Assembly (NCBI RefSeq): GCF_008727865.1
Contig: NZ_VTWU01000011.1
Span: 1 to 64,000 of the forward strand
Origin: Hymenobacter busanensis
GTDB lineage: Bacteria > Bacteroidota > Bacteroidia > Cytophagales > Hymenobacteraceae
Direction: 5' to 3'
Length of the DNA: 64,000 nt
In this document: in pieces, positions 1 to 64,000 of the stretch
Position numbering within the stretch: position 1 is the first letter of the stretch
How the letters are laid out: every line of letters begins with the position of its first letter
Notes under the pieces: generated by a model
Database searches by the model: none
What the model was told of the DNA's origin: nothing
Seen by the model: the letters and a program-made list of their open reading frames with translations, nothing else
Made by a program: the position numbers and the translations under genes

Positions 1-38
1 GGTGGGCAGCCGCCGGCCGCGGCTGCCCGGGCCGGGGC

Positions 39-1034
39 TTATGCGGCAGCTAGCCAGCTGAGCTCCGCCGCGCGGTACTGCTGGCTCACTTCGTCTTCTT
101 CGGGCACCAGCTCCACCACCCGGGCCGGCGCGGGAGCGGCCACCGGCTCGCCTTCCTCGACCACGCCCAAAATCAGCTTGGCGGCGCGCTGGGCCTTGCT
201 GGCCGCCTGCAGCACCAGCTTTTTATCGTTTTTCAGACGCTCCAGCCAGGACTGGATGTAGGCCACGGCATTGGTCTCGGTCTGGGCCGTGTCGAGCCCG
301 GCCGCGGCGCAGAGAAAGGAAGCGCCCATCTCGGCCGTCAGCTCCTCGCGGGCGTAGCTGGCCGAGCGCTTGCCTTCGCCGGCGGTCAGGTCAGGCCGGT
401 CGAGCCGGGAAGCGTGGCCCGTGCTGTGGGTCAGCTCGTGAAACAGGGTCGCGTAGTAGCCTTCGGCGGTAGTGAAGGTGGCCCGCTCCGGCATGTTTAC
501 CAGGTCGAGTGCCGGGGAGTAGTAGGCCCGCTGGTGCAGGTGCTCGATGGCCGGTCGCCCGTCCCAGTTGCGCACAATGGCCTCGGCCGCCTCAATGGGC
601 GTGTGCGCGTGGCGTTCCACCGCGGGCAGCACAAAGTCAATGTTTTCGATGTCTTCTACCGAAAACACGGTGTAGTACTTCAGGAAGGGCGTTTTTTCTT
701 CCTTGCCGGTTTGCTCGTTCTCGCGTACCGACACGTTGTAGTACACCACCGGGTGCCCCTTTGCGCCCTTGCGCACGTTGCCGCCCAAGGCCAGGGCCTG
801 CTTGAATGTTAAAAAGAAGGGCAGCGCGCTGCTGAAGTGCAGCAGAAAGGCGTTGATGCCCGTGTAAGCTGCGCCGGTCGCGTAGTTGCGGGGCAAACCA
901 TACACCGCGTTCCAGGGCTTGCGCCACGGAATGATGCCGCCTTCCAGCGCGGCCACAATGCGGTCGGTCACAATCTGGTACACATCGGGGCGAGGAGTGG
1001 CGGTACGGGCGGCGGGCTTTCGGGTCTTTTTCAT
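39..1034 (-). CDS. ardC: ArdC-family antirestriction protein
   Basis: Proteins of this family are carried by plasmids and conjugative elements and protect incoming single-stranded DNA from host restriction. The 331 aa product has the family's two-part layout. An N-terminal ssDNA-binding domain (about residues 16-135) starts at DVYQIVTDRIVAALE and contains IPWRKPW and GLPRNYATG. A C-terminal zincin-like peptidase domain carries FHELTHSTGH, with H199, E200 and H203 as the expected zinc ligands and catalytic Glu. The last 40 residues are an Ala/Pro/Glu-rich tail. The start is an ATG read from 1034, and length is normal for the family. It is divergent from umuDC. Its presence fits the conjugation genes found 20 kb away. 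The peptidase activity itself is inferred. Confidence 0.9.
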   Translation of the reverse strand: MKKTRKPAARTATPRPDVYQIVTDRIVAALEGGIIPWRKPWNAVYGLPRNYATGAAYTGINAFLLHFSSALPFFLTFKQALALGGNVRKGAKGHPVVYYNVSVRENEQTGKEEKTPFLKYYTVFSVEDIENIDFVLPAVERHAHTPIEAAEAIVRNWDGRPAIEHLHQRAYYSPALDLVNMPERATFTTAEGYYATLFHELTHSTGHASRLDRPDLTAGEGKRSASYAREELTAEMGASFLCAAAGLDTAQTETNAVAYIQSWLERLKNDKKLVLQAASKAQRAAKLILGVVEEGEPVAAPAPARVVELVPEEDEVSQQYRAAELSWLAAA

Positions 1035-1410
1035 GATAAAGCGCTGTTTCCGTGGGCGTTCATTAGACTTATTAAACGAAAATTACACCCGTAAAATTTT
1101 CTTTTTGCTCTATATTTTATATCTTTTTGCTCCTTTTTAAACAACCTTCTTTCCCCAACTGCCCCTTTGTGGCTGCGTTAAAATACGGGGGTGACAACAG
1201 GTTAAAAACCACTTTTTATAAGCGGTAGCGTTGTTTAATGAGCCGCCGGTCAGTCAGCTTACCTGGTCGGTTTAAGGAGGTGCGTGAACGGGTAACACCC
1301 GCGGTATTGCCGGTAACCTTCCTCAACTTCTGGCTACAATTTTTAGCCTTGTTTCTACTAATTTTATTAGCAGCACGTATTATTGTGGCCACGCCTATGC
1401 TACACCACCC
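1035..1410. other. divergent AT-rich intergenic region, ardC/umuD
   Basis: This 376-base gap is markedly AT-rich between about 1070 and 1240 and must hold the promoters of both ardC and umuD. No convincing TAnnTTTG box with a correctly placed upstream TTG was found. TATTATTG at 1378-1385 is a one-mismatch -7 candidate for umuD, but the nearest TTG (1349-1351) is too far upstream. GGTAAC occurs twice, near 1290 and 1313. A possible 63-codon reading frame here has no features of a real protein and is not annotated. Confidence 0.4.
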
Positions 1411-1878
1411 ATGCGCAACGTCGAATTAATCCCGGTCCACGACTCCCAAACCCCGTTTTTGCTTCCCCTTTTCAGCTGCAGAGTGTCCGCCGGCTTTCCC
1501 TCGCCGGCGTCCGATTACACCGATGAGCTATTTGACCTGAACCGCCTGCTCCTGCGCCACCCCGACGCTACGTACCTGGTGCGGGTAAGCGGGGAGAGCA
1601 TGAAAAACGCTGAGATTCACGAGGGCGACCTGCTGGCCGTGGACAAGCAGATGGAAGCCGATCACAACCACATCGTGGTGGCCGTGGTGGACGGGGAGTG
1701 CACCGTCAAGCGCTTGGTGTGCGAGCATGGCACGTGGTGGCTCAAGCCAGAGAACCCCGACTACCAACCCTGGGAGATTCACGATGCGGGCGCCGTGCGC
1801 ATCTGGGGCGTGGTGACCCACGTGCTGCACGAGCTGGTTCCCGGCAAACTCGCGGCCTTGCTGCGCACCCGCGACTAG
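1411..1878 (+). CDS. umuD: UmuD/LexA-like S24 autopeptidase
   Basis: This is the self-cleaving accessory subunit of the error-prone DNA polymerase V complex. RecA filaments stimulate cleavage, and the processed dimer binds UmuC. In the 155 aa product the Ala-Gly cleavage site is visible at A27-G28 ([10 protein letters not shown]). The catalytic Ser is in SGESM (S63), and the general-base Lys is in TVKRL (K100), with family-typical spacing. There is no DNA-binding domain, which separates it from LexA. The stop lies two bases before the umuC ATG, so the two are surely co-transcribed. SOS control is expected, but no LexA-type operator was identified upstream. Confidence 0.92.
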
Positions 1879-1880
1879 CC

Positions 1881-3179
1881 ATGTACGCCCTGGTCGACTG
1901 CAACAACTTCTACGTTTCCTGCGAGCGGGTCTTTCAGCCCCGGCTCGACGGCCGGCCCGTCGTGGTCCTGTCGAATAACGACGGGTGCATCATTTCCCGC
2001 AGCGCCGAAGCCAAGGCCCTGGGCCTGCAGATGGGCGAGCCCTACTTTCAGGTCAAACCCCTGCTGGAGCAGCATCACGTGGCCGTGTTTTCCAGTAACT
2101 ACGCCCTCTACGGGGACATGTCGCGCCGGGTGATGTGGTACCTGAGCCAGGTGGCGCCGGCGGTGGAAATCTACTCCATCGACGAGGCGTTCCTGGATTT
2201 GCACGGCCTGGAACGCTTCGTGGTCCGCAGCCTGGACACCTTTGCCCGCACCGTGCGCGCCAACGTGCTGGCCCGTACCGGCATCCCGACCTGCGTGGGC
2301 ATCGCCCCTACCAAGACGCTGGCCAAGCTGGCCAACCGCCTGGCCAAGAAAAACCCGGAGATGGGCGGGGTGTGTTACCTCGACACCGCGGAGCGCCGCC
2401 GCTGGGCCCTGGAACAGGTGGCCGTCGAAGACGTCTGGGGCATCGGCCGGCAGTACGCCCAAAAGCTGTATGCCGCCGGCATCAGCACGGCGGCGGGGCT
2501 GGCGGCCTGCTCCGAGGCCTACGCCCGCAAGCACCTGGGCGGGGTGGTAGGCGCCCGGCTGGTGCGCGAGCTGCAGGGCTACCCCTGCCAGGGGTTGGCC
2601 CCGAGCGAAGACGGGACCTTGTCGCGCCGCACGCTGTGTTGCTCGCGCACGTTTGGCCGGCCGCTCACGGCCTTTCCCGACGTGGCGGGTGCCGTCAGCG
2701 CGTTTGCCTCCCGGGCCGCTGAGAAGCTGCGCCGGCAGGGCGACGCAGCCCACCTGATGACCGTCTTTCTGAGCAAGAGCCGCTACGGCCTGGAGCCGCC
2801 CCCGTATTCCTGCTCCGCCGTGCTTACGCTGCCCGTGGCCACCAACGACACCATCGAGTTGGTCCGCTTTGCGCGGGCGGCGCTCAAACGCCTCTGGCAG
2901 CCGGGCAACCGCTACACCAAGGCGGGCGTGATACTCGACGGGCTGGAGCCGGAAGGCCAAACCCAGCTCACGCTGTTTGAACCCGCGCCGGTTTCGGAGA
3001 AGCGCGCCAAGCTGATGGCCGAGTTGGACGCCCTGAACCGCCGCTTTGGCAAAGGCACGGTGAAGCTGGCGTCGCTGGTGTTGCCGCCGGGCAGGGCGCA
3101 AGCGCCCTGGGAAGGGCAGGCGCAGTGGCGCACGCCGCAGTACACCACGCGGCTGGAAGATTTGCTGCTCGTTGGGTAA
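1881..3179 (+). CDS. umuC: UmuC Y-family DNA polymerase subunit
   Basis: This is the catalytic subunit of translesion polymerase V. The 432 aa product begins [20 protein letters not shown], the canonical palm start with a metal-binding Asp. It carries the catalytic SIDEAFLDL block (D101, E102), a helix-hairpin-helix region around 185-215, the little-finger domain, and ends with a DUF4113-type tail ([17 protein letters not shown]). The reading frame is open further upstream, but the ATG at 1881 matches the family start and sits just after the umuD stop. The last about 100 bases are repeated in degraded form at 18987-19109, a sign of recombination at this locus. Confidence 0.94.
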
Positions 3180-3239
3180 GAGCCACCACCTTTCTGATTA
3201 GCCGAACACGGCAGTTGGTTCGACTTAGACAAGCTATTC

Positions 3240-3492
3240 ATGGGACCCGGGGGCCCAGGCCAACTACTTGGAACTGGCCCCACCGTGACGGTGGGCCACG
3301 ACTTGTACCGCACCCTCGGTGGCTTCGTAGAGGTGGCCGGTGCCTGGGATACCCGCGCCCTGGTCCGTCACGCTCAACGGCGGGCCCATCTGGCGGGTGA
3401 GCGACAACCTGCAGTTAGACCTGGGCATCAACCTGGCTCTCACCCGGGCAACCGAAACCAGCTATGTCCTTGAGTGCAGCTTCCGGAGCTGA
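3240..3492 (+). pseudogene. degraded 3' end of an outer-membrane transporter-like gene
   Basis: Two frames joined by a frameshift near 3365 give recognisable C-terminal beta-barrel sequence. The first frame reads TVTVGHDLYRTLGGFVEVAG (from about 3282). The second reads TLNGGPIWRVSDNLQLDLG and continues INLALTRATETSYVL, ending in TGA at 3490-3492. The pattern of a strand ending in NLQLDLGINLALT followed by a short last strand resembles the transporter/MetA-pathway outer-membrane family that often accompanies metal loci. No upstream part of the gene remains between it and umuC. Family assignment is by eye and tentative; the frameshift and missing 5' end are clear. Confidence 0.5.
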
Positions 3493-3569
3493 GCGGGCGC
3501 CCCCGCCGGCGGGGAACCTTTGTCTGCTTCTGCCGGTACAAGCGGTAGCCGACTATTTCCGCTGGTCGT

Positions 3570-3577
3570 TACCTTTG
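3570..3577 (+). promoter_or_regulatory. Bacteroidetes -7 box TACCTTTG
   Basis: TACCTTTG is a perfect match to the Bacteroidetes -7 consensus TAnnTTTG and lies five bases before the chosen DUF6660 start codon at 3583. No TTG sits at the usual -33 distance. If used, the transcript would begin at or within a few bases of the ATG, making it leaderless. The match may therefore be fortuitous. Confidence 0.35.
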
Positions 3578-3582
3578 CCCCG

Positions 3583-3912
3583 ATGCGCTTTCTGGCCCTG
3601 TTTTTTGCCTTCTACTTCGCCTGCCTCTCGACGCTGACCTGCGCCGACGGCGAAGTGGTGTGCAAAGACGCCAAGCAGACCACCGTGGCCGCGACCCCGC
3701 ACACCGACTGCGACGCCGGGGCCCTGGGCGACTGGTGCTCCCCGCTGTGCCAATGCCACTGCTGCGGCGGGGCCGTGGTGCCGCTGGCGCCCCTGCCGGT
3801 CCTGGCGGTGGCTCCCGCAGTGGTGTGGCCCAAGGCCCTGCGCCACGCCCCCATGCGGGTGGGCACCCCGACCCGGACCGCCGGGGCCGTGTGGCAGCCG
3901 CCCCGGGCCTAA
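3583..3912 (+). CDS. DUF6660-like small Cys-rich envelope protein
   Basis: The 109 aa protein has a hydrophobic signal segment (MRFLALFFAFYFACLSTLTC) followed by a short Cys-rich mature region with DWCSPLCQCHCCGG and a Pro/Ala/Val-rich tail ending WQPPRA. This layout matches the DUF6660 proteins that sit directly before CusA/CzcA-type pumps in Bacteroidetes. The clustered Cys residues (about 60-72) suggest metal binding, but no function is established. The ATG at 3583 is chosen because it starts the signal peptide; the frame is open further upstream. It is followed by a 184-base leader before the pump gene. Confidence 0.7.
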   Translation: MRFLALFFAFYFACLSTLTCADGEVVCKDAKQTTVAATPHTDCDAGALGDWCSPLCQCHCCGGAVVPLAPLPVLAVAPAVVWPKALRHAPMRVGTPTRTAGAVWQPPRA

Positions 3913-3980
3913 CCCTTCCTTCTACCCTGCTGACTCCCTTTGGGTAGCTCGTGTGCATGCCGTGCGCCCGGGCTGCTGGC

Positions 3981-4000
3981 CTATACCCGTCGTGGTATAG
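3981..4000. promoter_or_regulatory. perfect palindrome upstream of the RND pump
   Basis: CTATACC (3981-3987) and GGTATAG (3994-4000) form a perfect 7-base inverted repeat with a 6-base spacer. It is enclosed by a second inverted repeat, CTGCTGGCC (3973-3981) and GGCCAGCAG (4052-4060). The element lies in the 184 bases between the DUF6660-like gene and the pump. It could be an operator or an RNA hairpin in the leader. No regulator is assigned. Confidence 0.4.
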
Positions 4001-4096
4001 CGCCCAGCGAGTATAGCCGCGGCTTCTGCCCGTACCGGGCCCGGAGCCGTGGGCCAGCAGGTCGTAACCGAAGTGTTAGACCTAACCCCCAGCGGC

Positions 4097-8500
<4,404 letters not shown>

Positions 8501-8518
8501 CCCGCTTCCCTTACAATT

Positions 8519-9700
8519 ATGCATAAGCTAGCAACCCTGGCGCTGCTGCTGGGCCTGACCCTGGCCAGCTGTGGCGCCGACAAACGATAAGTCGCTGAAA
8601 ACGAATCCGCTGAAACGAAGTCGAAAGGCAAGGCAGGGGGCGGCCAGGCCGAGCAAGCCACCGATCTGGTGACGCTTACCCCGGCCGAGCAACAAGCCGC
8701 GGGCCTGAAAACGGGCCGGGTGCAGGACCGGCCGATGAGCTCGGGACTCGCCGTGAACGGCACGCTCGATGCCCCGCCGGAAAGCAGCGTCTCCATCACC
8801 GCCCCGCTCGGCGGGTATGTGCAGAGCACGGAGTTGCTGCAGGGCACCCGCGTGCGCCAAGGCCAGGTGCTGGCCGTGCTGCGCAACCCCGAGTTCGTGA
8901 CCCTACAAAAGGAGTACCTGGAGCTGCGCAGCCGGCTGAAGTTCGCCAAGGCCGAGCTGGCCCGGCAGCGGGAGCTGTACGAGCAGGAAGTCGCGCCGTT
9001 GAAGAACTACCAGCGCGCCCAGGCCGAGGCCGAAGCGCTGCAGGTGCAACTCAGCGCGCAGGCGGCCCAGCTGCGCATCGCCGGGCTGACGGTGGGCGGC
9101 GCCATCGTGCCCACGGCCGCGCTGCGGGCGCCCCGGTCGGGCTTCGTGCGGGCCGTGAACGTGACCGTGGGCCAGAGCGTGACGGCCACCGAACCGCTGT
9201 TTGAAATCGTCGACCCGGAGCACCTGCACGTGGAGCTGGTCGTCTTTGAGAAAGACGTGGCGCGGGTGCAGAAGGGGCAGCTGATCCGCTTCACGCTGGC
9301 CAGCGACTCCGTCAGCACGCCGCGGGAGCGAACGGCGCGCGTGTACCTGGTCGGCAAGGCCATCCGCGAAGACCGCACGGTGCTGGTGCACGGCCACCTC
9401 GACCAGGAAAACGATCCGGCGCTGCTGCCGGGCTTGTACGTGCGCGCCACCATCGAAACCGGGCGCAGCAACGCCACGACGTTGCCCGACGGCGCGCTGG
9501 TGCGCTTTGTGGGGCAGTACTACGCCTTCGCGGTGGAAGCCCCCGGCCGCTACCGCATGGTGCCCGTGACCCCGGGCCGTAGCGAAGACGGCTACACCGA
9601 GGTGCAGCTGCCGGCCGGCGTGCCGGTCAGCACCACCTTCGTGACGGACGGGGCGTACTCGCTGCTGGGCAAGCTCAAGAACGCCGAAGAGGAAGAGTAA
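8519..9700 (+). pseudogene. czcB: RND periplasmic adaptor (CzcB/CusB-like) with in-frame stop
   Basis: This would be the membrane-fusion adaptor linking the pump to the channel. An ATG at 8519 starts a lipoprotein signal (MHKLATLALLLGLTLASCGAD, lipobox LASC), but codon 24 is TAA (8588-8590). The same frame then continues without a break through an adaptor body: barrel-sandwich hybrid (APLGGYVQ, GTRVRQGQVLAVL), a coiled-coil hairpin rich in Glu/Gln/Ala, beta-barrel (VDPEHLHVELVVFEKDV) and a C-terminal domain. The first alternative start, GTG at 8669, would give a 343 aa protein without any export signal. The gene therefore looks inactivated by a nonsense change (CAA to TAA would suffice), unless the stop is suppressed or is a sequencing error. 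Confidence 0.8.
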
Positions 9701-9719
9701 TCCCACCATTCCCGTTGCC

Positions 9720-10139
9720 ATGGCTCACCCACTCGAAGGCCTCTTGATTGCGAAGCAAATCGCACCCACGGCCATGCGCCTGCTCGTGTTGGAGCTGCTG
9801 CAGCGCCAACCCGCCGCCGTTAGCCTGGCCGACGTGGAGCAGGAAATGGAGCACGCCGACCGCATCACGCTGCACCGCACCCTCAAGACTTTTGCCGACA
9901 AGGGCCTGGTGCACCGCATCGAAGACGGCAGCGGCGCCGTCAAGTACGCGCTCTGCGAGGAGGCATGTGCGCCCGGGCAGCACCACGACCTGCACGTGCA
10001 CTTCCACTGCCAGCGCTGCCAGCAGACCATCTGCCTGCCCGACGTGGCCATTCCGTCCATCCAGGTGCCGCCTGCGTTTCAGGTGCAGGACATGGGCGTG
10101 GTGCTGAAAGGGCTCTGCGACCGATGTGCCGCCCGCTGA
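9720..10139 (+). CDS. Fur-family metal-responsive repressor (Zur/Fur-like)
   Basis: The 139 aa product is a Fur-superfamily regulator. A winged helix occupies about residues 5-80 (recognition region ADRITLHRTLKTFADKGLV) and a dimerisation/metal domain follows. The latter contains HHDLHVHFHCQRCQQTICL, the characteristic HxHFxCxxC block, and a second C-terminal CxxC (LCDRC), which together form the structural zinc site. The context of a zinc-type P-type ATPase downstream and an RND pump upstream suggests a zinc or similar divalent ion as ligand; iron cannot be excluded. A palindrome that could be its operator starts six bases after its stop codon. Confidence 0.85.
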   Translation: MAHPLEGLLIAKQIAPTAMRLLVLELLQRQPAAVSLADVEQEMEHADRITLHRTLKTFADKGLVHRIEDGSGAVKYALCEEACAPGQHHDLHVHFHCQRCQQTICLPDVAIPSIQVPPAFQVQDMGVVLKGLCDRCAAR

Positions 10140-10144
10140 AACAA

Positions 10145-10159
10145 TGCAATACCGTTGCA
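10145..10159. promoter_or_regulatory. candidate Fur-family operator, TGCAA-N5-TTGCA
   Basis: TGCAATACCGTTGCA is a perfect 5-base inverted repeat with a 5-base spacer, located directly after the fur-like gene. Its right arm contains the only TTG that could serve as the upstream element of the promoter at 10155-10180. Binding here would block transcription of the transporter, ATPase and DUF3703 genes. Assignment to the adjacent regulator is by position only. Confidence 0.45.
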
Positions 10160-10180
10160 CGGCCCGGGGCGCTAGGTTTG
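10155..10180 (+). promoter_or_regulatory. Bacteroidetes-type promoter, TTG-N15-TAGGTTTG
   Basis: TTG at 10155-10157 and TAGGTTTG at 10173-10180 (a perfect TAnnTTTG -7 box) are separated by 15 bases, slightly shorter than usual. Transcription would start near 10186, about 33 bases before the ATG at 10219. This is the natural promoter for the transporter-zntA-DUF3703 group. Confidence 0.5.
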
Positions 10181-10218
10181 CCTGTGTTACCGGCCGTGCC
10201 CGCCACCGACGCCTGCTC

Positions 10219-10830
10219 ATGCTCGAACTCCTCACCGGCACCTTCCTGCTCAGCCTCTTGCACGCTGCTATCCCCAACCATTGGGCACCGGCTTTGGCCG
10301 TCGCCCGCGCCGAGCGGTGGCCGTTGCGGCGGGCCGTGGGGGTGACGGCCGTGGCAGGGCTAGCGCACGTGCTGAGCACCGTGGGCATCGGGCTGGCCCT
10401 GGGGCTGCTCGGTTGGCGCTTGTCGGCCCGGTTCGAGCACGCGGCGGCGTGGATAGCTCCTATGCTGCTCATGGCCATCGGGCTGGCGTACGCTTTCTCC
10501 GGTCCCGGGCACACGCACCCCGACCCGCCGCCGGTCCGGACGCGTGGTTCCCGGCGGGTCGTGCTCGGGCTGGCTGCCACCATGTTTCTGGCCCCTTGCC
10601 TGGAAATCCAAACCTTTTTCCTGACCGCCGGCGCCCACGGCCCCCTTATGCTGGCGCTGCTCATGGGGCTCTACTTGCTGACGACCCTTACGGCCATGTG
10701 CACGCTGGTTTCCTTGGGCTACCGCGGCCTGCACCGGCTGCCGCTGGCCGGCCTGGCCCACCACGAGCGGCGGCTGACCGGCGCGGTCCTCGTGCTGGTG
10801 GGCGTCGCCGGCTTCTTCGTGCACTGGTAG
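10219..10830 (+). CDS. polytopic membrane transporter, nickel/cobalt (NicO/UreH)-like
   Basis: This 203 aa membrane protein has about six hydrophobic segments. The first helix ends LLSLLHAAIPNHWAPAL, where a His-rich HxxxPNH pattern resembles the HX4DH signature of nickel/cobalt export families. A second cluster, FLAPCLEIQTFF, in a later helix contains Cys and Glu. A His-containing loop (GPGHTHPDPPP) faces one side. The ATG at 10219 (MLELLTGTFLLSLLH) follows the promoter by about 33 bases and gives a well-placed first helix; the frame is open upstream. Position between a Fur-type regulator and a zinc-type ATPase supports metal export. The exact family is uncertain. Confidence 0.6.
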   Translation: MLELLTGTFLLSLLHAAIPNHWAPALAVARAERWPLRRAVGVTAVAGLAHVLSTVGIGLALGLLGWRLSARFEHAAAWIAPMLLMAIGLAYAFSGPGHTHPDPPPVRTRGSRRVVLGLAATMFLAPCLEIQTFFLTAGAHGPLMLALLMGLYLLTTLTAMCTLVSLGYRGLHRLPLAGLAHHERRLTGAVLVLVGVAGFFVHW

Positions 10831-10882
10831 CCTGCTGGCGACCTATGCCTTCCTTTTTCCTTGTATCTACTGCTGAGTTCCC

Positions 10883-13024
10883 ATGCCTGATCCTTCATCC
10901 CAGAACCTCAACGAGGAGCTGAACACCGCCAAGCAGGTGCTGCCCGAAAACGTGGGCGCCCTCACCCGCGAGCAGCTCACGCCCGGCGCGGCTACCTCCC
11001 CCGAGGGCCACGACGTGCCCGGCCACGACCACCGCGGCCACCACCATCCGCCCGGCAAGCGCGTGGTGGACCTGGCCGGGAAGCCTGCCGACAGGCACGC
11101 CGGTCACTCCCACGACCCGGGCGAGCTGGACTTTGACGAGGAAGACGACCACGACCACGGGCCGGCCGGGGCCAACCCCTACCTAACGCCCGGCATCAGC
11201 CTGGCGCTGTTGCTCGGCGGCATCGTGCTGGACTATTACAAGCCGGGCTTTTTCACCGGCTACGTTCGCTTGGCTTGGTACGGGGTGGCCTACCTGTTGG
11301 TAGGCTGGAAGGTGATTCGCTCGGCCGTGCAAAGCATCCCTTCGGGCAACGTCTTCAACGAGTTTCTGCTCATGAGCATCGCCACCATCGGGGCCTTTGC
11401 CATCGGCGAGTATGCCGAGGGCGTGGCCGTGATGCTCTTCTACACCGTGGGCGAGCTGTTCCAGGACGCGGCCGTGAACCGGGCCAAGCGCAGCATCAAG
11501 GCCCTGCTGGAAATTCAGGCCACGGAAGTCGGCGTGCTGCGCGGCGGCCAGCGCCTGGTGCTCGACCCCAAGGAAGTAGTTGTCGGCGACGTCATCGAGG
11601 TGAAGCCCGGCGAGAAGGTGGCCCTCGACGGGACGCTGCTCTCGGCGCGCGGCACGTTCAACACGGCCGCCCTCACCGGCGAGTCGGTGCCCCAGACCAA
11701 GCAGCAGGGCGAAGCGGTGCTGGCCGGCATGATCAACCAGGACACGCTGAGCCAGATTACCGTCACGGCCGGCTACCAGGATACCAAGCTGAGCAAGATT
11801 CTGGCGCTGGTGCAGGACGCGGTGGGCCGCAAGGCCAAAACCCAGCAGTTCATCACCAAGTTTGCCCGGGTCTACACGCCCATCGTCGTGGGGCTGGCCG
11901 TGCTGCTCACGCTGCTGCCCTACTTCTTTGTGCAGGACTACGTGTTCCGCGACTGGCTCTACCGGGCGCTGGTGTTCTTAGTGATTTCCTGCCCCTGCGC
12001 GCTGGTTATCAGCATTCCGCTGGGCTACTTCGGCGGCATTGGGGCTGCTTCCAAAGTGGGCGTGCTCTTCAAGGGCTCGAACTTTCTTGACGTCATGCGC
12101 GAGATTGACACCGTGGTGATGGACAAAACGGGTACCCTGACCAAGGGCGTATTTGCCGTGCAGCAGGTAGTGGCCGCCCCTGGCCAGGACCCGGCCCGCT
12201 TCACGGCCCTGGCCGCCGCGCTCGAAGCTAAATCCACCCACCCCATTGCCCAGGCCGTGGTGGCCTACGCCAAGGGTAGCGGCACGGCCCTAGCCGTGGA
12301 CAACGTGGAGGAAATTGCCGGCCACGGCCTGCGCGGCCGCGTCGACGGGCTGGATGTGCTGGCTGGCAACACCAAGCTGCTCAACAAATTCAGCGTGGCC
12401 TACCCCGCCGAAGTTGACCAGCTGGTGGACAGCATCGTGGTGGTGGCCGTGGACGGCCAGTACGCCGGCTACCTCACCGTGGCCGATGAGCTGAAGGAAG
12501 ACGCTGCCCCAGCCGTGCAGGAGCTCAAAGCACAGGGCATTGGCACGGTCGTCATGCTCTCCGGCGACAAAGACACCATCGTGCAGCGCGTAGCCCGGCA
12601 GCTGGGTATCACCGAAGCCCACGGCGGCCTGCTGCCCGAAGACAAGGCCGCCCACGTTGAGCGCCTGAAAGCCGCCGGCAAGCGCCTGGCCTTCGTGGGC
12701 GATGGGGTAAACGACGCGCCGGTAGTGGCCCTGGCCGACGTGGGCATTGCCATGGGCGGCCTGGGCTCCGACGCCACCATCGAAACCGCCGACGTGGTGA
12801 TTCAAACCGACCACCCCAGCAAGATTGCCACCGCCCGCCGCATTGCTGGTGCCACCCACCAGGTGGTGTGGCAAAACATCTGGCTGGCCTTCGCCGTGAA
12901 AGCCGTGGTGCTGGCCCTGGGCGCCGGCGGCCTGGCTACCATGTGGGAAGCCGTGTTTGCTGACGTGGGCGTGGCGCTACTGGCTATTCTCAACGCCGTG
13001 CGCATTCAACGGATGAAGTTTTAA
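10883..13024 (+). CDS. zntA: Zn/Cd/Pb-translocating P1B-type ATPase
   Basis: This ATP-driven exporter of Zn2+, Cd2+ and Pb2+ is 713 aa long. The N-terminus (residues about 30-95) is His/Asp-rich and disordered (HDHRGHHHPPG, DHDHG) and replaces the usual HMA domain; it probably binds zinc. Then come the membrane helices, the actuator loop (TGESVP), the CPC ion-binding motif in ISCPCALV (C370, C372), the phosphorylation site DKTGT (D414), the HP locus (STHPIAQAV) and the hinge GDGVNDAP (from about 606). The last helix pair contains FADVGVALLAI with the Asp typical of the zinc group. DUF3703 follows after three bases. Confidence 0.93.
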   Translation: MPDPSSQNLNEELNTAKQVLPENVGALTREQLTPGAATSPEGHDVPGHDHRGHHHPPGKRVVDLAGKPADRHAGHSHDPGELDFDEEDDHDHGPAGANPYLTPGISLALLLGGIVLDYYKPGFFTGYVRLAWYGVAYLLVGWKVIRSAVQSIPSGNVFNEFLLMSIATIGAFAIGEYAEGVAVMLFYTVGELFQDAAVNRAKRSIKALLEIQATEVGVLRGGQRLVLDPKEVVVGDVIEVKPGEKVALDGTLLSARGTFNTAALTGESVPQTKQQGEAVLAGMINQDTLSQITVTAGYQDTKLSKILALVQDAVGRKAKTQQFITKFARVYTPIVVGLAVLLTLLPYFFVQDYVFRDWLYRALVFLVISCPCALVISIPLGYFGGIGAASKVGVLFKGSNFLDVMREIDTVVMDKTGTLTKGVFAVQQVVAAPGQDPARFTALAAALEAKSTHPIAQAVVAYAKGSGTALAVDNVEEIAGHGLRGRVDGLDVLAGNTKLLNKFSVAYPAEVDQLVDSIVVVAVDGQYAGYLTVADELKEDAAPAVQELKAQGIGTVVMLSGDKDTIVQRVARQLGITEAHGGLLPEDKAAHVERLKAAGKRLAFVGDGVNDAPVVALADVGIAMGGLGSDATIETADVVIQTDHPSKIATARRIAGATHQVVWQNIWLAFAVKAVVLALGAGGLATMWEAVFADVGVALLAILNAVRIQRMKF

Positions 13025-13027
13025 GCC

Positions 13028-13393
13028 ATGAACACGTTGTTTCTTCCTGCCCGCTTACGGCCACATTATCAGGCCGAGATGGATGCAGCGCGGGCGGCCT
13101 ATGCACGTCAGGACCCGGCAGCCGCGTTTCACCACCTGGAACGGGCCCACATCCTTGGGCAACGCTGGGCTTGGCCGCACACGCAGGTGCACCTGCGCAT
13201 GCTCCGGCACGGCATACTCATCGGCAATGGCCGCGAGATACGTGGGCAACTGCCGCGTATTTTATTCGGCTTTCTCGGCTCACTCGTGGGCCACGTTCCG
13301 ACTGGCAACACCGGTGGTGCCAACGTGAAGGCCGAGCAGCCAATGCCGATTCCGGCGGACTTGCAGCAGCTGCTCAACTCAGGCAGCCAGTGA
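13028..13393 (+). CDS. DUF3703 family protein
   Basis: The 121 aa product fits DUF3703: a helical N-terminal half with AFHHLERAHILGQR and WPHTQVHLRMLRHG, then GHVPTGNTGGANV and a C-terminal PMPIPADLQQLL. Conserved His residues (about 37, 42, 54, 58) could bind a metal. DUF3703 genes are commonly found beside zinc/cadmium/cobalt efflux genes, and here the start is three bases after the zntA stop, indicating translational coupling. Function is unknown; a role in metal handling is inferred from linkage. Confidence 0.75.
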   Translation: MNTLFLPARLRPHYQAEMDAARAAYARQDPAAAFHHLERAHILGQRWAWPHTQVHLRMLRHGILIGNGREIRGQLPRILFGFLGSLVGHVPTGNTGGANVKAEQPMPIPADLQQLLNSGSQ

Positions 13394-13521
13394 CTTTCGG
13401 ATCTAGTGAATAGGAGTGAAATTGTTGGAGCTAACGCATAAGGCAGTGTACTGGTAAGGCTGCTGGCGCCAATCGCCGAACTTCCGTATAACTTCGCAGA
13501 GCCAGCCTTGGCCACTTCAGA

Positions 13522-13908
13522 ATGAAAGCAATGGGTTTCGACAACAGCATTTCCCAGCGTCTGCGCGCCGAACGAGGCATGCGTACCGGCGGCGGGAACC
13601 CACTGCTGCGGGTGGACCCGACGCATCCACGGTACCCGCTGGGCCTGGGCGAAGCAGTGGAGTGGTTCGCTGAGCCGGTGGTTATCGGCTGGTACGCCTC
13701 GCAACCGCAGCTTCCGCTTTTGGCTGTTGGGTTGAGCAATGCGATTCGGCCGGTTGCCCTGGAAGGGCTCGTGGTTCAGTTCGCCGACGAAAACAGCCCG
13801 CTGCTGCTGTGGGCCAAAATGCAGAAATTCGGCCAGCCCAGCCCGTTCATCTTGAATGAGGCCGGGCTGGCCAAACTTCAGCAACGCTACCAGCTGCGGG
13901 TCCTCTAG
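13522..13908 (+). CDS. hypothetical protein
   Basis: This is a 128 aa soluble-looking protein without a signal peptide, membrane helix or motif I recognise. Hydrophobic blocks EPVVIGWYA, LPLLAVGLSN and LEGLVVQFA alternate with polar stretches, consistent with an alpha/beta fold. It ends convergently with the ART-like gene and overlaps it by four bases. The start at 13522 is the first ATG; a later start is possible. It sits between the zinc and arsenic blocks with no clear link to either. Confidence 0.45.
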   Translation: MKAMGFDNSISQRLRAERGMRTGGGNPLLRVDPTHPRYPLGLGEAVEWFAEPVVIGWYASQPQLPLLAVGLSNAIRPVALEGLVVQFADENSPLLLWAKMQKFGQPSPFILNEAGLAKLQQRYQLRVL

Positions 13909-14660
13909 CGCCCGAACTCCCGAATACTCAGGCCCGCCTGCTGGCAAAGCCGTTGCAGGTCGGCTGGCACATCGGCAAGGCGCCAAGCCACGATGCATTC
14001 CACGTCCTGCAAGCGTACGCCACCGTGAAATTGAGCTTCCACATAATGAAACTCAACTTCTGCTACGTGCGTGGCGTGTATCATCCGCGACAAGTGCGTG
14101 TAGACCCACCCCGATTGGTTGGGTATCAACGAGGTGATGGGAATGCAGGTGTAGGCCGCCGGCAGCACGGCCCGGTCCAACGTATCGGCAATCGACACCG
14201 TGGTGCGGCTCAGGATTTCCGGTCGCAGCCGCAAGGCCAAGCCGCCGTAGCCCTCCACGGCCGGGGGCTCGTGGTCACCCGGCGTTAGGTATCCATACAC
14301 CGGGCGCTGCACCGGGTCCAAGTCAAAGGCGTACCCAAACAGCTCCGTTTCCAGACTCGCCCGCAAAACCGGATTGAAGGCACCACCGGAATGCAACGTT
14401 TCAAACTGCGTCTGTACCCGTCCGCTCTGCAGAATCTGACGCAAGGCTTCGTGTTGGTGCAGGGGCTCCTTTCCACCAATGCGCAGCTGCGGCCGCGCCG
14501 GAGCCAGAAGGCGCTGCATGTTGGCGGCCGCCTGCGCCAGATAAGATTCCAGCACCTGCGGAGGCATCAGGGGCTTGAGTTTGCCTCGGATGGCAGCCTC
14601 CCAATATTCCCCCTGCTGTTGTACGTGCTGCTGCACGCCCGCCGGCAGGAGTTGGGTCAT
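13905..14660 (-). CDS. uncharacterised protein, ADP-ribosyltransferase/minor-capsid-like
   Basis: The 251 aa product was not identified with certainty. The middle contains QTQFETLHSGGAFNP, LETELFGYAFDL, QRPVYGYLTPG and then YGGLALRLRPEIL-SRTTVSIADTLDR. This succession of an R/E-type segment, RPVYGYL and a final RTTxxxxDTL block resembles DUF3626-like proteins and phage minor capsid proteins of the ADP-ribosyltransferase fold. The first ATG is at 14660 (MTQLLPAGVQQHV). A longer form would need a TTG at 14804 and adds only low-complexity sequence. It lies at the edge of the arsenic operon. If the fold is right it could be a toxin or modifying enzyme; this is inference. Confidence 0.5.
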   Translation of the reverse strand: MTQLLPAGVQQHVQQQGEYWEAAIRGKLKPLMPPQVLESYLAQAAANMQRLLAPARPQLRIGGKEPLHQHEALRQILQSGRVQTQFETLHSGGAFNPVLRASLETELFGYAFDLDPVQRPVYGYLTPGDHEPPAVEGYGGLALRLRPEILSRTTVSIADTLDRAVLPAAYTCIPITSLIPNQSGWVYTHLSRMIHATHVAEVEFHYVEAQFHGGVRLQDVECIVAWRLADVPADLQRLCQQAGLSIREFGR

Positions 14661-15445
14661 GCCCGGTGCCGGGCTGGCATTCGGGCAAGCTGAGCTTGCC
14701 CAGGACAGACCTAGGTCTGCAGAAGCGCAACGCGCAACAGCTTCTGAGGTGATTTCGCTCGGGTGAGCGGCGTTGAGTACGGTTTCGTCATGTACAGTTT
14801 TCAATTGAGGTTAAAAGATTTGTTTTGTGCCGCCGCGACTTTCATTTGAGTTGCATTGGCTTGTGGGAACCTTGGGGTTCCGCTTATCACCATTCCGTGG
14901 CGGTGAGGCAACGGGCTGGTTCGGGTCCGGGCGCTGGCCAAGACAGGTTTCTATGTATGTATACGTAAAAACCGGGTCTGCTCGAAAAACAGCAGGGGAG
15001 GGCGGTTAAGGTAACGGCGCCCTGAAGGACGCATTTCACCAGTACTGGCGGGCGAGGGGGCCCTCTTTCTGGTCGGCAGGTAGCCAACAGGTGCGCGCGA
15101 TTTGATTTCTTGAAGCGAGTGTTCATGAAGGTTATATCAAGAAATAGGGCTGGGTTTGCCGCTGAACTCGGCGAATCACCAAAACAATTTTCAACACTTT
15201 GATTATCAGTTATATTATTTCTCAATCTCCTTATTTTCCGCTGGTTGAAAAACGGGCCCGCATTCAACTTCATGATACTGTGTAGTTGCTTTTTGCCAGC
15301 CTTGGCAGTGGGCGTCGGTGCGCAGCCTGCCCGGGCACCGGTACAGGGTAGGTAGCGACCCACAAAAAAAAGTTGAAAAAAACTTTATGTCGTAAACATG
15401 CGTCATAACATGTCGTATATTTGCGACATACTTCATAACGCCGTC
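14661..15445. other. long intergenic region before the arsenic operon
   Basis: This is a 785-base region with uneven composition: GC-rich to about 15100, then AT-rich from 15100 to 15240 and again near 15360-15440. No reading frame in it looks like a protein, and no repeats or transposase remnants were recognised. The last 60 bases hold the arsR promoter and the two palindromic operators listed separately. Short frames such as the minus-strand one across 14887-15363 have unnatural composition. Confidence 0.5.
15387..15429. promoter_or_regulatory. two tandem ArsR-type operators overlapping the -7 box
   Basis: ATGTCG (15387-15392), 8 bases, then CGTCAT (15401-15406) forms one palindrome with a single mismatch. 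ATGTCG (15410-15415), TATATTTG, then CGACAT (15424-15429) forms a second, perfect one. They are exactly 23 bases apart. The spacer of the second is itself a perfect TAnnTTTG -7 box (15416-15423), so repressor bound here would occlude the promoter. Transcription would start near 15429 and arsR begins at 15446. The arrangement predicts autoregulation by ArsR. Confidence 0.7.
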
Positions 15446-15790
15446 ATGACCTACGCCAAAACCGCCGCGTTCACCGAAGAGCAACAGCAGCTGGCCCGCG
15501 TGGCCAAAGCCCTGGCGCACCCGGCCCGCGTGGCCATCATCCAGTTCCTAGCCTCCAAGCAAACCTGCATCTCCGGCGACATTGCCGCGGAGCTACCCTT
15601 GTCCCGCACGACCGTCTCACAGCACCTGCAGGAGCTCAAAGCCCTGGATTTGATTCGCGGCGAGATTGACGGGCTGACGGTCTGCTATTGCCTCAACACG
15701 GAGCTGCTCAAGCAGGTCCACCAACAGTTTACCGGCTTCTTCCTCGAAGCAACTGCCAACCCGGCCTGCGGACCGGCCGATGCCTGCTAA
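15446..15790 (+). CDS. arsR: ArsR/SmtB-family repressor
   Basis: This is the metalloid-responsive winged-helix repressor of the downstream operon. The 114 aa product shows the family pattern [22 protein letters not shown], the DNA-contact helix [18 protein letters not shown] and a beta wing with [13 protein letters not shown]. Possible ligand Cys residues lie at the end of the second helix (TC), in the wing (CYC) and in the C-terminal PACGPADAC. The frame is open to an ATG at 15398, but that lies upstream of the promoter, so the ATG at 15446 is chosen. Two palindromic operators precede it. Confidence 0.9.
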
Positions 15791-15821
15791 CTCATCTCTT
15801 CACCCCAAGCCTTTCTGACCT

Positions 15822-16280
15822 ATGAAAATCTCCGAAATGAAGCAGACCCTCGCGGGTCTCGACGCCGTCAACTTCCGCCTGCCCTCGGGTGAATACCTGC
15901 CCTCGCATTTCCACGTGACGGAAGTGGGCCTCGTGAGCAAGCACTTCATCGACTGCGGCGGCGTCGAGCGCCGCGAGACGGTAGCCAACTTCCAGCTCTG
16001 GGAAGCCGGCGACTACGACCACCGCCTCGCCCCCCAGAAGTTCCTGCACATCCTGAAGCTGTCGGAGAAGATTCTCGGCCGCGAAGACCTCGACATCGAG
16101 GTGGAGTACCAGCAGGCCACCATCGGCAAGTTCGGCCTGGCCTTCGACGGCACCGATTTCGTGCTCACGCCCAAGCACACGGCCTGTCTGGCCCAGGAGG
16201 CCTGCGGCATTCCGGCCCAAGACCTGGCACTGCCCCAGCTGCAGGTAGCCGGCTGCGCTCCCGGAGGCAGGTGCTGCTAA
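15822..16280 (+). CDS. DUF6428 family protein of arsenic operons
   Basis: The 152 aa protein begins MKISEMKQTLAGLDAVNFRLP and contains VPSHFHVTEVGL-like sequence (LPSHFHVTEVGLVSKHFIDCGG), followed by RETVANFQLWEAGDYDHRL. These features match DUF6428, a family found directly after arsR in Bacteroidetes arsenic operons. It ends with a Cys pair (GGRCC). The conserved His and Cys residues suggest a small-molecule or metalloid role, but no activity is known. It is 31 bases downstream of arsR and followed by a terminator-like hairpin. Confidence 0.75.
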   Translation: MKISEMKQTLAGLDAVNFRLPSGEYLPSHFHVTEVGLVSKHFIDCGGVERRETVANFQLWEAGDYDHRLAPQKFLHILKLSEKILGREDLDIEVEYQQATIGKFGLAFDGTDFVLTPKHTACLAQEACGIPAQDLALPQLQVAGCAPGGRCC

Positions 16281-16288
16281 GCTTGCGC

Positions 16289-16320
16289 AACGGCGCTGCC
16301 TTCGCGGGTAGCGCCGTTTT
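16289..16320 (+). terminator. hairpin with T-run after the DUF6428 gene
   Basis: AACGGCGCT (16289-16297) pairs perfectly with AGCGCCGTT (16310-16318) across a 12-base loop and runs into TTTT. It would terminate or attenuate transcription between the arsR-DUF6428 pair and the phosphoesterase-acetyltransferase-pump genes, giving higher expression of the first two. Confidence 0.6.
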
Positions 16321-16361
16321 GCTGGGTTGCTCTTTTGCCTTTTGCTGACTTCTTCTTTCTG

Positions 16362-17135
16362 ATGACAATTGCCTTTTTCTCCGACGTGCACGGCAACCTG
16401 CCGGCCCTGGAAGCGGTGCTGGCCGATATGGACCAGCGCCGCCCGGACATGATTTTTTGCCTAGGTGACCTGGTCGGCTACGCGCCCTGGCCCAACGAAG
16501 TGGTCAACGAGGTGCGCCGGCGGGGCATTCCGACGCTGGCCGGCAACTACGACCAGGGCATTGGCCTAGCGAGCGAGAACTGCGGCTGCGCCTACAAAAC
16601 GGACACGGAGAAAGACCTGGGTGCCCAGAGCATTGCCTTTACCAACCAGGTGGTCGGGGCCGACGAGCGGCGCTACCTGCGCTACCTGCCCAAGCACATG
16701 CGCCTGGACTTTCAGGAAGAGCCCTGCACGCTGAGTTTGCTGATGGTGCACGGCTCGCCCCGCAAAATCAACGAGTACCTGTTCGAGGACCGGCCCGAAG
16801 CCAGTTTCCTGCGGGTACTGCAGGAAGCCAACGCCGACATCCTGCTGTTCGGGCACACCCACAAGCCCTACCACCGCACCTTTGCTTACGAGCACGCGGG
16901 CGAAACCCGCTACCGGCACGCGCTCAACATCGGCTCGGTGGGCAAGCCCAAAGACGGCGACCCACGCGCCGCCTACCAACTGCTGCACCTGGACGAGCAC
17001 ACCACCCTGACGGTCCCCGGCAGCGTGCGCTCGGAGCTGGTGCGCGTGGCATACGACGTGGAGAAGGCTGCGGGGGCCGTAGAGGCCTCGCCGCTGCCCA
17101 ACGAATACGCGGACATGCTTCGCAAAGCCTACTAA
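16362..17135 (+). CDS. metallophosphoesterase of the arsenic operon
   Basis: This is a calcineurin-like phosphoesterase of 257 aa. All metal-binding motifs are present: DVHGN (D8, H10), GDLVGYAPWPNE, GNYDQ, the late VHGSP and GHTHKP. The class dephosphorylates nucleotides or other phosphoesters using two metal ions; the substrate here is unknown. Related phosphoesterases occur in Bacteroidetes ars clusters, so a role in arsenic stress is inferred from position. The ATG at 16362 gives the usual MTIAFFSDVHGN start; nine further in-frame codons upstream are not needed. Confidence 0.85.
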   Translation: MTIAFFSDVHGNLPALEAVLADMDQRRPDMIFCLGDLVGYAPWPNEVVNEVRRRGIPTLAGNYDQGIGLASENCGCAYKTDTEKDLGAQSIAFTNQVVGADERRYLRYLPKHMRLDFQEEPCTLSLLMVHGSPRKINEYLFEDRPEASFLRVLQEANADILLFGHTHKPYHRTFAYEHAGETRYRHALNIGSVGKPKDGDPRAAYQLLHLDEHTTLTVPGSVRSELVRVAYDVEKAAGAVEASPLPNEYADMLRKAY

Positions 17136-17147
17136 CCCGTTTCTGCC

Positions 17148-17642
17148 ATGACCATTATACCGATGACGGACGCCCACTGGCCGGCGGTGAAGGCCATATA
17201 CGAAGCCGGCATTGCGACCGGTAATGCCACGTTCGAAACCCAGGCGCCGGCTTGGGAAGCCTGGGACAAAGCCCACCTGAACCATAGCCGCCTGGTGGCG
17301 GTGGACGAGGGCGGCTCGGTGCGGGGCTGGGCGGCGCTCTCGCCGGTGTCGAGCCGCTGCGTGTACGGCGGCGTGGCCGAAATCAGCGTGTACATCGCGG
17401 CCGAGGCGCGGGGGCAAGGCGTGGGCCGGCAACTGCTCCAGGCCTTGATTGCGGATTCGGAATCTCACGGCATCTGGACGCTGCAGGCCGGCACGTTTGA
17501 AGAAAACAAAGCCAGCATTGGCCTGCACACGCAGGCGGGGTTCCGCATCATTGGCTACCGGGAGCGAATTGGCCAGCACCACGGCGTGTGGCGCAACACG
17601 GTGCAAATGGAGCGGCGCAGCCCGACCGTGGGCGTTGCTTAA
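17148..17642 (+). CDS. arsN: GNAT N-acetyltransferase, ArsN1/PAT-like
   Basis: The 164 aa product is a GNAT acetyltransferase of the phosphinothricin/arsinothricin type. It starts IIPMTDAHWPAVKAIYEAGI and contains GNATFETQAP, the central AEISVYIAAEARGQGVGRQLL acetyl-CoA-binding region (split around the pyrophosphate loop RGQGVG), and FEENKASIGLH. Such enzymes inactivate amino-acid antibiotics carrying an arsenic or phosphorus group by N-acetylation. Its place between the phosphoesterase and the ACR3 pump supports the ArsN1 assignment; other small amino-acid analogues remain possible. It is 12 bases from the gene before and 15 from the pump. Confidence 0.8.
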   Translation: MTIIPMTDAHWPAVKAIYEAGIATGNATFETQAPAWEAWDKAHLNHSRLVAVDEGGSVRGWAALSPVSSRCVYGGVAEISVYIAAEARGQGVGRQLLQALIADSESHGIWTLQAGTFEENKASIGLHTQAGFRIIGYRERIGQHHGVWRNTVQMERRSPTVGVA

Positions 17643-17657
17643 CCATATTACGCTACA

Positions 17658-18743
17658 ATGACGACGCTGAACCAACCCGCCACGCCGCCTCCGGCCGCGC
17701 TGGCGGAAAAGAAGCTCTCCGTCCTGGACCGGGGCCTCACGCTGTGGATATTCCTGGCCATGGCGCTGGGCGTGGCCCTGGGCTACTTAGTACCCGGCAT
17801 CAACGAGACTGTCAACTATTTTTCGGTGGGCACGGTGAACGTGCCGCTGGCCATCGGGCTGATTTTGATGATGTACCCGCCACTGGCCAAGGTCAAGTAT
17901 GAGCAACTGCCCAATGTCTTCAAAAACACGCGCATCATCGGGCTCTCGTTGTTCCTGAACTGGATACTTGGCCCGCTGCTTATGTTCTTTCTGGCCATCT
18001 GGCTCTTGCCCGACAAGCCCGAGTACATGATGGGGTTGATTCTGATTGGCATTGCCCGCTGCATTGCCATGGTGCTGGTGTGGAACGACCTGGCCGACGG
18101 CTCCCGCGAGTACGCAGCGAGCCTGGTGGCACTCAATTCCATCTTTCAGGTACTGTTTTACTCGGTGCTGGCCTGGCTGTTCATCACGGTTCTGCCGCCT
18201 TACTTCGGGCTGAAGGGCTACGCGGTGCACATCGGCATCGGGGACATCGCGCAGAGCGTGCTCATCTATCTGGGCATCCCGTTTGCGGCGGGCTTCCTTT
18301 CGCGCACCATCCTGCGCCGCCTGAAAGGCAACGCGTGGTATGAGCAGGTCTTTCTGCCGGCCATCAGCCCGATTACCCTGGTAGCTTTGCTGCTTACCAT
18401 CGTCATCATGTTCAGCCTGAAGGGCGAAACCATCATGCGCATTCCCTTGGATGTGCTGCGCATTGCTTTGCCGCTGGCCCTGTACTTCGGTGTCATGTTC
18501 GTACTCAGCTTCGCGGCGGGCAAGTACCTGGGTGCGGAGTACGCCGAGAATGCCTCCATTGCCTTCACAGCCACCGGCAACAACTTCGAGTTGGCCATTG
18601 CCGTTGCCATCGGCGTGTTCGGGCTGAACTCGGGCCAGGCCTTTGCCGGCGTCATCGGCCCGCTCATCGAAGTGCCGGCCCTGATTGCCTTGGTCAACCT
18701 AGCGTTCTGGTTCCGCCGGCGCTGGTATGGCAGCAACAGCTAA
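17658..18743 (+). CDS. acr3: ACR3-family arsenite efflux transporter
   Basis: This is a ten-helix inner-membrane arsenite/H+ antiporter of 361 aa. It shows ACR3 hallmarks: [16 protein letters not shown] in the second helix region, [18 protein letters not shown] with the essential Cys (C135), and [17 protein letters not shown] near the C-terminus with the conserved acidic residue. The start is the ATG at 17658 followed by a 20-residue polar lead. It is the last gene of the arsenic operon. No arsenate reductase or ArsA-type ATPase accompanies it, so only arsenite already present or reduced elsewhere could be exported. Confidence 0.93.
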
Positions 18744-18782
18744 AATTCGGAGCGCTTACGGCATCAGCCGGATAACAAAGTT

Positions 18783-18983
18783 CTAGAGCGGGCTTTTCTT
18801 GATGATGGTCACCAACTGTCCGTAGGTGTAGAGGTACTCGTCTTCGTGCCCGGCGCGCTCGGCGCGGTAAGCCCCTGGAGTGGTAGGGCTGAAGCTGAAA
18901 AAGTTGCCGAAATACTCCGCGTAGGCCCGGCTGCGGCGGCCCGGCTCGCCGAAGAACTGGTCGGGGACCGTGTAAGTAATTGG
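18783..18983 (-). pseudogene. 3' fragment of an unrecognised gene
   Basis: A minus-strand frame reads TYTVPDQFFGEPGRRSRAYA and continues EYFGNFFSFSPTT... to GQLVTIIKKSPL and a stop at 18783. Composition is protein-like, but the gene has no beginning: upstream of about 18983 the frame runs antisense into a umuC remnant on the opposite strand. The boundary of the two fragments coincides, marking a recombination junction. I do not recognise the family. Confidence 0.4.
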
Positions 18984-18986
18984 CTG

Positions 18987-19109
18987 CGCTTTGGTGCCTC
19001 GCAGCACCCGCTGGTGTTGGCGCCGGGCCAGGCGCACTGGGAAGGGCAGGTACAGTGGCACACCCCACAGTACATCACGCGGCTGGAAGATTTATTGCTG
19101 GTAGGATAA
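18987..19109 (+). pseudogene. umuC: umuC 3'-end remnant
   Basis: The frame from RFG (18987) through LVLAPGQAHWEGQ to [14 protein letters not shown] and TAA at 19107-19109 repeats the C-terminus of the intact umuC (RFG..., [29 protein letters not shown], 3042-3179). Nucleotide identity is high over the last 90 bases. A short internal segment is missing. There is no 5' part of the gene. It lies 16 kb from the intact copy in the same orientation. Confidence 0.8.
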
Positions 19110-19132
19110 GTGTGTATCTTCTTGGCTAGGCT

Positions 19133-19342
19133 ATGGTGTTTGTATTGTTACTCAGCTTAATCTTAGGAGGTATCCCACCTACCAAGCCAGTTTACATGTG
19201 TCAGGGCTCTGCTTCCTGTGCGTATCACGTGACCCCGAAGTGCGAGGGCCTAGCCTGGTGCACCAAATCAGTAAGACCTGTTACGAAAGCAACAGCTGAG
19301 CAACTTAACCGCCGGCCGTGTGGCCGCTGTTATCGACGGTAA
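19133..19342 (+). CDS. small secreted Cys-rich protein
   Basis: The 69 aa product has an N-terminal hydrophobic segment (MVFVLLLSLILGG) likely to act as a signal or anchor. A compact Cys-rich part follows: VYMCQGSASCAYH, then CEGLAWCTK and PCGRCYR. The pattern VYxC...YH...CxGLxxC...PCxxCY recurs in small Bacteroidetes proteins of unknown function and suggests a metal-binding or disulfide-rich fold. AT content is higher than in the flanking metal genes, in line with separate acquisition. It is 24 bases before the DUF3800 gene, so the two may be co-transcribed. Confidence 0.6.
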   Translation: MVFVLLLSLILGGIPPTKPVYMCQGSASCAYHVTPKCEGLAWCTKSVRPVTKATAEQLNRRPCGRCYRR

Positions 19343-19366
19343 AGAGTAAAGCCTTCCAAAACTGAC

Positions 19367-20311
19367 ATGATAGTAGGTATCGATGAAACCGGTGATTTCG
19401 CTCCCGGCAGCGCATTGCTAAGCTTTTTTGTTGCGGTGAAGCTGACGCAACACCAAGATGGGTTGAGAACTAAAGAAAAGCAGTTCAGAGAGTGGCTGGC
19501 AGGTATACCCCGCCACAAGCTTACCCCAAACGGAGAAGTAAAGGGCAGTGACTTAACAGATGATGAATTGGTTGCTTTCGCCCAGTCGGTCATATGTGCA
19601 GAGCCTGCTGTCCGGATTTCCTATGTACAGTTCCGGCCGTCGGAAAACCCGGAGGAACTCATGAAAGATTTTAAAGCGCAGGAGGTTGCTGCGTTGGAAC
19701 ACGCTTCGGAGCAGGCAAGGCAGGATGGCAAAACCAAAATGGCTGAGCAGTATGCCAACATGGCCATTTGGCACAAGAACGCCAAGAAGATGCATTACCA
19801 GCATTTTATAAAGCTGATAATGCTGCGTAATCTCATTACTCTCTGCTTTCGTCAAGTTGTTGGTGTGTCCATTCTGTTGGAACGATTGGGAGAGGATACC
19901 GCCCATGCCAACCTGCTCAACATTGAGTTCAAGATTGACAGGGACTTTGTCCGCGGCCGCGAGCCGGAGCTATATTGGAAAGAATTGCTGCGGACGGCTT
20001 TTATTAACAGTTCCGATGGGGTTCCACTCTTGGATGAATGGGAGCAAACTGGCCACCCTTTCTTGACCAAATACCGGCAGGCAGAAGGTCCGGGGCTTGA
20101 CTTTGCGGATGTTTTCAAAGACCACTGCTCCTTTTACGATTCGCACGATGCCTTTGAAGTGCAGATGGCAGACATCACAGCGATTATCATCAACCGGTTT
20201 CGCAACCGCGGAGCAGCAGAACGCCCCTACCGTGAGCTCTGGCGGGTGTATCCCAAATCGAATAAACCCATTCAACTAATGCTCAACCCGGCTGCTCGTC
20301 AGCTACCCTGA
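19367..20311 (+). CDS. DUF3800-like protein (RNase H-like fold)
   Basis: The 314 aa product starts MIVGIDETGDF, the acidic DExxD opening of DUF3800. It has IDRDF around D191/D193 and a late EVQMADITAIIINRF (Q266 to D269), the family's QxADxxA block. These acidic residues would form an RNase H-like metal site, suggesting a nuclease or transposase-like activity that has not been shown for most members. DUF3800 genes are frequent on mobile elements and in defence neighbourhoods. Codon use is visibly less GC-rich than the neighbouring ars and tra genes. It is convergent with the Toprim gene. Confidence 0.75.
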   Translation: MIVGIDETGDFAPGSALLSFFVAVKLTQHQDGLRTKEKQFREWLAGIPRHKLTPNGEVKGSDLTDDELVAFAQSVICAEPAVRISYVQFRPSENPEELMKDFKAQEVAALEHASEQARQDGKTKMAEQYANMAIWHKNAKKMHYQHFIKLIMLRNLITLCFRQVVGVSILLERLGEDTAHANLLNIEFKIDRDFVRGREPELYWKELLRTAFINSSDGVPLLDEWEQTGHPFLTKYRQAEGPGLDFADVFKDHCSFYDSHDAFEVQMADITAIIINRFRNRGAAERPYRELWRVYPKSNKPIQLMLNPAARQLP

Positions 20312-20369
20312 GCAATCTTATTTTGCTCCTCTCACGCGCTGCGGAATCTTCTACCTGGAGGGCCCTGCA

Positions 20370-22958
20370 TTATCGGGTTATCTCCGGCGGCCGGTTCTGC
20401 AGGTCCATTTCCGCGCTCCGTGCTATTTCGTGGCGTTCCCCACGGTCACGACTATGCTCATGTAGTGCGCTGCCGGGCTGCTGCGCAATAGCATCGAGCG
20501 TATCACTGATGCGACTAAGCTCCGGCTGGTCGGTACGGTACGACACCTTCATTTCAGAGTGCCGGATGCCCTGCTCATCGGTAGTGCTTTGCACATCGCC
20601 TACTTTGGCCCCGCTGGCTACGACGGCAGCCTGCACGGCCTCGGCCTGGCCTCGCTCGCCCGTGGTCAGAGCCGGCTCGTCTACTAGGATAATTACCAGC
20701 TTCTCACTGCCCACGGGAGAGGCACTCCGCGTTTCCTGTACGGTGGTATCAGCTTCGGCGCCAGGCTTAGCGGCCACGTCCAGACTCCGGTCCCGGTTGT
20801 GGGGCTGAATGGCTGCGGCCTCGGCAGCTAGTTGACGGGCGGCGCGGTCCTCATCTCGCTCTGCCACACTTACTCCGGCGTACTGGGGGTTGCCTGCTGC
20901 GGCACGGGCATTCGTGTTGGTCACAATGGCGTGAATGATGGCAATGTCCGGCTGGTCATTGCGGTAGCTCATGTCGAACTCGGCCCGCCGGATACCCTGC
21001 TCATCGACCTTGCTACGGACCTCACTCGTTTGCATGGAGTAGCCGGAATTATCCAGCAGGGCTTTCCAGGACTCCGCCCGACCAGTCGTGTCGGGCTCCA
21101 GCTCATCAATCTTCCACGTTGCCATCTTTACTTCAGGGCCTGCAGCAACGGCTAAGCCGCCGGGGGCAGCCCTCTCGGCAAAGCGGGCCCGGTCGCGTAG
21201 CTCTTCCCGCTCGGCTTCATCCACCTTGCTCCCTGCGGGCGGGGGGTTGTCGTGAATGTATTCTTTTAGCAGCACCAAGCCGGCGTCTTTGGCGTGCACG
21301 AACTGCGCGGTGTGCTCGGCCGCTTCCTGCTCGCTACGGTAGGAGCGGGTTGGCCGCGGTTCCGCCTCAGCTACCGCTGCACTAAGCACGGCCTGGCTAA
21401 TGCGCTTGTCGGCCTGTTCGCGCTCCTGCTGCGCTTTCGATGTGTTTTCCCGCTCGCGCTGGGCCTGGCGCTCCAGAGCCCGTTGTTCCCGTTCCTGGCG
21501 CTGCGCCTCGGCCAGGCGCTGCTGCCGCTCGGTTTCGCGCTGCTGCTCTTCGCGCTGGGCCGCGGCCCGGATTTGCTCAGCGCTCAGGCCCTGGTTGGTA
21601 TACTCCAGCTCTTTGTTGAAGTCCTTGGCCAGCGGGTAGTCCACCCGCAGAAATCTTTCCTGCTGCCGCTCGGCCGCGGCGCGCAGCTGCTCCCGCTGCC
21701 GGTAAAGCTCCTGGGCCACGATTTCCAGCTGGGCCGTGTCGGCGCGGGCCACGGTCAGGCGCACGACGGTGGCCTGCTCGGTGCTGCGCTGTATTTCCAC
21801 GGCGAGCGATGGACCGTCCTGCTGGGTCTGGTTGATGTGCTCCACCCGCTCGCGCAGCTGCTGCACCTGGGCCCCGCCCTGCTCGGCCGCCTCGTGGTGA
21901 AAGGTCACCTTCAGGCTGGTGTGGTACTTATCGCTGGTGGCGTGCCACTCAACGGGTCGGGAGGCCTCGCGGTAGGCTTCCTGCTCGGCGACAGGCACCA
22001 TCGGCCTAGCCGGCTGCAGCTCGTTGAGGTAGTTGATGTTGAACTGCCGGCCGCCGGCGTCGCGGTCGTTGGCCAGCACCACTTCCCGGGGCTGCTGCTT
22101 GTCGATAACCCGCTGAATCAAGGCTACCTGCGCCTCGGTGGGCGTGCCGCTGGTAGCAATGTAGAGCGTGTTTTTAGGGTCCTGCCCGTGCTTGAGCTGG
22201 AAGTGAGACAACGAGTCGATGGCCGACTCGCTCACCACCACGCGCTCCACCGGGGTGTCCTTGCCCTCGGTGGGGTGGGATACCCAGATGCCGTTTTTGG
22301 GCAGCGGCAGCAGGCTTTTGTAGTGCTCGTTCTTCTGCTCGACGCTGGCCAGGCCGTGCTCGTTGTAGAGGGGGAAAGCCGTGTTTTTGTGCTCGTTCTG
22401 CTGCGCGGTGAAGATGCGGCCCTGAAACGCGGGGTTGTCCAGCGTTTCGTCCGTAATGCCGCGGCCGTGCAGGTAGCTGCGGTCGGTCAGCTCCTTCTTT
22501 ACGCCCAGCACCTCGGAAATCAGCCGGGTGCGGCGCTCTTCCTCGGCTTGCCGGGCCTGTTCCGGGTCGTCCGCGGGCAGGCTGCTCAGGCGGGACGTGT
22601 CCGGCGGGGTGGCGTACTGAGTCGCATACTGGCGGGCCGGGGCGGGGGCGCCGTCGAGGTACTCGCGCAGCTGCTGGCGTACCTGGCCCAAGTTGAGGCC
22701 GTGGCCGTCGCCGCCGCGGGTTTTGGCAAAGTCGATGATGGAGCCCGCGTCGCGGTCGTCGCCGGTGTTCAGGTACACCTGATGGTCGCCCTTGCGGGTG
22801 ACGATGACGTGCTCGTCGTCCTTGACCAGGTGGTGCCAGTCGCCGCGGCGGCTTTCCTTCTTGATGGTGTAGCCCTGGCGCTGGGCGTAGTCAACCAGGT
22901 CTATGTCGCGCTTGAAGCGGTCGAGCTCGGAGGGGTCGTTTTCCCGGGGTGCGTTCAT
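20370..22958 (-). CDS. DUF3991/Toprim domain protein of the conjugative element
   Basis: The 862 aa product has an N-terminal region (about 10-100) of DUF3991 type and a Toprim-like domain at about 235-310 with the acidic signature E244 (VVSESAIDSL) and DRD at 298-300 (VVLANDRDAGG). A long Gln/Glu/Arg-rich coiled coil follows (about 465-550). Similar proteins on Bacteroidetes elements are thought to act in plasmid DNA processing or priming. The C-terminal third holds two copies of a module with DEQGIRxxExxxSYRxDQPxxxxI. The start at 22958 (MNAPRENDPSELDRF) is chosen over an upstream ATG because the family domain begins there. Likely co-transcribed with the HTH gene 77 bases upstream. Confidence 0.75.
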   Translation of the reverse strand: MNAPRENDPSELDRFKRDIDLVDYAQRQGYTIKKESRRGDWHHLVKDDEHVIVTRKGDHQVYLNTGDDRDAGSIIDFAKTRGGDGHGLNLGQVRQQLREYLDGAPAPARQYATQYATPPDTSRLSSLPADDPEQARQAEEERRTRLISEVLGVKKELTDRSYLHGRGITDETLDNPAFQGRIFTAQQNEHKNTAFPLYNEHGLASVEQKNEHYKSLLPLPKNGIWVSHPTEGKDTPVERVVVSESAIDSLSHFQLKHGQDPKNTLYIATSGTPTEAQVALIQRVIDKQQPREVVLANDRDAGGRQFNINYLNELQPARPMVPVAEQEAYREASRPVEWHATSDKYHTSLKVTFHHEAAEQGGAQVQQLRERVEHINQTQQDGPSLAVEIQRSTEQATVVRLTVARADTAQLEIVAQELYRQREQLRAAAERQQERFLRVDYPLAKDFNKELEYTNQGLSAEQIRAAAQREEQQRETERQQRLAEAQRQEREQRALERQAQRERENTSKAQQEREQADKRISQAVLSAAVAEAEPRPTRSYRSEQEAAEHTAQFVHAKDAGLVLLKEYIHDNPPPAGSKVDEAEREELRDRARFAERAAPGGLAVAAGPEVKMATWKIDELEPDTTGRAESWKALLDNSGYSMQTSEVRSKVDEQGIRRAEFDMSYRNDQPDIAIIHAIVTNTNARAAAGNPQYAGVSVAERDEDRAARQLAAEAAAIQPHNRDRSLDVAAKPGAEADTTVQETRSASPVGSEKLVIILVDEPALTTGERGQAEAVQAAVVASGAKVGDVQSTTDEQGIRHSEMKVSYRTDQPELSRISDTLDAIAQQPGSALHEHSRDRGERHEIARSAEMDLQNRPPEITR

Positions 22959-23035
22959 GGGGTAGGGAGTGGAGCCGGACAGCGCCGGCTCCTCCCGCAC
23001 CCGAACCGGGCGTGAGACGGAAAGCTATCCGGGGG

Positions 23036-23422
23036 TTAAGTGGTCGGCGGGGTGCCGCCGGCCCGCTGGGCGGCCGCGTCGAAGAAGGCCAGCTGCTCGC
23101 GGAATTGTACTAGAAGCTCCGCGCTGCCGAACACGTACTGGTTGGCGCCGCTGCCGATGTCGATGCGCACGATGTCGGTGGGCACGCCCAGGGCGCGCAG
23201 CACGCGCTGCACCAGGCGGGGCTCGTCGCGCTTGAGCTTGCCGTTTTTCAGATTCACGACGTTGGTATAGGTCAGGCCATGCTGGGCGCAAAAAGAGGTT
23301 AAATCGCCTTGGGCAAGGGCTTTGAGGCGAAACTGGACGTAGCGCAGGCACTCGCTGTAGGGCGCGGATAGGCTTAAATCAGGAAACCCCAAAGGGGCGG
23401 AAACGTGGTCGGAGGGTACCAT
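23036..23422 (-). CDS. helix-turn-helix DNA-binding protein
   Basis: The 128 aa product contains a Cro/lambda-repressor-like region: FRLKALAQGDLTSFCAQHGL, then TYTNVVNLKNGKLKRDEPRLV and QRVLRALGVPTDIV. This reads as the helix, turn and recognition helix followed by packing helices. The rest has no recognised domain. The start at 23422 (MVPSDHV) is preferred; the frame extends to 23542 with Pro-rich sequence. The gene is divergent from the conjugation operon and just upstream of the Toprim gene, a position typical of a local transfer regulator. A tandem 11-base repeat in the divergent region is a candidate binding site. Confidence 0.6.
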   Translation of the reverse strand: MVPSDHVSAPLGFPDLSLSAPYSECLRYVQFRLKALAQGDLTSFCAQHGLTYTNVVNLKNGKLKRDEPRLVQRVLRALGVPTDIVRIDIGSGANQYVFGSAELLVQFREQLAFFDAAAQRAGGTPPTT

Positions 23423-23617
23423 GAGAAGGGGGCTCACTGCTGGGGGCAGTGGGGGTGAAGTATCGGAGAGATACCCCAAAGGACGCATATCGGGCTTAGA
23501 AGCCGCAACGCCTTCGTGGAAAAACTCAAATCTTCCACCCAATTGCCCGTCGGATAACCGCCCGGACTGGAACCCGCTTCGCCGGTAGCCGCATCATACG
23601 ACTAAACAATTTTTAGG

Positions 23618-23639
23618 TTTTTACTAACTTTTTACTAAC
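23618..23639. repeat. tandem direct repeat TTTTTACTAAC x2
   Basis: Two exact, abutting 11-base copies of TTTTTACTAAC occupy 23618-23628 and 23629-23639. They sit in the AT-rich divergent region between the HTH gene and the conjugation operon, 32 bases before the first operon start. They may be a regulator binding site or part of the promoter region. No TAnnTTTG box was recognised next to them. Confidence 0.6.
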
Positions 23640-23670
23640 ACAACAATGCGTCCTGCCGTAAGGGGGCGGT

Positions 23671-24345
23671 ATGCGTTCGGGAATACTCTTACTGGTGGTT
23701 GTCTTGGCCTTGGCCGCGCTGGCGGCCCTGCTCTGGTGGCGGTTCAAGGGCGGCGGCATGCCGGCGGCTCCGGCCGCGACGGCCACCCGCAACCATCATT
23801 CCCTGCGCACCTTTCACTACCAGCCCGCCGGCGCTACTCCCCAAGCCGCTGTTTCCGCGGCCGCGGCTGACGCGGCCGCGGCGCTGGCCAGTCTGCTGCC
23901 CCCGGAAGACTTGGAAGTAGCAGAATCAGCGCAGCCGCCCGAAGCAGGTGTTGCGGCCGCCGGCCCAGCCGACGGAGCGGAATCTATCCCTGCCGAAGCC
24001 GCAGAAGCTACCGCTGAACCGACTACCGACGACGCACCGCGGCCGGCCTCCATTCGCCACGCGGCCGGAGCCGTTGCCGTACTGCTGGACGCGGTAGACG
24101 AAGCGCCTGCAGTGGCGCTACCGCCGGTGCCAGACCCGGATGAGGAGCCGGCCGAAGCCCTGTTTCACAACCCCATCACCGCGCCGGCGCCCACGGCCAA
24201 CGACCAGGCCAACCGCGCGGCCGAAATCGCCCTGCGCCAGCAGCGGCGGGCCCGGATGAGCAAGGACGCAGCGGCCCAGCGGGCGGCCCTCACCGGGTTG
24301 TTTCCCGGCGCCGGCAGCCCCGTGCCCACCGCCAAACCCTCCTAA
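23671..24345 (+). CDS. single-pass membrane protein, first gene of the transfer operon
   Basis: The 224 aa product has one N-terminal membrane helix (ILLLVVVLALAALAALLWW, residues 5-23) and a long Ala/Pro/Glu-rich, low-complexity tail. It ends with a basic helical segment (ANRAAEIALRQQRRARMSKD). No family was recognised. The topology would place the tail in the periplasm or cytoplasm as a flexible linker. It heads the operon directly before the DUF4134/DUF4133-like genes, so a structural or accessory role in the secretion channel is likely but inferred. Confidence 0.55.
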   Translation: MRSGILLLVVVLALAALAALLWWRFKGGGMPAAPAATATRNHHSLRTFHYQPAGATPQAAVSAAAADAAAALASLLPPEDLEVAESAQPPEAGVAAAGPADGAESIPAEAAEATAEPTTDDAPRPASIRHAAGAVAVLLDAVDEAPAVALPPVPDPDEEPAEALFHNPITAPAPTANDQANRAAEIALRQQRRARMSKDAAAQRAALTGLFPGAGSPVPTAKPS

Positions 24346-24362
24346 CTGCCACACCTGCTTTT

Positions 24363-24386
24363 CGGGGAGATAAGCGCCCCGTTTTT
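24363..24386 (+). terminator. weak hairpin with T-run before traE
   Basis: CGGGG (24363-24367) and CCCCG (24377-24381) form a five-pair stem followed by TTTTT. It is short, so it may only attenuate read-through from the first gene into traE at 24403. Confidence 0.4.
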
Positions 24387-24402
24387 ACCCAACCTCCTTC
24401 CT

Positions 24403-24822
24403 ATGCTAACCAACCTTCTTTCCCGGGCCCGTACCCACGCCTTAGCAGCCACTGAAACGATGCACACGCTGGCCGCGGCCGGCCAGACCTACCAGCCATC
24501 CAAAGCCGAGCAGCGCGTAGCGGCCCTGTTCACCACCCTGGCCCTGGCCACCAGCCCGGCCCGCGCCCAGCTGGGCGGCGGGGGTGCCGCGGCCGCCCTT
24601 GAAGGCGTGCAGGAAACGGTCGTGGGCATCGTACAGGTCATTTTCGCCATCGTGCTCATCGTGGGGCTGATTCGGGTGGTGATGAAGTTCGTGCAGGGGG
24701 CGCCGGATGCCCTGGGCTCCCTGGGCTGGCTCGTGGGCGGCGTGATTCTGTGGTTCGGCTTCCAGCTGTTCAAAGACGATTTGGTCAGCGCCGTGGGCGG
24801 TGGAGACGGGGGCGTCCGCTAA
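24403..24822 (+). CDS. traE: TraE-like (DUF4134, VirB2-type pilin-like) protein
   Basis: The 139 aa product has a leader ending SPARAQ and a Gly/Ala-rich mature part with two membrane helices (VVGIVQVIFAIVLIVGLIRVV and SLGWLVGGVILWFGFQLF). This is the small, two-helix arrangement of TraE/DUF4134 proteins, the pilin-like subunit of Bacteroidetes conjugation systems. The leader of about 55 residues is unusually long for a pilin-like protein. It is followed after six bases by the TraF-like gene, as expected. Confidence 0.75.
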   Translation: MLTNLLSRARTHALAATETMHTLAAAGQTYQPSKAEQRVAALFTTLALATSPARAQLGGGGAAAALEGVQETVVGIVQVIFAIVLIVGLIRVVMKFVQGAPDALGSLGWLVGGVILWFGFQLFKDDLVSAVGGGDGGVR

Positions 24823-24828
24823 CCGGCT

Positions 24829-25155
24829 ATGCGCTCCTACAAATCAATCGAGCGGCCCGCGCAGGTGCTGGGCATGAACATTCAGGACCTGGGCATCATG
24901 GTCGGACTCTTCATCGGCTCGGTGCTGCTGCTGGGCTTTCTGGGCATGGCCGTCAAGATTCCGCGCCTGGTGTACCTGCTCGTCATCCTGGTGGAGCTGG
25001 GCCTGATTCTGGGCCTGCGCTACCTGAGCAAGCGGCAGGCGCCCGGCTTTCTGATGGGCTGGCTCTCCTTCACCTTCATCCAGCCCCGCCGCCTGGCGGT
25101 GGGGGCCTTACCCCTCCCTAACCATGACCAAAAAGCCCAAAACGGCCGCGTTTAA
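24829..25155 (+). CDS. traF: TraF-like (DUF4133, VirB3-type) membrane protein
   Basis: The 108 aa product starts with a short polar segment (MRSYKSIERPAQVLGMNI) followed by two adjacent membrane helices (MVGLFIGSVLLLGFLGMAV and VYLLVILVELGLILGLRYL). This matches VirB3-like DUF4133 proteins that partner the VirB4 ATPase. The 3' end overlaps the start of traG by 32 bases, pointing to translational coupling between the two partners. Confidence 0.75.
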   Translation: MRSYKSIERPAQVLGMNIQDLGIMVGLFIGSVLLLGFLGMAVKIPRLVYLLVILVELGLILGLRYLSKRQAPGFLMGWLSFTFIQPRRLAVGALPLPNHDQKAQNGRV

Positions 25156-27739
25156 CGCCGTGATGCCCGTGCACAGCTTCGAGGGCGACAAGGTGGTCTT
25201 CAAGGACGGCCGCGTGGCGGTGGGCTTCCGCGTGGAGCCCGCCGAGATGGAGAGCTGGACCGCGGACGACTACGAGGCCTTTCAGACGGCGCTGGTGGGC
25301 GTGCTGCGGCCCCTGCCGGTGGGCACTATTGTGCAGAAAACCGACATCTACTACGACCGGCCCTACCGCGAGGACAAAACGCAGCAGACCTACTTCGAGA
25401 ACAAGATGAACAAGCACTTCTTCGAGCGGCTGGTGCTGTTCCAGAAGTCCTACCTGTTCCTCTCCTTCGCCCCGGTGGCCGTCAAGTCGCCCAAGACCAA
25501 CGCGGTGAATGCCCTGGTGGCCCGCGCCGGCGAGGCCGTGCTCAAAAACCCGTTTGCCCAGCTTGTGCACACGCTCGAAGCGGCCGAAAGCGGCGCCGTG
25601 GAATTCATCCAGGGCCTCAAGAACCTGGGCGGCGTGTCCTTCGAGCGGCTGGCCAGCGCCGAGATGCACCAGCTCTACCTGCAGTACTTCAACCTCAACT
25701 TCGACGGGCAGCCCACCCGGCAGGAGCGCGAAATCGGCAACGACCTGGGCACCTTCAGCGTGGGCGAGCACAAGGTCAACGTGCTGAGCATGGTGGGCCA
25801 GGGCTCCGACGCCTACCCGGCCGTGCGCAACTCCTACGGGGTGACGGCGCCCATGCTCTACCCGCTCACCCACGTGCTGCAGTGCCCGCACGTGCTCACC
25901 CAGGCCCTGCTCATTCAGGATACCCGCGCCGAGCTCAGCTCGCTGGATACCGACCGCAAACTCAACGCCTCGCTCTCGTTTCTGGCCACCCAGGACAACC
26001 ACCTGCGGGCTGCCGAAGTCGAGGAGTTCACGGCCGAAGTGCGGGCCGACAACAAGCAGATTGTGGGCCTGCACCTCTCGTGCATGCTCTGGGACACCAA
26101 CGACACCAGCCGGCGCGAGAACGTAGAGCGGGCCACCGCGGCCTTTCGCTACATGTTCGGCACCGAGAGCGTGGTGGAAAGCTACCTGGCCCTGCCCGTG
26201 TTCTTCGGCCTGCTGCCCGGCAACGCCTGGCAGGTGCCGGACCGCTGGCTGACGAGCACCGCCGACCGCGGCGCCTGCTACACCCACTGGACGGCCACCT
26301 ACAAAACCGACCCGGTGGGCGAGTACCTCACCGACCGGTTCCGCAACCTGGTGCAGGTAAACCTGTTCAACACGGCCCTGGACAACCAGAACGCCATTGT
26401 CATCGGCCCCTCGGGCTCGGGCAAGAGCTACACCTTCGGCAATTTGATTGTGCAGCGCTTCGAGAAGGGCGCCCGGCAGATTATCATGGACGTAGGCGGC
26501 ACCTACCGCAACGTGCTGCAGTCGCTCAACGGCGAGGACTTCGACAACACCTACTTCGAGTACGACCCGCAGCGCCCCATCGAGTTCAACCCCTTCGTGG
26601 TGCCGCGCGACGCGGCGGGCAAGTGGCTCTACAACGACGAGAAAACCAACTTTCACCTGGCCCTGCTGGCCGCGCTCTGGAAGGGCGGCAAGGACACGGC
26701 GCTGGATAAGTCGGAGCGCACCATTCTCTCGCGCTTTCTGATTGAGTACTACGCCTGCCTCAACGAAAGCCCGCGCCTGAACCAGAAGGACGAGGAGTTT
26801 CCCGGCATGGAAAGCTTCTACCGCTTCGTGGAGCAGTACGACCAGGAAATGCAGAAGCCCGTGGCCCAACCCGGCGACGGGGTGGAGCCCGACCCGCTGG
26901 ATGGCGCCCGCCGGCAGTACCAGAAGAACCTGAAGTACATCGACATGCACCAGTTTTTCCTGGTGCTGGGCCAGTACATCACCGGCGGCCGCTACGAGCG
27001 GGTGCTCAACGCCAAGCGCGACGTGGACCTGTCGGAGTACCGGCTTATCTGCTTTGACCTGGCCAAGGTGCAGGCCGACCCCGACCTCTACCCGGTGGTG
27101 GCCATGCTCATCACGGAGCTGAGCCTGGACCTGTTCCGCAAGTTTCCCGACGACATCAAGTACATCGCCCTCGACGAGGCCTGGACCATGCTCTCGGGCG
27201 TGCTCTCGGAGTTCATCGAGTCGATGTACCGCACCATCCGCAAAACCAACGGCTCGGTCACCATCATCACCCAGGGCATCACCGAGATTACCAGCAGTAA
27301 AATCGGGCCGGCCATCATCAACAACTCGGCCACCAAGATTATCCTGCGCCACGTCAACCCCGACTCCCTGGCCCAGTTGCAGGCTCCGCTGGGCCTCACC
27401 GGCCACGAGATGGACTTGATTCGCTCGGTGCGCTCCACCGAGGCCCTGCGGGAGTTTTTCATCAAGCAGGGTGCGAAGGGGAAAGTATTCGCGCTGGAGG
27501 CATCGCCGCAGCTCGACGCCATCCTGACGTCGAAGCCCGTGGAGCGCAACCACCTCAACAAGTTGGTCAAGTTCTACCAGCAGACCCAGCAGCGGCCCCG
27601 CACCGACAAAAACGGCCACGTGTTGCTCAACGACGAGGGCCAGATTGAGTACGAGCCGGTGCGCGTGCAGCGCCTGGACTACGCCGTCGACCAGTTCGTG
27701 GAAGATAAACAGGCCCGCAAAGGGGCCCTAGCCAAATGA
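25124..27739 (+). CDS. traG: TraG-type conjugation ATPase (VirB4 homologue)
   Basis: This is the large cytoplasmic ATPase that powers assembly of the type IV secretion channel. The 871 aa product has an N-terminal VirB4-type domain (about 1-400) and a C-terminal RecA-like ATPase. The Walker A is GPSGSGKSYT (G428 to K434) and Walker B is YIALDEAW (D684, E685). A further motif, IITQGITEI, lies downstream. Length is normal for Bacteroidetes TraG. The stop overlaps the traJ start in ATGA (27736-27739). Confidence 0.93.
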   Translation: MTKKPKTAAFNAVMPVHSFEGDKVVFKDGRVAVGFRVEPAEMESWTADDYEAFQTALVGVLRPLPVGTIVQKTDIYYDRPYREDKTQQTYFENKMNKHFFERLVLFQKSYLFLSFAPVAVKSPKTNAVNALVARAGEAVLKNPFAQLVHTLEAAESGAVEFIQGLKNLGGVSFERLASAEMHQLYLQYFNLNFDGQPTRQEREIGNDLGTFSVGEHKVNVLSMVGQGSDAYPAVRNSYGVTAPMLYPLTHVLQCPHVLTQALLIQDTRAELSSLDTDRKLNASLSFLATQDNHLRAAEVEEFTAEVRADNKQIVGLHLSCMLWDTNDTSRRENVERATAAFRYMFGTESVVESYLALPVFFGLLPGNAWQVPDRWLTSTADRGACYTHWTATYKTDPVGEYLTDRFRNLVQVNLFNTALDNQNAIVIGPSGSGKSYTFGNLIVQRFEKGARQIIMDVGGTYRNVLQSLNGEDFDNTYFEYDPQRPIEFNPFVVPRDAAGKWLYNDEKTNFHLALLAALWKGGKDTALDKSERTILSRFLIEYYACLNESPRLNQKDEEFPGMESFYRFVEQYDQEMQKPVAQPGDGVEPDPLDGARRQYQKNLKYIDMHQFFLVLGQYITGGRYERVLNAKRDVDLSEYRLICFDLAKVQADPDLYPVVAMLITELSLDLFRKFPDDIKYIALDEAWTMLSGVLSEFIESMYRTIRKTNGSVTIITQGITEITSSKIGPAIINNSATKIILRHVNPDSLAQLQAPLGLTGHEMDLIRSVRSTEALREFFIKQGAKGKVFALEASPQLDAILTSKPVERNHLNKLVKFYQQTQQRPRTDKNGHVLLNDEGQIEYEPVRVQRLDYAVDQFVEDKQARKGALAK

Positions 27740-28872
27740 GTATGCTCGCGATGGTAGCCTACGGCATCGACCCGGGCTTTCTGCGGGCCTGCGACCAGAC
27801 CCTGCAGGTGGTGCTCACCGCCTGCCGCTTCATCACGCCCTCGCTGATGGGCATTGCCCTGCTCTACACCATCGGGCGCGGCTTTATCTCGGGTAGCGGC
27901 CTGGCCATGGACTGGGGGCCCATCATCAAGGCCACTTGGATATTCTTCCTGCTCTTCTTCTACCAGACGCTGGTGGACACGCTTGGCACGGGGCTGGCGG
28001 CGTTTACGGCCCTTTTCTCGACCGACAAGTCCGCGGCCGAAGCCATTCGGGACCTGACCACGCCGGCCTCGGTGGCCGCGGCGGCCCGCAACGACGCCAT
28101 GGGCATTGGCGACATCGTGGCCGGCGCCAGCTCGCTGATGACCAGCATTTCCCAAACGCTGAGCTCGTTCACGCTCTCGGGCATCCTGACCCGGCTATTC
28201 ACGGCCACGGCGGTGCTCATCATCCGCCACATCATGCAATTTATCCAGCAGTTCATCCTGGGCTTCCTGTACGTGTGCGGGCCGATTGCCATGACCCTGT
28301 CGGTGATTCCGGCCTTCGGGCAGCTGGCCCTAAAGTGGCTGCAGAACTTTCTGGCCGTGCAGCTCTGGGGGCTCACGTTCGTGCTGCTCGACACCATCTA
28401 CGGCTTCTACGCCGAGACGGCGCAGGCCCCCAACGGCCTGTTCAGCGGCCTCACGGGCGGCCCGCAGCAGTCGGTCGATGACGAGAAGTTCATGGTCATG
28501 TCGGTGGCCTTCGTGCTACTCTACGTGATGGTGCCCTACCTCACGTCCATGTTCATCGGCTCCTCGGCCGTGCAGGGCTTCGTGGGCTCCATGGTCGGCT
28601 CGGCCGTGGGCGCCGCCACCGCCGTGGCCGGGGTGGCCTCGCCCGGGGGCGGCGGACTGTCGAGTGCCGTGGGCCGCGCCCTGGGCAACGGCGGCAGCCG
28701 CGGCGGGGGAGGAGGCCACAGCGCCGGCGGCGGAGGCAGTAGCAGCGGTGGCGGCAGCGAGGGAAACGAATCGGCTTCGTCCTCGGCTTCCTCCGGCCTG
28801 CCCACCATCACCATGTCGGAGGCCCTGAACCCGTCTTACCGCCAGCGGGCGTCGGGCATCTGGACCAAATAA
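27736..28872 (+). CDS. traJ: TraJ-type inner-membrane channel protein (VirB6-like)
   Basis: This is a polytopic membrane component of the conjugation channel, 378 aa. About six or seven hydrophobic segments are visible, including GIALLYTIGRGFI, ATWIFFLLFFYQTLVDTLG, FIQQFILGFLYVCGPIAM and MSVAFVLLYVMVPYL. The last 90 residues are a Gly/Ser-rich low-complexity tail, longer than in the classic TraJ. The start overlaps the traG stop by four bases, so the two are translationally coupled. Confidence 0.85.
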   Translation: MSMLAMVAYGIDPGFLRACDQTLQVVLTACRFITPSLMGIALLYTIGRGFISGSGLAMDWGPIIKATWIFFLLFFYQTLVDTLGTGLAAFTALFSTDKSAAEAIRDLTTPASVAAAARNDAMGIGDIVAGASSLMTSISQTLSSFTLSGILTRLFTATAVLIIRHIMQFIQQFILGFLYVCGPIAMTLSVIPAFGQLALKWLQNFLAVQLWGLTFVLLDTIYGFYAETAQAPNGLFSGLTGGPQQSVDDEKFMVMSVAFVLLYVMVPYLTSMFIGSSAVQGFVGSMVGSAVGAATAVAGVASPGGGGLSSAVGRALGNGGSRGGGGGHSAGGGGSSSGGGSEGNESASSSASSGLPTITMSEALNPSYRQRASGIWTK

Positions 28873-28895
28873 CCCATCCTCCTGACTTCCACTCC

Positions 28896-29540
28896 ATGAA
28901 GAACCTTCCCCTATTCATCATTGTGGGCATTGCCCTGGGCGTAACGGCCAGCTGCCAATCAAATACTGCCCACGAAGGAGCTGCGGCAGAGGCGCCGGCC
29001 TCAACCCCGCCAGCAGCTGCCCCTCCGGCCCCGCTGTCCATCTCGGCCGTCGACCTCAAACCTGGCGTAGCCGAGCAAACTCCCCGCGAGGGCTATCTGC
29101 AGGTCGTTTCCGCCAAAGTCCTGAAAGCCGAACCGCTGCAGCTGCGGCTGCCAGCCATGTGGCAATCGGACCCGGACCGTGCCGATGGCGTGAAAGCGGC
29201 GCCGGGCTACCGCATTTCCTACGAAGCCGTGCTGCAGTGGATACCCCAGGGCTTCGGCCACCAAAAGGTGCCTGCCTCGCTGCCGCTGTACGCCCCCAAC
29301 GGCCGGGATACCCTGGCGTCGTTCCGCGTGGGCGGCCTCAACCTGAACGTGCCCGGCCGCGAGCGGTACACCGTCACACCCATCGAGCCCCGCAAGCCGC
29401 TGACCGTGCACGGCACGCTCTACGCCTTCCTGGGCCAGAACGAACAGCAGCAGCCCGCTTTAGTGGTCTATCCGTACCGCGGCCGCGCCGGCGGCTTCGA
29501 TGACTCCTTCAAAAAGGTGCTGCTGCCCATCCCCCGGTAA
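28896..29540 (+). CDS. lipoprotein of the transfer operon
   Basis: The 214 aa product has a lipoprotein signal peptide ending in VTASC (Cys at 20), an Ala/Pro-rich linker to about residue 55, and a mostly beta domain (GYLQVVSAKVLKAEPLQLRL, GLNLNVPGRERYTVTPIEP). No family was recognised. Its place between traJ and traK suggests an outer-membrane-anchored channel component, as the small lipoprotein VirB7 is in other systems; homology to VirB7 is not claimed. Confidence 0.55.
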   Translation: MKNLPLFIIVGIALGVTASCQSNTAHEGAAAEAPASTPPAAAPPAPLSISAVDLKPGVAEQTPREGYLQVVSAKVLKAEPLQLRLPAMWQSDPDRADGVKAAPGYRISYEAVLQWIPQGFGHQKVPASLPLYAPNGRDTLASFRVGGLNLNVPGRERYTVTPIEPRKPLTVHGTLYAFLGQNEQQQPALVVYPYRGRAGGFDDSFKKVLLPIPR

Positions 29541-29593
29541 GGGCCACGGGGAAGCAATGCACCATTCACCTCAACCAGACTCTCAACCCCTCA

Positions 29594-30349
29594 ATGGATT
29601 CCGCCAAAGACTTAAGTACCTCTTTCTCCACCATGCGCAACCTGGCGCTGGGCAGCGTGCTGGCCCTGCTGCTGGTGGCCCTGGCTTCGGGCTTTCTCGT
29701 GTACCGGGCCTACGAAAACAGCGGACGGCGCGTGTACGTCGTCTCGCAAACCGGCTCGGTTGCCGCCCTCTCGGCCGGCAATGACACGCACACGTCCTAC
29801 GAGGCCCGCAACCTGGTGCGCCAGTTCATGCAAACCATGTTCGGCCACGACCAATACACCTACAAAACCAACCTGGACGCGGCCTTGCCCCTGATTGAGG
29901 GCCGGGGCGGCCGGCGCATCTACGAGGGCTTTACCCGCGGGCAGGTGCTTCAGAACTACGAGCGCTACGCCGCCCGCAACGTGGTGACCGTGGACAGCGT
30001 GCTGGTGGACATGAGCAAGCGCCCCTGGTCGGGCTCGGTCTACATCAAGCAGCGCATTTTCATCGGGGGCCAGCAGAAGGAGCCCCTGCCGCTGGCCGCC
30101 AAGTTCAACCTGGTGGAAACCAACCGCTCGGATGCCAACCCCTACGGGCTGCTCATCACCAACTTCGACTACATCCCCTACAACCCGCAGCTGACGCGGG
30201 AAGAGCAGGAGCTGCTGCAGGCCCAGGAAGCCGACCGCCAGCGCCGCCTGCAGGAAGCCGAGCGGGGCCTGGCCCCGGCCGGTGAACCGGCAGCGCCCGC
30301 TGCTCCTTCCCCCGCTACAACCCCAGGGCCCGCGGCCCCGGCTAACTAA
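29594..30349 (+). CDS. traK: TraK-type protein (VirB8-like)
   Basis: This is a bitopic inner-membrane channel protein of 251 aa. It has a short cytoplasmic N-terminus, one membrane helix (LALGSVLALLLVALASGFLVY) and a periplasmic NTF2-like domain with YEARNLVRQFMQTMFGHD and NLVETNRSDANPYGLLITNF, the last being characteristic of Bacteroidetes TraK. The C-terminus is a Gln/Glu-rich helix followed by an Ala/Pro tail absent from short TraK proteins. Order traJ-lipoprotein-traK fits a secretion operon. Confidence 0.85.
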   Translation: MDSAKDLSTSFSTMRNLALGSVLALLLVALASGFLVYRAYENSGRRVYVVSQTGSVAALSAGNDTHTSYEARNLVRQFMQTMFGHDQYTYKTNLDAALPLIEGRGGRRIYEGFTRGQVLQNYERYAARNVVTVDSVLVDMSKRPWSGSVYIKQRIFIGGQQKEPLPLAAKFNLVETNRSDANPYGLLITNFDYIPYNPQLTREEQELLQAQEADRQRRLQEAERGLAPAGEPAAPAAPSPATTPGPAAPAN

Positions 30350-30368
30350 TCACCCATCCTTGTCTCCG

Positions 30369-31268
30369 ATGCGACTCTACACCCTTCCGGCCCTACTGGG
30401 GCTGCTTTCCCTGCTCTTCGCCACGGCGCCCGCGGCCGCGCAAACCACTGCCGCCACCCCGGTTCCCGCCCTGGCCACCTCCGATAATTTGCTGGACGTG
30501 GCCGTGTCCGATTCCTCCACCACCTACCTGGTCTTTGGCGGGCCTGTGTCGCTGGTCGACGTGGGCATGGCCGGCAACTACCTGGTGAAGATTGAGGCCA
30601 ACGCCGTGTTTGTGCGGGCCAAGCGCAAGCACGTGCCGCCCACGCCCATGCTCATTCGCTACGGCTCCAAGTACTGGATGGGCCGGCTCGTGTACACGGG
30701 CCGCCCGGTGCTGCAGCTCTACGACTTCCAGAAAGACGGCGCGCTGCGCATCAACGGCAAAAGTGTGTCGTCCACGGGGGCCGCGCCGGAAAACGAGCTG
30801 GCCCTGGACAAAGAGCGGGAAAAGAAAGCCGTCGTCGAGGGCAAGCTCAGCCAGCTGCGCAAAGCCCGGGAGGAGCACCAGGCCGTGGCCGTGGTCGATA
30901 ATGATTTGGTGCTGTCGCTGGCTAACGTGCGCAACGACAAGGACTTTACCTACCTGCGCTTCAAGGTCATCAACAAGACCAACATCGACTACAACGTGGA
31001 TTTCACCGACTTCCAGCTGGTGGAAAATGCCCAGAAGAAGTTTCTGGCCCGCAAAAAGAACGAAGCCCGGCGCCCGCTGGCGCCTTCGGGCGGCCGCCCG
31101 AACCAGGTCATCACCGGCCGCACCACGGGCTACCTGACCTACGCCATTCCCCTGTACGCGGCCACCGAGCGCGGCTATCTGGAAGTAACGCTGCGCGAGC
31201 TCAACGGCGCCCGGGTGCTGGTGCTGCCCGTTCCCTCCCGCGTGATTAACCGCGCCGCCACCATCTAA
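30369..31268 (+). CDS. traN: TraN-type protein (DUF4138, VirB9-like)
   Basis: This is a periplasmic/outer-membrane component of the conjugation core complex, 299 aa. A signal peptide ends in APAAAQT. The mature protein starts with the beta domain TTYLVFGGPVSLVDVG and VKIEANAVFVRAKRK. A charged helix follows (LDKEREKKAVVEGKLSQLRKA), then FTYLRFKVINKTNIDYNVDF and a C-terminal beta region. The ATG at 30369 begins the signal peptide; the frame extends upstream into traK without one. In CTnDOT-type operons this gene follows traM, whereas here it precedes it. Confidence 0.85.
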   Translation: MRLYTLPALLGLLSLLFATAPAAAQTTAATPVPALATSDNLLDVAVSDSSTTYLVFGGPVSLVDVGMAGNYLVKIEANAVFVRAKRKHVPPTPMLIRYGSKYWMGRLVYTGRPVLQLYDFQKDGALRINGKSVSSTGAAPENELALDKEREKKAVVEGKLSQLRKAREEHQAVAVVDNDLVLSLANVRNDKDFTYLRFKVINKTNIDYNVDFTDFQLVENAQKKFLARKKNEARRPLAPSGGRPNQVITGRTTGYLTYAIPLYAATERGYLEVTLRELNGARVLVLPVPSRVINRAATI

Positions 31269-31285
31269 CGCCGCCTGTACCTGCT

Positions 31286-32680
31286 ATGGAACCCCTCACT
31301 CCCCCAACCGATAGCCGTTCTGCGGCTCAGCCAGCAACGGAACAGCCCGTACCGGCTGCTGCCCCTGCCAAGCGCACGCCCGCTGAAGTGCTGCGCGCCA
31401 ACTGGATGGCCCTAGCCGGCCTGCTGCTCGTGCTCATCATCGGTGGCCTGCTGCTGTGGCTAAAGGCCGCGCAGCGGGCGGCCCAGCAGGAGCGCGAGCC
31501 GGTCGCGGCCGCCTCGGCCAACATCGAGCCCGAAATTCCTTCGGTGGAAGCGGCGCCCCCGGCTCCGGTCGCCTCGCCCTCAGCCCAAATCGAAGCCCAG
31601 CGCCGCGCCGAGCAGGATGCCCAAAGTGCCCCCGCCCGGGCTTCCGACCAAGACGTCGTGGACGTGTTTGCCGTCGATACCACCGGGCTGGCCCTGCGCA
31701 AGCGGCGCCGGGCGCAGGCCGCCCAAGCCGCGGCCCGTCGCGCGGAAGCCGCCCGGCTCGCCGCGGCCGATGTGGACACCATCGAAACCACCATTCAGGA
31801 CCCGGCCACGGGCTCCTACCGCGCCCAAACCCTGGTGGTACCCCGCCGGCGCCTGACGGCCACCGGTAGCGCGGGCCGCCGCGCGGGCACCGGTTCCGGC
31901 CGGGCGGGCCGTGGCTTGGTACCGGCCCGCGACGTGGACGGCACCCCGTTTGAAACCGACCCGGACGTGCTGGCTATGCTGGGCTCCTCGCCGCCGGAAA
32001 CCCGCGCGGCCTACGAGCGCATGACCGGCAAACGCTACCGCGACCCCAACCAGACCGCGCAGCTGCTGGCCACCCGCGGGAGCGCCCCCGGCCTGGATGG
32101 CTTCAACACCGTGAAAGTGGGCAATGCCAGCCGGGTGATGGCCCAGGGCGGCCAGCGCGAGCAGCAGCTGGTCCCGGACGTGTTTTTCAAGTGCGTCATC
32201 AACGGCGAGCAGAAGGTACGCACCGGCTCGGTGGTTATGCTGCGCCTGCTGGAGGACGCCGTGGTGTCCGGGGTGACCTTTCCCAAAAACATGGTCTTTG
32301 CCGGCGTGGCCACCGTGGGCACCAACAACGTGACGCTGGAAGTCAACCGCCTCGGCCCCACGCGGGTGCAGGCCGACATCTACGACTTCAACTACATGCC
32401 GGGCATCATGATTGACCCGGTGAAGCGCGTGGCCCGCGAAGCCGGCATGGCTGGCAACGAGCTGCAGCAGCAAACCACCCAGGAAATCAGCACGGCCATC
32501 GACCGCTCGGCCTCGGCCGCCAACTCCGTGGTGGGTGTGGGCGGCCGCGTGGCCGCCTCGGTGCTGTCGCGGCCCAAGACCCGCACCAAGCTGCGCGACG
32601 TGCTGCTGCCCGATGGCTACCCCATCCTGATTACCACCGCGGCGGCCGGCCAGCTCGGCCCGGAAGCGGCCGCGCGCTAA
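31286..32680 (+). CDS. traM: TraM-type protein (VirB10-like)
   Basis: This is the core-complex protein spanning the envelope, 464 aa. After a 35-residue Pro/Ala-rich cytoplasmic segment comes one membrane helix (about 40-59, MALAGLLLVLIIGGLLLWLK). A long Ala/Arg/Glu-rich linker follows. The conserved C-terminal domain contains FFKCVINGEQKVRTGSVVML, FPKNMVFAGVATVGTNNVTL and YDFNYMPGIMIDPVKR. These are TraM signature segments. The linker is unusually Arg/Gly-rich around residues 185-210. Confidence 0.88.
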   Translation: MEPLTPPTDSRSAAQPATEQPVPAAAPAKRTPAEVLRANWMALAGLLLVLIIGGLLLWLKAAQRAAQQEREPVAAASANIEPEIPSVEAAPPAPVASPSAQIEAQRRAEQDAQSAPARASDQDVVDVFAVDTTGLALRKRRRAQAAQAAARRAEAARLAAADVDTIETTIQDPATGSYRAQTLVVPRRRLTATGSAGRRAGTGSGRAGRGLVPARDVDGTPFETDPDVLAMLGSSPPETRAAYERMTGKRYRDPNQTAQLLATRGSAPGLDGFNTVKVGNASRVMAQGGQREQQLVPDVFFKCVINGEQKVRTGSVVMLRLLEDAVVSGVTFPKNMVFAGVATVGTNNVTLEVNRLGPTRVQADIYDFNYMPGIMIDPVKRVAREAGMAGNELQQQTTQEISTAIDRSASAANSVVGVGGRVAASVLSRPKTRTKLRDVLLPDGYPILITTAAAGQLGPEAAAR

Positions 32681-32704
32681 TTCTTCCACCTAACCGATAC
32701 GACG

Positions 32705-33595
32705 ATGAAAAAGACGCTTTTGCCGGCCCTCGTTGCCCTGGCCCTGATTCTGGTTCCGAGCGCGGACGCCGCGGCGCAGGCCGTCGTGAACGACCCGCTG
32801 CACATGGGCGTGCACATCGGTGAGTTTGCCAAGCACCTGAAACAGTGGACCGAAACGGTCAAAAACTACCAGGTTATCAAGGACGCCAAGCAGATTGCCG
32901 GCGTCACTAAGGACATCACCGGGCAGGTGAAGGACATCACCGACCAGACCCTGCAGCTGCAGCGCCAGGTGCAGGCCGACCTGCGCAAGGTGCAGAGCAT
33001 TCAGGATTTGCGCCTCTCCAACCCCCAGGAGCTGTTTGCCCGCGCCCTGGCCATGTCGGGCCGGGGGCAGAGCAACCAGTACATGCCCGTGTTTCAGAAG
33101 GCCGAGCGCCTGCGCCAGGCCCTGCAGCTCAACAACCCCCAGCAGGATTTGAACACGGTGTACGACGTGTTTTCGCGCTTCGGCTCCGGCGCCACGGCCG
33201 GCAACAACCGCATGAGCTCCCGCGAGTATCAGCTCAAGCGCGAGGAAGCCGCTGTCTCCACGTTTGCCTACGAGGAGATGATGCAGAAAAAGAAGATTGC
33301 CACCGCCTTCGGCTACTACAAGATTGCCGACGAGATGACCCAGCAGAGCATCGAGATGAACGCCACGCTGAAGAATCCCGGCCGCTACGCCATGACCGAG
33401 GGCGAGCGGATGGTGGCCCTGAACACCTCGAACGACAACATGATTAAGGCCATGCAGCTGCGCCAGGAAGCTGACCGGTTGCTGGCCGAAGCCGCCCAGC
33501 CCGGCCCTTCGCGGCAGGCCGCCGAAATGGTCTACTCCGACATTCTGGTGCAAAACGCCCTTATCAAAGCGGACCGGGCCCGCCCCCGCCACTAA
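32705..33595 (+). CDS. traI: TraI-like (DUF4141, VirB5/TrbJ-type) protein
   Basis: The 296 aa product has a signal peptide ending DAAAQA and a long helical body: HIGEFAKHLKQWTETVKNYQ, then QLQRQVQADLRKVQSIQDL, and a late helix ending IKADRARPRH. The start DPLHMGVHIGEFAKHLKQW is typical of DUF4141/TrbJ-like proteins, minor pilus or channel components. It sits after traM, whereas in CTnDOT the DUF4141 gene precedes traJ. Confidence 0.7.
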   Translation: MKKTLLPALVALALILVPSADAAAQAVVNDPLHMGVHIGEFAKHLKQWTETVKNYQVIKDAKQIAGVTKDITGQVKDITDQTLQLQRQVQADLRKVQSIQDLRLSNPQELFARALAMSGRGQSNQYMPVFQKAERLRQALQLNNPQQDLNTVYDVFSRFGSGATAGNNRMSSREYQLKREEAAVSTFAYEEMMQKKKIATAFGYYKIADEMTQQSIEMNATLKNPGRYAMTEGERMVALNTSNDNMIKAMQLRQEADRLLAEAAQPGPSRQAAEMVYSDILVQNALIKADRARPRH

Positions 33596-33601
33596 CCCCT
33601 T

Positions 33602-34141
33602 ATGAAGAACTTCTTGCTAGTGGCCCTGCTGATGGCGGGGGCCGGCGCCGTGCCGGCCTCCGCTCAGCGCCACGTCCAACACATGGCCAGCTGGGGCGCC
33701 CACCGGGGCCGCTCCGAACAAGGCACCTACTACGAGCTGAGCTACACCAGCATGCTGACCAACCGCCTGGCCCTGCGCGCCAGCGGCCTGCGCGAGACGG
33801 GCTCCCTCAGCGGCCGCGGCGACTACGCCAGCTACGCGGGGCGGGTGCTGCTCGCCCCGCAACTGGTTCGCCTGGGCGAAGTCGTCTACGTGCACCTGCT
33901 GCTCGGGGCCGGGGCCGGCTACGAGCGCACGGGCGAGCACAGCACCGGCGAGACCGCGGCCGACGCGCCGCAACCCCAGCGCTTCACCTACGGCCCGCAG
34001 GCCGGGGCCGAGGCGGACGTGTTCCTGGGCAACCGCTTCTCGCTGGTGGCCACCGCCACCAAGGGCTACCTCTTCAACAACTCCCTCATAGACCAATGGC
34101 CCGGCTACGCCAGCGCCGGCCTGCGGTATCATTTCCGCTAA
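33602..34141 (+). CDS. traO: TraO-like outer-membrane beta-barrel protein
   Basis: The 179 aa product has a signal peptide (MKNFLLVALLMAGAGAVPASAQ) followed by alternating amphipathic strands (YELSYTSMLTNRLALRASGL, LVRLGEVVYVHLLLGAGAGY) and a final strand ending GLRYHFR with a C-terminal aromatic-Arg. Size, position at the end of the operon and barrel pattern fit TraO proteins of Bacteroidetes transfer operons. It starts seven bases after the traI-like gene. Confidence 0.72.
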   Translation: MKNFLLVALLMAGAGAVPASAQRHVQHMASWGAHRGRSEQGTYYELSYTSMLTNRLALRASGLRETGSLSGRGDYASYAGRVLLAPQLVRLGEVVYVHLLLGAGAGYERTGEHSTGETAADAPQPQRFTYGPQAGAEADVFLGNRFSLVATATKGYLFNNSLIDQWPGYASAGLRYHFR

Positions 34142-34156
34142 CTCCCTTTCTGCGCT

Positions 34157-34546
34157 ATGAAACGACTTGCCACCCTACTCCTTAGCTGCACCGCCCTGGC
34201 CACTGCCAGCAGCTGCGCCAAGGACGACGCGATGCCCACCGGGCCCAAAGAATACCAAGTAGAGTACCGCATTTCCTCCACCACGGCCCCGCAATCGGAC
34301 TACATCAGCTACGACAACGAAAGCGGCGGCACCACCACGGTCAACAACGTGCCGCTGCCGGCGACCTACCGCTTCAAGCGCACCCTGAAGCAAGGCGACC
34401 ATGTTGGCTTGCTGGCTAGCCTCGACGGCGGCACGGCCGCTTCGGAAATCACCGCCGCCATCCTGCTCGACGGGCGTGAAGTAAAAAAGGAGACCGGCCG
34501 CGGCGCCAATGCGCAGGCCGTACCGGTGTATGTGCTGGGGCAGTAG
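34157..34546 (+). CDS. small lipoprotein at the end of the transfer operon
   Basis: The 129 aa product has a lipoprotein signal with ASSC at the lipobox (Cys at 20) and a single beta-rich domain: YQVEYRISSTTAPQSDYISY, LPATYRFKRTLKQGDHVGL and ITAAILLDGREVKKE. The fold pattern resembles small beta-sandwich, MmpS-like accessory lipoproteins and may correspond to TraQ by position; this is not certain. It is the last gene of the operon and ends 56 bases from the convergent qatD. Confidence 0.55.
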   Translation: MKRLATLLLSCTALATASSCAKDDAMPTGPKEYQVEYRISSTTAPQSDYISYDNESGGTTTVNNVPLPATYRFKRTLKQGDHVGLLASLDGGTAASEITAAILLDGREVKKETGRGANAQAVPVYVLGQ

Positions 34547-34602
34547 GAAATAGGGATAAGCACACCGATTTAGAATGGACCTCTGTCTTGGAGCATGGAA
34601 AA

Positions 34603-35352
34603 CTACTGTGTTGCCCTCAGCAAGCCAGAAAAGTTTTCCCAGACCAAGCGTAAGCATTCCTGCTCTTCCATTGCCCACTGATTGCTCAACATCTTTATTG
34701 TCGTTCGCAACGAAGTAAGTCGGTCCGGTACACCAATTGAAAAAGTAAACGGCGCATCCGTTTCCGTCAGCAATTGGCTGCGCGGAATAGCTTTTAGCAG
34801 CGCAGTAGCCGACTTGCTGGTGAGCATAGCGTGATTCACTGAGAAGTAGAAGCCCAATTCTACGGCCCGCCGTAATTCCGTTAAGTTACCAGAGTACCAG
34901 TGTAGAATGACCTGATGCGGCGTGTCGGCCAGCCCGGTGGCCAGTTCCTGAATAGTCTCGACGGCAGCCCGGCGGGTATGCACCGTTAGAATTTTAGGTG
35001 AGCTGGTGCGTAGCACAGCCATCACACCGCGCAGCACGAGCAGTTGAGCATCCCGTTCCTGTTGGTTGGTGGTCATACCATCGAGCCCAATCTCACCAAT
35101 GTACTTCGTCTCGGTGCAGAGTGCTTCAAACAACGGCATTTCGTGTACCCGCTGGCCGGCTAGCTCCGGGTGCAGACCCAATGCTAACCGGATGTTGCGA
35201 CACGAGCGAAACAACTGCTGGTTAGGTCGCCACAGGAATGGCGCATTCGTGACCGAAATTGTCTTTATTGGAACCGCATCCTGCTCGGCTACCATCTGCT
35301 GAATGCCTGGGAATAAGTCCAGGTGACAGTGGGTGTCAACATACCAAGCCAT
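34603..35352 (-). CDS. qatD: QatD, TatD-family metal-dependent nuclease
   Basis: This is the nuclease component of the Qat anti-phage system. The 249 aa product has a full TatD active site: DTHCHLD (residues 6-12), GEIGLDG (metal-ligand Glu), VHTRRA, ILHWYSG and TETDAPF (late Asp). Overall length is normal for TatD-like enzymes, which cleave DNA with two metal ions. It is the last gene of the four-gene minus-strand operon, starting three bases after the qatC stop. The defence role comes from known Qat systems; the fourfold gene context here makes the assignment strong. Confidence 0.9.
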   Translation of the reverse strand: MAWYVDTHCHLDLFPGIQQMVAEQDAVPIKTISVTNAPFLWRPNQQLFRSCRNIRLALGLHPELAGQRVHEMPLFEALCTETKYIGEIGLDGMTTNQQERDAQLLVLRGVMAVLRTSSPKILTVHTRRAAVETIQELATGLADTPHQVILHWYSGNLTELRRAVELGFYFSVNHAMLTSKSATALLKAIPRSQLLTETDAPFTFSIGVPDRLTSLRTTIKMLSNQWAMEEQECLRLVWENFSGLLRATQ

Positions 35353-35355
35353 GCA

Positions 35356-36753
35356 TCAAGGGACTACGGTTACTCGTCGCAGAATGGCTGCTACCTCTGT
35401 CAGGCCACGCTGGTACACGTCGAGTGACTTCTGCGGGTCCGTGAGGGGCCCCGTCAGCTGGATGGCCGCTGCCAAGTACTGAGGGTCGGTCTGCGTCCGG
35501 GTTAGCATATAGCGGAGCGCCAAGACGTTCTCGCCCTTTGCCCCTTTATTGGTAGCATTGGATGTGGATGCATGCAGTACGTCGCGGTAAATATCAGTGC
35601 GGTACTGCCTGTCCGCTGGCAGCAGGGCGTTGTCGTCACGGATGCCCGCTTTATGCAGGGCCGCTCGCCGGATGATGCAGGGCACACAGCGGCCACAGTG
35701 CCGGGTACCCGCACCCTCTAAGCGGGCATTGCGCGTTGCAGGCCGACTGCACGACATCGTATTGACACTTGCGGCGAAAGCTGGGTCCGAGCAGGTAGCC
35801 AGCATCTCACCTTTCGTCAAGAATTCAAAGGGGTTGTGCACCGTCGTGTTGAGCCCCAGGTTATCCATTAGCGACTGCACCAATTGCAAATAGTAGGGAT
35901 GGGTAGTACGGGTGCTGTAGGCTCCCATCCGCAGGGGCGAAAGGGGCAGGTTTAAAGTGATAAAGCCGTTTTCTGGAATCCACAGATTTTTTCGGTTCGC
36001 GCCCGGCAGGGCGGAGGCACAGGCCGCTCCTAGGGCCAGAAAGAGGAACGAGCGGCCGCGCTCGGTGCTCTCACCAATTACGGTTTCGTGAGTGCGCCGG
36101 GGCTTGTTTACGCGCACGAAAGCCTTTATCAATTCCGGGTTTAGCAACGGATAATGTGCACGAAGAGCTTCAGCAGCCTGGTTCCGAAAATCCGAAACAT
36201 CACTGCTTTTCGCGTGTCCGACCAACAGGGGCTTTACTCCAGCATCCAGCAGCTTCATAGCCCCCAAAAAGCTATCCATGCCCCCTGAAAACAAGCATAC
36301 GGTATCCGTTAGATACCTAACCGGTTTCATGCTGCGCCGTGCTACTACGATGGCGGCCGTACTCGGCCGAAAGGTCAACTTCCACAGGTCGCCGGTCAGA
36401 AAATTAAGTATGGTAGCCAGCAACTCAGCCTGCGCGTCCCAGACGGCTACGTCGCTTACGGGCACGAACAACTCAAACCGGCGCGTCCACCCGTCATCGG
36501 AGTTTGTGTAGCGGTCGACGGTTGTGTCTGCGGCGTAGGCCGCGCAGGCCACGGCTAACCAGTCCAGACTCAGAGGCGAGGGCTGGAGCCTTACCCGTCG
36601 CAACGCCACCAACAATTCGCTCAGGCTGATAGCTGGCTGACCGGAATCCGGACGCTGCACGTCGAAGGTATAGAAGTTGGCAAACCGGGTGGGGTCTGCG
36701 CCAGCTCCTTGGTCGGTTTCCCCAATGCGTAGTTCAATTCCACTGGTCGGCAT
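35356..36753 (-). CDS. qatC: QatC, QueC-like PP-loop protein
   Basis: The 465 aa product carries the PP-loop ATP-pyrophosphatase motif SGGMDS at 156-161 and a C-terminal zinc cluster CGRCVPC. This is the arrangement of QueC, which makes the 7-cyano-7-deazaguanine precursor of queuosine. It is far longer than QueC because of about 150 extra N-terminal residues, as in QatC defence proteins. Its position between qatB and qatD, eight and three bases apart, confirms the assignment. Its actual reaction in defence is not known. Confidence 0.9.
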   Translation of the reverse strand: MPTSGIELRIGETDQGAGADPTRFANFYTFDVQRPDSGQPAISLSELLVALRRVRLQPSPLSLDWLAVACAAYAADTTVDRYTNSDDGWTRRFELFVPVSDVAVWDAQAELLATILNFLTGDLWKLTFRPSTAAIVVARRSMKPVRYLTDTVCLFSGGMDSFLGAMKLLDAGVKPLLVGHAKSSDVSDFRNQAAEALRAHYPLLNPELIKAFVRVNKPRRTHETVIGESTERGRSFLFLALGAACASALPGANRKNLWIPENGFITLNLPLSPLRMGAYSTRTTHPYYLQLVQSLMDNLGLNTTVHNPFEFLTKGEMLATCSDPAFAASVNTMSCSRPATRNARLEGAGTRHCGRCVPCIIRRAALHKAGIRDDNALLPADRQYRTDIYRDVLHASTSNATNKGAKGENVLALRYMLTRTQTDPQYLAAAIQLTGPLTDPQKSLDVYQRGLTEVAAILRRVTVVP

Positions 36754-36761
36754 AGGACAAG

Positions 36762-37664
36762 CTAGTTAGCGGCGGTAATGGCGTTGAGAGCAACGAAATA
36801 AATGCGCTGTATTTCCCGGTTTAGGTTGGCTGGGTCCCCCATCGATTGTGTCAGTTCGGGCAGGATGCTGCTGTGCACCATTCCGTTAACTATTTGATAT
36901 AGCTCCTGCTGCACACGTAGCGAGTCAGTTGAATTGGCCGTGGCCACGGTTTGTGAGCGTCCAATGTCGCAGATGAGTCGCAGCACAATGCTCTGCTCTA
37001 AAAAAACGGCCAGCATCTCGCCCGCCTGTGCCTCCGTCAGGTGTTCCAAGTCCAGGTCGGGCATGTCTGCCACCACTCGCGTAATGGTGTCGGCGTAAGC
37101 CTCGCGGGTAATGGCATCGTCGAGCAGCGCGGAAGCGCCGCACACGTGGGTCATCAGGGCTGAAAGCACGGTCACCACCGGTTGCCCAACCAGTTGGCCC
37201 AGATTCAACCGGGTCAGGGTCGCGGCCAGTCCTTGCTGCCGAATATCGCCCAACACCGCTCCAAAAGTCGCAACGGCGCGGCCCGAGCGGCTGAGCCGTC
37301 GGGCTCCCGTACGGGCACCGCCAAGACCTTGAGCCACATAGTTCTTTACCGTGCGGCGCAGGCCGGAAAAGTTATTAGTCTTAACGGCCTTCTGAAAACC
37401 GCGCTGGCTGGTGTTGAAGCGGTTGGCAGGCAGCGGTACCGCAGGCTGTGCCCCTTCCTCGTCGGCCGGCTGGGTTGTATTAGTGGTTTCGTCCGTGTCT
37501 ACTCCATCGCCCGTGGGGGACGGTTCTTCCACCGGCCCGAGTGGCTCCTGCTGCGGGGAAACCGGTTCGGTTGCTGGTTTCTCTTCGGGAGGAAGGGGCT
37601 CAATCCAGTCGGGAATCAGCGGGATGGACGGCTTCGGGCCGCGGCGGTTGGCAGAGGTTCCCAC
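36762..37664 (-). CDS. qatB: QatB defence protein
   Basis: The 300 aa product starts MGTSANRRGPKPSIPLIPDW, the typical QatB opening, from a GTG codon at 37664. Residues 25-80 are Pro/Glu/Thr-rich linker. The rest is a helical domain (GLRRTVKNYVAQGLGGARTG, LNLGQLVGQPVVTVLSALMT, MLAVFLEQSIVLRLICDIG) with no known catalytic motif. It lies three bases after qatA and eight before qatC. QatB's role is undetermined; it is required together with the other three genes in characterised systems. Confidence 0.88.
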   Translation of the reverse strand: MGTSANRRGPKPSIPLIPDWIEPLPPEEKPATEPVSPQQEPLGPVEEPSPTGDGVDTDETTNTTQPADEEGAQPAVPLPANRFNTSQRGFQKAVKTNNFSGLRRTVKNYVAQGLGGARTGARRLSRSGRAVATFGAVLGDIRQQGLAATLTRLNLGQLVGQPVVTVLSALMTHVCGASALLDDAITREAYADTITRVVADMPDLDLEHLTEAQAGEMLAVFLEQSIVLRLICDIGRSQTVATANSTDSLRVQQELYQIVNGMVHSSILPELTQSMGDPANLNREIQRIYFVALNAITAAN

Positions 37665-37667
37665 GAG

Positions 37668-39572
37668 TTAGTCAGCGGTTTGCATTTGAGAAAGAAGGGT
37701 TTTCAAGGTTCCGCTCACCTGCGGGTCTTGCTGGAGGTTAGCCAGGAAGGTACGGCGGGCAGCTTTTCCATCGGGCGTCGTGAAAAAACCGAATTTGGTA
37801 CCGACCCAGACCCCCAGGTCCTTTGCTGCCACGCTGTTCATCATGGCGATAAGAGGCGCTTCAAGTGCTGACTGCTGCTGCACCAAGTACACTAAGCCAT
37901 CCACTGCTTTGGGTACCGTTTGCCAATCTCCAGTCGTCACGGCCTCGCGCTGGAGTTGCTCGAATAACAGCCGGGCCTGACTTGGAGTAAGCGCCTTTGC
38001 ATCCGCCTCGTGCTTCACAAATTGCATACGCACGCCAGTCAGCAGGGCCTGGTAGAGCGGCATGAGCGCCGGAGGAAGCTCCTCGCCCGGCTGAAAGCTC
38101 AAGACCCGCTCGCGGGAAATGAAAATGTACGGCCGCAAATCTACCTCTGCCAGGGCGGGCGCGAACTGCGCCCATTGCCGTAGCTCTTCCTCAACTGCAG
38201 GGGCAGTAGCAGCCGGCGTAACAGGCTTGGATTTCGCCTTCGGCTTAGCATCCGCCACTGGTTCGGGGTCGGTGGCTTCCAACTGCTGCACGGTAGCTGA
38301 CCGCCCGTCCGTGGCAGCTGTCACGTCGGCGACTACGGCTTCGTATTGCTCAGCATGGAAACGCTCCAATAGCATGAGTTTGGCTAGCACGTCGAGCTGC
38401 ACCTTTTGCTCTAAGCCGTAGATACGCGCCACGCGCTGGCGCATGAATAAAGTATTCAAAAACCGCTTGACGTTGCGTGGGTTACCGCGCAACTCCTTAG
38501 CCAACGTGCTGCCAAGCTGCTCCGCTACGTTAAGAATGTTGCGGAGGTCTTGGTTGGAGCCACCCAACTGCTCGGTAATAAAGGCGTAGGTCAGTTCCTT
38601 GTTGTCATAGGGCGTTTCACGGGCTTGCTCAAAGGCTGTGCAGATTTCGGCCAGCCGGGCTTTATCGTGCTGCAAGTGGTTTTGCAGCAGCAGAAACCGG
38701 ATGTAATTCTGCGTCTGTAGCGCGTTGAGCGAAGGCACTCGAATCGGAATTTGAATCAGCTTTTCCAGGTAGTGCTTCGTGTACTCGGCCTGCGACACCG
38801 GTAAGTCGGGAAAGTGGCGGCGCACGGCATATTCAATCATCTGCTCGTCGGTGGCCAGGATGAAGGCTGAGCCCTCCACGAACAGAAACAGCTTTACTGC
38901 CTCCAGAATGTCAATAACCGAAGTAGGCAAGCACCGGTCAAGGTCGTCTACCAAGACGACCAGACGCTCCACGCCGGCTTCTTTAATTAGGGCCTGCAGT
39001 TCATCACGAAAAGCCTGAATCTGCGCTGGCACGGTCGCTTGTTCCGGTTTCAACCAGTCTTCTTCTTCCGCCTCCACCGTCACGTTCACAGTTGTGCCGG
39101 CGGGCTTGGCTTCCTTGTCGGCGAATAAATCCTTGGCGCTGGCCAGCAGGCCAGGCAAACCAAAAAGGGCGGCTGGCGACATTCCCGTGGCAGCTGTCAT
39201 TGCCAGACTGCCGGCTACCTTGGCGGCTTTCAGCCAGTTGATACGCTTGAACAAACGCTTGCCCATCGCCACGGCCGAGGCTCCCACCGAGCGGCGGCTC
39301 AACAAGGCGTGCACCACCGCCTCCATCAGAGCCGATTTAGTGTCGTCATACCCTTGGTAGAGCCACCCGTTAAACGTCAGACACAGGGTCGTATCATCGT
39401 CCTTCAACTCTGCCTCAATAAGGGACAAAATCGAGGTTTTGCCCGCGCCCCAACTGCCGTGGATACCAACGGTGAGTGGGCGCAACTCTTCCTCCCGTAA
39501 TATCTCTACGATGGTCTGCGCGATGCGCCGATGTCCTAACAGGTCAACGTTTGTTTCTTTGTCGTTCCACAT
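37668..39572 (-). CDS. qatA: QatA, KAP-family P-loop ATPase
   Basis: This is the ATPase of the Qat anti-phage system, 634 aa. The Walker A motif is GSWGAGKTS (39-47) and the Walker B is in RLVVLVDDLDRCLP, a KAP-family signature. A hydrophobic stretch between them (AGSLAMTAATGMSPAALFG) is the usual KAP membrane-associated insert. The C-terminal 250 residues are helical without recognised motifs. It is the first gene of the minus-strand operon qatA-B-C-D. Base composition is less GC-rich than the flanking tra and copper genes, consistent with separate acquisition. Confidence 0.9.
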   Translation of the reverse strand: MWNDKETNVDLLGHRRIAQTIVEILREEELRPLTVGIHGSWGAGKTSILSLIEAELKDDDTTLCLTFNGWLYQGYDDTKSALMEAVVHALLSRRSVGASAVAMGKRLFKRINWLKAAKVAGSLAMTAATGMSPAALFGLPGLLASAKDLFADKEAKPAGTTVNVTVEAEEEDWLKPEQATVPAQIQAFRDELQALIKEAGVERLVVLVDDLDRCLPTSVIDILEAVKLFLFVEGSAFILATDEQMIEYAVRRHFPDLPVSQAEYTKHYLEKLIQIPIRVPSLNALQTQNYIRFLLLQNHLQHDKARLAEICTAFEQARETPYDNKELTYAFITEQLGGSNQDLRNILNVAEQLGSTLAKELRGNPRNVKRFLNTLFMRQRVARIYGLEQKVQLDVLAKLMLLERFHAEQYEAVVADVTAATDGRSATVQQLEATDPEPVADAKPKAKSKPVTPAATAPAVEEELRQWAQFAPALAEVDLRPYIFISRERVLSFQPGEELPPALMPLYQALLTGVRMQFVKHEADAKALTPSQARLLFEQLQREAVTTGDWQTVPKAVDGLVYLVQQQSALEAPLIAMMNSVAAKDLGVWVGTKFGFFTTPDGKAARRTFLANLQQDPQVSGTLKTLLSQMQTAD

Positions 39573-39617
39573 TGGAAAAAGCCTGAGTATTACTGCAAAA
39601 CCATCAACTATTTATCA

Positions 39618-39941
39618 ATGCTTACACTAGCTGAATGCTTGACGTTAAATAGCCGGGGAAAAACTATTTATACTATTGCCCGGGCAGTCTCCCCCGACGA
39701 GAAGCGGCAGTTGCTGGAGCAGTTTGCCGTCCTACACGCAGGTCAAAAGATTTGGCGGGTTAAGATGCACATGCCCAAGCGGCACATGCCATTTGCTCAA
39801 CACAGCAATATCCTGTTTCGTAGCAGCAAATTAGCAGTCAATGAACTGTTAATCGAATTTGATACCTCAACCATTACACGCAATAGTACAGAGCAGAATA
39901 TGGTTTGGGAAGTTATGCGTGGGTTCTTTGCCACGCGATAA
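39618..39941 (+). CDS. hypothetical protein divergent from qatA
   Basis: This is a 107 aa protein with no recognised domain or signal peptide. It has a helical N-terminal half (TIARAVSPDEKRQLLEQFAVL), a basic Met/His-containing stretch (KMHMPKRHMPFAQH) and a beta-like middle (LAVNELLIEFDTSTI). It starts only 45 bases from the qatA start, so the two share a divergent promoter region, and it could be functionally tied to the Qat operon. It is relatively AT-rich, like the qat genes. Confidence 0.45.
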   Translation: MLTLAECLTLNSRGKTIYTIARAVSPDEKRQLLEQFAVLHAGQKIWRVKMHMPKRHMPFAQHSNILFRSSKLAVNELLIEFDTSTITRNSTEQNMVWEVMRGFFATR

Positions 39942-40034
39942 CCTTGACTGCAGTTTACAACAGAGCCAGGTTTACTGCAATGGCATCCACCACGGCTACA
40001 ACAAGCCAACCTCATCAGCGGCCTTAATACTGGA

Positions 40035-40064
40035 AAAGCCCGGCCATAAATTTGGCCGGGCTTT
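40035..40064. terminator. bidirectional hairpin between convergent genes
   Basis: AAAGCCCGGCC (40035-40045) pairs perfectly with GGCCGGGCTTT (40054-40064) across an 8-base loop. A-rich on the left and T-rich on the right, it can terminate transcription from both the gene at 39618 and the convergent minus-strand gene ending at 40084. Confidence 0.75.
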
Positions 40065-40083
40065 ACTTATGGAGCGGGCGATG

Positions 40084-40344
40084 CTACTCCGTCCTGGTCA
40101 GTTCCTGCTGTAAGTGCTCTTGCAGTTGCTCGTAGGATTCCGGGCATAGCCGAATGACTGGCTCCTGGGCGGTGCAGTACAATAAGGTGGGGTCGGCCAG
40201 CGCCACTGCCCGGGCCCAGGCAGCCGCGGGCATTTCCGCGGAAAGGGGTAGCAACGGGGTGAATTCTTCTTGGATAAGCCGAATCACCAGCGCCTGCACG
40301 GTCGGGCAGAGGCTGGAAAAGCGGCGATAGGGGCTCGCAGCCAT
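40084..40344 (-). CDS. hypothetical protein
   Basis: The 86 aa product has no recognised family. It looks helical (CPTVQALVIRLIQEEFTPLL, CPESYEQLQEHLQQELTRTE) and has three Cys residues. The start at 40344 (MAASPYRRF) is preferred; the frame stays open to 40434 with hydrophobic sequence that is probably not translated. It ends 19 bases from the bidirectional terminator, which supports it being a real transcription unit. Confidence 0.4.
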   Translation of the reverse strand: MAASPYRRFSSLCPTVQALVIRLIQEEFTPLLPLSAEMPAAAWARAVALADPTLLYCTAQEPVIRLCPESYEQLQEHLQQELTRTE

Positions 40345-40888
40345 AACAGTAACGTCAACGGAAAGGAATGAAAACGCCTCGCCTACGGCCAACTTGGGGC
40401 CGGGCAGGAGATGGAGCAGCAGCCACCCGGCCACCCGGGAGGGCGCGGGGACAGCTGCGACGAGGAAGCGTTACGCGAGGGAGCCCACAAACAGGGCGGG
40501 CCGCTGCTGGATGGGCAGCGGCTGCCGGCGAGCCCAGCTCAGCCAGTCTGCGGCAAGGCCTGCTGACGAGGGGCAACTATGCAAAGCGTAGGATTTCAAA
40601 GCCAGCATACTCGGCAATCAGTTTGTCAGGCAAAGCTAGCCATTACGCCCATACTGGACGTAAGTTTGGCATTCTCGCCTGTAAAATTGTTAGTAATCGG
40701 GCCCAAAATTTGCCATGAGCATGGCCGGCGCTCGTTACGGTCGGTGCCTTACTTGGCTGAAGCCGAGCTTGAGCGCTTGCCGCACGCCTTGGTAGAACGC
40801 CGACACTCGCTCCTTATTGGAAATTATTTGCCAATTTCAGCTTCTACCTTAGGTTTTATCCTCATCAGCTACCCCTAGCGCTTCGTCC
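40345..40888. other. gene-poor stretch with a possible degraded gene
   Basis: These 544 bases hold no intact gene. From about 40570 to 40718 one plus frame reads KPAYSAISLSGKASHYAHTG and then RKFGILACKIVSNRAQNLP before a stop. A second frame, to 40878, reads LAEAELERLPHALVERRH. Both look protein-like and may be frameshifted parts of one lost gene. I do not recognise the family with confidence. The 5' part (40345-40570) is GC-rich without a clear frame. Confidence 0.3.
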
Positions 40889-41332
40889 ATGGAACAACCA
40901 AACAGCTGGGCCAACCTGCCGGAGCTCCTGCACCAGCTCGAAGCGGACCTCAGCGACCCGGCCGTGTATTACTTACTGGGCGGCCACTACTACGACCGCG
41001 ATAACCACCCGCAGCGCCGGCACTACCCGGCCGTGTTTTCCCTGCACCAAGGTGAGGTTGCCAACCTGGAGGTCGGCCCGGACTTCGTGTCCTTCGACGC
41101 GGAGTTTGTGCGCTACCCGGAAGACGACGAGCCGCACGCGCCCGGCCCCTGGGTAGACCGCTTTCGCGCGACCATTCCCTTCGCGCAGCTCTACCAACTG
41201 CTGCGCAAAGTCGTGCCCGCCGGGGAGGCAGTAGGCGAAACGCTTGCCTTTCTGCCGACCGAGGCGGTGTACTACAACGAGCGGGTTCACCGCGAGCATT
41301 ACCCGAACCCGTGGACCATTAACCAGCCCTGA
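40889..41332 (+). CDS. hypothetical protein, first of an orphan trio
   Basis: This is a 147 aa acidic soluble protein without signal peptide. Notable segments are LHQLEADLSDPAVYYLLGG, FSLHQGEVANLEVGPDFVSF and ATIPFAQLYQLLRKVVPAGE. Its layout parallels that of the next gene: a leading helix ending near a DP/NP turn and YYLL or HYLV, then FSLHQ or LHLHQ, then a hydrophobic strand and a late FxQLYQL or FDQVWQV helix. The two are probably distant paralogues. Function is unknown. It is separated by ten bases from the next gene. Confidence 0.6.
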   Translation: MEQPNSWANLPELLHQLEADLSDPAVYYLLGGHYYDRDNHPQRRHYPAVFSLHQGEVANLEVGPDFVSFDAEFVRYPEDDEPHAPGPWVDRFRATIPFAQLYQLLRKVVPAGEAVGETLAFLPTEAVYYNERVHREHYPNPWTINQP

Positions 41333-41342
41333 TTACTGCCTT

Positions 41343-41714
41343 ATGCCCCGCGAGCCGCATGCGTTAGTCGCCGTTCTGCACCACGTGCAAGCCGGCCTTG
41401 CCAACCCGCAGCACCATTACCTGGTGTGCACGAACTACTTTCAGACCGAAAGCGGGCCCGTGATGCTCGGTACCCTGCACCTGCACCAGAGTACGGTCTG
41501 GCAGCTGGTCATCGGCGCGGAAGACTTCACCTGCGAAGTGCTGCTTGACTCCACCGACCTCCAGCACCGCTCGCCCATCCGGGTGTCCTTTGACCAGGTC
41601 TGGCAGGTCATGCAAGGCGACGGCCCTCAGTTTGACGGGGATAATCCGGAAGACCTGCTCTACGAAAACACCAGTGCCCTCTCGGCCTTTGCCCGGCAGG
41701 GCCTGCCCCAGTAA
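41343..41714 (+). CDS. hypothetical protein, second of an orphan trio
   Basis: This is a 123 aa soluble acidic protein with no recognised family: LHHVQAGLANPQHHYLVCTN, then LGTLHLHQSTVWQLVIGAED and IRVSFDQVWQVMQGDGPQFD. It resembles the preceding protein in motif order. The ATG at 41343 follows the previous stop by ten bases; earlier in-frame codons overlap the previous gene and are not used. The next gene begins one base after its stop, so the three are very likely one operon. Confidence 0.6.
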   Translation: MPREPHALVAVLHHVQAGLANPQHHYLVCTNYFQTESGPVMLGTLHLHQSTVWQLVIGAEDFTCEVLLDSTDLQHRSPIRVSFDQVWQVMQGDGPQFDGDNPEDLLYENTSALSAFARQGLPQ

Positions 41715-41715
41715 G

Positions 41716-42093
41716 ATGGAAGAACTGCTCCAGCCCCGCCACCCGCTTGACAAGCACCACCAGGCCCAGCTGCAGGCCCTGCAGCAGCTGCCCGAAAGCC
41801 AGCGGGCCGAGATGGCCCGGCTGTTCCGCCTGGGCAACGCCACCTACCGCTATCAGCAGCTGGCCGACGGGGAGGTGACGGAAGCGGATTACCAGCACTG
41901 GCTGGAAGGGCTACCGGAGCGCTTTCGCCAGGCCATGGAGCGGGACGGCTTTGAAAGCGCCAAACGCAGCCTAGCCCTGCGCCGGCATGCGCTGGAGCGG
42001 CGCGACGTAGGCTACGCCGCGTTCATGCAGGCCATTCTCTCCCCGGAGGACTGGGCCTTTGAGCAGCAACAGCGCGCAGCTGCTGGCTTGTAG
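41716..42093 (+). CDS. hypothetical helical protein, third of an orphan trio
   Basis: The 125 aa product is rich in Gln, Glu, Arg and Leu and almost entirely helical (LQALQQLPESQRAEMARLF, ATYRYQQLADGEVTEADYQ, SAKRSLALRRHALERRDVG). No family was recognised. The start ATG at 41716 lies one base after the previous stop, a sign of translational coupling. It could be a partner or adaptor of the two preceding acidic proteins. That is inference from the operon only. Confidence 0.6.
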   Translation: MEELLQPRHPLDKHHQAQLQALQQLPESQRAEMARLFRLGNATYRYQQLADGEVTEADYQHWLEGLPERFRQAMERDGFESAKRSLALRRHALERRDVGYAAFMQAILSPEDWAFEQQQRAAAGL

Positions 42094-42298
42094 CAAGTAT
42101 TCAGCAGCGCCTAGCTGTCTCACTAGCTCCGTCCTGCTGCGTACCGGCTGCAGCCCCCGAGTACCTATGGTGATGGTCCCATGAGCCCATGCTGAGCCCA
42201 TTGCAATGGCGCGACTTTCCGCTAAAAATGGCGTTTACGCGCTCTGCGGGCACTTCTACAAATCCCTGCCCACGAGTGGTGAGCCCTTTGTGAGCCCT

Positions 42299-43627
42299 TT
42301 AGGACTCGGTGAGCGTGTACTGCGTGCCCACCCCGGTTTTGCCGGACTTCTGCAGCCAGCCGCCCTTTTCCAGCTCGCTCAGGTAACGGGTGGCGGTGGG
42401 CTTGCTGACGCCCAACTGCTGCTGCACTACGGTGTTGGTGATGCTGCCGTGCTGCCCGGCGTAGAGCAGCACCGGCGCCAAGTCGGCGCGCACGCCCTGG
42501 CCCTGCCAGTAGGCCACCGAGTAGGCGGCAAACGCTACCACGAAGCCCGAGGCCTCGAAGTAGAAGCGTGGGGCTGGCAGGTGCGCCGCGCGGCACTCAT
42601 TCAACATCTTGATGGTGCCGCGGCCCCAGGATTCGATGTAACCGGCCCGGAACAGGGTGTTGGCCACGTCCGGGTTGAAGGGCTTGGACGGGTGCTTGCG
42701 CAGCAGATTCTCCACGGTCCAGCTGTCGGGCAGGTGGCCCTCGTTCCAGAACTGCAGGCGGTCCTGGTACACGCTAATCTGCACGGGCGTGCCGCCGCTG
42801 TAATCTTTGTGGGCCAGCGCGTTGAGCAGCGCCTCGCGCAGGGCCGCCGCCGGGAAAGGCGGCTCCTCGACCCGGCCGGCGCCTTCGTAGCGCACCTGGG
42901 CCCGGGCGTACTTGGTTTGCAACAAATCCAAGGTGCGCTCTACCTGCACGAGCAGCGGCCCGTGCACCTCGTCCTGGTAGCGCAAATCGTCGTCCGTGGC
43001 AAAGAAGCCAATCTTGACGTAGGCGCCGGTAATGAACCGCTCGGGCGTGGGGTGAAACAGCAGCACGGCGGCCCGCTTCAGGTACTCCCCGTCGATGAGG
43101 TTCAGGTTGTCGAGCAGGGCTTCGTTGCCGTCGTGCAGTACCTGCTCGTCCACCCGCCCGCTTTTGGCGGCGCGCTGGCGAAATAAGTCAAAGGCTTCCG
43201 CCGATAAATCCGCCGCCGTGACGCCCGGCACCGGCACGCCGTCCCAGCGCTTGCCCTGCTTCTGCAGCAAAAACGCGCTCAACGCGGGGCCGCGCAGCTC
43301 CTGCTTGGTGCTGCCGCTGCGGAAGTGGTACTGGCCGCGGTAGCTGATGGGATAGGGATACGGCTCGACGACGATTTCCAGAAACTCCAGCCCGCCTTCT
43401 TCGTGGCGGTTGACTTCCACCAGGATGCCCATCAAATCGCGCACCTGGTTGGGCAAATCGTCCAGCAGCTTGCGGATGCCCGGCAGGCCCACCACCTGCC
43501 CATCGTCGTTTTTGCCGATGAAGATGCGGCCGCCCTGGGCGTTGGCAAAGCCGCAGATCCACTTGAAGTACTCCTCCCGCCACGATTCCTTCCACTCGAT
43601 GTTTTGCTGTTCGCGGGTGGTACTCAT
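42299..43627 (-). CDS. AlbA_2/Schlafen-like ATP-binding protein
   Basis: The 442 aa product opens with an AlbA_2 domain (about 8-130): EQQNIEWKESWREEYFKWIC, then GFANAQGGRIFIGKNDDGQV. Next comes a HATPase_c_4-type region with ALREALLNALAHKDYSGG and a C-terminal winged helix (TNTVVQQQLGVSKPTATRYL). Such proteins are often annotated as putative DNA-binding transcriptional regulators or helicase-like proteins and are common on mobile DNA and near defence genes. The start at 43627 (MSTTREQQN) is chosen because the AlbA_2 domain begins there; upstream in-frame sequence is not conserved-looking. Confidence 0.8.
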   Translation of the reverse strand: MSTTREQQNIEWKESWREEYFKWICGFANAQGGRIFIGKNDDGQVVGLPGIRKLLDDLPNQVRDLMGILVEVNRHEEGGLEFLEIVVEPYPYPISYRGQYHFRSGSTKQELRGPALSAFLLQKQGKRWDGVPVPGVTAADLSAEAFDLFRQRAAKSGRVDEQVLHDGNEALLDNLNLIDGEYLKRAAVLLFHPTPERFITGAYVKIGFFATDDDLRYQDEVHGPLLVQVERTLDLLQTKYARAQVRYEGAGRVEEPPFPAAALREALLNALAHKDYSGGTPVQISVYQDRLQFWNEGHLPDSWTVENLLRKHPSKPFNPDVANTLFRAGYIESWGRGTIKMLNECRAAHLPAPRFYFEASGFVVAFAAYSVAYWQGQGVRADLAPVLLYAGQHGSITNTVVQQQLGVSKPTATRYLSELEKGGWLQKSGKTGVGTQYTLTES

Positions 43628-43965
43628 AGCTGAAGGACGGGCGACGAATAAGGGAATGGGATGGATAACGGTCGGGCAAGTTACCCAATTCCCAGGCGGC
43701 AAACAGCGAGAAGCTTTCGGTTCATATACTGAAAAGCCGTTAAGAAGAGGCAATTACCCCGCTTAACACCAAAACGCAGCTCGACGTTAAAGCGCACCCG
43801 CTTTTTTGCACTGTGGGCTACCGAGTGGCAGCGCCCAGCGCGTCATTGCCGCAGGCACCCAGGCAGCACACCCCGTCCTCTGCGGAACCCAACAATGCCC
43901 ACCGGATGTATGCCCCATGCTCGAAGTAGGCCCAGGCCAACGGCACCAACTCAAACTACCTTACT
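43628..43965. other. intergenic region, nothing recognised
   Basis: This 338-base gap lies between the divergent AlbA_2 gene and the DUF2141 gene and should hold both promoters. No TAnnTTTG box with a correctly spaced TTG, repeat or stable hairpin was found. An overlapping plus-strand frame from 43806 is a shadow of the DUF2141 gene. Confidence 0.4.
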
Positions 43966-44397
43966 ATGAGCCAGCTTGCTGCTACGCTGCTCTCGGCAGC
44001 TTTCCTGTCCCTCGGTGCCACCCCCATCCCCGAGCCCACGGCCGTGAGCGTGGTAATAACCAATCTGCCTTCCAACAAGGCCACGCTGAAGCTGTACTTC
44101 TACAACGTGAAGGAAAACTTCCTAGTCCGCAACCACTACACGCTGCTCAAGCACATCAAGCCGGGCGGCAGCAACAAGGTAGTCTACCCAATTCAGCTTC
44201 CGCCTGGAAATTGGGCCATCGCCGTCACCCAAGACCTGAACGAAAACGATCTGGTTGACCGTAATATGTTGGGCATTCCGACCGAGCCGTTTGCCTTGTC
44301 CAACAACGTGAAGCCACGCTTCAAAATCCCGACCTTTGAGGAATGCATGTTCCGGGTGAGCGGCCCAACGACAACAGTCGCTATTACCATGAAGTGA
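43966..44397 (+). CDS. DUF2141 domain exported protein
   Basis: The 143 aa product has a signal peptide (QLAATLLSAAFLSLGATP) and a single beta-sandwich domain of DUF2141 type: VSVVITNLPSNKATLKLYFY, LPPGNWAIAVTQDLNENDLV, DRNMLGIPTEPFALSNN and FRVSGPTTTVAITMK. The GxWAIAVxQDxNxNxxxDxNxxGxPxEPFGxSNN pattern is diagnostic. Function is unknown; it is a small envelope protein widespread in Bacteroidetes and Proteobacteria. It stands alone between the orphan region and the copper block. Confidence 0.85.
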   Translation: MSQLAATLLSAAFLSLGATPIPEPTAVSVVITNLPSNKATLKLYFYNVKENFLVRNHYTLLKHIKPGGSNKVVYPIQLPPGNWAIAVTQDLNENDLVDRNMLGIPTEPFALSNNVKPRFKIPTFEECMFRVSGPTTTVAITMK

Positions 44398-44482
44398 GTC
44401 CGTGCCTAACCGGCCTGGCTAGAAAACGTAAACCCGGCCGCTCAGCATAAGCAGCCAGGTTTAAGGTAAGTAGGGTGCTGGG

Positions 44483-45106
44483 TCATATCAGCGAATCCAG
44501 GCTGCGGCGCGCGTGCGAGGCCGGCCCCAGCTTCTGGAACTCGGTAGGGGTGAGGCCCGTCACTTGCCGAAACTGCCGCGAGAGGTGGGCGGGACTGCTG
44601 TAGCCCAGCTGCTGGGTCACCTCGGCAATACTCAGTTCGCCGTAGCCAATTAGCTCTTTGGCCCGCTCCACCTTTTGGCGGATGATGAACTTCTCGATGG
44701 TAAGACCCTCGGAAGCAGAGAACAAATGGGAAAGATAGTGGTAGTCCTTGCCCAAATGCTCCACCAAGTAATCCGAGTAATTCAGCAGGCGCGGGCCCGG
44801 CGGCGGGTAGTGAATCAGCGCCACCAGCAGGGTTTTGATGCGCTCCACCAGCTGGGCCCGGGGGTCTTCCAGCAAGGCAAACCCGGCATCCAACAACGTC
44901 GCCCGGATGGCCTCCCAGTCCAGGGCCGCCCCGTCGGGCGTGGACACGTCGGCTTCGCCCAGCGCCACGCGGTGCACCTGCAGCCCCAGCGCGCTCAGGT
45001 CCTCGCGCACCACCCGGATGCACTGCGGGCAGACCATGTTCTTGATCAGCAGCCGCTGGCTGCCGGGGGCGGGCAGAATATGGGTAGGGCTCACGTCGTG
45101 GGTCAT
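44483..45106 (-). CDS. AraC-family regulator with N-terminal HMA-like metal domain
   Basis: The 207 aa product combines two domains. Residues about 17-80 look like an HMA (heavy-metal-associated) fold: LLIKNMVCPQCIRVV with CPQC at C26/C29, then VHRVALGEADVS. Residues about 100-200 are an AraC-type double helix-turn-helix, with FIIRQKVERAKELIGYG and SIAEVTQQLGYSSPAHLSRQ. A metal-binding domain attached to AraC suggests a copper/silver sensor that binds Cu(I) directly. It is the third gene of the minus-strand copA-cupredoxin operon, as expected for its regulator. A paralogue at 59250 has lost the second Cys. Confidence 0.85.
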   Translation of the reverse strand: MTHDVSPTHILPAPGSQRLLIKNMVCPQCIRVVREDLSALGLQVHRVALGEADVSTPDGAALDWEAIRATLLDAGFALLEDPRAQLVERIKTLLVALIHYPPPGPRLLNYSDYLVEHLGKDYHYLSHLFSASEGLTIEKFIIRQKVERAKELIGYGELSIAEVTQQLGYSSPAHLSRQFRQVTGLTPTEFQKLGPASHARRSLDSLI

Positions 45107-45124
45107 GGGAATGCCTCCTTATCC

Positions 45125-45502
45125 TTATTTAACGACCAGGCTCCCGCGCAGCATGCCCATCCCGCAGGTAAATTCATACCGCCCCGCTTTTTCGGGCAGC
45201 AGCTCCACCAGGGTGGTCTGAAAAGCCGGCAGGTCGCGGCGGATGCGGAAGTCGGGAATGAGTACCTCTTCCGAGCAGCTGTTTTCCTCGTCGCGGTAGA
45301 AGTTCAGCTGCACGGGCTTGCCGCGCTCCACTTCAATCACGTCCGGCGAGTAGCCGCCCTTCACGGTGATGTCCACTTCCTGCACGCCACTGGAAGAAGA
45401 CACGGCGCTGGCCGTTGGGCGGGCCGAGAAGAAAAAGTACCAGATGACAAAGGCGGCCAAAGCCAGCCCCGTCACGGTTACCAGGATTTCGGTTGTATCC
45501 AT
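45125..45502 (-). CDS. membrane-anchored cupredoxin-like protein
   Basis: The 125 aa product has an N-terminal membrane helix (ILVTVTGLALAAFVIWYFFF) and a cupredoxin domain from about residue 40: VDITVKGGYSPDVIEVERGK, PVQLNFYRDEENSCSEEVLI and YEFTCGMGMLRGSLVVK. Likely copper ligands are C76, C113 and Met 115/117. The form is close to EfeO-type cupredoxins. It probably holds copper at the periplasmic face and passes it to or from CopA, whose gene is six bases upstream in the same operon. The transfer role is inferred. Confidence 0.8.
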   Translation of the reverse strand: MDTTEILVTVTGLALAAFVIWYFFFSARPTASAVSSSSGVQEVDITVKGGYSPDVIEVERGKPVQLNFYRDEENSCSEEVLIPDFRIRRDLPAFQTTLVELLPEKAGRYEFTCGMGMLRGSLVVK

Positions 45503-45508
45503 GGGGAG

Positions 45509-47782
45509 TTACGGTTTAGCCGGGGCAAAGCCCCGCAGGCGCAGCGAGTTCGTCAGCACCGACACCGAGCTCATGGCCATGGCCGCCGCCGCCAGCATGG
45601 GCGAGAGCGTGATGCCAAAGAAAGGGTAGAGCAGGCCGGCGGCTACGGGAATGCCGAGCGTGTTGTAGATGAAGGCGAAAAACAAGTTCTGCTTGATGGT
45701 GCGGATGGTCTGCTTGCTCAGCTCGATGGCCGTCACCACGCCCTGCAGGTCGGAGCGCATTAGGGTGATACCCGCCGCTTCCATGGCCACGTCGGTACCC
45801 GCGCCGATGGCCAGGCCGATATCGGCCTGCGCCAGGGCCGGGGCGTCGTTGATGCCGTCGCCGACCATGGCCACCACCCGGCCCTCGGCCTGCAGCTGCT
45901 TCATTTTTGCGGCCTTGTCCTGGGGCAGCACCTCGGCAAAGTAGCGCTGAATGCCCACCTGCCCGGCCACGTGCGCGGCCGTCTGCGGGTTATCGCCGGT
46001 CATCATCACCACTTCTATGCCCTGCTGCTGCAGGCGCTTAATCGCCGCGGCCGAGGTTTCGCGCACGGTATCGGCCACCGCAATCAGGCCCACGGCCTGG
46101 CCGGCAATGGCCACGTACAGCACGGTTTGCGCTTGGGCGAGCAGCTGTTCGGCCTGGGCACTCAGCTCGGCGGGCAGGGCAATGCCCTCGTCGCTGAGCA
46201 GGCGCCGGTTGCCGATGAGCACGGCCTGCCCATCCACGCTGGCCGCGGCTCCTTTGCCCTCCACGGCCCGGAAGCCCGTAGCCGTCAGCATCGGGGCCGC
46301 CTGCGCGTCGGCGTAGCGCACCACGGCCTCCGCCAGCGGGTGCTCGCTCTGCCGCTCTACGGCGGCCACCACCGGCAGCAGGCGGGCGGCATCCTGCCCG
46401 GCAGCGGGCAGCAGCTCCGTCACGGCGGGCTCCCCGCGGGTGATGGTACCCGTTTTGTCGAGCAGCACGGTGTTCACCTGGTGCGCCTTCTCCAGCGCTT
46501 CGGCGTTGCGGATCAGCACGCCGTGTTCGGCGCCCTTGCCCGTGCTCACCATGATGGCTGTGGGCGTGGCCAGGCCCAGCGCGCAGGGGCAGGCGATGAT
46601 GAGCACCGCCACGAAGTTGACCAGCGCCAGCGGCAAGCGGGCCTCCACCGGCGCCAGGTCAAACCAGAGCACGAACGTCAGGATGGCGATGACGACCACC
46701 GTGGGCACGAAGATGGCGCTGACCTTGTCGGCCAGGCGCTGAATGGGCGCGCGGCTGCCCTGCGCTTCCTCCACCAGCTTGACAATCTGGGCCAGCATGG
46801 TGTCGGCGCCTACTTTGGTGACGTGGAAGCGGAAGGAACCGGTTTTGTTGAGCGTGGCCCCAAACACGTTGTCGCCCGCCTTTTTCTCTACCGGCAGGCT
46901 CTCGCCGGTGAGCATGGCCTCGTCCACGGCCGAGTGGCCTTCCTCGATGATGCCATCGGTAGCTACCTTTTCCCCGGGGCGCACGACCACGAGGTCGCCC
47001 AGCTGCACCTGCTCAATGGGCACATCCACTTCCTGGCCGCCGGGGCGCACCACGCGGGCCGTTTTGGCCTGCAAACCCATCAGGGCCTTGATGGCCGCCG
47101 AGGTCTGGGTTTTGGCCCGCATTTCCAGCACCTTGCCCAGCAAGATAAGGGCAATGATGGTGGCGGTGGTGTCGTAATAGACCTCGGCCGTGAGGCCGCG
47201 GCGCATAAACCAGTTGGGCGCCACGGTGGCCGCCAGGCTGTAGAGGAAGGCGGCCCCGGTGCCCACGGCAATCAGGGTGTCCATGTTGGCCGCCCGGTGC
47301 TTGAAGCCGTTCCAGGCCGAGGTGTAGAACTCGCGCCCGCTGTAGAGCAGCACCGGCAGGGTAAGCCCCAGCAGCGCGTAGTTGAGCCATTGCATGTTCA
47401 CGCGCTGCATCATCGCCGGCCAGAGCATGAGCATGCTCAGCGGCATGATGAGGAGCGCCAAACCAACGGCCACCCAGAAGCGGCGCTTGAGCTTCTGATA
47501 AGCCAGGGCTTTCTGCCGGTCAATCTCCGCCTGGCGCTCGGCGGCGCTGGTGTCCGGAGCGCGCTCGATGACGCCGTAGCCGGCGTTGACCACGGCCTCC
47601 TTGAGGGTGGCCGGCGTTGCCTGGCCGGGCAGGTACTGCACCGTTGCTTGCTCGGTGGCAAAGTTCACCACGGCGCTTTGCACGCCCGGGGTGCGGCTGA
47701 GCGACTTTTGCACAAAGGCCGCGCACGAAGCGCAGGTCATGCCTTCGATGTCGAGAGTGGTGGTTTCGGGAGTGGTAGCCAT
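45509..47782 (-). CDS. copA: Cu(I)-translocating P1B-type ATPase
   Basis: This is the cytoplasmic copper/silver exporter, 757 aa. An N-terminal HMA domain has GMTCASC (C17, C20). Eight membrane helices carry the CPC motif in IACPCALG. The actuator has TGESLP, the phosphorylation site is DKTGTIT, the HP motif is SEHPLAEAV, and the hinge is [11 protein letters not shown]. The C-terminal helix pair has [11 protein letters not shown] and [15 protein letters not shown] with the conserved Met and Ser of copper pumps. The start at 47782 ([15 protein letters not shown]) is chosen because upstream in-frame sequence is Arg-rich and unlike any pump. Confidence 0.95.
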
Positions 47783-47875
47783 AGGTATGGGTCTGCGTTG
47801 CCGGTTTGGCCCGCTGCGGGCCGCAGATGAGCGGGTACCCGTCTGGTTTGATGGCACTACAAAGGAACGACAACG

Positions 47876-47908
47876 CAGGCGCGGGGTTGGTACGGAATCC
47901 CGCGCCTG
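47876..47908 (-). terminator. perfect hairpin after the trypsin-like gene
   Basis: CAGGCGCGGG (47876-47885) and CCCGCGCCTG (47899-47908) form a perfect ten-pair stem with a 13-base loop, 16 bases past the stop of the minus-strand gene ending at 47925. The following minus-strand bases are only moderately T-rich (CGTTGTCGTTCC). It should separate that gene from copA downstream. Confidence 0.55.
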
Positions 47909-47924
47909 AATTGCATAATTTGGC

Positions 47925-48839
47925 TTACCCGGCAGACGTCGTCCGCGCCGCGGCCGCCTGCCGGGCCTGCCCATCCGCTAGCCGCTGCAGGCCCCGGCTC
48001 AGGTTGACTTTCACCGTGGTGGACACGGGAATGTTCAGGCCGAAGCTCTGGCGCATGAACTCCAGCAGCACGGTGGTACGCGTCACCAGCAAGTACTTGC
48101 GCCGGCGCACGGTCAGCTCCTCCGTCACGATGCCCACCAGCTTGCGCTCCTGCGCCGGGTCACCGAGCAGGTAGTTGCCCGTGTCCCAGAGGCCACTGCC
48201 GCTGATGCCCTCCATCTTGGGCCGCCGGTGGGGCGCCGGGTTGGTGACGGAAAGCACGTCGCCGGTGAAGTCGAGCACCAGGTGCGCGGCCGGGTGCAGC
48301 CGGAACCCGGCGTAGTCGAAGTCCTTGGTCCGCTGCACCTGCAGCGGGTAGGGCGCCGTTTTCACGTGCCCGTTGAACGAGCGGGTTGTCGCGGCCGGGA
48401 AGCCCACGGACAAGTACACGTCCGTCAGGTGCCGGGGGCTGGTCGAGAGCTCGGCCAGGGTCAGGAATTGGTAGGCTTCCCGCAGCTGGCCGATTTGGCC
48501 TGCGTCGGTCAGCTCCAGCACCGCCAAGTCAATCTTATCGTCCTGGCGCCGGCCCGGGGGCGGCGGGGAGGTCGTCAGCAGCGTGCCGGCCAGCGTCACT
48601 TCGTGGGGCGGCAGGATAACGAAGGTAGTGTAGGCCTGGCCCGCCAGTACGTGCGCGGCCGTGGCAACGAAATAGCGGTTGTCCACCGTCAGCAACACCC
48701 CACTGCCGCACGCCGCGATGCGGCCTTTGCGGGTGTAGAAGAACTGAATGGTGGAACGAAGTATCGCCGCCGTGGCGATACTCAGGGGTTGAGCTTTTAC
48801 TTCTTGTAAAAGCGATGCAGAAGTAGGCGTTGTAGCCAT
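47925..48839 (-). CDS. trypsin-like serine peptidase domain protein
   Basis: The 304 aa product has the S1/HtrA-like triad: VATAAHVL with the catalytic His, [11 protein letters not shown] with the Asp, and [10 protein letters not shown] with the Ser in GxSGS. No export signal is visible, so the protein may be cytoplasmic, which is unusual for this fold. Such signal-less trypsin-like domains occur in bacterial defence and signalling proteins. It lies immediately upstream of copA in the same direction but is separated by a terminator hairpin, so a copper role is not implied. The C-terminal 60 residues are a basic helical tail. Confidence 0.75.
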
Positions 48840-49228
48840 ACGGTAAGGGTGAAAAAAAGAAAGTTATTCGTCCGGGCTGCCGACTACGGGTTGACAGCCG
48901 TTCCTAACATGGAATACGAAATCGGCGCCCCCTTCCCACAAAACGCCCTTACCTTTGCCGCGCAGGGCTGCCCTTTTATCAGGCAGTTACGCCCGGGAAG
49001 CTTATACAATTAGGCTCAGAGCTTGCATAATTTTGCGCTTTTAGCGATTTGGCCACGACCTGGAAGTAAGCCTCAAAAAGCCGCTACGGTCGTTTCCAGC
49101 CTGTTCTTTCGCAAACCAGGGTAGGGCTGCTCCGGCGGAGAGCGGAACCAAGCCGCCCGTTTTGCGGTAGAGAACGAGTCTTGCACTTTCCGAGCAGCTT
49201 CTACTTTTGCAGTTGCTTTTTATCCGTC
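48840..49228. other. divergent intergenic region before the copper export operon
   Basis: The 389-base gap contains the well-formed promoter at 49181-49209 for the plus-strand operon. It also contains another isolated TACCTTTG at 48950-48957 without a spaced upstream TTG, and a minus-strand TAACTTTC close to the trypsin-like gene. No small gene or repeat was seen. Confidence 0.5.
49181..49209 (+). promoter_or_regulatory. Bacteroidetes promoter, TTG-N18-TACTTTTG
   Basis: TTG at 49181-49183 and TACTTTTG at 49202-49209 match both elements of the Bacteroidetes housekeeping promoter with an 18-base spacer, within the normal range. Transcription would begin near 49215, 14 bases before the ATG at 49229. 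It is the best promoter match in the window. Confidence 0.7.
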
Positions 49229-49711
49229 ATGTTCCGTAGCCTGTTCCCTTTTCGACGCTTGCTGGCGACGAGCTTTCTGCTCGTCTTCGTCAACGTGTTC
49301 GTAGGCCAGTGCTGGTGCGCGACGGTCAACGCCAAGGCCCTGGGCCAGCCGGTGCAGGCCCAGGCTACCGCCCCGGAAAAGCCCAGCCACCCTGGCTGCC
49401 ACGGCCACGGCAAACCCGCGGCCAAGCACGACGCCCGCGCCAAGCACCAGCACGGCGCCCCCAGGAAATCCTCGGGCACGCACGACTGCTGCAAGGACAA
49501 GTCGGCCTCGTTGCTCTCGTCGCTGACCGCGCCCGTTGAAAAGCAGCTGTTTTCTCCTGCTCCGGCCCTGCTGCCGGCAGCCACTGATTTCTCCTTCCGG
49601 CCTGCCGCCGGCAAGTGGGATCAAACCCGCGCGGTCATCCTGGTGCCCCGTGAGCACCTGCCGCCCAAGATTCCCGACATCCGGATTTTCATTCAGTCCC
49701 TGACGGTCTGA
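49229..49711 (+). CDS. His/Cys-containing exported protein, first gene of the copper operon
   Basis: The 160 aa product has a signal segment (RLLATSFLLVFVNVFVGQCW) followed by a His/Lys-rich stretch (HPGCHGHGKPAAKHDARAKH, then THDCCKDK) and a C-terminal segment ending in FIQSLTV. The His/Cys content suggests metal binding in the periplasm, but no family was recognised with certainty. It starts 14 bases after the predicted transcription start and precedes the heavy-metal-binding-domain proteins. The ATG at 49229 is chosen over an upstream frame start that precedes the -7 box. Confidence 0.6.
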   Translation: MFRSLFPFRRLLATSFLLVFVNVFVGQCWCATVNAKALGQPVQAQATAPEKPSHPGCHGHGKPAAKHDARAKHQHGAPRKSSGTHDCCKDKSASLLSSLTAPVEKQLFSPAPALLPAATDFSFRPAAGKWDQTRAVILVPREHLPPKIPDIRIFIQSLTV

Positions 49712-49842
49712 TTGGTTTGACGCGCCCAAGGCTCGCCCTGGCATAGCTGTGCTATGTCCGGGGCGGGCCTTGGCGTTTGCGCGTACGCCCCGCTCCGGAG
49801 CGGCCCACCCCACCCTTCTTTCCTGCTTTTACCCGCCCAACC

Positions 49843-49974
49843 ATGAAGAGTTGTTGCGAGCAGGGCAATGCGCCAGCCCCCCGCGGGCCGGGACGTCGCC
49901 TGCTTTCCTACCTGCTCTACGCCGCGCTGGCTGCCGCCCTGGGCTTGGTGCTCTGGCAGCAGCTCCAGGCCTGA
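49843..49974 (+). CDS. 43-residue membrane protein with N-terminal CC
   Basis: A short frame starts MKSCCEQGNAPAPRGPGRRL and continues into one membrane helix (LSYLLYAALAAALGLVLWQ). The N-terminal Cys pair lies before a basic segment, placing it in the cytoplasm under the positive-inside rule. The gene sits between the first gene of the operon and the heavy-metal-binding lipoprotein, so it may be a copper-related microprotein. The only support is its topology and position. Confidence 0.45.
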   Translation: MKSCCEQGNAPAPRGPGRRLLSYLLYAALAAALGLVLWQQLQA

Positions 49975-50031
49975 AGCGCCCGGGACCACCTCCCTGCCGC
50001 CTCCTAACATTCTCACCCTCCAATTTCCTTT

Positions 50032-50991
50032 ATGTACCGCTTTTCTGTTTCCCTGCTGGCCGTGGCCGGTCTGCTTGCTACCGCCAGCTGTTCGTCCGAC
50101 TCCGCGTCAAGCAGCGCTACCAACACCGTTACCACCCCCACGGACGGTCCCAAAGAAGGTACCGCCGCGCACACCGGCGGGCACATCTACTCCTGCCCCA
50201 TGCACCCGGAAGTGACCAGCAACAAAGCCGGGGAGAAGTGCCCCAAGTGCGGCATGAACCTGGAACATACGGACCAGGTAGCCAACGGCAAAACCTACGA
50301 GATGAAGTTCGTGCCGACTCCCGGGGAGTTGATCGCCGGGCAGCTCTCCACCCTCGCCTTCAAGCCCCAGCAGGCCGACAATGACCAAGTCCCGGTGCCG
50401 CTGGACGTCGTGCACGAGAAGAAAATTCACCTGATCATCGTCTCCAAAGACCTGGGGCAGTTTTACCACGAGCACCCTGAGTACACGCCCCAGGGCGACT
50501 ACCGGGTGAAGTACACTTTCCCCAAAGGCGGCGACTACGTACTGTTCCAGGACTACACGCCCACCGGCGCCGGTCACCAGCTGGGCCGCCAGCCCATCAC
50601 GGTCAAGGGCCCGGCCTACGCGCCGGTCAAGTTCAAGAACGACGACATGCAGTGGGAAAAGAACGGCTACAAGGCTTCCCTTTCCTTTGACAAGCCGCTG
50701 ACCGCGGGCCAACTGCTGGGCATGAACATCAACATCACCAAGGACGGGCAGCCCGTGACCGACCTGGATAACTACCTCGGCGCGCTGGGCCACGTGGTCG
50801 TGATCAGCGAAGACACGGAGCAGTACCTGCACGTGCACCCCAACGACCAGGCCGACAAAGGCCCCAACATCGGCTTCAACACCAACTTCGAGAAGCCCGG
50901 CCTCTACCGCGTGTTCCTGCAGTTCAACCACGGTGGGCAGATCCACACCGGCGACTTCACCATCAACATGAAGGGTACGGCGGCCAGCTAA
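50032..50991 (+). CDS. heavy-metal-binding-domain lipoprotein
   Basis: The 319 aa product has a lipoprotein signal with TASC at the lipobox. A heavy-metal-binding domain follows at about 50-80 (YSCPMHPEVTSNKAGEKCPK, then CGMNLE), with a CxMH and CPxCGM pair of metal sites. The remainder is two beta-sandwich regions with many His residues: VHEKKIHLIIVSKDLGQFYH, then EHPEYTP, and LHVHPNDQAD. It would bind copper in the outer envelope. It stands near the start of the copper operon, followed by the DUF305 gene. Confidence 0.82.
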   Translation: MYRFSVSLLAVAGLLATASCSSDSASSSATNTVTTPTDGPKEGTAAHTGGHIYSCPMHPEVTSNKAGEKCPKCGMNLEHTDQVANGKTYEMKFVPTPGELIAGQLSTLAFKPQQADNDQVPVPLDVVHEKKIHLIIVSKDLGQFYHEHPEYTPQGDYRVKYTFPKGGDYVLFQDYTPTGAGHQLGRQPITVKGPAYAPVKFKNDDMQWEKNGYKASLSFDKPLTAGQLLGMNINITKDGQPVTDLDNYLGALGHVVVISEDTEQYLHVHPNDQADKGPNIGFNTNFEKPGLYRVFLQFNHGGQIHTGDFTINMKGTAAS

Positions 50992-51041
50992 GCCGCCCCG
51001 CTCTTCGATTCCTTTTCCAACCCTCAACCAATTCATCACCG

Positions 51042-51764
51042 ATGAAAACCTCCGCATTATTCCTCGCCGCCCTCTGTTCGGGCACCTTGCTGCTGGGCAG
51101 CTGCGACAACAAGCCCGCCGACACGACCGCCACGGAAACCACCACGTCCGAAACGGCATCCACCACCGCGGATACGGCCGGCGACCATTCACACATGGCG
51201 GGCATGGAGCACGGCAGCACGAGCGGCGGCTCGCCGATGATGGGCGCCATGAACGACATGATGGCCAAAATGCACGCCATGCAACCCAAGGGCAACACCG
51301 ACCATGATTTCGCCCACCACATGATCGAGCACCACCGCGGTGCCGTGGCCATGGCTGACATCGAGCTGCGCGACGGTAAGGATGCCACGCTGCGCGAGAT
51401 GGCCGAGAAAATCAAGGCGGATCAGCAAAAGGAAATCGCCGAGATGGAGCCCATTGCCGAGCGCCTCGACGCGGCGCCCACGAACTACAAGCCCCAAGAC
51501 CCCAACGACCCCTTCACCAGCAAGATGAAGGCCTCTATGGACGGCATGATGCAGAACATGCCCAAGGAAACGGGCAACGTGGATCAGGACTTCGTCGGCA
51601 TGATGATTCCGCACCACCAGAGCGCCGTGGACATGGCTAAGGCCGAAGTGGCCCACGGCCGGGACACCAAGCTCAAGGAAATGGCGCAGAAGATGATTGA
51701 CGCGCAGCAGAAAGAGATCCAGCAGTTCAAGGACTGGCAGGCCAAAAACGGCACCCAGAAATAA
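51042..51764 (+). CDS. DUF305 lipoprotein with two DUF305-like repeats
   Basis: The 240 aa product has a lipoprotein signal (LLLGSC) and a Met/His-rich linker (MAGMEHGSTSGGSPMMGAMN). Two copies of a helical module follow: DHDFAHHMIEHHRGAVAMAD... and DQDFVGMMIPHHQSAVDMAK.... The MIxHHxxAVxMA motif is the DUF305 signature, proposed to bind copper or a similar metal. The repeat unit is about 110 residues. Function is unproven; it is regularly found in copper-resistance clusters. Confidence 0.88.
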   Translation: MKTSALFLAALCSGTLLLGSCDNKPADTTATETTTSETASTTADTAGDHSHMAGMEHGSTSGGSPMMGAMNDMMAKMHAMQPKGNTDHDFAHHMIEHHRGAVAMADIELRDGKDATLREMAEKIKADQQKEIAEMEPIAERLDAAPTNYKPQDPNDPFTSKMKASMDGMMQNMPKETGNVDQDFVGMMIPHHQSAVDMAKAEVAHGRDTKLKEMAQKMIDAQQKEIQQFKDWQAKNGTQK

Positions 51765-51791
51765 CCCTTTCTTTTCTCCAACCCCCTTTTT

Positions 51792-52322
51792 ATGAAGTTT
51801 TCTGATTTCCTGCTGGCCAGTGCCCTCCTGCTGGCTCCTCTCTCCCTTTCGGCCCAGCACGGCCACGGCCAAGGCCACAACGCCGCCGGCGAAACCCACG
51901 CCCACAAAGCCCCGCACGGTGGGATTGTGCGCACGGCCGGCAAGTACCACGTGGAGCTCGTGCTGGCCGGCTCGCAGATGACCGTGTACCTGCTTGACGG
52001 CAAGGAGCAGACGCTGGCCAACAAAGGCCTGACCGGCACGGCCATGGTGCTGCAGGGCGGCAAGACAACCTCGGTGGCCCTGGCCGCCTTCGGCGACAAC
52101 CAGTTGCAGGGCGCGCTGCCCGCCGGTGCCACCCCGACCACGGCCATCATTACCCTGCGCCGGGGCAGCGAAACCATCAGCGCCCGTTTTGACAAGCTGG
52201 CCAGCACCAGCGCCAAGGCCAAAGTCACCAGCTACGCCTGCCCGATGAGCTGCAAGGACAGCGCCAGCCAGAAGCCCGGCAGCTGCCCCAAGTGCGGCAT
52301 GGCCCTGGTCAAAAAAGCCTAG
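51792..52322 (+). CDS. exported protein with C-terminal heavy-metal-binding domain
   Basis: The 176 aa product has a signal peptide (LLASALLLAPLSLSA) and a His-rich N-terminus (QHGHGQGHN, HAHKAPHGG). A beta domain with VELVLAGSQMTVYLLDGKEQ follows. A C-terminal heavy-metal-binding motif reads YACPMSCKDSASQKPGSCPK, then CGMAL. Here the CPMH seen at 50180-50260 is replaced by CPMSC, adding one more Cys. It likely binds copper or silver in the periplasm next to the efflux channel genes. Confidence 0.78.
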   Translation: MKFSDFLLASALLLAPLSLSAQHGHGQGHNAAGETHAHKAPHGGIVRTAGKYHVELVLAGSQMTVYLLDGKEQTLANKGLTGTAMVLQGGKTTSVALAAFGDNQLQGALPAGATPTTAIITLRRGSETISARFDKLASTSAKAKVTSYACPMSCKDSASQKPGSCPKCGMALVKKA

Positions 52323-52424
52323 CTGCCCCGCCGTTTGTGGGTCACCCCGTACGGCGGCTCACCGCCCTAGCCCACTCGCTGCAGCCGCAGCGGGTGGGCA
52401 CTGGGTGAACCTGATTTTGCTTGT

Positions 52425-53678
52425 ATGAACTACCTAGGATTTCTGATTCTTCCCGGCTGGCCCGCGCGGCTGCTTCTGCTGCTAGGGCTGCTGGGCAGCT
52501 TCTTCCCAGCACGGGCGCAAACCACCGTCATCAGCCTCGACAGCGCCGAAGCCCAGGCCTTGCGCCGGCACCCGCGCCTGCGCCAGTCCGATGAAGAAAT
52601 TGCCGAGCAGCGCGCCCTCAAGCGCGGCTCGTTTGCCCCAGCCAACCCGGACTTTCTCTGGTCGGCCCCCACGGGCGAGATGTGGGCGCCGGGCGTGGTG
52701 CAGACCATTGACCTGCCCAACGTGTACCGGCGGCAGCGGCAGGTCGCCCAGGCCGGCGTGGTGCTGGCCGAGCGCAACCGCGACGTGAGCCGCGCTACGG
52801 TGCTGCGCGATACCCGTCTGGCTTACCTCGGCCTGCAGTTTGCCGAAGCCCAGGTGCGGCAGTACACCTACCAGGACAGCCTTTACCGGGCTTTGCGCCT
52901 GGCCACGGAGCGGCTGTTTGCGGCCGGCGAAGTCAACTCCCTGCAGCGCATCAGCACCGAGGCCGAAGCGCGGCAGGCCACCGTGCAGCTGCAGCAGGCC
53001 ACCGAAGACCTGCGGGCGGCCCAGCGCCGCCTGGCTTTGCTGCTAGGCCGGCCCGCGGCCGAGCTGACCACCAGCACCGACCTGCGCCGCAGCGGCCCGG
53101 AGCTGGCCCAGGCGGGCGCAGCCCTGCTCGGCACCTTGCCGGCGGCCGATAGCAGCGCGTTGGTGCGCAGCCCCACGCTGGCGGCGGCTACCCAGAACGT
53201 GGCGCTGAGCCAGTCGGGCATCAGCCTGGTACGGGCCCGGCGCACGCCGGCCCTGACGCTGGGCTACCAGAACCAGGCCTTTGAGAACTCCCAAATCAAA
53301 TACCGCTTCCAATTCGGGGTGTCGGTGCCCATCTGGTTCTGGACCTACCGCTCGCAGCTGCAGGCGGCAACGGCCCGCTCCCGGGCCGCCAGCTACCAGC
53401 TGCAAACCCAGCGCCTGGAGCTGGGTACGCAATACCAGCAGGCCCTGGCGGATACCCGCAAATTCTCGGCCTCGCTCACCTACTACGAACAAACCGGCAT
53501 GCCCCAGTCCCGGGCCATCATCAACCAATCCCAACGGCTGTTCCGGGCCGGCGAGGTCAGCTACCTGCAGCTCATCATGAGCCTGAACCAGGCCTTTGCC
53601 ATTCAGAATACCTACCTGACCACCATCCGCGACTACCGTCAGGCCCTGGTGGAACTCTCTTACCTACGGGGTGAATAA
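52425..53678 (+). CDS. TolC-family outer-membrane efflux protein
   Basis: The 417 aa product has a signal peptide ending FFPARAQ. It has the TolC architecture: helical repeats with ALRRHPRLRQSDEEIAEQR, DLPNVYRRQRQVAQAGV (the first repeat's PN turn), and RLFAAGEVNSLQRIS... and RLFRAGEVSYLQLI..., the latter two being the two-fold repeat signatures. It forms the channel for the RND pump at 55984. The stop overlaps the beginning of the next gene's possible GTG start, so expression is linked. Confidence 0.88.
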   Translation: MNYLGFLILPGWPARLLLLLGLLGSFFPARAQTTVISLDSAEAQALRRHPRLRQSDEEIAEQRALKRGSFAPANPDFLWSAPTGEMWAPGVVQTIDLPNVYRRQRQVAQAGVVLAERNRDVSRATVLRDTRLAYLGLQFAEAQVRQYTYQDSLYRALRLATERLFAAGEVNSLQRISTEAEARQATVQLQQATEDLRAAQRRLALLLGRPAAELTTSTDLRRSGPELAQAGAALLGTLPAADSSALVRSPTLAAATQNVALSQSGISLVRARRTPALTLGYQNQAFENSQIKYRFQFGVSVPIWFWTYRSQLQAATARSRAASYQLQTQRLELGTQYQQALADTRKFSASLTYYEQTGMPQSRAIINQSQRLFRAGEVSYLQLIMSLNQAFAIQNTYLTTIRDYRQALVELSYLRGE

Positions 53679-53679
53679 C

Positions 53680-54294
53680 ATGAAACAACTCCTGATTTTG
53701 CTGCTGGGCCTGCTGCTGCTGAGCGGCAATGCCCAGGCCCACGGGGGCGAAGACCACGGCGCGAGCGGCAAAGCTGCCGCCCCGGCCGGGGCCACGTCCT
53801 TCTCGGTGGCAGCCCTCTCGGAGCAGTTCGAGGTGCTGCTGCGCTACGAGCCGCTGGAAGGCGGCGAGCCGGCCGACCTGCGCCTGTTCCTTTCCGACTA
53901 CGCCACCAACGCCCCCATCAAGGGCGCTAAGCTCACGCTCACCAACCCCGAAGACGCCAATCTGAAGTGGGCGGTGACGGAGAAAGGGCCGGGCGAGTAC
54001 CTGGTCGAGGGCGAGTTTCCGGCCAACAAGGCCTACAGCTTCGCCCTGAACGTGGTGGCCGGCGACAAAGCAGACCTGCTGCTGCTTGACGGCATCAAAG
54101 TCGGCGAAAAGCTGCCCGTGGCCGCGACCCCGGCCGCCGCACCCTCCCTTTTCTCTTCCTGGAAAACCATACTGGCCCTGATTGGCGCCTTTGTGCTCGG
54201 CATCGGCCTGACGGCCCTGCTGCTGCGCCGCCGCCCGCGCGCCGGGGTGCCTTCCTCCACTGCTACGCCCGTTGTCTATGAAAACCAAGCATAA
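53680..54294 (+). CDS. His-rich exported membrane protein with a carboxypeptidase-like domain
   Basis: The 204 aa product has a signal peptide (LLILLLGLLLLSGNAQA), then HGGEDHG, a beta-sandwich (about 40-140) and a C-terminal helix (ILALIGAFVLGIGLTALLL). The HGGEDHG motif near the mature N-terminus recurs in the next gene's product. The beta region may be an FixH- or carboxypeptidase regulatory-like fold. It overlaps the adaptor gene by 17 bases, so a structural role in the efflux system is likely. The ATG at 53680 is preferred over GTG at 53671. Confidence 0.6.
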   Translation: MKQLLILLLGLLLLSGNAQAHGGEDHGASGKAAAPAGATSFSVAALSEQFEVLLRYEPLEGGEPADLRLFLSDYATNAPIKGAKLTLTNPEDANLKWAVTEKGPGEYLVEGEFPANKAYSFALNVVAGDKADLLLLDGIKVGEKLPVAATPAAAPSLFSSWKTILALIGAFVLGIGLTALLLRRRPRAGVPSSTATPVVYENQA

Positions 54295-55423
54295 ATTCCT
54301 GCTCGGAACGGCCGCCGCCGGCCTGGTGCTGACGGTGCTGCTGCCCCCGCCCGCGGCCGTCTTCGGTCACGGCGGCGAAGACCACGGCGGCGAGGCCAAG
54401 GCCAGCACCGGTGTGGCGCTGACCGACGAAGTGCTGCTGCCCAAGGAAAGTCAGTTTCTGTTTCAAGTGCGCACCAGCCTGGCCACTTACTCGGCTACCT
54501 ACAGCCGGGCTACGCTCTACGGCACCGTGTCGGCGGCCGCCGGTGGCGAAGGCCGCATCGTGGTGCCCCAGACCGGGCGCATCGTGAGCCTCACTTCCCA
54601 GGTAGGGCAGCAGGTGCGGGCCGGCCAGCCGCTGGCCGTCCTCGAGCAGACGCTCGACGCCACCCAACAAATCGGGCTGAGCACCGAACGGGCCAACGCC
54701 CAGGCCGAGCTGCGCGCCGCCCAGCAGGACTACGCCCGCCTGCAGAGCATTGCCGACATCGCCGCCCGCAAGGACGTGGTAGCCGCCGAGCTGCGCCTGC
54801 GCCAAGCCCGGCAGAACGCCGCCATACTCAATGGTCAGGCCCGCCAGCGCCGCACCACCATCACCTCGCCCATCAACGGCACCGTGGACGTGTTCAACCT
54901 GGCCGTGGGCCAGCAGGTCAACCAAGGCGACGAGCTCTTCCGCGTGCTCAACCCCGGCAAGCTGCGGGTGGAAGCCCAGGTGTTTGCCCAGGACCTGGCG
55001 AAAGTCACGCCCGGCGCGCAGTTCCGGGTGGAAGGCCTGCAGGGCCAGGCCGGCGTGCCCGCGAAGCTGGTGGTATTCAGCAACGTGGTGAATCCGGTCA
55101 ATCAGGCCCGCCAGCTTATTCTGGAGCTGGACGAGGCAGCTGCCAGTGCCTATCGAGCCGGGCAGGCCGTGAACGTGCAGGTGCTGGGCCAGAGCGAAGG
55201 CGGCAAGCCCCAGCTGGTGGTGCCCACCTCGGCCGTCACGGATTTGAACGGCAAGCCGGTGGTGTTCGTGCACACCGAGCCCGAGCACTTCAAGATCCGC
55301 TACGTGCAACCCGGCGCCGTCAACGGCGAGCAAACGGTGCTGCTGCAGGGCGAGGTGAACGAAAACGACCGGGTCGTTACCGCCGGCACCTACCAGCTTA
55401 AGTCTATCTACCTCAACCAATAA
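54278..55423 (+). CDS. cusB: RND efflux periplasmic adaptor (CusB-like)
   Basis: This is the membrane-fusion protein joining CusA-like pump and TolC channel, 381 aa. After a signal segment it carries HGGEDHGG, then a barrel-sandwich hybrid (VVPQTGRIVSLTSQVGQQVR, LAVLEQTLDAT), a short coiled coil, RTTITSPINGTVDVFNLAVG, the beta-barrel domain and the C-terminal domain with TSAVTDLNGKPVVFVHTEPE. Unlike the adaptor at 8519 it is uninterrupted. It overlaps the preceding gene by 17 bases. The His-rich N-terminus could bind copper or silver. Confidence 0.88.
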   Translation: MKTKHKFLLGTAAAGLVLTVLLPPPAAVFGHGGEDHGGEAKASTGVALTDEVLLPKESQFLFQVRTSLATYSATYSRATLYGTVSAAAGGEGRIVVPQTGRIVSLTSQVGQQVRAGQPLAVLEQTLDATQQIGLSTERANAQAELRAAQQDYARLQSIADIAARKDVVAAELRLRQARQNAAILNGQARQRRTTITSPINGTVDVFNLAVGQQVNQGDELFRVLNPGKLRVEAQVFAQDLAKVTPGAQFRVEGLQGQAGVPAKLVVFSNVVNPVNQARQLILELDEAAASAYRAGQAVNVQVLGQSEGGKPQLVVPTSAVTDLNGKPVVFVHTEPEHFKIRYVQPGAVNGEQTVLLQGEVNENDRVVTAGTYQLKSIYLNQ

Positions 55424-55433
55424 CCCCTTGTTC

Positions 55434-55928
55434 GTGAAACACCTTTCTGTTTTCGCTGCGCTGGCTACCGCCCTGGGCCTGTCGGCCTTCACCGCTCAAG
55501 CCCAGGCCCCACATGCCAGCGGCGACGAAGCCGCCGTCAAGGCCGTGCTGCGCCAGTACCAGCAAGCCGTTCAGAAGCTGGACACCACCGGCACGCACCG
55601 CCTGTTCACGGCGGATTCCGAGGTGTTTGAATCGGGTGGGGTGGAAGGCACTTACCGGCACTACGCTGCCCATCACTTGGCGCCGGAGCTGCGCGAGTTT
55701 AGCGCCTTCACCTTCAGCGACTACCAGGCCAAGGTGCGGCTGGACGGCCCCTACGCTTTTGCGACCGAAACCTACACCTACACCATCGGGCTGAAGAAAG
55801 ACCCGAAAACGCCCATCGTGCGCAAGGGCGTGGCCACGTCGGTGCTGCGCAAAAACGCCGCCGGCCAGTGGCAGATTGTGAGCACGCACACGTCGGCCCG
55901 CACGCCCCGCCCCAAGAAACAAAGCTAG
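55434..55928 (+). CDS. NTF2-like exported protein (DUF4440/SnoaL type)
   Basis: The 164 aa product has a signal peptide (LSVFAALATALGLSAFTAQA) and an NTF2-like domain: EAAVKAVLRQYQQAVQKLDT, then TADSEVFESGGVEGTYRHYA and GQWQIVSTHTSAR. The pattern matches the DUF4440/SnoaL cone-shaped fold. The start is GTG at 55434; it could also begin at TTG 55428. It lies in the copper operon between adaptor and pump. A role in metal binding through its His residues is possible, but none is established. Confidence 0.72.
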   Translation: MKHLSVFAALATALGLSAFTAQAQAPHASGDEAAVKAVLRQYQQAVQKLDTTGTHRLFTADSEVFESGGVEGTYRHYAAHHLAPELREFSAFTFSDYQAKVRLDGPYAFATETYTYTIGLKKDPKTPIVRKGVATSVLRKNAAGQWQIVSTHTSARTPRPKKQS

Positions 55929-55983
55929 CGTGCCCCGCCCGTAGGATGATCCATCCTTGGGCTTCACCCTTCTGCTTACCCCA

Positions 55984-58900
55984 ATGCTTGACCAAATTAT
56001 TCGCTTTGCCCTGCAGAACCGGCTGCTCATGCTGGCTTTTGCCCTGGGCCTGCTGATTGCCGGCACCTACACAGCCCGCCAGCTGCCGGTGGACGTGCTG
56101 CCCGACCTGGACCGCCCCCGCGTAACCGTGTTCCTGGAGTCTCCGGGCATGGCCCCGGAAGAAGTAGAGGCCCTGGTGACCCTGCCCGTGGAAACGGCCC
56201 TGAACGGGGCCACCGGCGTGTCGGCCGTGCGCTCGAACTCGGCCATCGGCCTGGGCATGGTATTCGTGGAGTTCGACTATGGCACCGACATCTTCACGGC
56301 CCGCCAGATCGTGTCGGAAAAGCTGCAGACCGTGGGCGAGCAGCTGCCCACCGGCATCACGCCGGTGCTCGGGCCGATTTCCTCGGTGATGGGCCAGATC
56401 ATGCTGGTCGGCCTTACGGGGGGCCAACAAACCAACGCGGCGGATTTGCGCACCTTGGCCAACTACACCGTGCGCCAGCGCCTCTTGTCCATTCCCGGCG
56501 TGGCCCAGGTGATTCCCATTGGCGGCGACAACCTGCAGTACCAGGTGCTGCTCGACATGGCCCGCCTGAACGCCACGGGACTGACGGTAAACCAGGTAGA
56601 GGACGCGCTGCGCAACTCCAACCTGAACACCACCGGCAACTTCTTTGACCGCAACGGCTCGGAGGTGCTCATCCGCAACCTGGGCCGCCTGCGCTCGGTG
56701 CAAGACATCGAGAACATCATCGTGGGCTACCGCGAGCAGTCGCCGGTGCGCGTAGCCGACATCGCCCGCGTGGAGTTCGGCGCCCGCTTTAAGCGCGGCG
56801 ACGGCAGCGTGAACGGCAAGCCCGCGGTGATTCTAAGCATTGAAAAGCAGCCGGGGGCCGCGACCGTAGGCCTGACCCAGGCCGTGGAAAAAGCGCTGGT
56901 CGAGCTCAAGCCCTCCCTGCCCAAGGACGTGCAGGTGAACACCCGGCTCTTCAAGCAGTCGGAGTTTATCGAGTCGAGCATCACCAACGTGGAGGAAGCG
57001 TTGCGCGACGGGGCCATTCTGGTGGTCATTGTGCTGTTTGCCTTTTTGCTGAACGTGCGCACCACGTTTATTTCGCTGGTAGCCATCCCGCTGTCGTTGC
57101 TCGTGACGGCGCTGGTGTTCCGCTTCGCCGGCATCTCCATCAACACCATGACGCTGGGCGGCTTGGCCATTGCCATCGGCGAGCTGGTCGACGACGCCAT
57201 TGTGGACGTGGAGAACGTGTACCGGCGCCTGCGCGAAAACCGGCACTTGCCCAATCCGCGACCGGCGCTGCAGGTCATCTATGCCGCCTCGTCGGAGGTG
57301 CGCAACTCCATCGTGTACGCCACCATCATTGTGGTGCTGGTGTTCCTGCCCCTGTTCGCACTGGAAGGCATGGAAGGGCGCATCTTCGCGCCGCTGGGCA
57401 TTGCCTACATCACCAGCATCGTGGCCTCGCTGTTCGTCTCGCTCACCGTCACGCCGGTGCTTTGCTACTACCTGCTGCCCAAGATGAAGCAGATGGCCCA
57501 CACCGAAACCGACGGGCCGCTGGTACGCTGGCTTAAGCGCAAAGACACGCGGCTGTTGGGTTGGGGCCTGACGCACCCGAAGCTAGTGCTGGGCGTGACC
57601 GGCGTCCTGCTTGCGGCGTCCATGGCCCTGGTGCCCTTCTTCGGCACGGAGTTCCTGCCGCCGTTCAACGAAGGCTCGCTGACGGTGAACTTCTCCGCCC
57701 CGGCCGGCACCTCCTTGGCCGAGTCCAACAAGCTGGGCACGCTGGGCGAGCAGCAGATGCTCAAGATCCCCGAAGTGGCCTTCACGGCCCGCCGCACCGG
57801 CCGCGCCGAGCTGGACGAGCACGCCGAATCGGTCAACAACTCCGAAATCGAGGTAGCCTTTAAGACCGAAGCGGAACTGGAACGAGAGGGAAAAAAGATG
57901 CGCAGCCGCGACGAGATTCTGGCCGACATGCGCCAGAAGCTTAGCCTGATCACGGGCGTCAACGTGAACATCGGCCAGCCCATCTCGCACCGCCTCGACC
58001 ACCTCTTGTCGGGCGTGCGGGCCCAGGTAGCCATCAAGGTGTTCGGCAACGATTTGCTGGAGCTGCGACGTTACGCCAATGAGATTCGCGCAGCAGCCAG
58101 CACCGTGCCCGGCGTAGTGGACCTGCAGGTGGAAAAGCAGGTGCAGATTCCGCAGCTGCTTATCCGCCCGCGCGACCAGGCGCTGCAGGCGTACGGCATG
58201 GCCCGCGGCGAGGTGGTGCAGGACTTGGAAACGCTGTTTCAGGGCACGGTGGTGTCGCAGATGCTCGACGGGCAGAAGCGCTTCGACCTGGTGGTGAAGC
58301 TACCCGAAGACCAACGCAACGACATTGCCGCCATTGGGCAAACCCGCATCGAAACCCCGTCGGGGGCCATGATTCCGGTGAGCCAGGTGGCCGACATTGT
58401 GTACGAGCCGGGCCCGAACACCGTCAACCACGAGAACACCCAGCGGCGCATCACCATCTCGCTGAACGTGGCGGGGCGCGACCTGGGCTCGACCGTCAAG
58501 GAGATTCAGCAGAAAGTCAGCCAGCAGGTAAAGCTGCCGGCGGGTTACTACCTGACCTACGGCGGGCAGTTTGAAAGCCAGCAATCGGCTTCGCAGAAGA
58601 TCCTTTGGCTGAGCTTGTTTTCGCTGGCTGGCATCTTCTTGGTGCTCTACTCCCACTTCAAGTCCACCTACATGGTGGGGCAGATCATGCTCAACATCCC
58701 GCTGGCGTTGATCGGCTCGGTGGTGGCCGTGCTACTCACCGGCGGCACCTTCAGCATTGCTTCGCTGGTGGGCTTCATCACCCTCACCGGCATTGCCTCG
58801 CGCAACGGCATCATGATGATTTCGCACTACATCCACTTGGTAGAGCACGAAGGCGAGCAGTTCGGCAAGAAGATGATCATCCGCGGCTCGCTCGAGCGCC

Positions 58901-59202
58901 TGGTGCCCGTGCTGATGACGGCCCTGGTGGCGGCGCTGGCCCTGGTACCGCTCACGCTGGCCAAGGACGCGCCGGGCAAGGAAATCCTCTATCCGGTGGC
59001 TACCGTGATTCTGGGCGGCCTGCTTTCCTCCACCTTCCTCGACATCATCGTCACGCCGGTGGTGTTCTGGCTGGTGGGCAAAAAGGCCCTGGCCCAGTAC
59101 TTCTCCTCGCACCGTGAAACAGGTCTGGGCGAGCATCCGCAGGAGCTCGACGCGCAGCCCCTCACGCCCGCGTCCGACCTCAACCCCGTAGGCGGGAGGT
59201 AG
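55984..59202 (+). CDS. cusA: HME-type RND efflux pump (CusA/CzcA family)
   Basis: This is the proton-driven copper/silver efflux pump, 1072 aa. It has TM1 (RLLMLAFALGLLIAGTYTA), the TM4 motif IAIGELVDDAIVDVENVYRR, two periplasmic porter regions (QVEKQVQIPQLLIRP, EPGPNTVNHENTQRR) and a second TM bundle ending LDIIVTPVVFWLVGKK. The IAIGxxVDxAIVDVEN form differs from the DFGLIVDGA of the fused pump at 4097. No TolC domain is fused, matching the separate channel gene at 52425. The ATG at 55984 (MLDQIIRFALQNR) is the family start. It is preceded by its adaptor and an NTF2-like gene. Confidence 0.92.
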   Translation: MLDQIIRFALQNRLLMLAFALGLLIAGTYTARQLPVDVLPDLDRPRVTVFLESPGMAPEEVEALVTLPVETALNGATGVSAVRSNSAIGLGMVFVEFDYGTDIFTARQIVSEKLQTVGEQLPTGITPVLGPISSVMGQIMLVGLTGGQQTNAADLRTLANYTVRQRLLSIPGVAQVIPIGGDNLQYQVLLDMARLNATGLTVNQVEDALRNSNLNTTGNFFDRNGSEVLIRNLGRLRSVQDIENIIVGYREQSPVRVADIARVEFGARFKRGDGSVNGKPAVILSIEKQPGAATVGLTQAVEKALVELKPSLPKDVQVNTRLFKQSEFIESSITNVEEALRDGAILVVIVLFAFLLNVRTTFISLVAIPLSLLVTALVFRFAGISINTMTLGGLAIAIGELVDDAIVDVENVYRRLRENRHLPNPRPALQVIYAASSEVRNSIVYATIIVVLVFLPLFALEGMEGRIFAPLGIAYITSIVASLFVSLTVTPVLCYYLLPKMKQMAHTETDGPLVRWLKRKDTRLLGWGLTHPKLVLGVTGVLLAASMALVPFFGTEFLPPFNEGSLTVNFSAPAGTSLAESNKLGTLGEQQMLKIPEVAFTARRTGRAELDEHAESVNNSEIEVAFKTEAELEREGKKMRSRDEILADMRQKLSLITGVNVNIGQPISHRLDHLLSGVRAQVAIKVFGNDLLELRRYANEIRAAASTVPGVVDLQVEKQVQIPQLLIRPRDQALQAYGMARGEVVQDLETLFQGTVVSQMLDGQKRFDLVVKLPEDQRNDIAAIGQTRIETPSGAMIPVSQVADIVYEPGPNTVNHENTQRRITISLNVAGRDLGSTVKEIQQKVSQQVKLPAGYYLTYGGQFESQQSASQKILWLSLFSLAGIFLVLYSHFKSTYMVGQIMLNIPLALIGSVVAVLLTGGTFSIASLVGFITLTGIASRNGIMMISHYIHLVEHEGEQFGKKMIIRGSLERLVPVLMTALVAALALVPLTLAKDAPGKEILYPVATVILGGLLSSTFLDIIVTPVVFWLVGKKALAQYFSSHRETGLGEHPQELDAQPLTPASDLNPVGGR

Positions 59203-59249
59203 CCCGCTCATGGCCCTCTGTTATTCCCTTTCGCTCTACGCCGCGCCGC

Positions 59250-59852
59250 ATGACGTCCCCTAATCCTGAGCCCCCGTGCACGCTGCTTTACATCAAGCAC
59301 ATGGTATGCCCGCGCGGCATCCGCATGGTGCGGCGTGAGCTGGAACAGCTGGGCCTGCGGGTACTGGACGTGCGGCTTGGCGCCGCGACCGTGGCCGCCG
59401 CCGCTGAGGAGCTGGATTGGCCCCGCATCCGCCAGGTGCTGGCGGATGCGCAGTTTGCCTTGCTCGAAACGGAGCACCAGACCTTGCTCGAACGGGTCCA
59501 TACGGCCACCGGGCACCTGCTGCGCCGGCCCGAGCCCCTGCGGCACCGGGCGTTCGGGCCGGCGCTGGCCCACGAATTGAGCTTGTCGTACGGGCAGCTC
59601 AGCGCTGCCTACGCCCGGCTTGCCCCGGGCGATACCCTGGCCGCGTACATCAGCCGCCAGCGGCTGGTGTACGCGCAGGAACTATTGATCACGTCTAGTT
59701 CCGGAGTGGGGCGCATTGCCCACCAACTGGGCTACAGCAGCCTGGCACACTTTTCCGGACAGTTTCGGCGGGTAGCCCGCTGCGCTCCCTCGGCGTACCG
59801 CAAGCAGCAACGGGCCCTGACGACCGGCACCCCGGCGGAAAGCTCGAAATGA
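59250..59852 (+). CDS. AraC-family regulator with degenerate HMA-like domain
   Basis: The 200 aa product is a clear paralogue of the protein at 44483. LLYIKHMVCPRGIRMVRREL aligns with LLIKNMVCPQCIRVVREDL, except that the second Cys is Gly (C20 kept, G23). The AraC part is present: YISRQRLVYAQELLITSSSG, RIAHQLGYSSLAHFSGQFRR. So the domain architecture is conserved, but the CxxC metal site is broken. It may sense something else, use the remaining Cys with another ligand, or act as a constitutive or dominant partner. It follows the RND pump by 47 bases. Confidence 0.82.
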   Translation: MTSPNPEPPCTLLYIKHMVCPRGIRMVRRELEQLGLRVLDVRLGAATVAAAAEELDWPRIRQVLADAQFALLETEHQTLLERVHTATGHLLRRPEPLRHRAFGPALAHELSLSYGQLSAAYARLAPGDTLAAYISRQRLVYAQELLITSSSGVGRIAHQLGYSSLAHFSGQFRRVARCAPSAYRKQQRALTTGTPAESSK

Positions 59853-59904
59853 TGCAAGCACCCGGCCAGCATGTGTAAAACTGCTGCCTGAGTAGAAGGT
59901 ATAT

Positions 59905-59939
59905 ACGATGAACAGCCCTTCATTTAGCAGGGCTATCGT
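59905..59939. promoter_or_regulatory. hairpin upstream of the copper-storage gene
   Basis: ACGAT (59905-59909) plus AGCCCT (59914-59919) pair with AGGGCT (59929-59934) plus ATCGT (59935-59939), giving a two-part stem. There is no T-run, so it may be a leader hairpin of the storage protein mRNA rather than a terminator of the AraC gene. Its role is unknown. Confidence 0.4.
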
Positions 59940-59958
59940 TCACTTAACCTAACTACCC

Positions 59959-60291
59959 ATGCACGCCCAAAACCAAAACCTGCTTCAAGCCCTGAATGAC
60001 TGCATCGCCGCCTGCGAGCATTGCGCCACCGCCTGCCTGCAGGAGCAGGACGTGAAGATGATGGCTCGCTGTATTAGCCTGGACCGCGACTGCGCTGATA
60101 TCTGCGCTCTGACGGCCCGCTTCGTGGCCCGCGGCTCCGAGCACGCCGAGCACCTGCTGCGCGAGTGCGCCGAAATCTGCCGCGCCTGCGCCGCCGAGTG
60201 CATGCGGCACCAGCACATGGAGCACTGCCGCCAGTGCGCCGAGGCCTGCCGCCGCTGCGAAGAAGCCTGCATGGCCGGGGTTGCGGCCTAG
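59959..60291 (+). CDS. four-helix-bundle copper-binding protein (Csp-like)
   Basis: The 110 aa product is a copper-storage-type protein, lacking a signal peptide and so cytosolic. It has 16 Cys, most in CxxxC or CxxC pairs along four helices: NDCIAACEHCATACLQEQ, CISLDRDCADICALTARF, RECAEICRACAAECMRHQ and CRQCAEACRRCEEACM. The Cys face the bundle core and bind many Cu(I) ions. It would buffer copper in the cytosol while the pumps remove it. It follows a hairpin and ends before a strong terminator. Confidence 0.88.
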   Translation: MHAQNQNLLQALNDCIAACEHCATACLQEQDVKMMARCISLDRDCADICALTARFVARGSEHAEHLLRECAEICRACAAECMRHQHMEHCRQCAEACRRCEEACMAGVAA

Positions 60292-60310
60292 GCCCCGGCT
60301 GCGGCTCGCG

Positions 60311-60344
60311 AAAGCCAGCCTGGCATCGGTCCGGCTGGCTTTTT
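60311..60344 (+). terminator. rho-independent terminator after the copper-storage gene
   Basis: AAAGCCAGCC (60311-60320) pairs with GGCTGGCTTT (60333-60342) across a 12-base loop, followed by TT. It ends the transcript of the storage protein gene and separates it from the chaperone. Confidence 0.7.
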
Positions 60345-60452
60345 GCATACGGCCAGGCCGCGCCGTAGGGCACACCACGTTACCGGCGATGCCCTAAATC
60401 ATGCAAGTACAGGCCGCAATTCCGTACGTGCTCCGGTGCACCGGCCAGTAAT

Positions 60453-60471
60453 TTTGGGTGTTTACTTTTTG
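60453..60471 (+). promoter_or_regulatory. possible promoter of the copper-chaperone gene
   Basis: TTTTGG near 60453 and TACTTTTTG (60463-60471) resemble the Bacteroidetes -33 and -7 elements, but the -7 has one T too many and the spacing is short. It precedes the chaperone ATG at 60509 and follows a strong terminator, so some promoter must lie here. The elements given are only the best candidates. Confidence 0.3.
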
Positions 60472-60508
60472 CAGCCGCCTGGTTCGGCTGCACTCAACCG
60501 CTACTCCC

Positions 60509-60718
60509 ATGAAAACCCTTCAGTTCAAAACCAACATCAACTGCGGCGGCTGCATCAAGGCCGTTACGCCCACCCTCAACCAAGAAGCCGGCGCCGGCAA
60601 CTGGCAAGTTGACACCGCCAACCCGAATAAAATCCTGACCGTGACCTCCGACAAGCTCACGGCCGAGCAGGTGGTGCAAGCCGTACAGGAAGCCGGCTTT
60701 GAAATTCAGCCCGCATAA
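60509..60718 (+). CDS. CopZ-like heavy-metal-associated chaperone
   Basis: The 69 aa product is one HMA domain: MKTLQFKTNINCGGCIKAV with CGGC at C12/C15, then TPTLNQEAGAGNWQVDTANP and VVQAVQEAGFEIQPA. This is the beta-alpha-beta-beta-alpha-beta form of copper chaperones that hand Cu(I) to CopA. The start at 60509 is used; the frame begins earlier but upstream sequence is not chaperone-like. It is a single-gene unit between two terminators. Confidence 0.9.
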   Translation: MKTLQFKTNINCGGCIKAVTPTLNQEAGAGNWQVDTANPNKILTVTSDKLTAEQVVQAVQEAGFEIQPA

Positions 60719-60742
60719 TCTCTTACGTCCGCAGCTCTTACG

Positions 60743-60776
60743 CACAACGCCCGGTTCCGCCGGGCGTTGTGTTTTT
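60743..60776 (+). terminator. strong rho-independent terminator after the chaperone
   Basis: CACAACGCCCGG (60743-60754) and CCGGGCGTTGTG (60760-60771) form a perfect twelve-pair stem with a 5-base loop, followed by TTTTT. It is the strongest terminator in the window. The remaining about 240 bases to the next start hold no recognised element. Confidence 0.85.
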
Positions 60777-61019
60777 CCGGCCGTTTACAATGCGGGCGGT
60801 CGGAAATTATATAAGCCCCAGGCTCACTAGCTGCAAACATTTGCTGGTTGGAAACGCGTAAAGGCAAGGGCCTGGCTCGCCCTGCTCTGCTGACACCATA
60901 CTGCCCGGGCAGCCCCTTCGGCCGGGGCTCATTTCGGGTGGTCAGGTACCGCTGGGGGGCTAGCTCTTGGGAATTTACAACAGCGCCGAGCTCCCGCAGA
61001 TCGACTCTTGCCTGCGTCT

Positions 61020-62201
61020 ATGTTTTCAGATTTTCCCAATCTGCACCCGCTGGTGGTGCATTTGCCGATTGTGCTGCTCCTGCTCAGCGCCGCCCTGCAG
61101 GGCTTGCGCGTGTACCGGGATTGGCCCCCGGTTAAATGGATTACCATCGGGGTAATGGCCGGCGGCTTTCTGGGAGCGCTGGCCGCCAGTACGGTGTTCC
61201 ACGCCATGCCCCTGGGGCTGGCGCCCCCGGCCGCGGCCGTGTTTGAAGCCCACGAGAAGTATGCGGGCTACACGATGTGGCTTTCCGGCATCACCCTGCT
61301 TTTGGCGGGCATCGGCGTGTTTTTCAAGGTTCAGGGCCGGGCCTACGAAATCCTGGTGCTGGTGTCGGCCGTGGCGACGGCGGGCGTGCTGGCGGTGGCC
61401 GGGCACCGGGGGGCTCAGCTCGTGTACGTGGAAGGCGTGGGGCCGCAGGGCCGCCTGCTCGATAAAAGCCACGGGCATGGGGGTGAGCAGGCCATGCCCG
61501 GCATGGAAACGGGGACCGATAACCACGCGCAGCCAGCCGGTGCAGATACCCTTAACGGGTACAACGCCCCGGCATCCGGTGCTCAGGGTACCCCATCGGC
61601 AGCACCCAACGCCACCGACATGCGGGGCATGGAGGACATGGATAGCCAGGCATCTCCTGCCCTGGGCAGGCGCAATGCTTCCCCCGGCGGGATGGGTAAC
61701 ATGGACATGTCCGGCTCCCGGCCCGCAGGGCAGGCGCGCCCTTCCCCACGGTCCGGCGCCATGCCGGATATGCCCGGCATGAGTGCGCCGGCCGCTCAGC
61801 GCACACAACGCCCGGCCCCAGGTACGGATCGGCGTAGCCCGTCCGGCCAACAAGCCATGGGCGCAATGCCCGGGATGGAAAACATGCCCGGCATGCGGCA
61901 GCAGCCAGCCGGCGCGAAAACGGCGGGCAAAACCCGTTCCACCAGGTCCGGCATGGAAGGGATGGAGGGGATGGAGGGTATGGCGGATATGCCCGGCATG
62001 CAGGCCCCGGCCGCGAAGCCGCCCGGGCAAGCCGCGCCCGCGATGAAGGATATGAGCAACATGCCCGGTATGGAGAAAGGCCAGGCCATGCCTGCCACGG
62101 GTACCATGCCGGGCATGAGCATGCCTGCCAACCCGCTGGACAAGTTCCGCTTTGAAGACAACAACCCGGCCCGGAACAAACCCAAGAATGCTAACCAGTA
62201 G
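61020..62201 (+). CDS. DUF2231 membrane protein with a Met-rich tail
   Basis: The 393 aa product has two parts. Residues 1 to about 145 are a four-helix membrane domain of DUF2231 type (LHPLVVHLPIVLLLLSAALQ, ITIGVMAGGFLGALAASTVF). The remaining about 245 residues are a low-complexity tail with about 30 Met residues, seven MPGM motifs, and MEGM and NMPGM repeats, interrupted by Ala/Pro/Gly-rich stretches. Such Met clusters bind Cu(I) or Ag(I) in CopB/CusF/PcoC-type proteins. The start ATG at 61020 gives a DFPNLHPLVVH opening. It ends eight bases from the multicopper oxidase and is thus probably co-transcribed with it. Confidence 0.8.
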   Translation: MFSDFPNLHPLVVHLPIVLLLLSAALQGLRVYRDWPPVKWITIGVMAGGFLGALAASTVFHAMPLGLAPPAAAVFEAHEKYAGYTMWLSGITLLLAGIGVFFKVQGRAYEILVLVSAVATAGVLAVAGHRGAQLVYVEGVGPQGRLLDKSHGHGGEQAMPGMETGTDNHAQPAGADTLNGYNAPASGAQGTPSAAPNATDMRGMEDMDSQASPALGRRNASPGGMGNMDMSGSRPAGQARPSPRSGAMPDMPGMSAPAAQRTQRPAPGTDRRSPSGQQAMGAMPGMENMPGMRQQPAGAKTAGKTRSTRSGMEGMEGMEGMADMPGMQAPAAKPPGQAAPAMKDMSNMPGMEKGQAMPATGTMPGMSMPANPLDKFRFEDNNPARNKPKNANQ

Positions 62202-62208
62202 CGTATTC

Positions 62209-64000
62209 ATGCGACTAGTTGTCCTCTTCCTCTTCTGGCTCAGCTCGCTGACGCTCCTGGCCCAGACGCCGCAGCACCAGGCCATGCCCAAGGGCCAGGA
62301 TGCCAACGCGACGGCCTCGGCGCCCCCGGACGCGGAGCTGCGGGGCCACGTGGTTTCGCCGCGGGCTACCCAAGCCGGCCACCGCGTCGAGTACGACCTG
62401 TACGTGGACGAACGCAAGGTGAACTTCACGGGCCGAACCCGCCTGGCCATTGCCATCAACGGCCAGATTCCCGCGCCCACGCTGCGCTTTACGGAGGGCG
62501 ATACGGCCGTTATCCGGGTGCACAACAAGATGAGCGTTGAAACCAGCATCCACTGGCACGGCATCCTGTTGCCCAACCAGTACGACGGGGTGCCTTACCT
62601 TACCACGGCGCCCATTGAGCCCGGCGATACGCACACCTTCACCTTTCCCCTCATCCAGAGCGGCACCTACTGGTACCACTCCCACACCATGCTGCAGGAG
62701 CAGCAGGGCCTATACGGCTCCATTGTCATCCAGCCCAAGCAAGTGAAGTATGAGCTCAAGGAGTACGTGCTGGTGCTCTCCGACTGGACCGACCACCCGC
62801 CCAAGGAAGTGCTGCGCTACCTCAAGCGGGCCGGCGAATGGTTTGCCGTGCAGAAAGGCGCCACGCAGAGCTACGGCGAGGCCATTGCCGCCGGCTACTT
62901 CAAGGACAAGCTCAAGCAGGAGTGGGGCCGCATGCCGGCCATGGACCTGACGGACATCTACTACAACAAGTTTCTCACCAACGGCCGCGAGAAAAGCTAC
63001 TATCCCGATGCCAGGCCGGGGGAAGTGGTGCGCCTGCGCGTGATCAACGGCAGCGCCTCTTCCTACTTCTACCTGCAGTACGCCGGCGGGCCCATGCAGG
63101 TCATTGCCGCCGACGGCATCAACGTGGAGCCCTTTCCGGTAACCAAGCTGGAAATCGCCACGGCTGAAACCTACGACCTGCTGGTCACCATCCCGACCAC
63201 GGGCGCGGCGGAGCTGCGGGCCACGGCCAACGATATCACGGGCTACTCCTCCAGCTACTTCGGCACGGGCGAGCCGATCAAAGCCCCCGACCTGCCGCGC
63301 ATCAACTATTTCCAGATGATGCGCGAGATGAACAGCATGGGCAGCATGACCGGCATGGACATGGGTGGCAACGGCCAGATGGACCCTCACGGCGGAGGGA
63401 TGAAAGGCATGGATGGGAAAGGAGGCGGTGGGGATAAGAAGGGCATGAACATGCCCGGTAGCCAGAGCGCAGAACCGGCCATGAAAGGCATGAACATGCA
63501 GCAGGGCACCATGCCCGCAAGCACCGCGCCCTCGCCCCAAAACCGGCCGATGAACCAGCAAGAGAAGAGCGGCAAGAGCATGGGCAACATGCAGGAAATG
63601 GGCGGCATGGCAGGCATGAACATGAGCGGCATGAGCATGGGCGGCGACTTCAACTACAACCAGCTGCGCGCCCTCAACCCGACCACGCTGGACTCCACCC
63701 GGCAGTGGCGCGAGATCAAGCTCACGCTCACCGGCAACATGCTACGCTACGTCTGGTCGTTTGACAATAAGACCTTGTCACAGGCCGACAAGATTCCGAT
63801 CCGCAAGGGCGAAAACGTGCGCATGACCTTCACCAACCTGACCATGATGCGCCACCCGCTGCACCTGCACGGGCACTTTTTCCGCCTGGTCAATGCCCAG
63901 GGTGCCTACGCCCCCATGAAGCACACCTTCGACGTGCCGGCCATGGGCACGGTGACCATCGAATTCGACGCTAATGAGCAGCAGGATTGGTTTTTTCACT
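62209..64000 (+). CDS. multicopper oxidase (CopA/PcoA-type), cut by the window end
   Basis: This is a periplasmic copper oxidase; at least 597 codons lie in the window and the rest is beyond its end. It has a signal peptide (LVVLFLFWLSSLTLLAQ), HWHG (H115) and YWYHSH (H157, H159) of the first cupredoxin domain, and PLHLHGHFF from H549, which is the start of the last copper-binding cluster. Between about residues 364 and 480 is an insert with many GM/NM pairs (MTGMDMGGNG, GMNMPGSQ, AGMNMSGMSMG). This Met-rich loop is typical of copper-tolerance oxidases, which convert Cu(I) to less toxic Cu(II). It follows the DUF2231 gene by seven bases. Confidence 0.9.
   Translation, partial: MRLVVLFLFWLSSLTLLAQTPQHQAMPKGQDANATASAPPDAELRGHVVSPRATQAGHRVEYDLYVDERKVNFTGRTRLAIAINGQIPAPTLRFTEGDTAVIRVHNKMSVETSIHWHGILLPNQYDGVPYLTTAPIEPGDTHTFTFPLIQSGTYWYHSHTMLQEQQGLYGSIVIQPKQVKYELKEYVLVLSDWTDHPPKEVLRYLKRAGEWFAVQKGATQSYGEAIAAGYFKDKLKQEWGRMPAMDLTDIYYNKFLTNGREKSYYPDARPGEVVRLRVINGSASSYFYLQYAGGPMQVIAADGINVEPFPVTKLEIATAETYDLLVTIPTTGAAELRATANDITGYSSSYFGTGEPIKAPDLPRINYFQMMREMNSMGSMTGMDMGGNGQMDPHGGGMKGMDGKGGGGDKKGMNMPGSQSAEPAMKGMNMQQGTMPASTAPSPQNRPMNQQEKSGKSMGNMQEMGGMAGMNMSGMSMGGDFNYNQLRALNPTTLDSTRQWREIKLTLTGNMLRYVWSFDNKTLSQADKIPIRKGENVRMTFTNLTMMRHPLHLHGHFFRLVNAQGAYAPMKHTFDVPAMGTVTIEFDANEQQDWFFH

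Follow-up and report, generated by a model that had tools for sequence, protein, structure and literature searches.

A predicted copper-responsive regulator with HMA-like and AraC-type domains, and its candidate operator, in Hymenobacter busanensis and other Bacteroidota

Background

The Cu(I)-sensing regulators of copper efflux that have been reviewed belong to the MerR, CsoR, CopY and ArsR-like families, and AraC-type proteins are not among them in the portion of that review available to us (PMC7558416). CueR is described as activating copA and copZ in response to Cu(I) (PMC7558416). This is the role proposed below for a different protein, although family and operator type differ. The CsoR/RcnR proteins (PF02583) also sense metals, including Cu(I), in the cytosol, as proposed for the present regulator, but they form a repressor family. 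In a survey of marine bacteria, the Bacteroidota are presented, in the excerpt available, with homologues of two-component and ECF-sigma copper systems only (PMC10141476). The AraC-type protein YbtA responds to Cu(II)-yersiniabactin, has critical cysteines at C206 and C209, and controls siderophore genes (PMC8725597). It resembles the regulator described here in being a copper-linked member of the AraC family with two critical cysteines, and differs from it in its copper-siderophore ligand and its siderophore targets; furthermore, the available part of the source describes no HMA domain in YbtA (PMC8725597).

AraC, MarA and SoxS carry a C-terminal double helix-turn-helix (HTH), as does the regulator. 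A cupin-type N-terminal domain for ligand binding or dimerisation is common, albeit not universal, in the AraC/XylS family, and AraC itself has one. The classical AraC half-site is 17 bp long, and the spacing of the araI1-I2 direct repeat is 21 bp. In dimers of the HMA chaperones CopZ/Atox1, Cu(I) is shared by two HMA domains and sits between their CxxC sites.

The regulator was found in a window of 64,000 nucleotides from Hymenobacter busanensis, this being the whole stretch of DNA analysed. It appears to combine known domains in a way for which we found no description in the open-access literature, a coverage that lies outside most subscription journals; to that extent the original prediction of an undescribed sensor architecture stands.

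The regulator and its operon

The regulator gene and the genes and domains associated with it are the following.

44483..45106, minus strand: HMA-AraC regulator, 207 aa, from an open frame and its translation (HTH_18, E 3e-17)
45020..45031, minus strand: CPQC motif (C26-C29), candidate Cu(I) site; CxxC is kept across the family frames
44858..45058, minus strand: HMA-like domain, residues 17-83; the family profile matches copper HMA domains in the PDB
44531..44764, minus strand: AraC double HTH, residues 115-192 (PF12833 and PF00165 above cut-off)
45125..45502, minus strand: cupredoxin-domain protein between the regulator and copA (Cupredoxin_1 PF13473, E 3e-20)
45509..47782, minus strand: copA, P1B ATPase with an N-terminal HMA (TIGR01511 above cut-off)

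The 207-aa protein with a CPQC motif (C26/C29) and an AraC double HTH had been predicted without a strand; it is real, and lies on the minus strand. It contains no cysteines other than C26 and C29, within IKNMVCPQC, and their conservation across the family argues against a chance or spurious open reading frame, a reading that was rejected. Scores of 63 bits for PF12833 and 48.5 bits for PF00165 place the protein among the AraC/XylS regulators with a double HTH. Membership of the CueR family was rejected, since the 25 NCBIfam matches listed, out of 26, are AraC-type regulators and TIGR02044 is not among them; membership of the CsoR family was rejected as well. Among the matches listed, the nearest relatives are from Hymenobacter, with 80-91% identity in the best eight.

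The gene order on the minus strand is copA, cupredoxin, regulator, the regulator being last, with gaps of 6 bp and then 18 bp. The copA open reading frame spans 45509-47974, and the likely ATG start at 47782 was placed by homology to Hymenobacter loci. Because the three genes share a strand and are separated by these short gaps only, they are probably cotranscribed as one operon. This agrees with the earlier placement of the regulator in a copA-cupredoxin operon: both genes precede it on its strand, and the copper context held.

A dense metal-resistance-type cluster occupies positions 49181-60718 of the window, with HMBD, DUF305, an RND pump, an outer-membrane factor and Csp-like and CopZ-like genes. 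The contig that carries this cluster around the regulator is 96 kb long and may be a plasmid, and a related cluster at locus L044 is on a plasmid record.

The N-terminal domain

No cupin-type N-terminal domain was matched by Pfam in the regulator; homology to HMA domains was found there instead, a difference from AraC with its cupin-type ligand domain. The H. busanensis sequence alone gave no match to PF00403 at E<=1, and membership by the curated model is not supported. Matches at E<=1 were obtained for 14 of the 28 members of an alignment of the family (A2), the best being 1.8e-4. A profile of 18 N-terminal segments aligned with the HMA domains of CopA over 63 columns (hhalign; probability 95.3, E 2.3e-8), and against the PDB the N-terminal family profile matched ATP7B (3.8e-14, summed over domains) and Bacillus subtilis CopZ (1.2e-5). 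The profile of the full family retrieved AraC-type DNA-binding domains as well as HMA domains. Furthermore, the MxCxxC metal motif is present in the regulator as M24, C26 and C29. Homology thus points to an N-terminal HMA fold, and the claim of an HMA-like segment fused to AraC was borne out at the level of family profiles, with Pfam silent on the single sequence. The domain is homologous by profile to the CopZ/Atox1 chaperones and has MxCxxC in common with them; unlike them, it is fused to a DNA-binding domain, and it is a few residues shorter.

Distribution of the family

A phylum-wide search retrieved relatives of the regulator at E<=1e-15 in 182 of 395 Bacteroidota genomes, representing 95 of 171 genera. 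The HMA-AraC regulator belongs to a widespread family of the Bacteroidota and is not a one-off. A scan of named genomes gave at least 563 confirmed relatives, from which the best 80 loci were kept; these include Ignavibacteria, Melioribacteraceae, Rhodohalobacter and one metagenome-assembled genome labelled Acidobacteria.

Since A2 was extracted by motif, and left out L003, a CxxG paralogue, among others, CxxC was recounted without a motif filter, and the conservation held. Both C26 and C29 are cysteines in all 30 family frames of the 29 phylum-wide loci, which are the best-scoring matches. The best 80 named loci provide 84 frames, of which 81 have CxxC, but this set is biased towards the motif because one of its two search patterns was CxRC; the exceptions are one CSRG and two fragments ending short of the motif. 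A further alignment (A3) omits the main copies of seven loci, namely L038, L039, L040, L041 and L043 (near-duplicate or partial) and L044 and L055 (interrupted).

Gene neighbourhood

A copA gene of the CPC type is present in the fetched flank of 44 of the best 80 loci, in 45 copies, all on the strand of the regulator; the full 10 kb on either side was present for 48 of these loci. Roughly two thirds of the 36 loci without a CPC-type copA have copper-type neighbours. Where representatives were checked, the other neighbours are SO_0444 Cu/Zn exporters, HMA-MauE, multicopper oxidase, RND pump, TonB receptor and HYC_CC_PP genes, and the SO_0444 exporter beside regulators has an HMA domain of its own (NF033936 above cut-off). 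Eleven loci have no obvious copper gene (L053, L054, L078, L083, L086, L089, L091, L092, L097, L098 and L109), some of which end at contig edges.

Copper as the metal of the regulator is suggested by these neighbours, though it might instead be Ag(I) or Zn. CxxC pairs can serve as thiol switches, and the SO_0444-family neighbours are annotated Cu/Zn, so a domain that responds to redox state, or to a soft metal other than copper (Ag, Zn or Cd), could be imagined. Against this, the leading partner is the CPC-type CopA of the copper class, and multicopper oxidase, cupredoxin, Csp-like and CopZ-like genes are found alongside the regulator. We regard a signal other than copper as very unlikely.

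The candidate operator

A first motif search, using three widths on the sequences upstream of the regulators or their inferred operons, gave a weak signal (log-likelihoods of 63, 97 and 128 against 52, 86 and 97 in the best controls). When the copA upstream sequence of the window was aligned with those of 11 Hymenobacter loci, a conserved block became apparent, CAAATTATGCAA..ATTCCGTACCAAC. A matrix built from 11 Hymenobacter copA-upstream sites was applied to 69 other loci, in none of which did the best match lie before the regulator itself. An operator at that position was therefore rejected, and the search was moved to the copA upstream sequences. The raw matrix placed its locus-wide best match before copA in 7 of the 33 non-Hymenobacter loci with copA, where 0.34 would be expected.

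The matrix was then refined on 46 copA upstream sequences, each being tested with its genus or group held out. The groups were Hymenobacter with the window, Adhaeribacter, Pontibacter, Mucilaginibacter with Pedobacter, Dyadobacter and Sinomicrobium, the other loci being held out singly. In this test, which has a mild leak in that the full model had served to choose the initial sites for the other groups, the locus-wide best site (rank 0) lay upstream of copA in 25 of the 46 (0.41 expected), and the copA upstream reached rank 2 or better in 34. Eight of the 46 scored below 5. In L044 the copA frame is interrupted, and its site scores 40.1 at 7197; in L057, L079, L080, L082 and L116 the site lies just outside the 300-bp upstream stretch, between the regulator and copA; upstream of L064 and of the second ATPase of L072 no site was found.

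The resulting candidate operator spans 40 bp and is a direct repeat of ATnnTRyAA, the two copies lying 21 bp, or two helical turns, apart. The self-correlation of the matrix is 0.96 at a lag of 21 (8 column pairs), and absent at 20 or 22. The repeat spacing is that of araI1-I2, and the candidate half-site, of about 10 bp, is more compact than the classical AraC half-site.

As a negative set we used 23 copA-like upstream sequences from 15 genomes without a match to the regulator at E<=1e-15; as absence was defined by this threshold only, weaker relatives may be present in them. These genomes were drawn from 20 listed among the 213 of 395 without such a match. From 35 copA-like matches, 12 were left out, namely seven loci that were weaker, mostly partial or of non-copper class, and five matches without a locus. 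None of the 23 scored above 0 (maximum -0.2), whereas 38 of the 46 held-out sequences scored above 5 (Mann-Whitney p 5.7e-9). Lineage is a partial confounder of this comparison, because the negative genomes are mostly more distant relatives; one of them (G111, locus L120) belongs to the same order. On these scores, a conserved operator before copper-export genes appears to track the presence of the regulator.

Across the best 80 loci there were 99 hits above a score of 16, against 4 in reversed sequence, and a site above 18 was present in 56 loci, against 1 of 80 in the reversed control; in 14 of the 80 no site scored above 14. Since the model was trained on sites from copA loci, the loci without copA provide a more independent test. 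Here, sites were found before HMA-MauE genes (L051, L075, L100 and L108), SO_0444 exporters (L052, L059, L062 and L071), a multicopper oxidase gene (L056) and an RND pump gene (L105). Several operator-like GTGAAT..ATGTAA repeats were seen at L098:6262-15154 (Niastella), in a fetched stretch with no CPC-type copA; these may belong to another regulon or be members of a repeat family.

The repeat could in principle be bound by another protein, such as a LytTR-type or CusR-like response regulator, while the HMA-AraC protein does something else. LytTR proteins bind direct repeats of about 9 bp with spacers of about 12 bp, a similar layout. The site is absent, however, from the 23 copA-like upstream sequences of the 15 negative genomes, though LytTR proteins are encoded in 16 of the 20 genomes searched, and a generic LytTR explanation was rejected for this reason. 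Furthermore, HMA-AraC is the sole DNA-binding family among those recurring neighbour clusters whose representatives were inspected, a subset of all the genes present. Binding by a different protein is accordingly a poor explanation, with little chance of being correct.

Promoter geometry

Downstream of the candidate operator, outside the model, TTTG is found at +20 in 49 of 82 distinct sites and at +19 in six, and at any other offset in at most three. The longer TAnnTTTG/C begins at +16 in 26 of these sites and at +15 in four. Some of the 82 are related sites from Hymenobacter, and the set is not wholly independent. TAnnTTTG is the -7 box of the Bacteroidota. No conserved -33 TTG was seen in the columns between the site and this box in the 82 sites. 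The downstream half-site occupies the place of the -33 element, at a fixed spacing to the -7 box.

Such a layout is expected of an activator standing in for the -33 contact. A copper-responsive repressor, whose apo-form would block RNA polymerase until copper releases it, might also be considered, as the CsoR, CopY and ArsR-like copper sensors repress, at least in the part of the review available (PMC7558416), and the candidate site is close to the core promoter. The absence of a conserved -33 TTG, with the downstream half-site in its place at a fixed distance from the -7 box, is nevertheless activator geometry. Most AraC-family proteins, moreover, act as activators, and repression is in our judgement unlikely.

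Candidate sites in the H. busanensis genome

Sites and associated genes in the window are as follows.

47884..47923, minus strand: proposed copA operator CCAAATTATGCAATTCAGGCGCGGGATTCCGTACCAACCC, from the Hymenobacter footprint; score 34.9, the strongest in the window
47860..47867, minus strand: -7-like box TTCCTTTG of copA, 16 bp downstream of the operator, a spacing fixed across sites
60394..60433, plus strand: proposed operator before the copZ-like gene; score 27.1, with a -7-like TAATTTTG at offset 15
60509..60718, plus strand: CopZ-like HMA protein, 69 aa (PF00403 25.6 bits, cut-off 24.8)
48996..49035, minus strand: operator-like site flanked by a trypsin-like gene and the divergent copL-like gene; score 26.7, no TTTG at +19/+20
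49226..49711, plus strand: copL-like His-rich protein, start MFRSLF placed by homology
59845..59884, plus strand: weaker operator-like site preceding the Csp-like gene; score 16.1, no -7 box at the usual spacing
59959..60291, plus strand: Cys-rich protein resembling Csp copper storage proteins (DUF326 above cut-off; TIGR04401 E 7e-11, below cut-off)

The original prediction named copA as a target, in agreement with the position of the strongest predicted site. With Hymenobacter and the window held out, this site scores 15.8, and three places in the 64 kb score higher. The 4.9 Mb of the organism's own genome were also searched with a strict pattern of both halves modelled on the Hymenobacter sites. 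It matches exactly at four places, three of them in the window, and at a fifth with one mismatch; read backward, it has a single match at one mismatch or fewer.

The promoter of the gene at 49181 had also been named as a target, and this is less clear-cut: the distance from the likely start at 49226 to a good site is about 190 bp, but the site has the opposite orientation. The spacing is nearly the same in L040 and L043. The copL-like gene has TTG and TACTTTTG boxes of its own, and its homologue at L039:6440-6922 matches CopL_fam below cut-off. Its regulation from this site is therefore possible, though the layout would be non-standard. Counterparts of the 48996-49035 site were found at L040:6085, L041:6085, L043:5922 and L044:5949, about 1.2-1.3 kb upstream of copA, and the gene following sites of this type varies between species.

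In the stretches of this genome that were fetched, three sites have no obvious copper gene, at position 15183 of the window (20.2), at L157:8446 (18.0; followed at 626 bp by a 196-aa open reading frame) and at C3:1032013 (16.5; followed at 314 bp by one of 150 aa). Because these outscore the site at 59845, weak sites are not to be trusted by themselves.

Paralogues

The genome of H. busanensis encodes three members of the family. One paralogue lies within the window.

59250..59852, plus strand: regulator paralogue with CPRG replacing CPxC, 40% identity by alignment

CxRG is also found in its orthologues in L039 (5496-6149, minus strand), L164 and L165, so the second cysteine has been lost in a conserved manner across several Hymenobacter-type genomes. 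As a partner of the main regulator, the protein may be blind to copper or have an altered affinity. In both the window and L039 its gene adjoins a Cys-rich Csp-like gene. The third member is chromosomal (L002, with CPRC; L153:5550-7674), stands after a TonB-receptor-like open reading frame and is followed by the gene for a His/Met-rich protein of 484 aa that has no Pfam match. Scanning of its locus with the operator model revealed no operator of the 21-bp-repeat type, and this paralogue may therefore read another site.

Tandem pairs of family members were seen at L093:9995-11226 and L036; L093 has one operator-like site before the second tandem regulator and another before copA.

Other copper regulators in Bacteroidota

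Among 198 Bacteroidota genomes no protein matched the CueR model above its cut-off of 147.4 bits, the CueR-like proteins reaching up to 137.6 bits. In G003 and G008, which have no close HMA-AraC, a CueR-like gene lies just upstream of copA. In G163 (C20), G054 (C10) and G038 (C11) only about 4-8 kb separate HMA-AraC from a CueR-like gene, so that in that genus a single cluster may contain two regulators of copper type. As some genomes also have a CueR-like gene, HMA-AraC need not be the sole sensor, and a simple division of labour between the two is not favoured. The CsoR family was found in 61 of the 198 genomes and HMA-AraC in 96, with both in eight; this split does not represent many independent events, because 43 of the 61 CsoR genomes belong to one family (f18).

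Proposed mechanism and significance

The explanation that best accounts for these observations, and which we hold with considerable confidence from sequence comparison, is that the HMA-AraC proteins are cytosolic Cu(I)-responsive activators acting via the 21-bp direct repeat. Metal binding, DNA binding and activation by the regulator are what we infer. The HMA domain would take Cu(I) at CxxC, probably from the pool or the chaperones feeding CopA. The copper-loaded regulator would bind as two subunits to the repeat of ATnnTRyAA spaced by 21 bp, a site and spacing evident from sequence, with the downstream half at -33 of promoters with a TAnnTTTG -7 box. By this geometry, RNA polymerase would be recruited to copA, to the genes for copZ-like chaperones and to other copper genes. 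As copA, cupredoxin and regulator probably form one operon, the loop would be positively autoregulated.

A more far-reaching speculation, which we put forward tentatively and consider somewhat doubtful, is that this protein is the main cytosolic copper sensor so far missing in many Bacteroidota, and that a copper-bridged HMA dimer replaces the cupin dimer. Cu(I) held between two CxxC sites would then set two HTH units on the 21-bp repeat, replacing the -33 element.

For genetic work in Bacteroidota, the candidate operator points to a promoter that could be induced by copper. With the regulator present in 182 of 395 genomes of the phylum and an operator that predicts its targets, cytosolic copper sensing in the Bacteroidota becomes directly testable.
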